DNA of 64,000 bases from Cytidiella melzeri (Eukaryota; Basidiomycota; Agaricomycetes; Polyporales; Irpicaceae): the NCBI GenBank assembly GCA_022592445.1, contig JABYQR010000066.1, forward strand, positions 62,001-126,000, read 5' to 3'. A program made the translations under genes and the position numbers. This document shows, one piece after another, positions 1-64,000 of the stretch; the stretch's first letter is position 1, and every line of letters begins with the position of its first letter. The notes below the pieces were generated by a model that saw only the letters and a list, made by a program, of their open reading frames with translations, was not told the DNA's origin and searched no databases.

Positions 1-1010
1 ACATTCTGGGTTAACAGACTGCCTGATGGGCTACAAGGCAAGAAAAGAGCAGCAGCTGTTCAGAAGTAAGCCAAGTTATACATCAATCCCAAAGGGTTGC
101 AATTTGTAGAGAATCTTGTAGAAATACTAGCAGTCAGTTTGGCTATCATCACTTGTTGTTTGATTGTCTCTCACTTCACCTCAACAGCCATTCAAAGAAA
201 TCACAGGCAGTCTATCACAGAAGAGAGTTCCATCACTTCCACAACTTCTCCCACTCTATAAGCATCTGTAGTTGTCGTCTTCATGCACGCTTTTCAGCTC
301 CAAATCTGACAAAGGCATTCTCCATGGCACTTACAAAGCTGGATAAGCATATGCAGATTGTGTTAAAGAAAAAGTTCCCCCTTCTAGCTGCTGGTAAGTA
401 CATATGCACCAGGCTATTCAGGCTGCATTGACATGACTCTGAAACCACAGTCCTTCATCCATCTATCTGACTGAAGTATTTTGAGACAGCAGATTGGGAT
501 CAGGCAGTAGCAGATCAAGCAGAGCATCTTCTCAGAGAGGTTTATACCCAGTATTCTTCTGCTCTTGCCATAACCTTTCAGTCTGCCAGCACACCCACAT
601 CTGCACAGCCAGCCAACCACTGGCAGTCAATTTTGCATCTGCAATAGCCTTTGCAGCAGTCACCTCAGCTGCTCATCAGGAGACTGAGATAGAGCTTTAC
701 CTCAGTGGTGCACATTCTCCTCAGGATGATGAGGATGTACTCACTTGATGGGAGGTATGTACCACATTTAAGACAAAAATGTGGTCCTTGCTAACCAACT
801 TGCCTATGTAGAGTCATGCAAAGGTCTTTCCCACCCTCTCTCACATTGCACAAGACATTCTTGCAATTCCTGGTGGCAGTGTCTCAGTTGAGAGGCTATT
901 CTCATCATGCAAGCACACTATGAGAGACTCTCCCTCCACTGCACTGTTGCACCACATCTGCATGTGATATTTGCTACAGTTGTGAGAATCAAGACTGGGC
1001 CATTGCAGTG
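1..1010 (+). pseudogene. hAT-family transposase relic
   Basis: Broken open frames in several phases carry recognisable hAT transposase pieces. Near 460-560 one frame reads YFETADWDQAVADQAEHLL, which resembles the segment before the hAT C-terminal domain. From about 842 another frame reads HIAQDILAIPGGSVSVERLF followed by SSCKHTMRDS, which is the typical hAT dimerisation motif. Stops and frame changes separate the pieces, so no functional transposase remains. The 5' part of the element lies outside the window and no terminal repeats were found. Family assignment rests on the dimerisation motif; the element subfamily is unknown. Confidence 0.7.
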
Positions 1011-1482
1011 AGTTGCGCAATCCAATGTAAAGGCTTGCCATGGTTGGTTTATGAGAACTAGGAATTTGGTGATCTGCAAGATTATCCTGTGAGTTTTCAA
1101 ATCCTTTTACCGCAGAGTGGTGCAGTGCAGATCTACAATACAACCCAAGAAGGACTGCATAATCTTAACCACATCATGAGTGACAACAACAAGGGGACAG
1201 TACAAACTGTGCAATGAACATTTCACACAGAGAAACCTTTTTTATAGCACATTTAGTAAGCTGACCAGGGGATGAAGGTCATGGCCTAGTACTGTTTGAA
1301 ACGCTTAAGCTTGACTCCCAGCAGTTTGTACAACACTGCTATGTCAGCAGGTACTGAAGAAATAACAAATTTTTGGGAGAATTAATTTCATCCCATCCCT
1401 TAATTTGTTGCACAGATGCACCTCTCAAACCACAGAGTAAGAAAGCAAGACAGCATATACTCATACATGAACCTTAGGCTAC
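1011..1482. other. no gene seen
   Basis: AT-rich spacer between the hAT relic and the copia relic. It has no convincing ORF, promoter or repeat end. It may contain the lost 5' end of the following copia element, but no LTR or primer-binding site could be identified. Confidence 0.4.
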
Positions 1483-3866
1483 ATGAGCTGCTACGTGATG
1501 GACAAGCTCTTTGACAATGCCCTCAACCTTGTCAGCAAACTCCCTGCAAAGGGAATCAACATTCCCTCATACATTTTCTACTCTGCCACAATCAGCATTA
1601 TACCTCCTTACTACAACACCACTCGCGCTAACTACCAAGCTGGTGTTTGTGATTCCACTCCAGTCAGACCAATATTTGACTGTAAACCAAACACTCTCAT
1701 TGCCCACCTCTGCCGTGACTTCAACAACTGGTGTCTCATCCCTCCCCTCAAGACTTCTGAGTCTAAAGGTTCTACTTCACTTGTTCCTTGTAACAGGCAC
1801 ACAAATGCATGCTCCCTTGGCATCTCATGCTAAGGGCAAGAATGTCAAATGATTGGCAAAGACAACTACCACTGTGTGCGCTGTTGCCACTCCTTACACA
1901 AAGGAGAAGGGGGCCAATGTTCACAAGGTCAACTGCTACAACTGCGGTGAACTCGGCCACACCACGCCAACTTGCCCTCAGCCCTGGACTGAGAAGTCTA
2001 AGGCTGCCATGAAGGCAAAGAATATCACTCGCAAGAGTCTCAACATTGCTCCTTGCACAAACAATGAGTCAGCTACTGCTGGCTCTTTGACTGTTACTGG
2101 CCTAATGGTCAATGCTACTGCCGCTTCTGACTTAGAAGACAAGGTCTATTACTACCCTCCTTCCAAGTATGCTCTTAAGTATTGGGCAGTGGCAGAACCA
2201 GTCAGAGCGCATGGGTTGCATCTCTCTCTGACGTCGACGTTGAAATGCACGTAAGCACTACTACTACCATTCAACCCTACTACACTTCGCTTCCACTGTT
2301 CGCAACTTTGTCATCTGATGAATCTGTTCATGTCATTGATACAGGTGCAACTATTCACTGTACCCCTTATTGTGATGTAATCCTCAACGTATACTCTGTA
2401 TCTACTGTGTTACTGACTGTCGCCAACTCAGAGCAAATCTCGTTGAAACTCTCCGGCAACATGGTACTGAAAGTGGAGCCAGAAAATGGTACACCCACTC
2501 AAACACTGCTAAAAATGTCTACTACAACTCACGGCTACCATTTACTCTAATCAGCATATCAAAAATGGACACTGATTATTGTTTCTTTTTCTATTGATAT
2601 GTTTGTACTGAATACAACTTGAACTGGTCTTGTGTAGCTGTGATTAAGAAAGCAAATGATTTATACATGTTGTCTTCTACTCGAGTTACATCTTTAGCAA
2701 GTGTGCATGAATCTGGTATAACAATGCTTGAATTTTGTAAGACACTCAGTCATATAAGCTACTTCCAGATTTTTTTAAAAAAATACTTGAAAAGTCCAAG
2801 CTCATTATAACAACTCATATGACTGATGTATGGAAACTCTGTGTAAAGATTGCTTCATTTATGATATTCATTGCACAAAACTTGTAATTTGCCATTGGCT
2901 ACTTCCTTTGGTAACCACTCTCATATTGATATCTTTGGGCCACTGCCCACTGCATCAATTACTGGCCGTTATCTGTACTGGTTGACTATTGTCGACAACA
3001 CAACTAGATGGCTTACTCTGGCGCCATTGAGAACTAGATAAGACACTTTTACTCAATGGGTTATCTTCTCAACTGAACTACTGATGCAGTACAACATCTG
3101 CGTCAAAACTCTACATTCTGAAGACAACGGTGTTTCCACCAGTGCCAATATGACCAACTACTTGAAAACTCAAGGTACAATACCCCAAATTACTGTGCAT
3201 GATACTCCTGCACAAAACAGTGTTGCTGAACAAACACACCAAACTATAATGAACTTAGTTCATGTAAACCTGCACACTGCTTCTTTACCAAATAGGTTGT
3301 GGTGGTACGCTGCGCTTCATGCAGTATATCTCTTGAATCGTACTCCTCAGTCTCCACCTCAGTATATAACACCCTACTTCAAATGTTATGGCACTAACGC
3401 TAACCTTGATGGACTGCAAACTTCTGGTCAACCGTGTATTGTCTACAATGCATACTGTACCAACAAACTTACATCTAAGGACAAACAAGCTGTTTGGATA
3501 GGTTTTGCTGAGCACTCTCAAGGCCACTACATTTACTTCCAGACATGCGTAGGTGTTGAACAAGACTTGCAATTTGTTGACTCTACAATACAAGTTTAAG
3601 GTGATAAAGAACCAAAAATTGAGAAACCCACAATCAAAAAACAACTTTAACTTGAGGAGAATCCTCACGGTGAACCTATGGACATTGATGAACTGGACCC
3701 TACTGGTCCTAGGTGTTTTACTAGAATTGCTAAGCCTTCTCGCAAAGCTCGAGGTTTAGACTACAATGAAACTGAGACTAATACTGTATTTCAATTAACT
3801 GAGTTCAAGGCTTACTACGCCGAAGACGTTGGTGATCTGCACTCAGTATTGATGGGAGGAGCTTGA
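1483..3866 (+). pseudogene. Ty1/copia retrotransposon relic, copy A (gag-protease-integrase)
   Basis: Fragments of a copia polyprotein lie in the expected order. A CCHC zinc knuckle (CYNCGELGHTTPTC) is near 1935-1980. A retroviral-type aspartic protease motif (HVIDTGATIHCTP) is near 2328-2370. A gag-pre-integrase-like stretch lies near 2619-2810. An integrase core at about 2920-3600 carries the D..E region and TPAQNSVAEQTHQTIMN. The linker MDIDELDPTGPRCF starts at 3678. Several stops and frameshifts interrupt the frames, and the sequence ends before the reverse transcriptase. It belongs to the same family as the minus-strand copy at 25.7-29.9 kb, because protease and integrase are nearly the same protein. 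It is dead; its LTRs were not found. Confidence 0.85.
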
Positions 3867-4072
3867 CACTGAGGAAGGCACACTGTGTTGACTGGAGAGC
3901 TCATGGATCTAGACAGGCCTACATCATCATGCCATTCACAGTATGTTTGGTGAATTGCTACAAGCTAATTAAAATAATTGAAACTGGCTGCTGGTAGTTT
4001 TTACTCTACATGGAAATACCACATTATCTTGCTGCTTGTCTCTTACTATGTGCTCCTTAGCCAAAATGGAGG
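3867..4072. other. no gene seen
   Basis: Short spacer after the truncated copia relic; nothing recognisable. Confidence 0.4.
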
Positions 4073-4745
4073 TGGTCATAGATGGCCTGACTAGCCCTTT
4101 TTTTGCATCTTACCTTCGATTTTACCTTTGCATCCCAATTGCAACCCCCTTTGCAAACTCATTGCACATCTATTAAGTGCCCAAATCACATTGCTTAGAC
4201 ACTCTACATGGTGATGTTACTTGCTGCTATGTCACACTGGCACGTGACTCAGCTTATGTAACACCACATGGCTACAACCACATGGCTCAGCCCATCGCTA
4301 GGGTTTAACATCATAGATACTCTTCACATGGCCTCCTATTGTTCTTTCAATATCTGTTCTTCTGATGGTTAGAGTGTTCTCACGAGTGTGAGACCTGAGT
4401 ACAAAGACTGGTCTCCTGTTAGTTAGGTTTTCTCACAAGTAGAGGTCTTGGCGGAGTCCAAACAATAGATATTGTTTTCCTTCAGGTAGTTCTTTTGTTC
4501 TTTCTTCACATGGCTTCTTGCAAAGCCTGCCCTGAACATTGTCTGTGTGCAGGTCCCTGATGTCTATATATTCTGCTGCATGTATGCTCCTAGCCCCCCA
4601 TCTCGATGTCTTGGTCTTTACTGGGCTAGATACCTGAATAAGATTCTTAGTTGGTGAGGGCATTGTGCTACATGCCTGCCACCACCTTGTTGTTGTCTTC
4701 CACATTGTGTCCCTGTTTGTCACGTCCAGTCCTGTCTCTGTGTCA
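4073..4745 (+). repeat. solo LTR-like repeat, family 1
   Basis: This block recurs diverged at 44884-45644 (reverse), 48210-50375 (same strand, split) and 50380-50951 (reverse). Its best copies begin TGTTGTGGATGGCC and end GAGCTCTGTCTCTGTGACA, so the ends are of the TG..CA type expected for LTRs. It contains a CTATATATT box near 4565 that could be a TATA element. The related blocks at 13956-14682 and 23211-23969 share its order of motifs. No clear target duplication flanks this copy. Boundaries are approximate because the 5' end has diverged. Confidence 0.6.
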
Positions 4746-5276
4746 GGCATGTAAGCCTGGAATGGCCCGGGATGGTTCAACTTTCCAGGCTTCCACACAT
4801 TGTGATGGGGGAGGTCCAGGTGAAATTAAATACCTGATGATGAGGACTGTGAACATCATTCACTTTTTGGACGTGACTAGCAAGGTAGACCTTACCTGAG
4901 TTACTTGTTGACGTAGTTAGTCAAAATTATCTTGTTTCTCGTTTCTTGTTCTGCAAAAGTCAAACTGTGACCATGTCACAAATCCTCGTTCACAACATCA
5001 CTCCGCCCACTGTGACCGTAAAAACGAGCAATTTTAGGATTGAAACCAAAAAATAACATCATGAAATAACACCATGATAATTTCCGGGTTCACATCCTCA
5101 AATGATTATACATACATCAAGTATTACTTCCTGTACTGCCAAGACAATACAACGTTGCTTAGTGTAGTCATGATAAACGAGTGTGTTCAATCCTTCCAAC
5201 TCCACCACAACCTTCACCATAACCTTAATGAATTGTTTCTTCGTTGCGTCGTCGAACGAGGCAGGACATCAAGTCC
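4746..5276. other. intergenic, no gene seen
   Basis: Spacer between the LTR-like repeat and the 3' end of the secreted-protein gene. No ORF with family resemblance. Confidence 0.4.
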
Positions 5277-5897
5277 TTAGTCCTTGACCCCAGGTGCCGC
5301 TTCAGCGTTGGGGCCCTGAATTGCCTGAGCGGCCCTGTTGTTGGGGAAGGGATCGCCGAATCCACAGCCGCCGTCACGCTCTTGAGCGATGACAGGGCCT
5401 GCACACTTGCCGCTGTGAAAGCCACAGCAAGCAGACGCGCAGTCCGAGTCGCTCGTGCATTGACCGGTGATGAACTGAGTGCCTCTAGTGATAGAAGTCG
5501 AGGGGGCGCGGGTCGTCAGCTGCGCCGCGTTGTCCGAAGCAGGAATAGTGCTCCGGCCGCTCTTGGGAACTCCAGGAGCAGCTTCTGCGTTGGGGCCCTG
5601 AATCTTCTGTGCGGCGATGTTGTTGGGTGTGGGATCACCGAAACCGCAGCCACCATCACGCTCTTGAGCAATAACAGGGCCTGCACATTTGCCGCTGTGG
5701 AAGCCACAGCAGCCAGAGGCACAATCAAGGTCTGCATGGCAAACGCCAGTGATGAACTGGGTTCCAGGGCTGACACGAGGGATATAGGTAGCAGTAACGA
5801 CTGAAAAGACAAGAGGTCAAAAACTACACCATGCGTCGATAATGTGAAAGAACCCACGGTTGACGAGGAAGAAAGCGAGGACGATTGAGGACTTCAT
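5277..5897 (-). CDS. secreted cysteine-rich protein with two tandem BAS2-like domains
   Basis: Two exons, 5858-5897 and 5277-5800, joined over a 57-bp GT..AG intron, give 187 residues. The start MKSSIVLAFFLV is a signal peptide that continues after the splice. Two copies of one domain of about 60 residues follow, each opening with GTQFITG and carrying six cysteines (C..DCAS.CC..KC..GGCGFGD), and each ending PNAEAAPGV. A threonine/serine-rich linker of about 30 residues separates them. Single-domain proteins of this kind are common small secreted proteins in fungi and resemble biotrophy-associated secreted protein 2. Export and disulfide bonding are inferred; the biochemical function is unknown. 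The 12 cysteines suggest six disulfides. A TATA box lies upstream on the same strand. Confidence 0.82.
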
Positions 5898-6803
5898 AAT
5901 GAGAGGTGCAGGATTGTGCGGTTGTAGAGCGAGAGTCGTTGGAAAAGACGGAAAGTTGCTCAGCAACAAAGAATGTCGTTATTAGGAAGAATTTGCAGGG
6001 ACACGACCAAGCGTGAAAGAGAGAAGGGTCAAGGAGGAGATGACCATCCAAGCTCCATACCTCATGAGCTTTTATACTCATACAGGCGGGACGCCAAAGA
6101 GTAGTTCCAAATGAGATGACAATGTACAAGGCGGCTTGGTTGTTTCTCGTTTTGTGTTAGCAGCATCGCGCTGTCAAAAGATGAAACGGTAACCATACCT
6201 CTCCATCAACACTCGATGCCCGCCGGTGTGGGTTTAGATATGTACATACTGAGTGCTGTCGGGAGACACTAGCTGTTGCCTTGAAGTAACGTATACCCCA
6301 TTGCAGTGACATGCTCCTCCACCTTCGGAAGTTTCACGGTTTGCCGAGCTTGATTACCGCTTGCTAGTCGTCTGTGCACCTGCCTGATTTTGTGTGTTAT
6401 ACTTGTCCAGTCATTATGCATCATCATCATGAGGGCATTTTGTTCATCACAACGACTGCCAGGACTAAGTAGCTGTCGCGAATACCTCAGATTCACATGA
6501 TGGCTTGTAGACGTAGGTTCAGCCATGCTGTGTGTAAGCACGCGGCTGTTCAGCATAAGCAGGACTGTCTTACCTGCCTCTTGAAGCAGTGGGTCCTAGT
6601 AATGGAGATAGATGATCATGCTAGTAAGAAGGACCTCGGAATACGCTCGCAACACCAGTTGGTGCCTGCCGAAAACTGTCAACAATAACCTGGCAGAAAA
6701 CGTCATCTATATGGTAGCCAAATCTTCGACAAAATGATGTTATACAGTGAGGTTCCTAGCGAGAGAGGATATCTCCACTATGCGCACTCCTTGAGATCAT
6801 CCT
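5898..6803. other. intergenic: promoter side of the secreted-protein gene and 3' flank of MET3
   Basis: No ORF here has a recognisable family. Short open frames on both strands (for example 6269-6556 minus) have no supporting splice structure and look accidental. Confidence 0.5.
6069..6076 (-). promoter_or_regulatory. TATA box of the secreted-protein gene
   Basis: TATAAAAG on the minus strand, about 170 bp upstream of the ATG at 5897. It is well placed for a fungal core promoter with a 5' leader. Confidence 0.5.
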
Positions 6804-8989
<2,186 letters not shown>

Positions 8990-9787
8990 GTCTTCGTGTT
9001 CGTCGTTCGTTAGGGCAAAGAGAAGTGGTGAACGAGAGTTTGCGAGCGTGCGGCATCTCTTCAGCTATATTATATCGAGTGAGTAGTGATGATGAAGGTA
9101 TCACGCAATCGCAACGCTCGTCGCTTACTGGCACAACTCGTCACCCGCAAAAGATGCCTTGTTGCATTGGCGAGCTACTCGAGTGTCTCCTCGAACGAGT
9201 CTTGAGCGAGTGCTTGCAGCGACTGTCAGGGGGAAAGACTGTGGTGCTCTGAGACACTTTACCAACAAGTCTGGAAGGAGTCATTGACAGGCTGACCATG
9301 TTGATCAAGATGTGTCGGCGACGTTGGAGCACAACCACAAGCTCTCAGCTGAACTGTCTCTGCTGAGGACTACGAACTTGAACCTCATGCCTGCGTGGAT
9401 GAATGACTGGTACAGAAAGACATGCCCTGTGGATTACGGCACTCAAAGCGTCGTGTTGGACCGAATCTTACGCACAGCTGTGAGGGCAGAAGATCATGAA
9501 TATTCCGTGTGACAACAATTGTTAAACTCGATGGGTGCATACTAGTCAATCTGTAGTCCTCAAGAACTGTCGTCGCGAGTCTCAGAGTCGTCGAAGTCGA
9601 GAACGTAATTTTATGCACACCTTGTGCCGGAAAATCAAGCATTGATTATGTCAGCGGCTTGTTCCGCCTGCACTGCGCACAGCACATCTGGTCTTCCTCG
9701 TCGTCCTCAACGTCCTCCATCCACGCTTGCTCGCCGACCCCTTCGGTCTCTCCCTGCATGCCTTCCCACTCTTAGTATACGCCCGTC
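8990..9787. promoter_or_regulatory. divergent intergenic region of MET3 and the membrane-protein gene
   Basis: About 800 bp separate the two divergent starts. On the minus strand a TATA-like TATAATATA stretch (about 9066-9075) lies roughly 80 bp upstream of the MET3 ATG. No family-supported ORF lies in the spacer. No sulfur-control site could be pinned down with confidence. Confidence 0.4.
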
Positions 9788-11035
9788 ATGATTATACTAG
9801 ACGAAGAAGACGACCAGCGGCCGAAACTCGAACCTCCTGTGCCCCTTCATGTTCGGACGAACAGACCTTCAACGCCTACACCATCGTTACCCGATTACGA
9901 GACGTCGCAGGAGCAGCTTAAGCTTAACCTGAGGAACAAGAAATTCATATCGAGGCGACTGAAGTGGACGATATGGGGACTTGGAGCGTACTTTGTGGTT
10001 ACAATTGCCATCGGTGTACCCCTAATTATTTTCGTGAGTCTCACTCTGCCAGCGTTTTGTCGCAGCGGACCTAATTCCTACAAGTCTCGACATAAAGGCA
10101 GTCATAAATCATCGACTGTGTCTTGGTATGGCGTCAACAGTAGCGAACCCATACTCCCAACTGTCTTCAAATTGGCGGCGTACCCTGTGGATGTTGATGA
10201 TGCCTCTGTATGCGATGCTTGGGAGGATGTAGATGTTTACAACGGTTCATTCTACAGTGCTCAGTCAGTTTCTCTCATGTATCATGAAGCTACCAACGCC
10301 ACTTACGCCCACGAGGATCACAGATTGCAATACTCTGTCCCTATCTCTACCACGGTGTTCGTTCAGTCCAACATGACACAATATGTCAACAACAGCCCTC
10401 ATCCAATAAGCGGATCCTTACACGTCGGTACAAACTCAGAACCCAGCTATTCACAGGCAACCTTCAACGTGGCCATGTCATATACCAGCGTAGACATCAG
10501 GGAGCAGACGAAAGTCTGTATAGTTAAGTTGAATATTTCCCATGCAGATGGGTTATACATCTACGTATGTCCTTAATGGTTTTGACTATTATCATGACTG
10601 AGCGTATTACCAAGGTGCCGTCTGGGCTGAAGGACTCTGACAGCCTGTCATTTGATATCACGGTTGACTTGCCTCACTTTAATGGCACTGGCAGCCCCGT
10701 TTACATCCCAAACTTTATGACATCCCTTCCCTACTTCTCTCAAACTATGGACTGTCCGAATACGGAAGTCACGTTTGGGAGTGTCGCACTTGGAGGGTAT
10801 CAGCAAGACATGCATGTCAAAGTACGTTCAACAATACTGAGCTTGATGATCTTGTTCACAAAATGCCTCCATACAGGCAGTAGAAGCAGAAGCCGTGTTA
10901 CTGAGAAGTCCTTTTGGGAATACGTCGAGCATTTACTCTGCTCATTCGAATACGGCAAAGGACTCGTAAGCAATGCCCCTTCCCTCATAATCTCGCTCGC
11001 CCCATTTGACAACCGTTCTCTATGTTAGGACGTGA
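9788..11035 (+). CDS. single-pass membrane protein, basidiomycete unknown family
   Basis: Four exons (9788-10564, 10615-10821, 10877-10965, 11029-11035) give 359 residues. A cytoplasmic, proline-rich N-terminus of about 60 residues is followed by a hydrophobic helix (IWGLGAYFVVTIAIGVPLII, about residues 62-83). The rest is a presumably lumenal or extracellular beta-rich domain with several N-glycosylation sites (NGS, NAT, NMT). The pattern DGLYIYVP followed by DSLSFDITVDLP recurs in many Agaricomycete proteins of unknown function. The introns after residues 259 and 328 restore this pattern and support the model. The final 7-bp exon is the weakest part, so the C-terminus may be longer or truncated. 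No function is known. Confidence 0.65.
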
Positions 11036-11989
11036 CCTGAAGTTCGGATGGTTGGTCTTCGAGATATGTCGACAGGTATGCAACCTGGTTGCATCATGCT
11101 ACGTCGCTGACCAGGTGCACAGCCTTCCCTCCCTAAGTCGTACCACAACCAGGAGCCGTTGCTTCGGTCGTGTGTCTCAATCGTACACCGCCTATTTACT
11201 CGTCTATCTAAGTGATAGACGCGAAACTTGGCTCGGTGTGGGTTGCTTACTTTCCAGCCCCACGAGACTGACCCGGAGGAGCCGGTGCCATGTCGTACAG
11301 CAGCACAGAACTGTTACCTGCTGCTTTGCTGGGGACTGAAGAGCACGCGGCAAGCCGAGTCGAGGACTATTTGGATCGCGTACAACAGTGCTGTTGCTTA
11401 AGCAGGTTCGGCATGAACACAGTCAATCCTTCACATTTATACCGCAGACTTGCTATTAAATCATCGCTATCGTGCCAGTAGAGTAGCTACAGTTAATATT
11501 CACGCGCATGTACACTACATATCACTGACGTCGACGTTTCAGTTGCATTACTATGTTATTCTTATTTTGTGCATGTAGATCGACATCGCCTGGACGTGAA
11601 TCTTGCGCTACAACTCTACGAGCGACCTCCGCCTGTCCTCGAAGAAAAGTTGTGGCGTCTGCACGAAGTCCCCAGAGAAGAAATGACTGATCTGCGGAGG
11701 CCGGTGACTGGGGAGCAGGAGCGTCGGAGTCTGCTGTTGTGACGACGAAGCATTGGCCGAATTTAAGCCCTGCATCACCCGGACAGCAATTTGAGGAGGC
11801 TTTGGTGATAATCAGGTTGAGGATGGTTGGAAAGGTCATAGGAGAGAAACAATCCTGTACGGTTTTCGCGCCAGCTGGACTCTTCAGAGCGTACTAGCTT
11901 ACGTTGCATTGATCATCTTCACCAATGAAACATAGTGCCGAGACAAAGGCCGGTGTCAACGTAAGGAACACAAGTGGGAGAGACCGCGC
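11036..11989. other. no supported gene
   Basis: Mixed-composition spacer. A minus-strand open frame of 105 codons (11522-11839) has no recognisable domain, signal peptide or splice structure, and I do not call it. Confidence 0.4.
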
Positions 11990-12166
11990 TCAAATAACAC
12001 TTTCGGTACATTGTCAACTCATGGGACACAGATAGAAGATATATTTTGCTCCCTCCATCGTTTCTGCTACTCGTCATCTAATCTATGCACTTCTCAGCCA
12101 CCCCGTGTCCTTTGCTCTGCACCCCTCATTGCGATACACCCGCCTTTTGCGCCTCTGAACCCTCGT

Positions 12167-12544
12167 CTAGTAATGAGAGGTCGATAAATGTAAGAGTTGC
12201 TTCTTAATTGCTTCGTCCCATTTCTCCTCCTTTGTTTTCGTCGAGGCGGCGCTCTCACTCCCTGTCTTTGCGCTCCCACTCCCTGTCTGCTGCGCGCTCC
12301 CACTCCCTGTCTGCTGCGCGCTCCCACTCCCTGCTGGGACTTGTCCATGAGCGCTCGACTCCGAAGTTTTCGCGCCCATCCGTTTAGTGAGAACTGGATC
12401 AAAATTCAACACGTGCAGATCGGGAAGGTCGGCAGTGCTCCGTCCCTCCAAGCTGTATTCTCTACTGCCGTACGGGGTGGCAGACACAGTCACCATTCCG
12501 GTGACAATGCTGGTGAGCAAGAGGAGAGAGGTCAAGAACTGCAT
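12167..12544 (-). CDS. small secreted protein, repeat-borne
   Basis: Intronless frame of 125 residues. The N-terminus MQFLTSLLLLTSIVTGMVTV is a clear signal peptide ending near SATP. A short polar region follows, then 8-residue repeats GSGSAQQT, and a lysine/glutamate-rich tail ending LHLSTSHY. The gene lies inside a repeated unit, and its paralogue at 19.2 kb has lost its start codon. No catalytic domain is seen, and function is unknown. A long alternating TA tract lies about 200 bp upstream and could be its core promoter. It could be a true effector-like secreted protein or a passenger of the repeat; expression evidence would decide. Confidence 0.55.
   Translation of the reverse strand: MQFLTSLLLLTSIVTGMVTVSATPYGSREYSLEGRSTADLPDLHVLNFDPVLTKRMGAKTSESSAHGQVPAGSGSAQQTGSGSAQQTGSGSAKTGSESAASTKTKEEKWDEAIKKQLLHLSTSHY
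12271..12335. repeat. 24-bp tandem repeat in the small secreted-protein gene
   Basis: Two full and one partial copy of a 24-bp unit (12271-12294, 12295-12318, partial to 12335) encode the octapeptide GSGSAQQT on the minus strand. The paralogue at 19.2 kb lacks the expansion. Confidence 0.8.
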
Positions 12545-12742
12545 AGTGGTAGAATAGGATGGTGAAGAGTGGTTTGAACAGGGTTTGGAAAGATGGCAAG
12601 ATGACTAGCTGCAAGAATTATTTCAGTACAGTGGCTCAAGGCAAGTGCAAACAAACAATGATGCACTCACCGACCAGCGCTGAAGCAATGAAAGTCCTGG
12701 AACAATGTGGTGGTGCTGAGGGAGAAGGATGGTGGAAGAGGG

Positions 12743-12755
12743 TTTATATATATAT
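12743..12755 (-). promoter_or_regulatory. TATA-rich element upstream of the small secreted-protein gene
   Basis: Alternating TATATATATA tract on the minus strand about 200 bp before the ATG at 12544. The same tract is kept in copy 2 near 19806-19816. Confidence 0.4.
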
Positions 12756-13955
12756 TGGTCCATGTGCAGTGCTCATGCAATAATCAGAGAATATACAGTT
12801 TAACAATAGGGAAATTCAGGGTAAATTGCTTTTCAACAATCTAGGGGCTGATTAATTGGCGACCAATCTTGCCCCAATTTTTCTGAATCAACTTGTACAC
12901 TTTTGCAGTGGCTTTGCATTTCAACAACTTAGGGGCTGATCAATTGGCAATCCATCTAGCCATCAATCTTCTCAATCAACTCACTTGAGAGTATCTTGCA
13001 GTTCATGTACAGTACCCAATCAATAATCAGAGAATGTACATTTAGGGATTGGGGAAGTTCAGGATAGATTGCTTTTCAACAAAGTAAAGGCCAATTAAGT
13101 GGCAATTTATCTTGCCACCATTTTTCTGAATTGACTCACCAATCAGATAACAGTTTTAGAGTGGCTTGCTTCTCAACAATTTAGGGGGCAGTGTAAGTGG
13201 TAATTTATCTTGCCATCAATCTTTCCATTCAACTCACCTAGTGTACACTCTGAACACCCCTTTTTCACAGCTCCAATCTTAGGCTGAGTCCTCCAAACAA
13301 GGATAAGTAATTGCCTGTAGTCCCTGGAGAACTTATCTGATACAACCAGGTCACAGCTCAAGTTGCTATGTTGCACAGCATCAAAATTTTTTGGGGTCTT
13401 GTTCTTGGTGTTGTGTCACTTTAATGAATCTCTGCAATCCTGCATCATGCACCCTGTTATTTGCTCATTGCACAGCCAGTCACCCTGAAAGCTTTGTTGA
13501 TGAGAAGTTGTCAAGTCAATGGTGCAAGTTGGTGAACCATACACAAGGTCAGAGGATGGTATAGGCTGTGCAGCTGTTGTCAAGCACAATGACAGACAGA
13601 TAATGAACGATAGAAGAGCTGCTTAAACAAAGTGGATAGACAAATTTCCCAGTGCATGTCCTTCTCAGTTACATATTCACATGATTGGATTGATTACCTA
13701 TGGACCAGTCTAATGCAGTGGTAGCAAAATGGAGAAGCACAAGAGAGGACCAGTAGACATGAAACAATGCCAACATGGTGAGGCATTACAGGAAGAGGGA
13801 CATCAATGCATGTAAATGATGAAACAGTAGAACAATGCAAAACTGGGGTTGAACCCAGAACAGTGGATAGATGAGGTTGGATCTGAGGGAAAAGTGATGA
13901 TCAGAAGACTGAGGATAGAACCAAGGCCATGGTAACTAATTGGGGTCAAGCCTGC

Positions 13956-14682
13956 TGTTGTGGTGAAATTTGAATGGCATGACTACCCCTTTATTTTTGC
14001 ATTTTTTGATCTCTAGTACATAGGGGGTTGCAACCCCTTTTCAACCTCTTGCTATTTTTATCAAGTGCCCATGTACACGGCTTGATTGCTCTACATATGG
14101 TCAGATTGCTCTGCTGCTATATCATGCTGGCATGTAGGCCAGCTTACATGGCAACCATCACGCGTCTCAGCCCAGAGCTAGGACTGTGACCCCACAGCTA
14201 ACTTGGCATACTCCTATTCCTTTGTTCTTTGGCCCTTGTTCTCATTATGGTTAGATCGTACTTAGAAGCATGAAGCCAGAGTACACAGACTGTACTCTTT
14301 ATAGATAGATTAAAGGGCTTGAGATTGCTCCCACAAGCTTGCTACCAGAATACATAGATTCTGCTCTTCATAGATAAAATGAAGGTCTTGGCATTGTCTA
14401 CACAATGGTCATTGTTCTCCTTTAGGCAGGTCCTTGAGAGCATCTTCAAATGACTTCCTGCAAAGTTTGCTATAAAGTGGCCTTACAGTATACGGGTCTC
14501 TATATCTACTGCTACATTCACATGCCTAGCACTCCATCTTGACCCCATGTTCTTTGCTAGGCTAGATTTCTGCACACCATTGATCCTGTGCTTCATGCCA
14601 ACAACCACCTCCTTTTTGTGTTGCACATTCTAACCCTGTTTGTCTTGTTAAGCCCACATCTCTGGGTCAAGTGTAAGTGACA
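13956..14682 (+). repeat. LTR-like block, family 2, in repeat unit copy 1
   Basis: Begins TGTTGTGGTGAAATTTGAATG and ends AAGTGTAAGTGACA (TG..CA). It is collinear with 23211-23969 in copy 2 and more distantly related to family-1 LTR blocks. A reversed remnant of the same end follows directly (about 14685-14800), so nested insertion or a fold-back is likely. Confidence 0.55.
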
Positions 14683-14824
14683 CAGAGACAGGAACTTGGC
14701 ACAACAAACAGAGATCCAAAGCCAAAAATGACAAGGAGGTGGTAGTTGGTGTGAAACACAAAATCTTCATCAGCTTTAAGTTTGATGTAGATGTACAGCC
14801 CAGTAAAGGCCTGATCAGTATCAG

Positions 14825-17800
14825 TATTGATACATCCATGATTGTCCACTTTGCCCAAATTCTCAGTTCAATTCCTCTCACTGGTCAATATTCTCTGCAT
14901 CTCAGTGCTGCAAATTCAACGCTTTGACAGCAACCATGGTAAGCATGCAGCTGACTTTGGATTTGAGTCTAAGCAATGTTTTTCAGTAAACTGGCCATAA
15001 CTCATTCAATTTGCTCCAAATGACAAGATCCTAAGACCCAAATGATGGTGCAAGATGGGTGTATGGAATTGGCTATCTTCTCTGTCCATTTGTGTCTATA
15101 TGCTGTCTGTGAAATCCATCAACTGTGTTTTGATTGTAAAAGTGCTTGCATAGCAACTTTCAAAGTGCTTGTAGCAATCTGGGTGCTTCCCATCAGTTGC
15201 ATTGATGGGAGTAACACAAACACTCTAACACTTTGTATTTTCCATTAATTCTTGCGGCATCCAACAATAGTGTTACATGTCACAAGAGCTCAAAGCACTA
15301 GCTTGCACTGGAACAATTCTTCATTTGTCAGAGATTGTAAGAAATTTGTTCCTGGTAATACCCTTGGCAAGTTATCTGGTAATGCATACTTGATGTACAA
15401 AGTGCATTTGCTGTTGGTAAAAACTTCAATCAGCAACTTGAGGTGGGATTTGATCCATCTTCTCTTGTGCTGTGTTTACTCCTGATGCAACAATTGGTTG
15501 CAGTGCTAAATGCAAACTCACTGCTGATGCACATCAGCCAAAAGAAATCAAATGCTTCAAAATACAGGAATTGGAAATGTTCCATCAGAATCAGCTCCCA
15601 AACAACTGCCTCATTCTGATCAGAACAGCCACTGGCTGTGTACCCTTGCCCAGAAAGCAACTAATGTTTGTGGCACTTTGTGGCACTTTGTGGAACAATC
15701 AGTTGCTGTGTCTACTGCTGAAGCAGCAAGAGAAATTATGTGCCCCAAAAATATAGGAGTTGGGAATGTTTGGTTGAACTCAACCCCTAAAGAAGCTACA
15801 TGTGTCTTGCTGATGTATGAACTGCCTTGTTTCCATTTGAACTGCCACAAGCAGTGTTCCGATGGTTACTTGTGCTCAGAGAGCAAGTTACAACTCCTGA
15901 AGAATTAAGAAGAATTGTTGCAGTGTGCCCCAGCACATTAATGCTTTTCAGGTGTGACCGTCTTGTCCCACAAAGTGTGGGAGTTTTGATGGGAGAATAC
16001 ACACAGTAACAGTCTAAATTTCAATGCAATGAACAAAGATGATGGCATCACACTGGCTTTGTTATCAGCCCTTGATAACTTTGTATCAGATCACTTTTGC
16101 AATAAAAGTGCACTTTCTGATTTTTACAGACTACATATGGGAGCAAATTTGTACATATCATACACAATTGGATAGCCCTATCTTGCGGCAACATCCTGGT
16201 ACAAAAACTGGGCCAATTGAAGTGAAACTGAGCAAGTTGTGGGCAGTATACTGACAAAAAGCCACTTAGACTCAGATTCATACTCCACTCTTGCTGGCCC
16301 AAGAAGTGCAATTCTGGTCAGGTACATGTAGAGCAATTTACAGGCATTGCTTGGTCTCTGAAAAAGGAATACAATTAGGGAACATGCCACAAACATTGTT
16401 GGCTCTGACCAGGAACTACCTGTACTTTGGAAGCCAACAAAACATTTTCAGCCCCTACATTTTTCAACATTGGAAATTGGCTGTTGCATCAGTGGTGAGT
16501 ACTGCATCTGATTGTTTCAAAAAGTCCCATAACCACTAGTTTCTCTCTATGCAAGGGTCACAATCAGAACACAGCCTGTGGCAGTCCCAATGGGGGTGAG
16601 GCAGCTCAGACATCAACAGGACACATGTATCATGTTCTTGGAGTTGATCTAATGAGACACCAAGCTCTTCATTTATGAAGCAAGTGAATTTTTGGCATCA
16701 GCAGTGAACACTGTACAAGATTAATGATAAGCTATATGAAGCCCCTTGCTACTATTGGTCACTACCTTTGTCAATGTATGGCTGCTTTTCCAGCAGCTAA
16801 ACTGATCAATTACAGCACAGTCACTTTGTCTCAAATCAAGTCCTGCAACAATCACTTGTGGTACTCATCCAAACTCACTGCTGGTGCCAAAGAGTACCTT
16901 CTTCAAGAATGAAGGGCTCGAGGGTGTCTCATTAGATCAGCTCCAATAACATGATTCATGTCTGAACTGCCTCATCCCCATTGGACTGCTACAGGCTGTG
17001 TTCTGATTGTAGCTTTGGCTTAGAGAGCAACAAATGTGTGTGGGACTTTGTGGAACAATGAAATGCAGTGCTTGCTGTTGATGCAACCACATCCTGTTGA
17101 TGTGACCACATCCTGTTGATGTCTGTACTGCCTCACCTCCATTGGAACTGCCACAGGCTTTGTTCTGATTGTAACTCCTGCATAGAGAGCAACTAGTGGT
17201 TGTGAAACTTTGTGAAACAATCAGATGCAGTACTCACTGCTGATGCAACAGCAAATTTCCATTGTCCAAGAATGTAGGGGTTGAGAATGTTTTGTTAGCT
17301 TCCAAAGTACTGGTAGTTCTTGCCCAGCGCCAATAATGCTTGTGGCAAGTGCCCTGATTTTATTCCTTGTTTAGAGAGAGCAAGCAATGTCTGTAGATTG
17401 CTGTACATGTACCTGACCAGAATTTCACATCTTGGGCCAGCAAGAGTGGAGTATGAAACTGAGTCTGAGTGACCTTTTTCAGTAGACTGGCCACAACTTG
17501 CTCAATCTCACTTTGATTGACCAGTTTTTTGTACCAGGATGTTGCCACAAGATAGGGCTATCCAGTTGTGTATGATATGTACAGATTTGTTTCCGTGTGC
17601 AGTCTGTAAAAAATCAAAAAGTGCATTTTGATTGCAAAAGTGATCTGATACAAAGTTATAAAGGGCTGATAAGAAAGACAGTGTAATGCCATCACCTGTA
17701 TTCATTGCCATGAAATTGAAACTGTTACTGTCTGTATACTCCCATCAAATTCCCACACTTTTGGGGCAAAAGCATTACGTCTGGAAAAGCATCAATGTGC

Positions 17801-18640
17801 TGGAGCACAATGGCACAATTCTTCTTTGTTCTCCAGGAATTGTAATTCATCTTCATTCTTCAGAAATTGTAACAACCATGATTGTCCACTTTGCCCAAGT
17901 TCTTGGTTCTATTCCTATCACTGGTGAATATTCTCCACATCTAAGTGCTGCAAATTCAGGGCTTTGGAAGCAACCATGGTAAGCATGCAGCTGACTTTGG
18001 ATCTGAGTCTGAGCAATGTTTTTCAGTAAACTCACCATAACTCATTATTTTTGCTCTAAATGACAAGATCCTAGAACTGACACAATGGCACAAGATAGGT
18101 ACACAGAATTGCTTATGTTCTATCCCATTTGTGTTCATATGCTTTCTTTGAAATCCAGTAACTGTGTTTGATTGAATTGCCCATATAGCAAGTTCCAAAG
18201 TGCTAGTGACAAAGTTGGTGCTTTTCCATCAATTGCATTGATGGTAGTAACACAAATACTGTAACATTTTGTATTTTCAATGAATTTTTGTGGCATCAAA
18301 CAATAGTGTTACATGTCACAAGAGCTCAAAGCACTAGCTTGTACTGGAATAATTTTTCATTTTTCAGGTACTGTAAGAAATTTGCTCCTGGTAATAACCT
18401 TGGCAAGCCATCTAGCAATGCATACTTACTTTAGAAAGCGCATTTGCTATTGGTAAAAACTTCAACAAGCAACTTGAGGTGGGATTGTATTCATCTTTCA
18501 TGAATTCTGTGCTGTGTTTACCTTTGACACAACAATAGCTTGCAGTGCTTGATTAAACTCACTGCTGATGCACATTAGCCAAGCAAAATTACGTGCTTTG
18601 AATGGGAAGTGGAAATGTTCCATCAGAATCAACTCCCAAA
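14825..18640. repeat. folded non-coding repeat cluster
   Basis: Segment 14825-15600 recurs directly at about 17868-18640, including the string CAACCATGATTGTCCACTTT. Segment 15885-16480 recurs in reverse at about 17270-17850. The 15885-16870 part also recurs at 48545-49500. The whole cluster reads forward, reversed, then forward again. No ORF of family interest is present and CpG dinucleotides are almost absent, which fits an old, mutated repeat. The element class is unknown. Confidence 0.65.
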
Positions 18641-19089
18641 ACATGTTTTATGTGCACCTGTGCTGAGCTTTACCCCTTTTTAGCACATTTTTCTCCCGTT
18701 CTGTTTGTGCCATATCATCCCAAAACCTTGTGATATGCTCTGCTTACAGTGCTTATATCCTCTTTGTTCTCATTTCCTACAATTACCACTGTATGTTTTG
18801 CTCACATGTTATCTTTTTGTTCACCTACTCATTGTTTCCATCTCTCTACCCCCTCCCCCCAAAATGTCCACCGTCTATGTCTCATTGTTATTGATTGCCC
18901 AATTTACTGCCCCCACCCTGCCCCTCCCCCCTTCTGCTCTATGGTGCTCCTCACCTATGTCTCACCATCATTGATGGCCCCTCACGACCTGCATCTCTGC
19001 AAAATTCCTTTTGCTGTGCATTGCCTTTTATATCCAAAACAATCCTCTCTCTGTCCTCAACGTAATGGTATAACTGTCTCTTTGCTAGT
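18641..19089. other. no gene seen
   Basis: Pyrimidine-rich spacer between the folded repeat and copy 2 of the large unit. Open frames here reflect composition only. Confidence 0.4.
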
Positions 19090-19185
19090 AGCTAAAGAAT
19101 ACACTTTTGATACATTTTAAGTCATGGGATACAGATAGAACATATATTCTGCTGTTTCCATTGTTTCTGCTACTCATCATCTGAT

Positions 19186-19612
19186 CTATGCACTTCTCAG
19201 CCATCCCGTATCCTTCGATCTGTGCCCACCCGCTCTTTGCTTAACACCCGCCTCTGCGTTGGCTGGCTTGTTTCTGGTCAAGAGCTGATCTATACGTGCA
19301 ATGTTGTCATCTACTGTCTGCTGTAATCTTTCAAGCTTCGCTGCCAATGAGGCAGGGCTTGGATTCTGTGCACTCCTACTCTCTGTCTTTTCACTCTCAC
19401 TCTCTTCTTGGACTTGTCCCTGAGCGCTTGATGCCCAAGTTTTCTCTCCCCCCCTGTTTGGTGAGAACTGAATCAAACACATGCAGATTGGGAAGGTTGG
19501 CAGCGCTTTGTCTCTCCAAGCTGTATTCTTTACTGCTGTATGGGGTGGCAGACACAGACACCATTCCTGTGACAATGCTGGTGAGCAAGAGGAGAGAGGT
19601 CAAGAAGTGGTA
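19186..19612 (-). pseudogene. decayed paralogue of the small secreted-protein gene
   Basis: The frame FLTSLLLLTSIVTGMVSVSA matches the gene at 12.2 kb, but the base run carrying its ATG is deleted, and a frameshift near 19440 moves the reading to another phase (ASSAQGQVQEESESEKTESR). The octapeptide repeat is absent. An upstream ATG at 19675 reads into the signal region but would still hit the frameshift. It is therefore most likely non-functional. Confidence 0.7.
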
Positions 19613-20652
19613 GGATAGGATGGTGAAGAGTGGTTTGAACAGGGTTTGGAAAGATGGCAAGATGACTAGCTGCAAGAATTATTTCAGTACAGTGGCCCAA
19701 GGCAAGTGCAAAACAAACAATGATGCACTCACCGACCAGCGCTGAAGCAATGAAAGTCCTGGAACAATGTAGTGGTGCTGAGGGAGAAGGGTGGTGGAAG
19801 AGGCTTTATATATATATGGGTCCATGTGCAGTGCTCATGCAATAATCAGAGAATATACAGTTTGACAATAGGGAAATTCAGGGTAAATTGCTTTTCAACA
19901 ATCTAGGGGCTGATTAATTGGCAACCAATCTTGCCACAATGTTTCTGAATCAACTCGTTTATCAGAGTACAATTTTGCAGTGGCTTGCATTTCAACAACT
20001 TAGGGGCTGATCAATTGGCAATTTATCTAGCCATCAATCTTTCCAATCAACTCACTTGAGAGTACAAGGGTAGTGGCAAGAGACTTCATATATCTTGCAG
20101 TTTATGTACAGTACTCATCCAATAATTAGAGAATGTACAGATTGGGGAAGTTCAGGATAGATTGCTTTTCAACAATTCAAAGGCCAATTAAGTGGCAATT
20201 TATCTTGCCACCATTTTTTGGAATTGACTCACCAATCAGAAAACAGTTTTAGAGTGGCTTGCTTCTCAGCAATTTAGGGGCAGTGTAAGTGGTAATTCAT
20301 CTTGCCATCAATCTTTCCATTCAACTCACCTAGTGTACACTCTGAACACCTCTTTTGCACAGCTCTCCAATTTTAGGCTGAGTCCTCCAAACAAGGATAA
20401 GTAATTTGCCTGTAGTCCTGCAGAACTTGACTGATACAACCAGGTCACAGCTCAAGTTGCTATGTTGCATAGCATCACAATTTTGTGGGGTCTTGTTCTT
20501 GGTATTGTGTCACTTTAATGAATCTCTGCAACCCTGCATCATACACCCTGTTATGTGCTCATTGCACAGCCAGTCACCCTGAAAGCTTTGTTGATGAGAA
20601 GTTGTTTGATTTCAAATCAATGGTGTAAGTTGGTGAATCATACACAAGGTCA

Positions 20653-22790
20653 CACCTATCCGTCCCGCTATGAAAGCCCCATCAGAGGGCATCAAACGAC
20701 CCTGCGCCGAGCCATATCTGAGTCAGATCTGCGAGTTTTCCTCACCCGTCTATAAACCGTTCAAGAATTAACTCAAATATCTTAGATCATCAGTCCCTGC
20801 CGAGCCATCGTGCTCCCGCCCTCGCGCTCACCATCATCTCCCATCAATCACGCGCGGATTATCTCCGGCAATGTCCCCGCTCCCGCGCTCGCTGTCTACA
20901 ACGATGAGCGCTGTATAGTATAGGTCCATGGCTTCCCCTTTGATTCACTTAGTTCTTTTTGGCTATATAGGGTAATCAAGTGTGTAGAATACGATTATGA
21001 AGTCCGATTTAATAATTACTTGATAGATCTCTCACTGTAGCCAGATCTGTAGTGGCCACAGGGGTGTCTGGCCCTCTGTATATGCATGCACTATTCCTAA
21101 CGTCTAGTGGCTTTGTTTAATTAATTTTGGATACATATGCGAAGAATTGGTGAAGAAACCATGTTATTTGAGACAAAGGAGAAGGTGCTATGCATTGAAC
21201 ATGGTGGAGAGTAGAGATGGGTGGCCACACATGGGATCATCTTGTACAATAAATCGCACACTTAATTTAAAGTGTTTTCCCATGTATATAGACGTAAAAT
21301 AATGTGCCCGATTGGCGCAATAGCGGTTGGGCCAATTGTAGTATACCTGTTCCCCTCCTGCCTCCCAAAAGGTACAAAGCGCCCTCCCACTGTGTAACCA
21401 TTGAGCGCGGGCTTGGCGCACCTATCCAGTCGTGTAGAGCACCCTAAAAAGCAATAGTACAAGGTAACACATCCCCCCCGCCGCTAATTCCGACGCTTCT
21501 AAGATGCTACAAAGGTGAGAAAAGGCGAAATTGACATGCTCCTAAGTACATATCTGCCTGTGGAGGTCCCTACAGGCTGGGGGACTGTAGAATTCACTCA
21601 TAATAATGTTCAACATACATGATTCAGTATGTACAATATTTTATTTGAAGGGGATTGAAGCCCTACAGCCCCAGATACATGGAAATGACCCGAGAGCAAA
21701 GCTGGGTTCAAGAAGCTTTGTGCCGGGTTCTTGCACATCCTGGTCTTCCTGACTGCTTTTTCATGTATCTGGGGCTGTAGGGCTTCAATCCCCTTCAAAT
21801 AAAATATTGTACATACTGAATCATGTATGTTGAACATTATTATGAGTGAATTCTACAGTCCCCCAGCCTGTAGGGACCTCCACAGGCAGATATGTACTTA
21901 GGAGCATGTCAATTTCGCCTTTTCTCACCTTTGTAGCATCTTAGAAGCGTCGGAATTAGCGGCGGGGGGGATGTGTTACCTTGTACTATTGCTTTTTAGG
22001 GTGCTCTACACGACTGGATAGGTGCGCCAAGCCCGCGCTCAATGGTTACACAGTGGGAGGGCGCTTTGTACCTTTTGGGAGGCAGGAGGGGAACAGGTAT
22101 ACTACAATTGGCCCAACCGCTATTGCGCCAATCGGGCACATTATTTTACGTCTATATACATGGGAAAACACTTTAAATTAAGTGTGCGATTTATTGTACA
22201 AGATGATCCCATGTGTGGCCACCCATCTCTACTCTCCACCATGTTCAATGCATAGCACCTTCTCCTTTGTCTCAAATAACATGGTTTCTTCACCAATTCT
22301 TCGCATATGTATCCAAAATTAATTAAACAAAGCCACTAGACGTTAGGAATAGTGCATGCATATACAGAGGGCCAGACACCCCTGTGGCCACTACAGATCT
22401 GGCTACAGTGAGAGATCTATCAAGTAATTATTAAATCGGACTTCATAATCGTATTCTACACACTTGATTACCCTATATAGCCAAAAAGAACTAAGTGAAT
22501 CAAAGGGGAAGCCATGGACCTATACTATACAGCGCTCATCGTTGTAGACAGCGAGCGCGGGAGCGGGGACATTGCCGGAGATAATCCGCGCGTGATTGAT
22601 GGGAGATGATGGTGAGCGCGAGGGCGGGAGCACGATGGCTCGGCAGGGACTGATGATCTAAGATATTTGAGTTAATTCTTGAACGGTTTATAGACGGGTG
22701 AGGAAAACTCGCAGATCTGACTCAGATATGGCTCGGCGCAGGGTCGTTTGATGCCCTCTGATGGGGCTTTCATAGCGGGACGGATAGGTG
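20653..22790. mobile_element. 2,138-bp palindromic (fold-back, long-TIR) element
   Basis: Two inverted arms of 1,029 bp (20653-21681 and 21762-22790) flank an 80-bp unique spacer. The arms are symmetric without indels wherever I compared them, and ORFs on opposite strands translate identically. The ends are CACCTATCCGTCC and its complement. The element is bounded by a 7-bp direct repeat AAGGTCA (20646-20652 and 22791-22797), and the paralogous unit keeps one AAGGTCA at 13545-13551 with no insertion. This is transposition-like insertion into an older repeat. No transposase is encoded, so it would be non-autonomous. The superfamily is unresolved: 7-bp duplications are unusual, and P-like or Dada-like mechanisms are only candidates. 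Confidence 0.88.
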
Positions 22791-23210
22791 AAGGTCAGAG
22801 GATGGTATAGGCTGTGCAGCTGTTGTCAAGCATCAATGACAGCCAGATAATGAATGATAGGAGAGCTGTTTAAACAAAGTGGATAGAGAAATTTTCCAGT
22901 ATATGTCTTTCTCAGTTACATATTCACATGATTGAACTGATTACCTATGGACCAGTCTAATGCAGTGGTAGCAAAATGGAGAAGCACAAGAGAGAACCAG
23001 AAGACATGAAACAATGCCAACATGGTGAGGCATCACAGGAACAGGGACATCAATGCATGTAAATGATGAAACAGTAGAACAATGCAAAACTGGGGTTGAA
23101 CCCAGAGCAGTGGATAGATGAGGTTGGATCTCGAGAAGCAGTGAAAGAGGATGCAAAAGACTGAGGATAGAACCGAGGCCATGGTAACTAATTGGGGTCA
23201 AGCCTGGAGT

Positions 23211-23969
23211 TGTTGTGAAATCTGAATGGCATGACTACCCCTTGAGCTTTGCATTTTTTTTTTATATCTAGTACATAGGGAGTTGCAACCAGGTTGCAAC
23301 CCCTTTTCAACCTCTTGCTATTTTTATTAAGTGCCCATGTAGACGGCTTGGTTGATCTACATATGGTCAGATTACTCTGCTGCTATATCATGCTGGCATG
23401 TAGGCCAGCTTACATGGCAACCATCACATGTCTCAGCCCAGAGCCAGGATTGTGACCTCATAGCTAACCTTGGCAGACTCCTATTCTTTTGTTCTGTGGC
23501 CCTTGTTCTCATTATGGTTAGATGGTACTTAGAAGCATGAAACTTGAATACACAGACTGTACTTTTTATAGATAGATTAAATGGCTTGGGATTGCTTCCA
23601 CAAGCTTGCTACCAGAATACATAGATTGTGCTCTTCATAGATAGATTGAAGGTCTGGGCATAGTCTACACAATGGTCATTGTTCTCTTTTAGGCAGGTCC
23701 TTGAGAGCATCTTCAAATGACTTCTTGTAAAGTTTGCTATAAAGTGGCCTTACAGTATACAGGTCTCTGAAGTCTGTATCTACTGCTACATGTGCATGCC
23801 TAGTACTCCATCTTGACCCCTTGTTCTCTACTAGGCTAGATTTCTGCACACCATTTATTCCTGGTAATAGTCTTGTGCTTTATGCCAACAACCACCTCAT
23901 TTTTGTTTTGCACGTTGTAACTCTGTTTGTCTTGTTATGCCCACATCTCTGGCTCAAGAGTAAGTGCCA
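23211..23969 (+). repeat. LTR-like block, family 2, in repeat unit copy 2
   Basis: Counterpart of 13956-14682: begins TGTTGTGAAATCTGAATGG and ends AAGAGTAAGTGCCA. Diverged by substitutions and small indels. Confidence 0.5.
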
Positions 23970-24306
23970 AAGAGACAGGAGCTTGGCACAACGTAAAGAC
24001 ATCCAAAGTCTAAAATGACAAGGAGGTGGTAGTTGGTGTGAAACACAAAATCTTCATCAGCTGTAAGCTTTATGTACATGTACAGCAGTAAAGGCCCAAT
24101 CAGTATTGATACAACCATGATTGTCCAGTTTGCCCAAGTTCTCAGTGCAATTCCTCTCACTGGTCAATATTCTCTGCATCTAAGTGTTGCCATTTAAGTG
24201 CTTTGACAGCAACCATGGTAAGCATGCATCTGACTTTGTATTTGAGTATGAGCAATGTTTTTCAGGAAACTGGCCATAACTCATTGATTTTGCTCCAAAT
24301 GACAAG

Positions 24307-25044
24307 TGTTACGAACGGTCTTCACACCCTATTATTTTTCTTTACTTCTTCAATTACCTTGATAACCAGTTATCTTCTTTACAATTACCTCTACGATCCA
24401 ACTCGTCTTGCCTCCATCATTCCCTGATCCACATTGTCTCTGTTCAACACGGACTATTATGTTATCAGTTGCCTTCTGGTGTCCATTCAAACCTCGCACC
24501 TAACTCCAATTGGTTACCATTGCCTTGGTTCAACCCTTGGCCTTTCCATACCTCCGTTACCACTCCATTGGGTCCAACCCCATCTATCCCCTGTTTCAGG
24601 TCCAACCCCGTCTATCCCCTGTTTCGGATAAAACTCCGTTATCCCCTGTTTCGGGTTCAACCCCTTCTCTATTGATCTCTGCCTCATGTTTCACCTTTCT
24701 ATTGTTCCTTTTGTCTGCACCTTGACAGTCTTTTCTCTCATTGGCTTTCCAGAGTAGTGGCTGTTCTCTGTGTATTGTTCTTCCTTTCTGTTCCTCCAAT
24801 TCGCTACCACTACCTCGGACTGGTCCAAAAGTAGTTAGGTAAACATGTATAAATAGCCACTAGACTGGGGCTAGAACCTCAGTCTATCCACTTCGTATCA
24901 ATATTCCTTCTATCAAATCATCATCTGTCTGCCACTGTGCTTGACAGCAACCGCGCGGCATAGACCATCATCAGACCTTGAGTGTAGCTACACCAAGGGG
25001 TTCTGACCTGACAACTTGTCCCTTGACGATAGTCGGTCTTAACA
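24307..25044 (+). mobile_element. solo LTR, 738 bp, with target-site duplication
   Basis: Starts TGTTACGAACGG and ends GTCTTAACA. It is flanked by the 5-bp direct repeat ACAAG (24302-24306 and 25045-25049). The paralogous unit reads straight through this point at 15023-15027, which proves the insertion. It contains a TATAAATAG box near 24850 and short internal repeats of the type TATCCCCTGTTTC at about 24585-24655. The strand is given from the TATA box. The parental element is probably Ty3/gypsy, by LTR length only. Confidence 0.88.
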
Positions 25045-25120
25045 ACAAGATCCTAAGACCAAAATGATGGCACAAGATGGGTGTATGGAATTGGTTATCT
25101 TCTATGTGCATTTGTGTCCA

Positions 25121-25719
25121 TCATTGGAAGATTCCCGCGTTGCAGACACTGATTTCATTGTTTATAAGGGAGCATGGGATTTTGCGGTCTATATATAGAT
25201 GGTGTAGCGCGCTTACAAGTTGGTATTAGCTTGTACATCTTTCATATGCAATTTCACTCTACGCAAGGTTCATAGAATACTACACATAGCTTATACCAGC
25301 CTGTTGTGGCTAAGAATATCTTACAAGCAAGTTAATCAAGCCTATTGAGCCTGGAGGACATGTTGATTGCAGGCAGCGGCGCCAATTTTGTTTGTTGCTT
25401 CTCACATCCATCTTTCCACATGCAAACCTCACGCAAGCTCAAACTACCATGCTCTCACTTGAACAACACTTACCACTCGCCATGGCTGCAACTGTGACTT
25501 CTCCTTCCAGCAGAACACATCCTCTCGGCTGGTGTCTATTCTTGCCAACAATGAGCCACCACCTATTAGAAAGGTATGAGCAGCGGTGCACAACAATGAG
25601 CCTTAGGTGAAGGTGGTGGTCAGATGAAGAGATGGGGATCAAAAGTGGTAGTGTTGCATTGATCAGAGTAAGTCTTATATATGGTAACTACTGGCACTAA
25701 GCGCGAGAGCAATGCAGAG
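25121..25719. other. probable LTR or flank of the minus-strand copia element
   Basis: Contains CTATATATAG near 25192 and lies directly 3' of the copia pol relic on its strand, where a 3' LTR would be expected. Ends could not be fixed. No gene. Confidence 0.3.
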
Positions 25720-26290
25720 TCTCAATTGAGTCTCAGTATATTCAAACACTTCCTTTCAAGCATGAGCATGAAGTAGTTTGTTGAAGTGCTTGAGTTTCTC
25801 AGGGGCAGTGCTTTAGTAAGAGTATCAGCTCATTGATCGGTAGAAGGTACATGGTGTACAGTTATGTACCCTATAGTTACACAATCGCTGATTAAGTTCT
25901 TGCAAATGTTGAAGTGTTTAGTACGCTGAAAATGTTGTTCCTCAGGTGAATGAACAATCACAATAGTAGATGCACTATCAGTGTACATCTTGACAGGGTC
26001 AATAGTGTTCAGTATTTTATCAATGAGGCTCTTCAAGTAGATGGCCTCGGTAGACGCATGAGCAAGTACATACAGCTCGGCTTCAGTGACCAATAGAGTG
26101 TCTAGTGAACCATGCTTACTTGACCAAGAGATAAGTGTGTTGTTGTATGTGAATATGTAGCCCATTATTGGCTTATTGCTGTATGTAGTCATACCATGAG
26201 ACGGCATAACCTACTAGTGAAGTAGAAGTAGTGTTGGCTTGGTTTCCTAGGACAAGCCAGTAGTCACACGTTTCCTTAAGATCAAGGTAA

Positions 26291-26781
26291 TGTTTGAAAG
26301 TTACGATTGTAGGGGATGACTTGGAAGGTCAACTAACTCTGGGAGTAAGTGTCTTATCATTTCTCTGCTCTCTAGGAGTGGTATATATACATGTCTGTAA
26401 CTAGATTTATAATGCTACAGTAATATCATATGAGTAAGGATTGGTAATGCACAGTCCTGCTTGCTAATACTACTGAATAGAGAATGTAAGTGATGACTGA
26501 GCATCCTACATAACTGAATGATCCTGACTGAGCCTTTAGTGAGCTCAATACATTTGGTATATGAAATATGAGTCATGGAGAAGCCTCATGGGACTTCTGC
26601 TATTCAGTCATGGAAACTACTGGAACACGATGCAATAAGGTGCAAGTATTGCATCATGTGTGGCCATAATGATGATGGAATTACATGCTAGGTACTATCT
26701 GATCTTATCTATCTACTTATCTAATCTACATTGTCCATAGATCTGATCCCCAATGATCAGCAATACAATCTCGCTTTGACA
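26291..26781 (+). mobile_element. solo LTR, family 3, 491 bp
   Basis: Begins TGTTTGAAAGTTACGA and ends TCTCGCTTTGACA, flanked by GGTAA on both sides (26286-26290 and 26782-26786). It interrupts copia copy B between KQCY and LDLKETCDYW. It is an inverted copy of the LTR at 27484-28006. It contains a GTATATATACATG box near 26380. Confidence 0.92.
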
Positions 26782-27483
26782 GGTAACACTGTTTAGCTGC
26801 AGCAAATTGTTCCTTAGCAGGGTCAGATAGATAATGTGCAAGTTGACCGGTGCAGTAAGCAACATCTGGTTGAGTACAGTCAGTAACATAGCGTAAGACA
26901 CCAACTAGAGACATGTAATATTTGTAATTGCCAGCGTCCTGACGCGGTTCTGTCGAGGCACGGGGTGCTAAGTTGTGCTCTTGTATCATGGGTGTACAGC
27001 AAGAGTGTTCATGGTCAAAGTTATATTGCTTAAGGATATTTTGTTTATAATTCTTTTGACAAAGTTTGATAGTGCCTGAGGTTTTATTGTAGGATATCTC
27101 TATGCCAAGCATCCAGTGGATAGAGCCACCGTTAGTCACTTCAACATGTTGCCTCAGAGCAATCTCACATTGTTCAGCAACGACAGAAGTGATAGTACAA
27201 GGAGTGATGTCGTCAACATGAACAGCAAGGAGTAATATGAGTTTGTTTCCTCGGTAGAGAAAGAAGACAGCGTTATCATAGTCAGAACACTTTAGTCCAA
27301 GTTGAAAGAGTATGTCGCATAGTACCTTATACCAACAACAACCGGCTTGTTTAAGACCGTAGATAGTTTTCCGAAGTTTCAGTACCCAGCCATTAGGCAG
27401 ATTAGGCAGTAAGTCACCAGGTGGTGGACGAAGGTATAGATCTTTGTCTTTGTTAATGTTACCGTAGAGGTATGCAGACTTTA

Positions 27484-28006
27484 TGTCAAAGCGAGATTGT
27501 ATTGTTGATTATCGGACATCAGATCTATGGACAATGTAGATTAGATATGTAGATAGATAAGATCAGATAGTACATAGCATGTGATTCCACCATCCTTATG
27601 GTCACACAAGTTGTGATACTTGCACCTTATGGCATTGTGTTCCAGTAGTTTCCATGACTGAATAGCAGAAGTCCCATGAGGCTTCTGCATGACTCATATT
27701 TTATATACCAAATGTATTGAGCTTACTAAAGGCTCAGTCAGTACCATTCAGTTATGTAGGATGCTCAGTCATCGCTTACATGCTCTATTCAGTAGTATTA
27801 GCAAGCAGGACTGTGCATTACCAATCCTTACTTACAGGATTACTGATCCTTACCAATCCTTACTCATATGACATTACTGTAGCATTAGTAATCTAGTTAC
27901 AGACATGTATATATACCGCTCCTAGAGAGCAGAGAAATGATAAGACACTTACTCCCAGAGTTAGTTGACTCTCCAAGTCATCCCCTACACTCGTAACTTT
28001 CAAACA
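27484..28006 (-). mobile_element. solo LTR, family 3, 523 bp, opposite orientation
   Basis: Ends are TG..CA, flanked by CTTTA (27479-27483 and 28007-28011). It interrupts the reverse transcriptase between QLDIK and SAYLYGN. Its sequence is the diverged reverse complement of 26291-26781, about 30 bp longer owing to small indels near 27830-27880. Confidence 0.92.
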
Positions 28007-29914
28007 CTTTATATCAAGTTGAGTGATCTCGAAGCATAGTGAAGCCGCTAGAGTAAGTATGAAGCATATTGAACTCATGCGAGCAACTGGTGCAAACAAG
28101 TCATTTGAGTAGTAGTAAATACTGTCGTGTTGAGAGTATCCTTGCGCAACAAGTCTAGATTTTAGTTTAGTGACTTTGCCGTGTTCATACCTGGTTTTAT
28201 AAACAAAGCAAGAGTCAGTGATGTTTGCGTTAGCAGGTGGGATACAGTATTCCTAAGTTCCAATTTGTTCAAGTGTATCATCCTCAGTCTTTATAGACTT
28301 GAGCCAGTCATCCTTGAGAGGATGTTTGAGTATGTCTTGATGAGTAACTGGATCACCAATGTCTTTGGCGTAGTAAGCATTAAACTCAGTTAAGTAAACC
28401 ACAATATTAGTTCCAGTTTCATTGTAGTCTAAACCTCGAGCTTTGCAAGAAGGCTTAGCAATTCCAGTAGAACGCTTAGGACCAGTAGAGTCCGTTTTGT
28501 CAATGTCCATAGGTTCAACATGAGGATTTTCCTCAATTTTGTTGTTTTTCAATTGTGGGTTTCTCAATGTTTGGTTCTTTCTCCCCTTCAATTTGTATTG
28601 TAGAGTCAACAAATTGCAATTCTTGTTCAACACCTACACATGTCCCGAAGTAAACGTAGTGGCCTTGAGGGTGCTCAGCAAAACCTATCCAAACAGCTTG
28701 TTTGCCCTCAGGCACAGGTTTATCGGTACAGTATTCATCATAGACGATACACGGCTGACCAAAAGTTTGCAGTCCATCAAGGTTAGCATTAGTGCCATGA
28801 CATTTGAAGTAAGGTGTTCTAAACTGAAGTGGAGAGCAAGGAGTACGGTTAAAGAGATATACTGCATGAAGCGCAGTGTACTACCACAACCTATCCAGTA
28901 AAGAAGCAGTATGCAGGTTTACACAAACTAAGTTCATTATAGTTTGGTGTGTTTGTTCAGCAACACTGTTTTGTGCAGGAGTATTGTGCACAGTAAGTCG
29001 GGGTATTGTACCTTGAGTTTTCAAGTAGTTGGTCATATTGGTACCAGTAAAGACACTGTTGTTGTCAGATTGTAGGGTCTTAACATAAATGTTGTACTGC
29101 GTCAATAGTTCAATAGAGAAGATAACCCATTGATTAAAAGTGTCATCTTTAGTTCTTAATGGCGGGAGTGTGGGCCATCTAGTTGCATCATTGACAATAG
29201 TCAGCCAGTACATATAATGACCAGTAATTAATGCAGTGTGTAGTGGCCCAAAGATATTGATATGAAAGTGGTCACCAATGGAAGTAGCCAATGGAAAATT
29301 ACAAGTTTTGTGTGATGAATATTATTAATGAAGCAGTATTTGCTCGGAGTCTCCGTACAATCAGTTAAATGAGTTTTTATAATGAGCTTGGATGTTTCAA
29401 GTAGTTTTTTAATCTGGAAGTAGCTTATATGACCGAGTTTCTAATCAAGTTCAAGCATTGTTACACCAAATTTATGCACACTTGCTAAAGATGTCACTCA
29501 AGTAGAAGACAACGTGTATAAATCATCTGTTTTCTTAATCACAGCTACACAAGACCAGTTCAAGTTGTATTCAGTACAAACATATCAATAGAAAGAGAAC
29601 CAATAATCAGTGTCCATTTTTGATATGCTGATTAGAGTAAATGGTAGCCGTGAGTTGTAGTAGACATTCTTTAGCAGTATTTGAGAGGGTGTACCATTTT
29701 CCTGCTCCACTTCCAGTACCATGTTGCCGGCAAGTTTCAACGGAATTTGTTCTGAGTTGGCAACAGTCAGTAAGACAGTAGGTACAGAGTGTACATTAAA
29801 GAGTATATCACAATAAGGAGTGCAGTGAACAGTTGCACCCATATCAATGACATGAACAGACTCGTCAGTGTCACAGATTTTCAATGTTTCTACAAGACTT
29901 GCCTTACCAGGCAA

Positions 29915-30540
29915 TGGTATTATTGGGAATATTCAAGTGCTTATTCAGCACTTATCCAGCACTTATCAGGGGCTTATTTCAGTGCCTATAAATTGATGCA
30001 CTGATGCACCCTCTGTCTCTGATGCGCTGATGTGCTCCTTTCCTTATCTGTGTATCACATGATAGAACTCTCTGGAACCTTGTGGAACATGCTGGAACTA
30101 TGGTGTCATAGTGTAGAACATTCTAGTAGATGATGTCATAAGTTCTCAGAACCTTCTGGAAAAGTCTAGCCTTGAGACTGGGTCATGGGGTCAGGTCATG
30201 GGGACAATTGCTATTGGTTGATTATTGAAGTGACACCACAAGGGCATAGGGCATGCTTAGTAAGGTAGACTACTTTGCTTACTCATGTAGGTATTAGTGG
30301 TCTTAGGTAGTACCTGGGGTCCTCCCCTTCATGTACATATTGAGGCACTCCTGAGGGCATATCCCCTCAGTCTTATCCACTCTGTTGATCAAGGACCACT
30401 TTGTACTTCCCAGTACTCACTCTCACCAACACTCAACTCTCTATCTCACCAACTCCTGTTCAAGTTAATCACTTGTCTGGTGAGTGTAACCTTTACTGTT
30501 ACACACCCATACACACACTAATGATCATTTTCATGACATG
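29915..30540. other. LTR-like sequence replacing the copia gag
   Basis: The copia similarity stops abruptly at about 29910 and a sequence beginning TGGTATTATTGGG follows. It has short repeats of CAGCACTTATC and a CTATAAATTG box near 29987. It looks like an inserted LTR or another element, but no matching end or duplication was found. No gene. Confidence 0.35.
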
Positions 30541-31900
30541 CAGATAGCAGGGTTGTGACTGCACAACCATTTGAAACACCTCAACGGGGCTCAGTCGAAC
30601 AAGGTGCAAAGTGCAAGGTAAAAGAAATGGATGTGAGTTTCAGATCCTGCAATTATAGTGTATGTGCTCATTTTCTGTGGGCAGAAGCAAGCAGGCAGAG
30701 GTTTGCAAGCTTATTCAATTGCTTCCAGCTCTCAATCTCAAAATTGCAAGAGCAACACTGGCACTGCATGTGCTGATTCACAGTGGCAGTGTTCATTTTC
30801 TTGGCCAGCAGCAGGTCCTCACATCTCTGAGTCTGGGCCACCCTTTCCACCTCCATTTGCGCCGCTGCCGTTTCTTTCACCATTCTTCCCACATCCACCT
30901 CCATTTGTACTGCCGCCATTCCTTCCACCATTCTCCCCACACCTGACGCACACGATGAATATGCAAACCTCATTTCTGCCACTGCACCCATCACACACAA
31001 ATGACATGCCTGTTGCAGATTGCAATCTGCCACACCCCTCTGTGTCTCCTCAATCCTTCAATCAGTTTTCTTGCTGGACCCGTGTGGCGCCATTTGGGCC
31101 TTGAAGTGACACTTCAAACATGTATTCAGTGCCTCACGTTTTTAATAAAATTCCATGCTCCCTTGTCGTGGTCAAATGGTGTGGCCACATTGTCAACCAA
31201 ACAAAGATACACCAGGTTCATATATATTGATGCAGGGTGCTTCTGACCTTTCTTCAGGTCACAACTCGTTGTTCGCTGCTCTCGCCTCCATGAGTCTCTT
31301 TGACAAACTTTTTTGTCATGACACATCCTTGTCATACGGACCTGTGGCCTCAAGCCTCTCTTGCCCTCCCACTTCTTTGTTCTTTCCCTCCAGCACCAGC
31401 AAGGATGACATTGGCTTCAATAAGGTCCCGCAACTTTCCTGCTTGGATGGCACGGATTCTACTGCCTCCATCAGCACTGGCCTCCAACCTGTTGGCAGTA
31501 TTTATTGTTGTCGCCTTGACAGTTCCCCTGAGTTGGGACCCGAGCAGAAGAAACAGGCACTCACTTACGTGCAGAGCAGATGCATAGAGTACTGTCTTGA
31601 CAAAAACACAGTCAACTATTTTAGTTAGGTAAGTTGTATGCATGTTCTACAACTGTGGTGGTAACAAGTGTTTCAGCTTGACTCCAACGAATGGAGCATC
31701 AAAATCATCATTCTCCTCAAGGTGCAGCTCCTGGAAAAGAGCAACAAAACTCTGCTCTCAAAATTCTACAAGGTACGCAATCCAGCACTCGCTGGTATAT
31801 CGAGCTCTGTTGACATGGATAGTCCAACAGAGACCGGATTTTTCCAATAATGTCACAAGTTTACAGCCTTAGGCGCCTATCTAGAGCGCTTATTTTCCGG
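30541..31900. other. unassigned repeat-like region with short ORFs
   Basis: Open frames exist on both strands. A minus-strand frame of 121 codons (30668-31033) is rich in repeated VEGMAAVQMEV-like units with short cysteine pairs. A minus frame at 31350-31643 is also open. None matches a family I can name or has splice support, and the two strands are about equally open, so no gene is called. Confidence 0.35.
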
Positions 31901-32220
31901 CTAGGAGCGTTACCGGACCTAACCCTAACCCGGGTCACGTGACATCCTGCCTTATTTATCAATAGTCCAGACCCAAACCCTAGACTCAATCTGGAGCGGT
32001 TCCAGATCAACCTAGGCTGTTGTTCTATTGTTCAACTTCCATTGATAGGGATTCCCCAGGGATTCCCCCAGTTCTCATTGTTCTATTGTCTTTCGACTAT
32101 TGTCTTCTGTCTATTGTTAGGGATTCCCCAGGGATTCCCCCAGTTTCTATTGTTCTATTGTTCTTATCCTATTGTTCTATTGTTCTATTGTTCTAGCTCT
32201 ATTGTTTTACGTACCCTGGT

Positions 32221-32293
32221 CCTTGACAGTTACTCAGGTCCTTGACAGTTACTCAGGTCCTTGACAGTTACTCAGGTCCTTGACAGTTACCCT
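32221..32293. repeat. 19-bp tandem repeat
   Basis: About 3.8 copies of the unit CCTTGACAGTTACTCAGGT in direct array, lying just upstream of the promoter-like region of the spliced unknown gene. Around 32020-32210 the motif TCTATTGTTC also recurs many times. Confidence 0.85.
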
Positions 32294-32380
32294 GGTTCCT
32301 TATTGTTCTATTGTTACTCCAGCCCCACAGTTACTCCAGTCCCTAGTGTGGGAACTGGTGCACAGACCACCCAGACACAG

Positions 32381-32389
32381 TATATATAG
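32381..32389 (+). promoter_or_regulatory. TATA box upstream of the spliced unknown gene
   Basis: TATATATAG about 370 bp before the ATG at 32752, with a plausible intron-bearing 5' leader in between. Confidence 0.4.
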
Positions 32390-32424
32390 TACCCCTTACC
32401 CTTCCTGGTTCTGCATCTTGACCT

Positions 32425-32506
32425 CTTCGTCATTTGCACTGCCAGGTGAGTTACTCAATGTAACCTAGTATAAGCATGATATTAACTTCGTCATTTGCAC
32501 TGCCAG
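32425..32506 (+). repeat. 21-bp direct duplication bracketing a putative leader intron
   Basis: CTTCGTCATTTGCACTGCCA plus G occurs at 32425-32445 and again at 32486-32506. The first copy is followed by GTGAGT (donor) and the second ends with the acceptor CAG. The putative 61-bp leader intron (32446-32506) thus has its last 21 bases identical to the exon before it. Confidence 0.6.
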
Positions 32507-32751
32507 TATCCGGCCTCTGAGCCTGCTTGCCTGCTTATCATCGACTTTGACCTTGTTGTCATCGTTGGAGATCCACTTCCACTTCCCCTCCCCCTCTTCT
32601 CTGCCCTGGTTTAGGGTTTAGCAGTATAGCAGCAGTCGCTCCGCGACATCTGTGGCTTATCCGTTCACAGGCCCATGTCACTTACCGAGCCCTCATTTGC
32701 ATTACCTGCCTGTCTGTCCCTGTGTACCTGAAGAAGACCACTGACAACAAC

Positions 32752-33559
32752 ATGGTAAGTCCCTTTGGCTACCGATGATGGGCCATACGCTAACTAACAC
32801 CTACAGAACTTCATCAAGGATCTACCCGAGTGGTTCAAGCTCAATTGGGTGACTCTACACTCATTGGAGAAGTGGAGGACAATTTGTACCATTGTCAGCA
32901 ACGCCATGACTTGTCACCGACCAGACATCAAGGCCGTGGTAAGTTGTTTGTTAACGTCTTGAAATCTTACAATTTGCTGATTTGTCAACTTCATACTGTA
33001 GATCGCCGCTTCACTCGTCTCAAGCACAGACAAGAACAAGCCTTGCATAGGGGGTCAAGACATCATGGCCCTGGTGAGCAAGACTGTGCCTGAGTATTTC
33101 AGCATGGACTGCTCACATTACGTTTGCTTTGCGTTCCTGGTAAGTGTTGAGGTCTTTCAAGTATTACAGTGCACTGTTTCCAGCTTGCAGTCCCAGTGCT
33201 ATATCAAGCACCATGAGCTTTAAGCAAAAAACTCTGCCAAAGGTGCAAGCAGTGCTGCCAGGTCTTTGAAGAAGGACAAAAGCTATTGGAAGTACGTCAA
33301 TAACAAGCTCCACAAAGCAACCATCCATATCAAGGCAAAGTCAACCTCAGATGCTCAGGCTGCCACAATGCTGAAGGAGTAAATTGCCACCTACTGTTGT
33401 GTGCCGCAATGCTAACATCACTTTAGGTACTTAGACCACTGTTTCAAGGCCAATATGCACATGTTTGCCATCCGCAACAGAGTGCTCCTGACTGGTTCCG
33501 CTGACCTCTTACCCATCCAGTGGGCCATTGAGAAGTTCATGGCCTGTGTCATGGTTTGA
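32752..33559 (+). pseudogene. spliced gene of unknown family with one internal stop
   Basis: Five exons (32752-32754, 32807-32938, 33002-33139, 33191-33378, 33427-33559) with canonical GTAAGT/GTAAAT donors and CAG/TAG acceptors join in one frame of 198 codons. The frame is broken only by a TAA at codon 101 (33221-33223), which may be a nonsense mutation or a sequencing or assembly error. The protein begins MNFIKDLPEWFKLNWVTLHS and ends QWAIEKFMACVMV. It has a lysine-rich middle and scattered cysteines and histidines; no domain is recognised. Four good introns in a row make chance unlikely. The real start may be upstream in another exon. It may be a captured or domesticated gene in a repeat. 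Confidence 0.5.
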
Positions 33560-33973
33560 TGTGGTCAACTTTGCTCTCGTGTTCTGCGTTGTGGTTGCCT
33601 TTGCTGTTGTGTTTGCCCTCATTTTTGCTTGTACAATACTGTCGTTTCCCCAATCTTGTACACTGTCATTTACACCGCTGTTATAGCCTTTTGATAGCCT
33701 AATACCATTAATATAAAGCACCTGTCTGATTTTGAAAATTGATACATTGTATACCTGGTGCACACTGCAAGAGCACATTAGGCTGTATGCTAACCACAAA
33801 TGTACATGCCTCGTTGTTACACTGTCGGTATAGTATACAAGGTAAGTTCAAATCACAATCTTACCCGGATTGGTGCGCTATCCACGGAGTATATCGACCA
33901 GATAATTGACTATTTATATCGAAGGGATGCGAGCGCGGGACATATCGCAACACTATTGTTTTACTATGATCCG
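33560..33973 (+). other. flank with an ORF interrupted by the LTR element
   Basis: An open frame beginning at 33800 (MYMPRCYTVGIVYK) has a helical stretch LSTEYIDQIIDYLYRRD that faintly recalls an F-box start. It runs into the LTR element at 33974, and after removal of the element and one target duplication the frame stays open through 37316-37449. Function unsupported. Confidence 0.3.
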
Positions 33974-34201
33974 TGTTGTTATTTTAGGTTTTCCGTCTAA
34001 TTTCTGTTTGTATCCGTTTGTTCCCGCCGCCCGCCTTCCGTCATTCCGCGCGGATTGCTCGTTTTGACATTCCCTTTTTTGGCTTATCCACTTTACTAAA
34101 ATAATATAAAATCCTTGTATTTCCATATCTACTCAACAACATTGTGTTCATTGATTCACGCCCCCCTCCCGTGCGCACTCCAAAACCCTGCAAAAACAAC
34201 A
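33974..34201 (+). repeat. 5' LTR of the 3.3-kb element
   Basis: 228 bp, TG..CA, with an AATATAAAA box near 34102 as probable core promoter. Confidence 0.92.
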
Positions 34202-34217
34202 GGTTATGAGCCCCGCG
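34202..34217 (+). promoter_or_regulatory. primer-binding site
   Basis: GGTTATGAGCCCCG directly after the LTR. It resembles the half-molecule initiator-tRNA type sites of copia elements. Confidence 0.45.
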
Positions 34218-34368
34218 CTCTAGGCGCACACCCTCTCGATCTTCATCTTGCGGCGACATTAGCTCGGCATTGCGCCCTTAGGCCGAACCATCTCTTTTTT
34301 GGGCAACATTACATCAGCGATACGCTCTTAGGCCACCTTATCAATATTAAATCTTATTCATTTTCATT

Positions 34369-35217
34369 ATGGCTGAAGAAGTTGCCACCCCTGTCCCTAC
34401 CTCGACATCATCTGCGTATCGGATCACTTCTCTCGCCGGACCAGAAAATTATCTCACATGGCAAATTTAGCTAAGCGACATTCTCCGAGAATTAGATCTT
34501 TGGGGTCATGTCAGCGGAACTGTGGAGAAGCCGAGGCGAGGAGACACTAGCGAATGGGAAGCCAAAGATCAGAAGGCGCTTACCACGATCCGTCTCCGCA
34601 TCAACAACAATATGATGATGCATGTGATGGCCGCCAAAACTTTGAAGGAGGCTTTTGATGCCTTGGCCAATGTTTTTGCCACTCAGGGCAGTGTTGCCCG
34701 CGTCGTTATCCAACGAAAACTTTTTAGTTACCACATCGACGAGACGGAGGATCTCACAGTGAAGATCCGAGACATTAAGCGTCTCTGGATTGAATATAAT
34801 ATGGTTTGGGGAACTGCTACCGCATTGGGTGATAACGATCTCGCGATGTGCATTTTATCGGTGTTACCGGAATCTTGTGACGCATTTGTTTCTGTCACCG
34901 CTGCTGATGTCAATCTCACCTCCGCCAGTCCTATTGGTCGTATCGTGCAGGAGGAGTCTCGACGCAAGTCACGCGTCACTACCCAGGCTTTTGCGGCCAC
35001 TCGCGTTGTGCCGAAGAAACGGTGTTTTTGCACTGGAGTCACTTGTCACAAGTGTGGCAAGGAGGGTCACATCAGACCCAAATGTGAGGAACAGGACAAG
35101 CCCGCCGCTCAGTCTAATTTAGCGACTCTGCCAGCAGCTTACTTAATGGAAGCTACGGACCCCCTCGCTACGATTGGTTCACACACTCACACCGACGCAC
35201 CGGAGTATAATTTCTAG
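34369..35217 (+). pseudogene. copia gag of the 3.3-kb element, one nonsense codon
   Basis: Frame of 282 residues starting MAEEVATPVPTSTSSAYRI at 34369. A TAG at 34468-34470 follows the phrase ENYLTWQI. The rest is open and typical of copia gag: a helical UBN2-like capsid (LRINNNMMMHVMAAKTLKEA, LPESCDAFVSV) and a zinc knuckle CHKCGKEGHIRPKC near 35045-35086. It ends at the TAG at 35215. With a single stop, it could have been active recently. Confidence 0.85.
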
Positions 35218-35810
35218 GCAACTCGCTGAGACACTGAGTCACGCTTCAAACTAAGAACTACCTTAAAGACAACACAACCACCCACGAAGTGGCAATAGAA
35301 GTGTAAAGGTGTGGAAGTGCGGAAGTGTTAAAGTGTGCGAGGTGGTCTTAGAGTCCTAGTTTTACTTGTGCTAAAAGAGCGACAAGGTTTATGATAAAGT
35401 GTATGCGCAGGGAGCTAGGTGGGCAACTACCACGCGTATCGCGGGTAAAAAGGCAAGTCGGCGCGGTGAAAGCGAAAGAGTTATAGCGCGGCTCCAAGAG
35501 AACGCGCGGGAGATGTCGCAACTTGTAGGAAAACGGCGCGCAGAGGGACGCAGAAGATAAACGCAGGCGCAATATGAATCTCGAACACAAAATGTGGTCG
35601 CTGGTGAAGATGAAGTAGTCGCTGTAAAACGCGGGCGCAGTGAAAGTGAACGCAGTAAGCTCGACGCAGTGAAGGTGAAACGCAACGCAGTAACGCAGTA
35701 AAATAACGCAGTTAAAAAGCAAACACAGTATAACGAAGCCGAAAGGAAACGTAAGAGAAAGATAAACTAATGGCGCGCGGGTCGCAGCGGAAGACTATGT
35801 GAGATCGCCG

Positions 35811-36338
35811 TCAATTGGACTCTGCTGAATGCGTGCGGGGGCGGTAGTGTAGAACAACACCTCCCGAGCAGCGATGCATATTACAGGCGAATGCGTGGCC
35901 AACAACGACGTTGGTAGAGCTAGTAAGATTGAACTGCACTAGTTCGCACTCGTGATCCTCGCCTTCTAAGTCTGGAGATAGCCAGCAATCTGGGTGTGGC
36001 GCGCGCGGGCGATCGCAGTCAAGCGGGACGAAAGGTCCTGAACGTAGGGGAATGGGGTAGTCGCTCTGAGTGTCGCAATAGGAGCAGTTGTCAAGCGAGT
36101 CCGCGACGGAGGTGACAGACGACGCTGGTGAGGGTGATTTAGGAGTTGATCTCTCAGGGGAGACCGTAGGCGCTGCTGAGGGTTCTGGCGGCGGCGTGGG
36201 CGCGGGGATGATGGGATAACGGCGTAGAACCTCGCGCGGGCGCGGGCGGTAAGGGCAGCGACCGTCGGGTAAGTGGGGAACAGTGGGACAGTAACGGCAG
36301 ACACGAGGCGGGTTGTCGTTGTTAGACGCAGCAGACAT
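35811..36338 (-). CDS. antisense ORF inside the LTR element, unknown cargo
   Basis: 175 codons beginning MSAASNNDNPPRVCRYC on the strand opposite to gag. The N-terminus has a CRYC..CPY cysteine cluster, then a proline/serine-rich low-complexity part and a C-terminal part with further cysteines (LDNCSYCD, CDRPRAPHPDC) and CNMHRCSGG. A TATA box lies about 150 bp upstream, and the leader has no ATG in between. The paired cysteines could bind metal, but no known domain is recognised. Either a transduplicated host fragment or an element-specific protein. GC content is higher than in gag. Confidence 0.4.
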   Translation of the reverse strand: MSAASNNDNPPRVCRYCPTVPHLPDGRCPYRPRPREVLRRYPIIPAPTPPPEPSAAPTVSPERSTPKSPSPASSVTSVADSLDNCSYCDTQSDYPIPLRSGPFVPLDCDRPRAPHPDCWLSPDLEGEDHECELVQFNLTSSTNVVVGHAFACNMHRCSGGVVLHYRPRTHSAESN

Positions 36339-36484
36339 AAACGTGGAAGAGGTCGCAATGAGACAACGCAGAAGAAGCTACAGCTATGGGCGCGAAGAGA
36401 CTCCCTCGACGCAAACGCAAAGCGTAAAGTGAACTCTGGAAACTGGGGTGGGGATTGATTGATTTTCACGCAGTACAAACAACA

Positions 36485-36496
36485 CCTTTTTATATA
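36485..36496 (-). promoter_or_regulatory. TATA box of the antisense ORF
   Basis: TATATAAAAAGG on the minus strand, about 150 bp before the ATG at 36338. Confidence 0.5.
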
Positions 36497-37073
36497 CCCT
36501 AAAGACCCTCTCCTAAACCTTTCCTTCTATGTCCTAAACCCAAACGCGAGAGCGAGGAAACAGGGTGGCAGAATACTTCCATCCGCGGAGGCAAAATGTC
36601 CAGCAAGTCGACGCCCGGCGGGACACAGCGTTGGTCGACGCGGAGTAGCGGCACGCGCCCTTGCGCTGAAGAGGCGCCAACCGTCGCGAGCAGGTGATGA
36701 GGCGCCGTCCAGGAGTTGCACAGCGTGGCGTGATAGGAGTCTTCCTGAAACGGGGTTCGCGCGCCAAGTTTCTTCTACCGTTGGTCCGACCCGCGTCCAA
36801 AACTCTTGGTGGCTGGCCGGCCCATGCTCCGATGCAAAAGGGGTGTGTCTGTGAGTCAGAGTTTGGTGCAATTCCTCGGCCTCGGATGTTTCCGGCGCGT
36901 TGCTCCTTGTCAAATCCTCGGATCCTCGGCGAACTCCTCGTGCCCGTGACGCTGGGAAAGTGGAGGGACTTGCCGCTCAGGATGACGCGGGCCGCGCAAA
37001 TGGCAGGCTGCTGCCGGGTCTCCGCGCCTAGCCAATTTCCGGGCATATCATCGTGTTTGTTCTCACGCTCTGC

Positions 37074-37087
37074 TCGTTGAGGGGGAG
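37074..37087 (+). promoter_or_regulatory. polypurine tract
   Basis: GAGGGGGAG immediately before the 3' LTR, as expected for plus-strand priming. Confidence 0.7.
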
Positions 37088-37315
37088 TGTTGTTATTTTA
37101 GGTTTTCCGTCTAATTTCTGTTTGTATCTGTTTGTTCCCGCCGCCTGCCTTCCGTCAATTCGCGCGGATTGCTCGTTTTGACATTCCCTTTTTTGGCTTA
37201 TCCACTTTACTAAAATAATATAAAAGCCTTGCATTTCCGTATCTACTCAATAACATTGTGTTCATTGATTCATGCCCCCCTCCCGTGCGCGCTCCAAAAC
37301 CCTGCAAAAACAACA
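37088..37315 (+). repeat. 3' LTR of the 3.3-kb element
   Basis: 228 bp, same length as the 5' LTR, about ten substitutions from it. Confidence 0.92.
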
Positions 37316-38077
37316 ATCCGTACATACACAGCCAGACATCCCAACGTACCCTGGCTTCGCCTGGGCGTGTAGGCTCAAAGATGATTGAAAAAACCACAAA
37401 AAGTTCTTTGATTGTATATATATCTAACTTTCCAAAAATAGCCAGATAATCAGAGGATTGTTTACATCTCACTAACTTTCGAAAGAATTTTGCGCCGTGA
37501 AATTGGCCCATTAGTAGGAGTTGGCGCAGCGCCGCCGCTCGCAGCTCGCATCTCCGGCGTCTATCACCCCAAAGAGGAAGGTGATGTAAGCAGTCACAGT
37601 CTGTCACAGATATGCTCGCAATTGTTGTGGGTTTTTTTTGCTTGTGCTCAAGTAGCTTACATAGATCAGCCTTCAGAGTACACGAAAATCAATCATTCCG
37701 TCTTATAGTTATGAACTAAACCAAGAAACACGAGGTTCAAGTAATAAGAAAGCTTGACTGTGTTACATCTTCGTGACTACCTAATGCGGCAAGCCCCTCG
37801 GACCGGTTCCATAGCCGGCGCTGCGAGCTGCGAGCTGCGCCGCTGCGCCAACTCTGAACGACCCTAGTGTTTGTGTGACAGCAGTGACGTGACCGGCTGG
37901 CGAGTTCCAGCAGCAAGCGCTCATGGACCTCGATTGTGCCTCCACGTCGACATGGGCTTTTGGATGAACCTCACATCGGTTGTTTCCCGCCACTACGTTA
38001 TGCATTGCTTTCGGGCGTAGTCTCTTTCTCTGAACTTTGAACGCAGAACCCTTTTCCTCTGTGCAAAAACACAAAGC
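37316..38077. other. intergenic, with an inverted-repeat pair
   Basis: A GC-rich motif GTTGGCGCAGCG..GCTCGCAGCTCGCA at about 37517-37560 recurs inverted at about 37805-37848. This suggests a 340-bp MITE-like insertion or a stem. The rest is the ERO1 promoter region; no gene. Confidence 0.45.
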
Positions 38078-40077
38078 ATGCTGCGTAAACATCTCTATGT
38101 GCTCTTCTGCGCACTCCTGGCGCAACCCGTGGTCGAAGGAGCCGACTCGCAAACGTATCTGATGCCTGGGCTCGGTCCTGGGCTGGGAAAGAAGGAGAAT
38201 GTACAAGGGATACTAGAGCGTACGCCTGTAACGGAGCCGTCATGCGAACAATTTGTGCGTGTTGCTCTTTTGGAATGCTGGGTCTCGCGCTGAAGCTGTG
38301 TGTGTGTGTGTGTGTGTTTAGCCTACAGGACCGATAGAGACGACGTCGTGCGATTTCGAGACAGTGGAGAGCGTCACGGAAGGGTTGTACACGGACCTTC
38401 ATGATCTTGTTGTCACGCCCTTCTTCAAATTCTTTCGTGCGGACCTCTACCGTGAATGTCCGTTCTGGCAGGAGAACGGGTTTTGCATGAACAGGGAGTG
38501 TGCGATAACTACTGTCGACGAGGTTCGTTTCTCTTTGTTTTAAAAGTCTTCTTTGTGAACACTACTCATACATGAGGGTTCACAGAGTGAGATCCCAGAA
38601 AATTGGCGAGCAGCTGCACTCAGTAAAGTGGAGATCACGTCTAAGGATCAAGTGAGTCGTGTGGAGCACATACCCCGGCATGAGTCTCTCTGACCGTTGT
38701 TGGTCTACGTCTAGCTTCATAGACTACCAGGATGTTATTACCGAGACTCGGACTTCTGCTTCACCGACGACATGACCGAAGGGGATTACATAGACCTCTC
38801 TCTAAACCCCGAACGGTTCACAGGCTACACTGGCCCTTCCGCCCATCGTGTATGGAAGTCCATATACGAAGAGAACTGCTTTGGCATCTCTGAATTTGAC
38901 ACCCTCGGCGCCTTCTCCAAAGCGGACGGCCAAGCTGTGGGTCCCAGCGCGAGCGTATGTTTAGAGCAGCGGGTATATCACAAGATCATTTCAGGTATGT
39001 TTGGGTTGACGTACTGCAGTGCTTGGGGAAGCTGATATCGGCGGTTAGGACTGCATGCGAGTATCTCAACGCACATATGCAACGAAGACTTCAACCAGAC
39101 TACTGGCGAATGGGGACCCAACCTGCAATGCTTCATAAACCGTATAGCAACATATCCTGAACGTCTTGAGAACATTTACTTCAACACTGTCCTGCTTCTG
39201 CGGGCTGTCGCACGTATAGGGCCCTATCTTTCGGCATACGATTATTGCGGGGACGGCACACACCAAAACGACGCCTACACCCTTGAGAAGCTCAACAGCG
39301 TCATCGGGACCGCGAAGACTGTAGGCAGATTTGACGAGACAGTCTTGTTTCGCGGGGACAATGCCAACGTGAGCCATGACTCTGTTTGGTCATTCATGAC
39401 ATTTTCTGACGTTATTCGCATTCGCAAGATCTTGAAGGAGGAGTTCAAGCAGCATTTCCGCAATGTCTCAAGGATTATGGATTGTGTTGGATGTGACAAG
39501 TGTCGGCTTTGGGGCAAAATCCAGACCTCTGGCGTGGGTACTGCGTTGAAGATCTTGTTTGAGCTTGACGAGACCGCTCTCGAGTAAGCTCTTTAAGCTC
39601 TCAGACGTGGGCCCGTGGGGCTGCTGATCGACGCTGTGTTGCAGCCCGAAAATCAACCAGGCACTTCTTTCACGATCAGAAGTAGTCGCGCTCATCAACA
39701 CCTTGCATAGATTCACAGAAAGCCTCCACGCTGTGAATAACTTCCGGGTGTTGTGGCAAGAAGCGGAGAAGAGTAAACAGGAAGTGCTGCTTGATGAGAC
39801 TGTCTCTGAGGATGCACCAAAGGTTTGTCGTGGAAAATGAACCAGAGGAGATTGAAAGCTGAGCATTTCTTTCAAGCCACGCCACTCTCCCCCAAGCGAC
39901 CGGGACATGTTTGCGGGAGGACTGGTCAGCGAGATACAGCGTTTGATGCGTATATGCAAGGACGGTACGATGGAATGCGTGCGTGGTCTTGTGGTGGGCT
40001 TGACTAGCGTCGTGTCAGCTGTGTCTGGACTGTTCAAGCTGTCTGGAAAGAGCGACGTACCGCACAGTGAGCTGTAG
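38078..40077 (+). CDS. ERO1: endoplasmic reticulum oxidoreductin Ero1
   Basis: FAD-dependent thiol oxidase that re-oxidises protein disulfide isomerase in the ER. Eight exons (38078-38254, 38322-38522, 38586-38651, 38715-38994, 39049-39368, 39429-39583, 39645-39822, 39877-40077) give 525 residues. The start MLRKHLYVLFCALLAQPVVE is a signal peptide. The shuttle disulfide is in CPFWQENGFCMNREC (CxxxxC), and the active-site pair is in CVGCDKCRLWGK with the following QTSGVGTALKILFE. The FAD-binding segment NPERFTGYTGPSAHRVW is intact. Intron 39369-39428 is 60 bp and free of stops, so its removal is inferred from the splice signals and from family alignment. The last exon encodes a moderately hydrophobic stretch (LVVGLTSVVSAVSGLFKLSG) that may help membrane association. 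Confidence 0.96.
38297..38317 (+). repeat. GT dinucleotide repeat in ERO1 intron 1
   Basis: About ten GT units between donor and acceptor of the first intron. Confidence 0.9.
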
Positions 40078-40662
40078 ATCTGTCACTTGTACGGTGATTC
40101 TGGGTCGTATAGTATATTTTTATGTTGCCGTCGTACGCTATACTCGGTGGATGAGTACAACGCTGTCGATTCTGTTTGTTGTCTCTCTGGCGGTATTGAG
40201 CACTGCTCGGGATCTACACAGGTTGTTGCTCTCAGAGTTTGTGCCCCGCGCCCGCTTGTCGACTCGCTCATCAAATCCTGATCACACTGTGGCACTCTGC
40301 TTACGACCGTCATGTCGTCTTCGACACATATTCCCTTCGCTGCAACGACGCCTCTCTGCAATCAGCCACGCGTTGACCACGAATTCTGCTAGAAAATTAG
40401 CGAATACAAATACTCATCGCCGAGACAACAGGATGGCAGTTCCGGGCTATGCTTGGCGCCAACATATAGGCCCGCTCAGGCGTTGCCGCAGTGCACGCCC
40501 CTGATCGCCCATTCCTTTCATGCTGTAAGGCAAAGACCACAGCCTCCTCCTGCACAAGTCAGGTCTTATAACCCTCACCGTCGTTCGCTTTCTTTCGCAT
40601 TTCCTACTTGCCTGCTTCCTACACAGTTTTGGGCTTCCTGATTGCTGTTACCGTCCTCCGTC
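40078..40662. other. intergenic, promoter of the aspartic protease
   Basis: An open frame at 40067-40504 overlaps the ERO1 stop and has no family support; not called. The remainder is the pyrimidine-rich leader typical of the next gene. Confidence 0.5.
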
Positions 40663-42375
40663 ATGAAGCACCTGACAACGCCGCTGCTGCTCTACCTCTC
40701 CTTACTGCTCGACCTTGCTGTGCATGCGGGTGCTTTCAAAATGTACGGCGTACGGACCCCACGAGACGATGTGCCTTCGTTGGGACGGAGAGCGACCATC
40801 ACCGCTCAGCCTGACCTGCAGAACGACGCGGACCTCAAGTACTTTACCAATGTCTCAATGAACGACCAGCAGTTCCCAGTACTAATTGACACTGGGAGGT
40901 GCGCAACCACCTTCACAGCTCTTTCCTTGGCCAAATTACTCATACGCGGTGTACCTAGTTCTGACCTATACATCACGGGCAGCGTGGCCGGTGCTGGAAA
41001 CACTGGTAAAACCGCAGCAGTGCAGTATGCCATCGGCGGCGCATCTGGTCCCGTCCTCACGGCCAAAATGGATTTCGAAGGCTTTACAATCATGAACCAA
41101 GCCTTCATCTACGACAACTCTGGCAACAACCCCAGCGGTCAAGGCCTCATAGGTCTGGGTCCCGGTGGACAGTCCAATATTCACGCGGCGTTGAACAGCG
41201 AGAGTGGCGACACCCCTCTTGACCGTATCTTTAGATCCAACACGTCGACGCCGAACTATATAACGGTATATCTCGGGCGAAGTGATGACCCCACGGATCC
41301 ATTCCCTGGCGATCTCACTATTGGGAGCCCGATACCAGGCCTGGAGAATATCACGAGTCAGCCGAAGCTACCTGTCACTGTCGTCAAAGCGGGGAGTGGA
41401 CAACATTGGCAGGCGTTGTTGGACGCGGACGGTATTATAGGGCCAGACGGGCAGCCTATACCAGTCACGTCGCATGTGTCGGGGGGAGGGAAAGACAGGC
41501 TGAATTTCATCTTCGACACAGGCTTCTCGTTCCCACAAGTTCCAAAGTGCGTTTGTTCTCCTTTTTCCTACACTTCTACACCAGTCTAATGTCTCTTTTT
41601 CTTTTCGAGACCTGTCGCAGATGCGATATACGCCAGAGTGCCCGGAGCGGTGTTGACGAATGTGACCGGATTCGGAGAGGCGTACACACTTCCTTGTAAT
41701 GTCGAGCTGAACGTGACCTTCAAGTTTCAGAACGTCAGTTACCCTATCCATCCGCTGGACACTAGCGCGGACATTGGTCGCACGGATTCGGATGGAAATC
41801 CCGTCTGCTTGGGATCGTTCCAGCCCATCATGCCGGGCGCAGAGTCTTCCACCTTTGACGGCATTTTAGGCATGGGTTTTTGTACGTTTTTATCAGCACA
41901 TCACCTATGTACCGCAGCGCTCACTCGCTTCTACTTCTCAGTGCGTAATGCGTACATACTCATCAACTTTGGAGACTTTGTGGAGGGTTCCTCGTCAAAA
42001 ACGGCAGCGCCTTTCGTCCAGCTCTTGCCGCTCACGCAAGACATGGCGCAAGCTCATTCCGACTTTGTCAATGTCCGTCTCATGGGTGTCGACAACACAG
42101 GGAACTTCAAGCTCCTTCCGTCGTCTGTGCTGCCACCAGTTACAAACTACTCATCCGACGACGACGATGACGAGAGTTTCGCGGACAGGATACGTCCTTA
42201 CCTCCCGTACATCATCGCTGGCAGCGCTGTTCTTGGTCTCGTGATTGTGGCGGCCGTCATAGGTTGCCTGGTGAGCGGCAGGCGAAAAAGGTATCGCCGT
42301 CTGTATGACGCAGCTCCTCAAGGCCACGAGCACGTCGAACCATTCGAGAGATACAGGCCGAATCGTCGTTACTAA
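40663..42375 (+). CDS. membrane-anchored pepsin-like aspartic protease (A1 family)
   Basis: Four exons (40663-40898, 40959-41546, 41610-41881, 41942-42375) give 509 residues. A signal peptide (MKHLTTPLLLYLSLLLDL) is followed by the catalytic lobe. The first active-site motif DTGSSDLY appears only after removal of a 60-bp stop-free intron (40899-40958); read through, it would be DTGRCATTF and lack the conserved serines. The second active-site motif is FIFDTGFSF. Near the C-terminus an acidic run (SSDDDDDESF) precedes a transmembrane helix (YIIAGSAVLGLVIVAAVIGC) and a basic cytoplasmic tail. It is thus a type I membrane protease of the secretory pathway or plasma membrane. Several N-glycosylation sites are present. 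Substrate unknown. Confidence 0.92.
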
Positions 42376-43683
42376 AGACTCTGCATCTTGCTGTGCATCT
42401 GCTGTTATATTCTATCATTTTGCTTGGATTTTTCGACATTTAGGACATTTACTACACAATATCTAGCATGCTTGTTTAGTTCCCTTTTTCTTTTGCAAAC
42501 GCGGACTCGAATTGTATCATTTACCATTATAATACGCCTACACGATATATACCGACTCGATGACTGACAAGGTCGTGATATGGGATTCGGACTCACGACA
42601 CGGCCTTGCACGGCGATGATTATAGAAGATGGAAAGAGGCTGATTAGTAAATTAGCGGCTTACTCTCGCACTTCACCATACCACTTCCTCTCCCTCCCCT
42701 TGCGTTATTGTGTTTCAATTGCTACCATTTCTTCATCACTGCATTGCTCCTAGCACTATTGCTTGTACACTACTTTCATTTGCAACACTTTTGTTCTATT
42801 GCCCTTTGCATTGCATTGCATTGTGACCCATCGCTTCCCTTTGCTTCCCATTGCTTTGCTTTGCTTTGCATTCCCTCACTTTGCTTTGCATTGCATGGCT
42901 GCACTTTGAATTGCATCGCCTGGCCTTGCATTGTGTTGCTTTGCATTCCATCATTTCACTTTGTATTGCATTGCATTGCTTTGCATTGCATCACATTGCA
43001 TTGCTTGGCTTCACTTCGCATCACATTGCATTGCTTGGCTTCACTTCACATCTTTCTACCCAAAACTGCCCCCTGCCACCTGATTGAGGCTAGTGCTTTT
43101 GGCCTCACACTCCGAGTCCCCAATTGCACAGTCTATTGCACTTTAGCAGTTCATTGCATTGCTGCAGACAATGTGCTACTGGCATCTCCTTGCCTTCCAA
43201 TGCATTGCTATACCTCTCTCGCTCTTTTGCACCACTGTTCCTTTTGCTCCAAGCCCTGCAAATGCATCACCACTTGCCCAAGTCTTGGTGCAGCCTAGGG
43301 CTCTTAGACTCACTCGCAACATACATTCATGCATACCCTCAACCCCTGCTTACACATGTAATTGCCTCTCGCAAGGTCAGGTGTGTTTGTGCCTGGTCCC
43401 TTCATGTCCGGGGGTGTGTTAGTGTCTCAGTGCCTCGAGGCTTTCAGCCACTTCTGCAGCCTGTCACAGCAGAACGGTGACTTCCATGCCTTTGCTTCAA
43501 TCTGCTCACAATGCTCTTGCAGGTGCCAGAAAGGACTTTGTAATCTCGGACACAACCATGAAGAACCATGTTCTCTTCCTTGCTAACCTCCCCTTTGCCT
43601 CTGTGTCTTAGCCACCCCTGCACTCAAGTACAAAACCTTGAGGCTTGATGCTCATTAACCTCCTCCAGACCACTTGAGTTAGC
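42376..43683. other. intergenic with a TTGCATTGCA minisatellite
   Basis: From about 42790 to 43050 short units such as CATTGCATTGC and TTTGCTTTGCAT repeat irregularly. Long open frames here come from the repeat. The part from 43080 onward reads weakly like upstream gag of the gypsy relic that follows. Confidence 0.6.
42790..43050. repeat. degenerate minisatellite
   Basis: Irregular repetition of TTGCAT, TTGCTT and TGGCTTCACTTC units. Confidence 0.75.
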
Positions 43684-44340
43684 ATGGAAAACAAATTGGC
43701 TGCTCCTTATTGCCCATCTGGTCCTCCTGTTGCAATTTCTGTCTTGAATGGTCATGCTACGCTGACCGACCACAACTGTGATGCGCTGCAGAAAGCTGGT
43801 GGCTGTTTTAACTGCCGTCGCACGCCTATGTCTCCAGGCTGTGTGGCTCACAATTCCCGTAGCTGTCCCAGTGATCTAGCCAATGAGATTACGCCTTGCC
43901 ACGTCACCTTGCCAACTTCAAGAATGGTTAGTGCAGTTCACTTTGCAGAAGACAACCTGCCGCCTCTTTCTGTCATCTTGACTGATGACAACTTGAATGA
44001 CCTGATTGTTGTCACCATCCACGAAGCTCCTGTGTCATGGGACAATGGCAGCTCTCCGAAGATGACCTGGCTTGGTCAGCTTTACGAGGATGAAGACCTC
44101 TCTGACAACTATCTGCGTGCCCGGAATCTCTCCGCTCTTGCAACTGCCTTTGCTGTTGATGTTTTCCTTCCCTTCCTTCTTTTCTTTCTGGCCCACACTT
44201 GTTGGGACACTCATTTGGCTTACTGTCTGTCATTACCCCCGTGGCCTCAGCTCATGTGTATGCCCTTCTGAGACTCTTTTTGTGCAACTCGTCAAGTATT
44301 TTTTTTCAACTTTGTTAATTGTTTTCGCTTGACCCCAGAA
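43684..44340 (+). pseudogene. Ty3/gypsy-type gag C-terminus relic
   Basis: The frame from 43684 carries a zinc-knuckle-like motif CFNCRRTPMSPGCVAHNSRSC, spaced C-x2-C-x11-H-x4-C, and then SDLANEITP, a pattern seen in gag proteins of basidiomycete gypsy elements. An acidic region follows. Frames then lose meaning before the purine tract at about 44349-44362. No pol is left, and the 5' portion is degraded. The directly downstream LTR supports this being the 3' remains of one element. Confidence 0.55.
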
Positions 44341-44362
44341 AATGTTTTTGAACAGGGGAGAG

Positions 44363-44598
44363 TGTAACCCTGCTCACGCAGTTTATCCAATTTGTATGTA
44401 GATTATGTAATGTAGTTTGACACCGTTGTGGACAAGACGTGTGTTGAATGACTCTCTCTTCTCTACACTCTACTTTACAAACCTCTTGTACTACATACTT
44501 GCACCTGTTGTCACGCATCTGTACAATACAGTGCAATCCCATTCTTTTTCTGAACAACCGCGCACCCCAGTGAAGACAAGCTGCCAACTTGTCTTACA
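44363..44598 (+). repeat. 3' LTR of the gypsy relic, family 4
   Basis: 236 bp, begins TGTAACCCTGCTCACG and ends AACTTGTCTTACA, directly preceded by the purine tract GAACAGGGGAGAG. A diverged copy occurs at 49595-49827. Confidence 0.75.
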
Positions 44599-44883
44599 CT
44601 TTTATATCATTTTACCAGACAGATAAGCTAAAAAGAGAATTCTGAGACAAGTAATCCGTGCACAATGACAAAAGGCAGGCAGTGGGGACAAACAAATACA
44701 AACAAAAAAGTGGTGGCAAACCTAAAAATACAACGTCTTTCAAACTTACCCTACATCAGATGCAGGATTATTCAGCATGAGAAACTGTTTTAAAAACTGC
44801 AAACTACTGTAGTGGCACAACCAAAGGTTTGGGTCATGGTCACATGGCCTTCAGATATTGTCATTTTGACTGTTGATCACAGG
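44599..44883. other. no gene seen
   Basis: Repeat-flanking AT-rich spacer. Confidence 0.4.
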
Positions 44884-45644
44884 TGTCACGGAGACAAAGC
44901 TCGACGCAACTAAAAGGGACACGATGTGGAAGATGACAAAGAGGTGGTGGCAGGCTTGAAGCACAATGCTCTCACCAGCTATCAAACTTTATGCAAGTTG
45001 CTAGCCCAGTAAAGACCAAGTTAGTATTGGGTACTACTAGCTATGTAGTACAGGAGGGGTTTGCTTACCTAGCCCAATAAAGACCAAGAGGTCGAGATGG
45101 GGGCTAGGAGCGTACATGTAGCTGCTTATATAGACTTCAGGGACCTGCGCACAGACCATGTTGAGGGCAGGCTTTGCAAGAAGCCATGGGAACGAAGAAC
45201 AAAAGAACTACCTAAAGGAGAACAATAGCTATTGTCTAGACCTTGCCAAGAACTCTACCCGTGAGAGAATCTATCTAAAAGGAGACCAACTATTGTATTC
45301 CATTCCCACACCTGTGAGAACATCCTTCCATAAAGAGAACAATAAGGAAAGAACAATAAGGAGCCCATGTGGACAGTATCTATGACGTCAAACCCTAGCT
45401 ATGGGCTGAGCCATGTGCTTGTAGCCATGTGGTCTTACTTAAGCTAAGTCACATGCCAGTGTGACGTAGTAGCAAGTAATGTGACCGTGTGGAGCGTCTA
45501 AGCCACGTGATACGGGCGCTTAATAGACGTGCAAAGGAGTTTATGTAGGAAAGGTTGCAACTGAGCTGCAGCCCGGAGTTTTACAGATAAAAACAAGAGG
45601 TAAATTGCGAAAATTAAGGGCTAGTCAGGCCATCCATGACAACA
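44884..45644 (-). repeat. LTR, family 1, reverse orientation
   Basis: 761 bp; on the plus strand begins TGTCACGGAGACAAAGC and ends CCATCCATGACAACA. It is the reverse complement of the 48210 and 4073 copies. The 5-bp flanks do not match, so it may be one end of a larger lost element or have diverged. Confidence 0.7.
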
Positions 45645-46939
45645 GGTTACAGACTGTTGTGAGCTTTTGTGTGGCTGGTGTGACTTAGGTGCTTATGGTA
45701 TTACCCAATTTGTGGGGGCATGAAGCACTCTGCTCGCGGAGGCACCTACAGATGTTCTGAATTGTTTGTTTGGTCACAGGTCACTGCATTTTCCAAGCTT
45801 CCCAATCCTCAAACGTCTGAGGGTCACAGTCACAAACTGTGAGCCTGAGATAGTGCCAGTACAGTATCTCACCAGGGAATCTAAAATATACTAGAATGAT
45901 GAGCAGGCACAGGCAAGACAAGGTGAATGACTTGATAGAGAGAAGACAAGTGGTAGATACAAGATGTAGCTACTTTTAGAGGTTTGCAATTAAACTGTGT
46001 AGTGTTGTTAACTCTGTGTAGCGTAAGTTGAACCAGCAAGGTGCTCACTCCTCAACAAAGTCAAATGTAAAGCAGACAACATGAAGATAGGGCATCTTGA
46101 TGTAAGCGTAATGTGACATAGTGCTGAAATCCAAGCTTTCAACTTTGAGCAAGCATTGTTTGTTGAGCTAAAATAGACCCAAGTTGTTCTCAATTACTAT
46201 CATCAAAATGTGACAGGTCATGTGATAATCACATGCCCCACTCAGGAATGCCCTTAGACATGGGAACAGTCCCTTTCTGCTGCAGCCAGTGTGACATTGA
46301 GTGACAGCTTCTCAGCCATGTGATGTAGTCAAATTTGACCTGGATCTATCTTAGAGAAGCTTTCGGGAGGCTCATGCAGGTATACTGGAGTTCAGTGACA
46401 CATATCATATGTATGAGTTTACTTATGAATATAGGCTGACTGAGCCTCCTCAAGGTAGCTAACAGTTACATGATGCTTATAGAATACCTATTTATAGTAT
46501 TTTGTTACTTATATATGCTTGCTTATGGTATGTGTTGAATATTGATCTCCTTTATTTGTATTCCCAATACCATGCTAGTGGAGAGGGTGTTCGATTGTGA
46601 GTTTACTGATTGGTAGTGAGAGCTCTGCCACTGATCATAAAAGCACATGCTGATGTGTTATTTACCTGTATTTGTGCATCCTTTTTGTGCTCTCCTATCT
46701 GTTTGCATATCTTTCTTTCTTTTACACTAAGTACTCACCCTTCCCTTCCGCCACCACCTCACAACCGTGTTTTACTTACTCAGACACTATTGTGAGGTTA
46801 CCACAAAATTTTTGGTCAACCCTCTGTACTCTGAGTCCCTGATATTTCACTGATTTTCTCTGCATTGATATCTTCCTCAGATTGTTGTCTACTCTGTCAG
46901 TAGTAGCGTAGCTTGGTTGTCTTGCTCTAGTTTTGTAAT
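45645..46939. other. no gene seen
   Basis: AT-rich repeat-derived sequence. From about 46540 it is homologous to 47507-47700, and the part around 46795-46990 resembles 50970-51150, so it is fragments of one old element. Confidence 0.45.
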
Positions 46940-47290
46940 GGTGCATTCCAAACATGGCTCTTTCCAGACTATCTTTGACATGGAAGTTGGTTACCAATCA
47001 CATTGGGATGTTGTGCTTGGAGCTGACTGGTGTGCTGCCACCGGGGCTTCTGTGGTTGGAGTATGATTGCTCTACCGTAGCCAAAATGTGTGCTACCAGC
47101 GACTGCATATGCAAACACTCATGTGTCACCTACTCGAGAGTGCTTTCCCAGAAGGCCAAGGAGACAAAGGAGCTGACCTTGCAAATATATTCCCCAATAT
47201 AGATAGCAACAATGTGTTAACCAAGGTCTTGCCTGTACAAGTCAGAAGCATAACTTGCACTTCTTCTACAGAGGTCCTTACCTCACATTA
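46940..47290 (+). pseudogene. gypsy-type gag/protease relic
   Basis: One frame reads FQTIFDMEVGYQSHWDVVLG followed by ADWCAATGASVVG, the kind of sequence that ends the retroviral-like protease of gypsy elements. Stops flank it on both sides. A weaker homologue lies at about 50960-51240. Function is lost. Confidence 0.5.
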
Positions 47291-47799
47291 AATGATCCTG
47301 AATTAGCATTGACATATTTTCCTCAGCATGCCGGCTTTCATGTTTGGATGAGTTTGTGATCAGGTTCACTTACAATGACTTTGTGAATCAACCTCCTTGT
47401 GTACCTATTAGATTGTCAGTTACACTCAACATAGAATGGTGGCCTGGAAACAGCAGCTACACAGCTGTTTTGAGGCCTTCTGCTAGGGTGTGGAAGATTC
47501 TCAATAACATGCTAGTGGAGAAGGTGTTTGAGTCTGAGTTTACTGATCAGTAGTGTGAGCCCTGCCACCGAGCATAACAGCATGGGCTCCATTTCTTGTT
47601 TACCTGTATTTGTGCCTCCTTTGGGTGCTCTCCTATTGTTCTTTATATCCTCCTTCCTTGTATACCAGTGACCCTTACCAATTGCCACCAACCTGCAATC
47701 ATGTCTCATGTCTGTCACGGAGACAGAGCTTGATGCAACAAACATGGACAGAATGTGGACAACTGTGAAGCACAATGCTCTCACCAGCTATCAGACTTT

Positions 47800-48169
47800 G
47801 TTGAATATAGTTTGGACGCGCACTCCGTCGTTTGTATATTATTTCCTTTTTCGTCTTGATGCTTCCGTCTTCCCCTAACGCACGGACGTCGACAGTATAT
47901 ATACGAACTGTCTCCGTATCGAAGCACCTCAGAGCTTTCGACCATACTCTGAGGTGTAAGTGTATTCATCTACTTTGTAGTTGTACTGTACTGATTCTTT
48001 GTAAAGTATTGACACTAGGTGTCATAGGTAAATACAGAGCTTTCGACCATACTCTGAGGTTATTGACACTAGGTGTCATAGGTCGAGTACGTGGCATCCG
48101 ATAGGTATATCAGAGCCGGCGCTTGCGTAGCGCCCTGCGTACAAGGAAGTTCCTCGTGAGGACTTCTTT
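47800..48169 (+). mobile_element. copia-like LTR fragment with primer-binding site
   Basis: Begins (T)GTTGAATATAG and contains a GTATATATACG box near 47895. The segments AGCTTTCGACCATACTCTGA and TATTGACACTAGGTGTCATA are each present twice. A TATCAGAGCCGGCGC site near 48108 is typical of copia primer binding. AGACTTT flanks the piece on both sides (47793-47799 and 48170-48176). It is inserted into a reversed family-1 LTR remnant that starts at 47713. Confidence 0.55.
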
Positions 48170-48544
48170 AGACTTTATACAAGTTGCTAGCCCAGTACTA
48201 CCTGCTATGTGTTGTGGATGGCCCGACTAGCCCTTATTTTTCTTCAATTCGCCTCTTGTTTTTATCTTTAAAACATTGGGCTGCAACCCAGATGCAACCC
48301 TCTCTGCACAAACCACTTGCATGTCTATTAAGCGCCCATATCACGTGCCTTAGATGCTCTACATGGTCATGTGACTTGCTGCTACATCACACAGGCATGT
48401 GACTCAGCTTATGTAAGACCACATGGCTACAACCACATGGCTCAGCCCATAGTTAGGGTTTGACATCATAGATACTGCTCACATAGACTCCTATTGTTCT
48501 TTCGTTATTGTTCTCTTTATGGTAGAGTGTTCTCACAGGTGTGG

Positions 48545-49984
48545 AAATGGAATCACAATTCCTGAAGAATGAAGAAAAATTGTTCCAGTGTGCTCCAGCA
48601 CATTGATGCCTTTTCAGATGTGACCTTTTTGTCCCAAAGTGTGGGAATTTGATGGCAGAATACAGACAGTAACAGTGTCAATAACATAAGAATGAACACA
48701 GCTGATGGCATCACACTGGCCTTGTTATCAGCTCTTTATAACTTTATATCAGATCACTTTTGCAATCAAACTGCAGTTTTTTGATTTCTAAGACTGCATA
48801 TGGGTACAAATCTGTACATATAATACACCATTGAATAGCCCTATCTTGTGGAAACAGCCTGGTATAAACATCCTGTCAATTGAAGTGGATTTGGGCAGGT
48901 TATGGCCAGACTTCTGAAAAAAGTCACTCAGACTCAGATTCAAACTCCACTCCTGCTGGGAAATGATTTCAAATTCTAGTCAGGTACATGTGCAGCAATC
49001 TATAGACATCGCTTGCTCTCTGAACAAGGAATACAATTAGAAGACATGCCACACATAGTATTGGCTGTGAGCAAGAATTACCAGTACTTTGGGAGCTAAC
49101 TACAAATTCTCAACCCCTACATTCTTGCACAACGTAAATTTGTGGCTGCATCAGCAGTGAGTATGCATCTCATTGTTTCACAAAGTTTCACAACTGTTAG
49201 TTGCTCTATAAGCAGGAGTTACAATCAGAACACAGTCTATGGCAGTTCCAATGGGGGTGAGGCAGTGCAGACATCAACAGGACACATGTAACATGTTTTA
49301 GCAATTGATTTGATAGAACACCCTCAAGCCCCTCATTCTTGAAGCAAGTAATTTCCTAGAATCAGCAGTGAACACTGCACAAGATTAATGACAAGATAGA
49401 TGAAGCCCCTTGCTATCATTGATGACTACCTTCATCAATGTATGGCTGCTTTTCCTGCAACCAAACTTATCAATTGTAGTACAGTCACTTTATCCCAGAT
49501 CAAGTTGCCTATCAAAGGTGTCACCAATAGCAAATGCCCATAATACAGTCAATATTCATGATCAGATGGCTTGGCAAGATCCTTACCAGGCACTTGTAAC
49601 CCTGCTCTGGCAGTTTACCAAATTTTATCTAGATTATTCAACATAGTTCAACACCATCAAGAAGAAGACGCATGTCAAACAATTTTTATCTCCATGCTCT
49701 ACTCCACAAACTTGTTTTAATCCTGTACTCACACCCATTGTTGCACTTCAAACAATACAGCACAGTCCCTCTTCTTTCATGAATGAGTGTGTGCTCCAGT
49801 GAAGACAAACCACCAACTTACTATACATTACTCATTGAATAAGCTATTCCCAACAAAATTACTTGTTCAGGCTGCTACCAGCACCAAGTTTACCTACAAA
49901 TCTGGCTCAAAAGTAATATTTTGTTCAATCTTCAGGAATTGTACTTGTTGTTTGTTGGCCTTGCTAATGCTAGTACAATAACTG
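48545..49984 (+). repeat. nested copy of the non-coding repeat from 15.9-16.9 kb
   Basis: Collinear with 15885-16870, including the phrases GATGGCATCACACTGG and CATCAACAGGACACATGTA. It is CpG-poor and has no ORF of interest. Confidence 0.65.
49595..49827 (+). repeat. LTR, family 4, second copy
   Basis: Begins TGTAACCCTGCTCTGGCAG and ends TTACTATACA; diverged copy of 44363-44598. Confidence 0.65.
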
Positions 49985-50379
49985 GTCTCCTTTTAGATAG
50001 ATTCTCTCACGAGTAGAGGTCTTGGCAGAGTCCAGACAATAGCTATTGTTCTCCTTTAGGTAGTTCTATTGTTCTTTGTTCACATGGCTTCTTGCAAAGC
50101 CTGCCCTTAACATGGTCTGTGCGTAGGTCCCTGAAGTCTATATATACTGCTGCATGTACACTCCTAGCCCCCCATCTCGACCTCTTGGTCTTTACTGGGC
50201 TAGGTAAGCAAACTCCCCCTGTACTACATAGCTGGTAGACAGAATATTTACTGGGCTAGCTACCTGAACAAGGTTTATAGTTGGTGAGAGCATTGTGCTA
50301 CATGCCTGCCACTACCTCGTCGTTGTCTTCCACATCGTGTCCCTAGTTGCTGTGTTGAGCTCTGTCTCTGTGACACTAT

Positions 50380-50951
50380 GTAGTACAAGATGGGTTTGCT
50401 TACCTAGCCCAGTAAAGACCAAGAGGTTGAGATGGGGAGCTAGGAGCATACATGCAGCTGTTTATATAGACTTCAGGGACCTGCGCACAGACCATGTTCA
50501 AGGCAGGCTTTGCAAGAAGCTGTGGGAAGAGAAACCAAAAGAACTACCTAAACAAGAGCAATAGCTATTGTCTGGACTCTGCCAAGATCTCCACATGAGA
50601 GAATCTATCTAAAAGGAGACCAGTCTTTGTGTTCAGGTCTCACACTTGTGAAAACACTTAAACCTTAGAAAGAACAGTAGCAAAAGAACAATAGAAGTCC
50701 ATGTGAATGGTATCTATGACATCAAACCCTAGCTATGGGCTAAGCCATGTGGTTGTAGCCATGTGGTTTAACATAAGCAGAGTCACATGCCAGTGTGACG
50801 TAGCAGCAAGTAATGTGACCATGTAGAATGTATGTGATACGGGCACTTAAGAGACATGCAAGAGTTTTGCAAAGGGGGTTGCAACTGGGTTGCAAAGGTG
50901 AAACTAGAGGTAAAATGCAAAAAATAAGGGTTAGTTGGGCCATCCCCAACA
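50380..50951 (-). repeat. LTR, family 1, reverse orientation, partial
   Basis: Lies tail-to-tail with the copy ending at 50375 and ends GGGCCATCCCCAACA. It lacks the first part present in 44884-45644. Confidence 0.65.
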
Positions 50952-53002
50952 ATGCCACCTTACTTGGACACTAACTTGAGCTTACCACAATATTGATGGT
51001 TGATCCTCTGCACTCTAAGTCCTTGATGTCTTGTTCATTTGCTCTCCATCACTATCTTCCTCGAACTGTTGTCTACTCTGTCAGGTACTGGTGTGGCTTG
51101 ATCATCTTGCTCTGGTCCTGGAAAGGATAGCCCACTGGAAGTTAATCATGAGCAATGAAGTTTCTGAGATGAGCAGGCCACAAGTCAAGTTCAGAAACAT
51201 GGCTTCAAAGGTTTGTGGACAACATCTATTCAACTCCTTCAAGTGTTCTGCATATATACAGCTCTAATTGGCTCCCCAGATATCAGTAAGGTTGCATCAT
51301 CTGAGTCAGAGTGTATTGGAGCAAGTTACTTTGAGCAATAGTGGAGACTGATTGTATCTTCAGCAATGTTTGTTCACAAAAGTGGGTACTTGTACAATTG
51401 TGAGTCCAATAGCAAGTTGTTGATAAGTGTTTTCTATCAGACGCAAAAAAGACAAAGTGTTGCCAGTGTCTTTTCCTCAAAAGGGTGATGATCCTGAAGG
51501 CCTGACAACACAGAAATAACGCAATTGTTTGGAGGTCTTATGCTAGAGTGTGGAAGATCTCATAGGTGTGGAGGGGAGAAACTCATATTAAGAGAGTGCA
51601 TGCAGAGCAATGTCTATGTAACAGTAATCTATAGTATTGGGTCAAGCTGTAATGCAGTGTTAACAAATTCCATCATAAATTGAGATGGGATAAACAATTT
51701 TTGCAAGAGCATTGAAAACAGAGCATCGTTGATGTGATAGTAACGTGTGGTATCAGGTCAAGCTTCAAAGCAGTGTTAGCAAATTATTGAAAATGGTCAG
51801 TGTGGGACAGTACAGTGGTGGAGAGGTTTGCAAGTAGTTGTGTGACTGTCTACTTATGTAAGGGGGGCCTGTGCCTGATGGCACCTGCCTCATGAAAAAA
51901 ACACAATTCAGGTTTCTTCTTTGAAGAGAGCTGTCAGTCAAATGCATGCACAATTGTCATGATTTTTTAGCATTCACTGAAAAGGGGTTAGACCTATTGC
52001 ATAGATTTTGACAGCACTATGATTCATTTAACTGTGATTTTCTGCCATGGCTAATTGTAAGTCTTTGGTGAGATAGGTTACGGTTTTGGGGAGCATTTGT
52101 CATGTTTAAGAATTTTTCCATCGTAAGTAGTGCTGATTGACCCCACCCTGTGACTAGTGACTAGTGACTTGCAAGCCAAACGAAGTCCAGTCGCAAGCCA
52201 AAACGTGCCAACAGAACAAGCGATGAAGGAGGCGTTGAGGCGCATGTGCCGACAACGAGTCCAGGTCCCTGGAGTCTTGGAGGACATTAGTGCCAATCAC
52301 TACGAAGAGGCTAGCCCAGCATGGACAATGGGTGACTAGTGTGTTGTCTCTCGTTATGAAGGGATTTCGCGGCGACGGTCGTGCGCCGGTAACAAGGCCG
52401 GGTTGTCTTGGGAGAGGGGCGAGCGAGGCTGATAATGGGGTGCGTGACAGGCTGGACAATGAGCGCGACGCGTGACAGGTGTGACGTCGTGGACGTTGCC
52501 GGCGACGATGACCGAGGCTCCTGATGAACGTTTGTGGCGACCAGCGGGAAGAGGAGTGTGTGTTGTTCGCGTTGCACTGGGTTGTTGATGGGTGGTCCGC
52601 GCGTCCGGACCTCGGATGCAAATGACATCGGGCAGATGATGCGCGACGCTGAGAGAGAGGGGAAATCGAGGGAGAAAGACGGCGAAAGCAGTGTGGAGAA
52701 CGTGGCTGACGACGAGCGTGAGTGTGACCAAGGCCGGCTCGAAATGGGAGATAAGCCCGTGATGGTCACTGTTTGGTCGGAGTTCGCCACGGGCGGTGAC
52801 GACGAGGGGCACAAGGGTCTCTCTGTCTTTCTCTCTGGCGTTCGCACGCGTGGTCCGCCGACGCCGGGCCAGTGCCCAACCGTGCCCTGTCGGCTAAGAC
52901 GCTCGTAAAACATCCACCCCCCATCACCGTCGCCATCGCCCTCCTCTTTCTCCCCCTCATTACCCCCCTCCTCCACCGCCCAGCGCCGCATACACCCACC
53001 TC
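50952..53002. other. repeat remnants, then the CHD1 promoter
   Basis: 50952-51560 is homologous to 46800-47500. 51560-52080 shows nothing. From 52150 the GC content rises sharply into host sequence. Open frames on both strands at 52150-52990 have no family support; this is the promoter and leader of CHD1. Confidence 0.5.
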
Positions 53003-56000
53003 ATGTCCGCCATTGACAACGGCGTCGACGACGACACCATCAACTACATGGACTCCCCAGTCAACCCGATAAGCCCCAGCAGCGACGAGAGCAGCGACAT
53101 CAACATGCAGGTAGACTCGGACATCGAGCCAAGCCATGTCCCAGACATCGACGCCGACGCCGACGGCGAACTCGAAGACGACACCGACTCAGACATCGAC
53201 CAGCTCACAGCCCACACCTCCACCCACCAGGTCGCATCGTCCTCGTACCTAAACAATCGAACCGTACGTGCCCCATTGTGTCCTTTGTCCATCGCTGACC
53301 GGTATATGTAGACAAATGACGATGAGGATTCGGTAAGTTGACGGATTCCATGTCCGGCTCCAATAACAAGTTGACGGTACAGGGCTATGAGGATGACCCC
53401 GACCCAGAGGAAGAAGACGAGGAGGATGCCTCGTATGCCGATGAGGAGTACGGCGCAGCCAAACCATCGAAGAAGGCCTCCAGTAACACAAGCAGCAGCA
53501 AGAAGAAGAAGAACCCGCCCGTGAAACCGCGCGTTGTGGCCCGCCACTCAGCCTCTGACTCGGATTCCGACTACGGTGCGCGGTCGAAGAAGAAGAAGAA
53601 GCCACGCGTGTCAGGCGACGAAATTCGGGTGTCGAGTCGTGGCACGAAGGTTCCTAATTATGTCGACGATGTGCACGACTTTGATACGTACGAAGACGAT
53701 GAAGTTATATCAGGTGGCTACGTCGACCCTGCTGCCATCCAGAAAGAGGAGGACGAGATTGAGCTGGTACTTGGTCATAGTCGAGATGAGGAGACGGAGG
53801 CCGGCCAGGAGGATAATTGGTTCACAAACATTGTGCGTCTTCAGCCTGTATATGTCTGAGTCCCCTGCTATACATTGCCCACAGCGTTTCCACATCAAAT
53901 GGAAGACGTTTTCGCATCTCCACAACACCGACGAGGTGTATGAGTTCCTGAAACGATTCAAGGGGCTGAAACGCGTCGACAACTACATTAAGGCATACAA
54001 GGCGTACGAGGACCGACTGAAGGCAGATCTCTCGCAAGAAGACAGGGAGGTCCTGTACCTAGACAGAGAACGCGAGAAGGAAGAATACGAGACCTGGAAA
54101 ACCGTCGAGCGTGTCATCTCGCAGCGCGAGAACGAACAAGGGCAGGTAGAGTACTTCGTGAAGTGGAACAACCTCAATTATGAGCACTGCACTTGGGAGC
54201 TGCAGGACGAGATACGGGGGATTGCAAAGGAACAGATCGAAGCGTTCCGGAAACGAGAAGCAGATGCCAAGTTTCCTTTCAAAAGCGCAGCATACCCGAG
54301 AAACCAGAGGCCACCGTTCAAGAAGATTACGGAAGACCCGGACTATATCGTCTCAACAGGCGGGGAACTCAAAGATTTTCAGCTTACTGGTCTTAACTGG
54401 CTTGCGTATCTCTGGAGCAAAGGGGAGAATGGCATTTTGGCAGATGAAATGGGTCTTGGCAAGGTACGCCCCGTTGTGTTGTAGAAGATATGCGTTACCC
54501 TTACGATTACCTGCCACCAAACAGACTGTTCAAAGCGTCGCATTCATCTCTTATCTCTTCCACACCATGCGTCAATACGGCCCCTTCCTTGTCATCGTTC
54601 CCCTTTCTACCATTACCGCCTGGCAGTCACAGTTTGCGACGTGGGCACCTGACATGAACGTCATCACATACATTGGCACGGCTGCTGCACGAGACGTCAT
54701 ACGCACGTACGAGTTCGGGCCTTCGAACAAGAAGCTGAAGATGAACGTTCTGCTCACGACGTATGAGATCACGCTGCGCGACGTGAAGGAGCTTGGAGAT
54801 ATCAAGTGGCAGGTTTTGGCTGTTGACGAGGTGAAGACTATTGAGTGAGGCGAACTGCGTGAGCGTAGCTGATGGAAAATCGTCGCTTAGGCTCATCGGC
54901 TCAAGAATTCAGAGTCTCAGCTGTACGAAGCATTGAGATCTTTCCCGGCCGCATCCAAGCTACTGATCACTGGTACTCCGCTGCAAAACAACGTCAAGGG
55001 TAATACTCAGCTTGCGTTGTCGCTAAGTGATCGCACTGACAGCAATATTTTCAGAATTACTGTCTTTGATGCACTTCCTCATGCCCGAGAAGTGTGCGTG
55101 GTATACCCTATCCCTTGACGGGGACATTGTACTGACCAGTTCATGTTTGCTGGAATAGTCCAGCTGTCGAACGAGTTTGATCTCAACGACGCTGACCACG
55201 AGCACAAGATCAAAGAGTTACACAAGCAGCTGGAATCGCTCATGTTGAGGCGGTTGAAGAAGGATGTCCTCACTTCGCTACCTACCAAGAGCGAGCGTAT
55301 CCTGCGAGTGGAGATGAGTGCCCTGCAAACGCATTTCTACAAGAATATCCTTACGAAGGTAATTGCGACATGGTATGATGATCTTCTCGATCATATTTAT
55401 AAACTTTGTCGCAGAATTTCCAAGGTCTCGTGAAGAGCGCGAATGGCAATAACAACATCAGCTTGCTCAATATAGGTAAGTTCGCCTCACTGAACAGCGG
55501 GTATTAGCCAAGATTAACCCGAGCTTTGTGAAGCGATGGAATTGAAAAAAGCCGCAAATCACCCGTATCTCTTCGATGGCGCAGAGACTCGAACCGACAA
55601 CACGGAGGAGACTCTCAAGGGTCTTGTCATGAGTAGCGGGAAGATGGTCTTGCTTGACAAGCTGCTCGCACGGCTGCGCCAGGATGGGCACCGAGTCCTC
55701 ATCTTCAGTCAAATGGTGCGCATGCTCGACATTCTGAGCGACTACATGTCTCTTCGGGGTTATCAACACCAGCGATTGGACGGCATGGTAGCTTCGGAAG
55801 CGAGAAAGAAGTCAATTGCCCATTTCAACGCGGCTGGATCTCCGGATTTCGCGTTCCTGCTCTCGACACGCGCTGGAGGGTTGGGAATCAACCTTGAAAC
55901 CGCGGACACGGTCATTATCTTTGACGTGAGTGATGCAACTTCTTTCCCGTGTGCCTCCAGGATTTTGTCGCATTGACGGCCCTGGGGGCGCGTGGGCCAC

Positions 56001-58350
56001 GTTCCTCATAATACTTACTCCGAACGCCGTCCGGATTCCTCATGGCAGAGCGATTGGAACCCACAGAATGACTTGCAGGCGATGGCACGGGCCCACCGTA
56101 TCGGCCAGAAGTCGCACGTCAGTGTGTACCGGTTCGTGAGCAAGGACACGATGGAAGAGGACGTTTTGGAGCGTGCCAAGAAGAAGATGGTGCTTGAGTA
56201 TGCAAGTGAGTGTGACTCCCTGAATTGAGTGGATTGAAAGGGTTGCGCGTGGAATGAGGCACTAATCAGGATCTATTTTGTAGTTATTAACCAGATGGAC
56301 ACGACGCAGGCACACCTCAGCTCGAAAGCCACCGGCGCTACGAAGGACAATTCGAAAACGGCCGATCTCAGCAAGGACGAGCTGCACGCCGTCCTCAAGT
56401 ACGGAGCACAGAGGATGTACGTGTGTTGTTCTTCCATCCCCGCCTTTTCCGCGTGTATCGATGGCCACATGGGCTGAACCCTCCTTTCCCATGACAGCTT
56501 CGACAAAGATGATAGCCAGCAGAACCAGAAGTTGGATGAAATGGATCTCGATGATATACTTAACCGGGCGGAGCACCACGAGACAATGGCCACGAATAAC
56601 GATGGCACGTCGCTTGGAGGTGAAGGTTTCCTCGCACAGTTCGCCAACATCAGTGACGTGAAGAACGATATGAGCTGGGAGGACATCATCCCCCTCGAGG
56701 AGCGCCAGAGATTTGAGTTGGATGAAGAGAAGCGCAAGGCTGATGAGTTAGTCGCGCACGAAAGGGACGCCAAGGACCGGAAACGTATACACGCGCCTGT
56801 CTCCTACGAGGGGATGGACGTTGAGGTCCCTGCGCCTGCTCCCGCCACCAAGAAGCCGAAACATCCTGCTCCCCAGCGGAAGACCGCCAGTCAGAAGGCG
56901 ATGGAGCTCAAGGAACGCGACGTTCGAGTCCTGATTCGTAGTCTGCAACGATGGGGTGACATTCGACAGCGATATGATGTTATCGTAAGTTTGGGAGTTC
57001 TTATGTCATGTTTTCTTCACTTCGTTAACGTCTCCCGTTCATATGCGAAGGTCGCTGAGGCGAAACTGCAAGACAAGAATAGGGGCATGATCATTGATAC
57101 GTCGGACGATATCATTGAACTTTGTGCTCGTGCTGTTGAGGACAACAACCAGGAAAAACGTGCCCGCATCGCGGCGGGGGAAACGTTGACTAACGCACAG
57201 AAGAGCAAGGCGGTTCTTGTCCAGTACAACAATGTCGGCAACATCAACGCTGAGACCGTTCTCTCTCGCCATCGAGACCTTCAAGTGCTTTTCAGGTACC
57301 TCAGCGACCTCGATGATGTCTACCAATGGCAAATACCCATTGACAACATTCGGCCGACGTTAAACTGGTCAGGGCGGTGGGGCTCCCAGGAAGACGCGAT
57401 GCTGCTTGTTGGTGCGTACTTGTATGGATTTGGTAACTGGGAGGCCATGGCGAAGGATCCCAAGCTCGGTCTTGACGGCAAGTTCTTCTTGGAGGAGGGC
57501 AAGAAGGGTGAGGATGCCTCGACGAAGCCTATACCCAATGCTATCCATCTGGTGAGGCGAGGAGACTATCTACTCGGCATACTCCGTGAACACGATGAGA
57601 AGATACGGGCGATCGAGAGTACGCTGCAGCGGAAGACGAGCGGCGGTTACAAGACGTCGATGTCGCCGCCACCTCCCGTGGCTTCAACATCGTATAGCAT
57701 TGTCAGGCGACGCGCAGAGAGCGAGGCTGTCGCGTCCATCGATGAGGGCAGTACGAAGAAGCGGAAGCGGAGGCCGACGCCCACCTTTACCGATTCGTCA
57801 TCGTCAGATGAGTGGTAAGTTGTTATATATCGATGTACTGCATTTGAGGCAGTATTGATAACCCCACCTCAGTCCGTCAATGGATGAGGCCACGACCAAG
57901 GAAGAGCTGAGACCGGTTAAGAAGCAGCTTGTGCGTATTCGGTTTGTCATACCTATGCTGCCGCTGCTGACGGCTTGCGACTAGAAAAACCTCAAGCTCT
58001 CTGGTGAGGACATGCCACGAGACCAAAAGGTTGCCATATTGAAGGAGTCGCTTGCAGCCATTGGCAAGAGGATAGAGGCGGTGCTGGTGGAGAAGGCTCA
58101 GAAAGGGGAGGACACGAAGAGATGGAAGCGACATCTGTGGACGTTCGTTACTCTCTTCTGGCCGAAGAAAGTAAAAGCTGGCAAGCTAGAAGAGCTCCAT
58201 ACGAAGATGGTCACGAAGGAGAAGGAGAGCTCGAGTGCTCCAAGGGCTGGCTCGAGCGAGGTGGTGTCCAAGAAGCCGCGGTTGAGCTCATCTGCCCCTT
58301 CAAAACCGAACGGCTCGTCCTCGTCACACGTGAATGGCAAATACCGGTAA
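53003..58350 (+). CDS. CHD1: chromodomain helicase DNA-binding protein 1 (ATP-dependent nucleosome remodeller)
   Basis: Sixteen exons give 1,460 residues, the normal fungal length: 53003-53263, 53312-53332, 53383-53832, 53885-54463, 54525-54830, 54891-54999, 55055-55093, 55159-55358, 55415-55475, 55534-55925, 56049-56205, 56284-56416, 56498-56984, 57051-57814, 57873-57930, 57985-58350. An acidic/lysine-rich N-terminus precedes two chromodomains (second: [17 protein letters not shown]). The Snf2 ATPase has DEMGLGKT (K437), DEAH (538-541, formed across an intron), [11 protein letters not shown] and helicase C motifs [16 protein letters not shown] and [18 protein letters not shown] region ([20 protein letters not shown]) and a C-terminal CHCT (DUF4208) domain follow. 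In the nucleus it spaces nucleosomes during transcription. Exon 2 has only 21 bp. Confidence 0.97.
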
Positions 58351-59003
58351 CCGTCAATTATACGGCCGTCGCTGGATGCTGGCTGTTCACGGGAGTATGC
58401 GTGTACGATAAGCTGGCAACCTGGAGCTTCCTTGCAGTTTTTCTTTTCCTCTTTTATATCGTTTCAGACAGCAGGGTTGCTGGATTTCTCTTATGCTTAT
58501 GCTGTGCTCCGTATACGAGTTCTACTGACCTCTATATTTTTCTTCTCCCATATCGGTTTTTGCTGTGTCGTTTTGCTTGTTCGCTGCGCCCTTCTTCCTT
58601 ACAACTTTCCTGACGCACCTCGTCCCTGGCATTATGTAGTCACTTGCTACAGCGGTCACTTATTCTGTCCATTGCATACACAAAATTCACACATGTAAGA
58701 CAGCTGCAAATGCTAAATCATTGCCAAAAAGCTGTTCTCAATTGGCCACAAGTGATGTCGAGAAAAGTTTGTCGCGAAAACGCACAAGAACAATAAATGG
58801 CATTCGCGGCGTCAGTCCTCCAAACCAGATATTCCCAAAACCCCAGTGCAATATTTTATACATCACTTTACAGCATAAATCAGAGCAAATTGCTAGCTAC
58901 ATCAGAGTCCGTAGTCATAAACGTCTAGTCGTCCCTCTACAGCAAATGGCAGTGTCAGTTATCCGCGAAAAAGGCTTACAGCCGGAAGCTCCAGCGTAAA
59001 CAC
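58351..59003. other. convergent 3' intergenic region
   Basis: Holds the 3' ends of CHD1 and the minus-strand membrane-protein gene. No ORF supported. Confidence 0.6.
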
Positions 59004-60131
59004 TTACTCTCGATTGTGGATGTAGATGGCAGGCTTCAACGCGTTAGCACCAGCGCTTCGTTTGCGGCTTCTGGAGTTTCCTGCGACGGTGACACTGACG
59101 AGGGGAGCGGCGTTCGATGGACCAGCTTGTGGTTGTCCGGCTCCTGTTGTTGGTGCCGGGGCAGGAACCATGTACGTCTGCACGTGTCGCGCAGGCCGAG
59201 AGTGCGTGATGTGAATGGGAGGAGCAGCTGGGGCGGGAGCAGGTTGAGGTTGCATAGTTCGTGAAGCTGAACAAGACGATTATGTGTTTGGATTCTGCGA
59301 GAGTGCGGTTGGACGGTGCGCACCTTCAATCAACTTTGCATCTGCTTCCCTGTGGAAGCTCTCCATGAGCGCAGCGTAACGCTTCACCTGCCATTCGAGC
59401 TGACTGGCTCGAGCGGTGTTGCCCTGGCTCAACGCCCACTTCCTCTCCTCCTTGAACCGTCGACGCTCGGAGTCTGCCAATGAAGCACGGGCACGTAGCA
59501 TCGCAACTTCGCGCTCAGCAGGGGAGAGACGGTTGTCGGGATCAATGGAAGAAGGGAGCGATTCGAGAGTCATGGCGGTGTTGGCATGTGTCGGTGCTGG
59601 GGAGACTGCAAGTGCGCGTTCGACAGCGGCAGCGGCAGCTGCTTCCTCATGCAGCTCTCTATCCCTCTCTCTGCCTTTACCCTTGTCGCGTGACGGACGC
59701 TTGCGCTCTCTGTCCGCGTCACGCTCAAAGGAGACGAGACGGATACGTTTAGAGGGCTCGTGTGACACCACTCTGTGAGATGTTGGCGATGTTGGTTGAG
59801 AGGTTCGTTCGTTGATGCGTCCATCTTCGAATAGCTGTGCGAGGACATCTGTGAAGAGGATGCCTAATGCCACACCTAGCAGAACGCATGCGCATCCGGT
59901 GGTGTCGTGCGTGCTCGTGAAGTCATAGAGGAGTTTGCCTGCGATGGCGAAGCCTACAGGGAAGACGAAAGAGCCAAGGTATCTGAGGGTGTAATGCAGG
60001 AGAATGCCCTGCCAGATGCCTGCGAGAAGATGATCAGCAGTGGTCAGGGTGTGGTCTGGGGATATGGAGGTTAAGAATATCCGCACGCCGAGTGCTAAAA
60101 GGAGCGGAGGCGCGAGGGCGAATTGGAGCAT
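59004..60131 (-). CDS. membrane protein with DUF1771-like helical segment
   Basis: Two exons, 59324-60131 and 59004-59266, joined over a 57-bp intron, give 356 residues. The N-terminal third has three or four hydrophobic helices (MLQFALAPPLLLALGVRIFL, LGSFVFPVGFAIAGKLLYDF, CACVLLGVALGILFTDVLAQ). A basic, charged linker (ERDADRERKRPSRDKGKGRE) follows, then a helical segment with ADSERRRFKEERKWALSQGN that recalls DUF1771. The second exon is alanine/proline-rich and low in complexity. Without the intron the protein would stop at PNT, so the splice is supported mainly by frame continuity. Likely an endomembrane protein of unknown role. Confidence 0.72.
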
Positions 60132-60554
60132 TCAACGTGAATAGTTCGGAGATGTGTTCAGGTTTCGCAGGGTCATTGACGGAAGAATAGGGAGAATGTC
60201 GCCAGGAAGGAACAAAGAGCTGTAGACGAGACTGGTTTCAACAGAGACAGCAATGCACCGATGGTTGAGACGCTAAAACGCGTGTTCGACTTTCTCCCGA
60301 CGCGTCGCAATCACGTGCCTGCCGACGCCTCTCCGAGATGCACGCGTCGGGAGTCACGACCACAGTGTTGTCAACAACTTGAAGCTGATAGGTAATTTCT
60401 ATGGCTCAGTTGCGCAGCCACAGCCACAGCTATGCCGAACAATCTAGTGAGTACTGAAATATATATAGACCATCTTACAGCCGTCTATAGATCACAGTTA
60501 TCAACATCACAACTAGCCTCCTTCAGCCATATCTTGCCGGGCTCTGACGTGCTA
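60132..60554. other. intergenic, promoter of the membrane-protein gene
   Basis: No gene. The 3' end of RNase H2B lies directly beyond on the same strand. Confidence 0.55.
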
Positions 60555-61895
60555 CTAACTCTTCGATTGGAAGAAAGTCGATAGCTTCGCCATGCCAGTC
60601 GTATTCGCCTTCTTCAGCTTCGAGACTCCACTCGACGTCTTCACCAGGGCCTTCCTCTTGTTACCGCCTTTCTCGCCCGCCGCCGAGGTCTTGCTCTCTC
60701 GTGCCTCTGCCTTACTCATATCGGCGGCAGCTATCGAAGTAGCCTCGTCTTGAAGAGCCTGCATGTATGCGTCCAACGATGTGAAGCTAGCGTCAAATTG
60801 TATGGTAAGGAAAAGATGGACAGGACGATCGGACTGGTAGAGCGTACTCGTAGGATGCGAGCAAAGCCTTGCGAATATTTGGAGGAGCGTATTGGCCGAC
60901 AAGATCGCATGCTGCCCTTAGTCGCCCAGCTACAGGAGAGGACAGACGGTTAAGCCTCCATGACAAAGACAAGATACACGACAAACCTTCCAACAGCTGT
61001 TCTTTTCCGTCCTCCATGAGGCCATCTTTGGCCAGTGCACGCATCAGGGTCCTAGAAGTCTCAAACAATGCTGGACTGTTCAGCCGAGCGACTTTGGACT
61101 GGATATACGCAAGAACTTTTTCTGGAGAATACCGGTAGACCGTCAACTCTGGTGTTATCTCTGGATATCGATGTCAAGGGTTATCTGGGCTTCATAGACA
61201 ACATGACAGTGTACATACCTTTCACTTGGCACACGCGTTTCATAGCGCTATGCGCACAGTCTAGAGATAAGAATGCCGTAATATCTGTTTTACATAGCCG
61301 TGTCGAGGGGTCGTTCGAGTAAGATGGACCGGGTGGAGAGGACAGGGTCTTCTCAATTCCAAGCTCAAAGATGTCATCCAGAGGTCGAAACGTCCCTAAG
61401 CTTCCATCTGTCTGAGAGAGCCTTATTGATGGGTTGTTGAACAAGTGGTGAGGTGAGGGACATACCGGTACAGTAGACTCGAGGATCGGTAGTAGGAGAA
61501 AGGCAGGATCGACTGGAGTCATGATGAGAAGTCTCCCATCTACAAAACATGGCCTTAATGTTGGATTCTACATAAGCTTCTCCACACGCACTTTCAATGA
61601 CTTGTCCCTCAGACATGAACCACGAGCGTTGGTTTGTCGGAGCTACGGCCTGTACCTCGAGTACCGACGTCTGCTTTGCGTCGCGTGGATGATATGGTAG
61701 GAAGAGCGATGGCACGCCTAGTTAATCAGCACATGTTAGCGTGGCTACCTATCCAATTGAAATTGAACTACCTGTGCGTGGATGAGGCAGCCTCAGAAAC
61801 CGAACACCGTGCTCGGGTGGTTTCTCGCCATTGGACTCATCTAACTTGGCGAGAAGTGTGTCCAGGACATCTTGACAAGCGGTGTAAGTAGCCAT
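60555..61895 (-). CDS. RNH202: ribonuclease H2 subunit B
   Basis: Non-catalytic subunit of nuclear RNase H2, which removes ribonucleotides from DNA. Seven exons (61772-61895, 61592-61717, 61466-61539, 61219-61411, 60987-61160, 60848-60929, 60555-60786) give 334 residues. Family hallmarks in order: RFLRLPHPRTG, SWFMSEGQVIENGRLL, MTPVDPAFLLLPILE, FRPLDDIFE, the helical YRYSPEKVLAYIQSKVARL, and a lysine-rich C-terminus. The end GMAKLSTFFQSK is a PCNA-interacting box with methionine in place of glutamine, as also known in the mammalian subunit. An in-frame ATG 45 bp upstream (61940) is an alternative start. It is head-to-head with the TFIIH gene. Confidence 0.93.
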
Positions 61896-62253
61896 GGCAG
61901 TTGCCTGGGTGAGTGCACATACCCCTTGGAAGGATGCCAACGTGTGTGGCCATTGAGATTCGGGTCGAGACTGCTACAGCTGAGGTCGTCGTCGTCGTCA
62001 GACGCGACTGCACGCGTTTGCGGCCTGAGACGCGTTGTTTGGTCGTGTTGGATCACTCGTACTTGTTGCTGCAAACTATCGTGAGTGTCACCTCGACTGC
62101 AGCTTGTGGGCTCTTGTGCAGTGCTTGTGCCTCAGTGGCGTTCGTTAATGAGAAGGTAAGTTACAGTCCTCATGGATCAAATATTTAGCTTATGCGAAAA
62201 AATATGTAGGCATTCCACCTGCAGACAAGCCCGTCTGCTCTGCAGAGAGCATC
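61896..62253. promoter_or_regulatory. bidirectional promoter between RNase H2B and Tfb4
   Basis: About 360 bp between divergent starts. A possible leader intron for the plus-strand gene (GTAAGT at 62156 to TAG at 62208) is visible. In that spliced leader the frame has stops before the ATG at 62254, which supports this start. Confidence 0.5.
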
Positions 62254-63697
62254 ATGGACAAGGCCTCACATTTGAGTGTAATCCTTGATCTATCCCCAAC
62301 GCAATGGCACCTCTCGGCACAGGCCAGCAACACATACCCCCTGACCCTATCAACCTTCACCTCCCATCTGCTGGCTTTTCTCAATGCGCATATGGCATGC
62401 AAAGACGAGAACAGCCTGGCAGTGTTCGGTGCTCTACCTGGAAAGAGGTGCGGAACGTCGCCAACACAACAATAGAAACGTACTTTACACGCGATTTGCA
62501 GCGTGATGTTGTACTCGACAACGAGTCCGGTTGACGAGAAAGCTGTGGCTGCGGATGCGAACAGCTACAGACCCTTCAAGATTCTTGACTGCACAATCAC
62601 GAACACCATACTCGACCAGGTCGAATCGTTGAGTGAAGCCGATACAGAAGGTATTTTTCCTTTGTAAACCGATTCGTACGGGATGTCGCTAACACAGCGG
62701 TCTCAAAGCACCCATAGATCTCGTTGGAGCTCTTGCCAAATCTCTGTGTTGTACATGTTTTTCTCATCCCCGCATTCAACGTATCGCTAAAATAACTGCT
62801 TACAGATATCAACAGAGTCACTAACCCAGCCAACACACGGACGGAAGACACTACTGTTCTTCCAGACCCTCGCATCCTGATCGTTTCGGTCTCTCCCGAC
62901 CAGTCCTCCTCATACATCTCCGTCATGAACTCCATCTTCTCTGCGCAGAAGCTGGTAAGCAGGCGTAATGCAGGAGCAGATGGACGACAACTTACTGTCC
63001 TCTAGAAAGTAACGATAGATGTATGCAAGCTGTTTGGAGCAGATAGCGTTTTTCTTCAACAAGCTGCACATCTTACGGGAGGATCATACATAAACATCGA
63101 AAGACCTGATGCTCTGCTGCAATTCCTTATGGTGATATATCTTTAATTCAACACCGCGCTGGTCAGGATGCTTATGACCGCCCATCAAGATGTCTTTCTT
63201 GCCGCCGCCAAGCATTCGACAACTCATTTCTGTCCCTACGCAAGACAAGATCGACTTCAGGGCTGCTTGTTTCTGCCACAAAAATATTGTCGATATCGGC
63301 TTTGTCTGTTCCGTCTGCCTCTCCAGTAGGTTTCACCGTTGTAATTCTCATCAGTTCATTTTCTGACGTTGTTCTCAAGTCTTCTGTCAGCCAGTTCCAG
63401 TCTGCTCGACGTGCAGGTCAGTAAGATGCACGGCAAAATCTGTCTCTCTTCTCATTAGTATACTCGCATAGGACAAAATTCCCTATCAAGACTTTGCAGC
63501 GTCTGAATGCAGCGAGACCAAATGCTCCCGTTCCTGGCACACCTTCCGGCACACGATCTGGCACTCCAAGCACTCCGTCAAACTCCCTCCCACGCTCCAC
63601 TTCTATCAAGCCCGCTGGAACACCCCGCGCTGTGTCCAACGGGAACCCAAACGCACTACCTGTTGTGCGGAACGGTGCACCGGTTACTCAGCGCTAG
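62254..63697 (+). CDS. TFB4: TFIIH core subunit Tfb4 (p34)
   Basis: Subunit of general transcription and nucleotide-excision-repair factor TFIIH. Eight exons (62254-62447, 62502-62650, 62709-62750, 62806-62954, 63006-63131, 63190-63325, 63380-63416, 63472-63697) give 352 residues. The von Willebrand A-like domain begins HLSVILDLSPTQWHLSA and continues through PDPRILIVSVSPDQSSSYI and ITIDV-type strands, with HLTGGSYINIERPDALLQFL. The C-terminal zinc-binding module shows CFCHKN, CSVCLSIFC and CSTCR. After it, a threonine/proline/serine-rich tail of about 60 residues extends beyond most orthologues. The gene is intact. Nuclear, partner of Ssl1/p44. Confidence 0.96.
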
Positions 63698-63732
63698 CTC
63701 CTCTCAAGCTTCCTTCGTCATAACACCAGAGG

Positions 63733-63963
63733 TCACTCTGCGAATGGAAGACAAGTAATGAACATCGATGGCTTGTCCTGCTGAAATGGGTCTGAAGTCT
63801 GCCGAAGAATCATGGCCTGACACACTAGTGTCAGTACGATAGTATGTCTGCCTGTGGCTAAATGCAGGGTACCTTGGGTTTGGGACTCGCGGTCGATGCA
63901 TACGCTATCGCCATGCTCTTGGTTGTGAATGCGCACCATAGTCGAGCTGTCATGGTTAGCCAC
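63733..63963 (-). CDS. possible 3' end of a minus-strand gene, partial
   Basis: An open frame (IHNQEHGDSVCIDRESQTQ) with possible introns on either side may be the last exons of a gene entering from the right edge, convergent with the TFIIH gene. The family is not recognised and the call is weak. Confidence 0.25.
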   Translation of the reverse strand: MANHDSSTMVRIHNQEHGDSVCIDRESQTQGTLHLATGRHTIVLTLVCQAMILRQTSDPFQQDKPSMFITCLPFAE

Positions 63964-64000
63964 TGATTTGTTTGTAGTAGACAGCTTACCAATTGATCCA

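Follow-up and report, generated by a model that had tools for sequence, protein, structure and literature searches.

The window analysed here is a 64-kb stretch of the genome of Cytidiella melzeri (Polyporales, Irpicaceae), a fungus that lives on wood. It contains a 2,138-bp palindrome at positions 20653–22790. A repeat search divides the palindrome into a left arm (20653–21685, plus strand) and a right arm, its reverse complement (21758–22790, minus strand), each 1,033 nt long, and a 72-nt spacer (21686–21757) that is identical in all 11 intact copies of the genome. Direct comparison of the two arms shows a single mismatch, at arm position 1030, with positions 1–1,029 identical; the description of the palindrome in an earlier, sequence-only reading, with 1,029-bp arms and an 80-bp spacer, is exact, as the first mismatch in the arm self-comparison falls at 1,030. 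Inverted repeats make up 2,066 of the 2,138 bp, which is a foldback-type composition in the descriptive sense. Scans of the 64-kb window returned no Rfam match at gathering score and no tRNA.

The palindrome is bracketed by a 7-bp target-site duplication, AAGGTCA, at 20646–20652 and 22791–22797. A paralogous, unoccupied site in the window has a single AAGGTCA (13545–13551), and the paralogue aligns through the insertion point once one AAGGTCA copy is left out; away from that point, the alignment contains a small number of substitutions and one 7-nt gap. The flanks and the alignment bear out what had been claimed of this site, namely AAGGTCA at both palindrome ends, a single AAGGTCA with no insertion at the 13.5-kb paralogue and, from the target duplication and the empty paralogous site together, a real insertion event.

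The empty site and the palindrome lie in paralogous blocks (12649–15081 and 19711–24360, respectively) about 7–9.3 kb apart, with up to 96% identity. Two further inverted pairs, of 357 nt (92% complementary) and 165 nt (94%), are found at 26291–28006 of the window; 702 nt separate their inner arms, and the pairs lie around a frame at 26726–27508 on the minus strand that by eye resembles that of a retroelement.

Copies of the palindrome in the genome

The genome searched comprises 49.7 Mb in 731 contigs, and the counts from the DNA searches are lower bounds. With one arm as the query, at least 68 matches were obtained (77 candidates, 40 scored), at least 22 of them full-length with 98–100% identity; these are the arms of 11 intact palindromes. 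Together with 29 further stretches, the intact palindromes form the locus set used below, and the other genomic copies with matching termini that the sequence-only reading had proposed to search for are thus represented by 11 intact copies as well as degraded ones.

Direct repeats, read by eye, are present at the ends of all 11 intact copies and are different in each. Their length is 7 bp in nine copies, 8 bp in one (L017) and 6 bp in one (L011), which, apart from the 6 bp of L011, is in keeping with the 7–8 bp duplications of KDZ elements. The palindrome has a multi-copy insertion history with mostly 7-bp duplications. Since a near-perfect 1-kb inverted repeat occurs 11 times at different targets, it is not a product of chance. 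Missed sequencing adapters were rejected as a source, because end duplications at different targets accompany 11 of 11 copies.

KDZ elements with the same ends

A pattern of the 20 terminal bases, with up to two mismatches allowed, gave 38 hits in the genome, against one for the reversed-pattern control. The 11 intact copies account for 22 of these hits with their ends; among the remaining 16 are ends of KDZ elements at the loci C275, C357 and C114. The autonomous partner with the same ends that the sequence-only reading had proposed to look for is accordingly found as an 11-kb KDZ-transposase element making 7-bp duplications. The only Pfam match above cut-off in this partner is KDZ (1.2e-69). 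The KDZ profile, PF18758, has 97 matches in the C. melzeri genome and none in 14 control genomes, and it is found in P0002 and P0003, proteins of full-length relatives. A KDZ protein search identified at least 106 proteins among 7,996 scored candidates, mostly named from other mushroom-forming fungi.

The element at C357 (122514–133704) is built, in order, of an end repeat, a half with the KDZ gene, a central arm, a 79-nt spacer, a second central arm, a half with a second gene and an end repeat. Its ends are CACCTATC and GATAGGTG, and its target duplication is AAAGCAC. Its two central arms are not kept identical: their alignment shows 24 mismatches in 854 positions and a further 16 gap columns. 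The element at C114 (59583–70604) has the same plan with lower identity, its central repeat being about 73% alike to that of C275; no target duplication was found at its ends, so a 7-bp duplication is present in two of the three KDZ loci examined (C357 and C275). For the protein of the second half, P0001, no Pfam family was found, and a homologue search with residues 230–400 of a rough second-half translation retrieved only the genome's own protein (one of 173 candidates).

The ends that the window palindrome has in common with these elements are its terminal inverted repeats of 118 bp (20653–20770, plus strand; 22673–22790, minus strand), which are 81% identical to the KDZ ends, the first 16 bases being identical to the C275 terminus. 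Homology to the KDZ central inverted repeat is collinear with that of the ends and amounts to 65–70%. An outer part (20822–21009, plus strand; arm positions 170–357) aligns with 4488–4675 of the C275 element at 69%, and an inner part (21269–21685, plus strand; arm positions 617–1033) aligns with 4935–5350 at 65%, a match also recovered from the KDZ side; arm positions 119–169 and 358–616 gave no alignment to the C275 arm. The start of the central homology and the outer edge of the KDZ central repeat are no more than about 7 bp apart. Judged from these alignments, the window palindrome corresponds to a KDZ end plus the central repeat, without either gene half.

An identity of 81% over 118 bp at the ends and of only 65–70% in the centre might also be read as chance or convergence in a foldback or Mutator-like family that is not related to KDZ. 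This is highly improbable in view of the collinear homology of end and centre, the equal duplication length, the identical first 16 bases and the preserved boundary of the central repeat. The palindrome has its ends and centre in common with KDZ elements that make 7-bp duplications. The suggestion of an undescribed non-autonomous fold-back family accordingly stands in part: the insertion is non-autonomous and fold-back-like, but it is not without known kin, since KDZ elements share its ends and its 7-bp duplications.

The C275 locus

C275 has two copies of the KDZ half, inverted relative to each other. Without interruption, the arms run for 4,334 nt at 100% complementarity around a 93-nt spacer, and they reach about 5,336 nt when the outer part is counted in. 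What sets these longer arms apart is one single-base gap, two mismatches bordering the spacer and a 6-nt gap where a retrotransposon has inserted; the 6-nt gap is probably the retrotransposon's target duplication. The insertion (12568–20279; L079/L080) is about 7.7 kb long, occupies the right arm only and is called a retrotransposon because of its 759-bp end repeats, which are 99.87% identical. Two member sequences exist in the protein database for the C275 transposase, which fits one per arm.

The C275 palindrome extends over 2806–21288, and position 21288 is the last base of an end repeat. Beyond it lie the outer edge of a central repeat, a half with the second gene (21327–24900, 98% identical to that of C357) and an end repeat whose last base is 25965. 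The possibility that the palindrome at this locus is an autonomous element standing on its own was considered and rejected, since the 7-bp duplication CGATATT brackets 2806–25965 and not 2806–21288. This bracketing and the layout past 21288 suggest that a two-gene element acquired a second, inverted copy of its KDZ half. The gain could have come about by run-off repair synthesis at a transposase-cut end and subsequent joining; by one-ended transposition into the central repeat; or by a nested insertion and a subsequent deletion between direct repeats.

Symmetric variation between the arms

Variants were counted in both arms of every intact copy (11 copies, 22 arms) before position 1,030, leaving out two gap columns and the spacer-edge column. 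Of the 49 positions that vary, 36 are symmetric throughout the 11 copies and 13 are asymmetric in at least one copy. Alleles private to one copy occur on both arms in 26 cases and on one arm in six; when alleles also present in aligned degraded copies are subtracted, 15 symmetric and two one-arm private alleles are left. Summed over the copies, the difference between the arms of a copy is 19, whereas random arm pairing gave 121.7 on average and never less than 55; none of 20,000 pairings gave 19 or less. Private variants are present on both arms of the same copy, and one locus, C275, has a half on both sides.

The 36 positions that vary between copies and are matched within them point to arm-to-arm copying. 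Of the two possibilities offered in the sequence-only reading, a very recent origin or continuing arm-to-arm correction, the latter gains support from the private variants found on both arms of one copy. Five of the 13 asymmetric positions are within the last 20 before 1,030, adjoining the spacer, where copying between the arms is expected to be least effective. Nearest-arm comparison among the intact copies, carried out for the first arm only, showed that in six of the 11 (L010, L012, L014, L015, L016 and L017) the first arm has a counterpart in another copy that is at least as similar to it as its own partner. This is explained by close relatives among the copies, yet it speaks against strict within-copy matching. 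Overall, the variants support the view that the arms of the palindrome copies evolve in concert.

In the first 161 arm positions (20653–20813 and the matching right end), there are no symmetric variants among the 11 copies and two one-arm variants. This variant-poor part may be a transposase-binding sequence under selection.

Near-identical arms are hard to resolve, and an assembler or polishing step might have given both arms one consensus. Such an artefact is very unlikely: asymmetric variants remain in several copies, end duplications are present in 11 of 11, and no N occurs in the 361,924 bases examined (overlapping loci counted repeatedly). The retrotransposon in one C275 arm only indicates that the arms were told apart. 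Moreover, according to the available text of PMC2775673, Galileo has the same within-copy pattern in another organism.

Degraded copies and the carrier element

Among the 29 further stretches, 12 two-armed ones were compared arm against arm, 11 one-armed ones were aligned and six were left out (L029, which repeats L028, and L041, L042, L046, L047 and L048). In all seven two-armed degraded copies with at least 400 comparable positions (L022, L023, L024, L026, L027, L038 and L045), the arms are 0–0.64% apart, while the nearest other copy is 0.47–6.1% distant. With fewer than 400 positions, arm divergence is 0 in L032, 3.18% in L031, 3.39% in L044, 5.58% in L036 and 8.16% in L035. In L045, the centre appears to have been lost together with the spacer, and there is extra left-arm sequence; its arms differ at 2 of 410 positions. 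L028 and L029, from two contigs, have the same one-armed copy between flanking sequences that are identical over 2,000 bases on the left and 438 on the right, and represent either a segmental duplicate or a second haplotype.

Several degraded copies are inside a different element, with the ends GAGCTACTAG and TTTGTAATATATAG. Of 12 loci scanned for this carrier, five have both of its ends, all five with a 7-bp duplication; in L038, the ends are slightly different and the repeat is shifted by two bases. The carrier ends are 1.4–2.3 kb apart, and the palindrome is a passenger in L022, L023, L024, L032 and L038.

These copies bear on the possibility that transposition is the only occasion on which the arms are renewed, each insertion being rebuilt from one arm, for example by hairpin or gap-repair synthesis, with no correction while resident. 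It is a sub-case of the explanation preferred below and does not exclude it. The independent insertions, each with its own set of symmetric variants, agree with such renewal, as do the drifted arms (3.18–8.16%) of four of the five degraded copies with fewer than 400 positions, truncated copies being probably immobile; in these short copies, arm length and immobility are confounded. Against it, L022, L024 and L038 are symmetric (0/851, 0/850 and 5/787 arm mismatches, respectively) despite having lost their ends and lying inside another element. Any renewal is therefore not tied to the palindrome's own ends, and matching persists where these no longer bound the mobile unit. The carriers of these three copies have, however, also transposed. 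As the exclusive cause of arm identity, it is possible but doubtful.

Comparison with known systems

Duplications of 8–11 bp are typical of Mutator-like elements (MULEs). Filing the palindrome with MULEs was rejected because of the transposase and the duplication length (7 bp in nine of the 11 copies, 6 bp and 8 bp in one each). A filing with Galileo and the P superfamily was likewise rejected, since the partner transposase is KDZ and there is no P-type transposase. Drosophila FB elements have arms composed of tandem repeats, unlike the window palindrome, for which no tandem array is listed within 20653–22790. As in the foldback types, including FB and, in the available part of its description, Tetris (PMC4079207), long inverted repeats constitute most of the element.

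A 7-bp duplication had been taken not to fit the common superfamilies. This is contradicted by the accessible parts of two reports, on Kyakuja of the KDZ group (PMC12730594) and on Galileo of the P superfamily (PMC2775673). As far as the former describes them, two Laccaria families of Kyakuja have 7-bp duplications and CA..TG ends without terminal inverted repeats, Zisupton and a Dileera family have 8-bp duplications compared with the 7 bp of Kyakuja, and the elements studied carry a TET/JBP gene. The C. melzeri palindrome resembles Kyakuja in its CACC..GGTG ends and in the 7-bp duplications of 9/11 copies and 2/3 KDZ loci, and its full-length relatives, like fungal KDZ elements, encode a PF18758 transposase. 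Unlike the Laccaria Kyakuja elements as portrayed in that part of the report, the C. melzeri elements have inverted ends of at least 118 bp as well as a long inverted repeat in the centre; the window copy, moreover, is a gene-free palindrome. No TET/JBP Pfam match was found in P0001 or in the five second-half frames scanned, which extend up to the last part of the C357 second half. Because the absence of end repeats described for the Laccaria Kyakuja families does not apply to them, the C. melzeri elements are filed as KDZ-related and not as Kyakuja; a Kyakuja lineage label is uncertain.

Galileo is a Drosophila element of the P superfamily with 7-bp duplications; its inverted repeats, in the portion of PMC2775673 at hand, are more than 99% identical within two copies and about 7% apart between them. 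According to the accessible sections of a 2013 paper (PMC3573991), one end repeat may be repaired from the other, extending the inverted repeats inward; the longest end repeats reach 1.26 kb, and the copies with the longest repeats have no transposase frame. The C. melzeri elements have another transposase, belong to another kingdom and show near-total palindromy; the C275 arms, at about 5.3 kb with the transposase in each, also depart from Galileo as set out in those sections. Within-copy matching of end repeats is already known from Galileo, and the C. melzeri case is a variant on it. Bacterial insertion sequences offer a further parallel, in that inversions by end-repeat recombination are accompanied by conversion that makes the two ends of a copy identical; in contrast to the C. 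melzeri palindrome, as far as the consulted part of PMC3004938 extends, these have an inverted transposase gene and are not palindromic. Palindromic KDZ elements were not encountered in the titles and abstract openings surveyed in the open-licence literature, and the string 'palindrom' is absent from the available portions of two mushroom-genome papers (PMC8290104 and PMC7473861).

Origin of the palindrome and significance

Taken together, the palindrome is very probably a non-autonomous element moved by KDZ, consisting of the end and the central repeat with the gene halves missing, whose arms are kept alike by arm-to-arm copying. As suggested by the common ends, a KDZ-type transposase would mobilise it in trans. 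Repair or replication would copy one arm onto the other, so that a change in one arm would soon be present on both; a hairpin, a cruciform, or inverted-repeat recombination with invasion of the other arm could provide the route. The identical break-points of the gene-half deletion on both arms may also have arisen through such copying. Certain observations count against this explanation: identity is only 81% across the 118 bp of the end repeats and 65–70% in the centre, C114 lacks a duplication, and the C357 central arms are unlike at 24 of 854 positions.

A broader and rather unlikely scenario is that the KDZ central inverted repeat acts as a built-in repair template, by which two-gene elements would repeatedly turn into palindromes whose descendants have identical arms, giving rise to fold-back families. 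C275 would then be such a conversion caught in the act, with copying ending at the transposase-cut end.

To our knowledge, the origin of fold-back transposons and the cause of their arm identity are not settled. One genome here contains two-gene KDZ elements with a central inverted repeat (C357 and C114), the half-duplication at C275 and a multi-copy palindrome made of ends plus centre. The 36 symmetric positions make the question of arm-to-arm copying accessible to testing, and long-inverted-repeat, palindromic forms would be added to the KDZ group.
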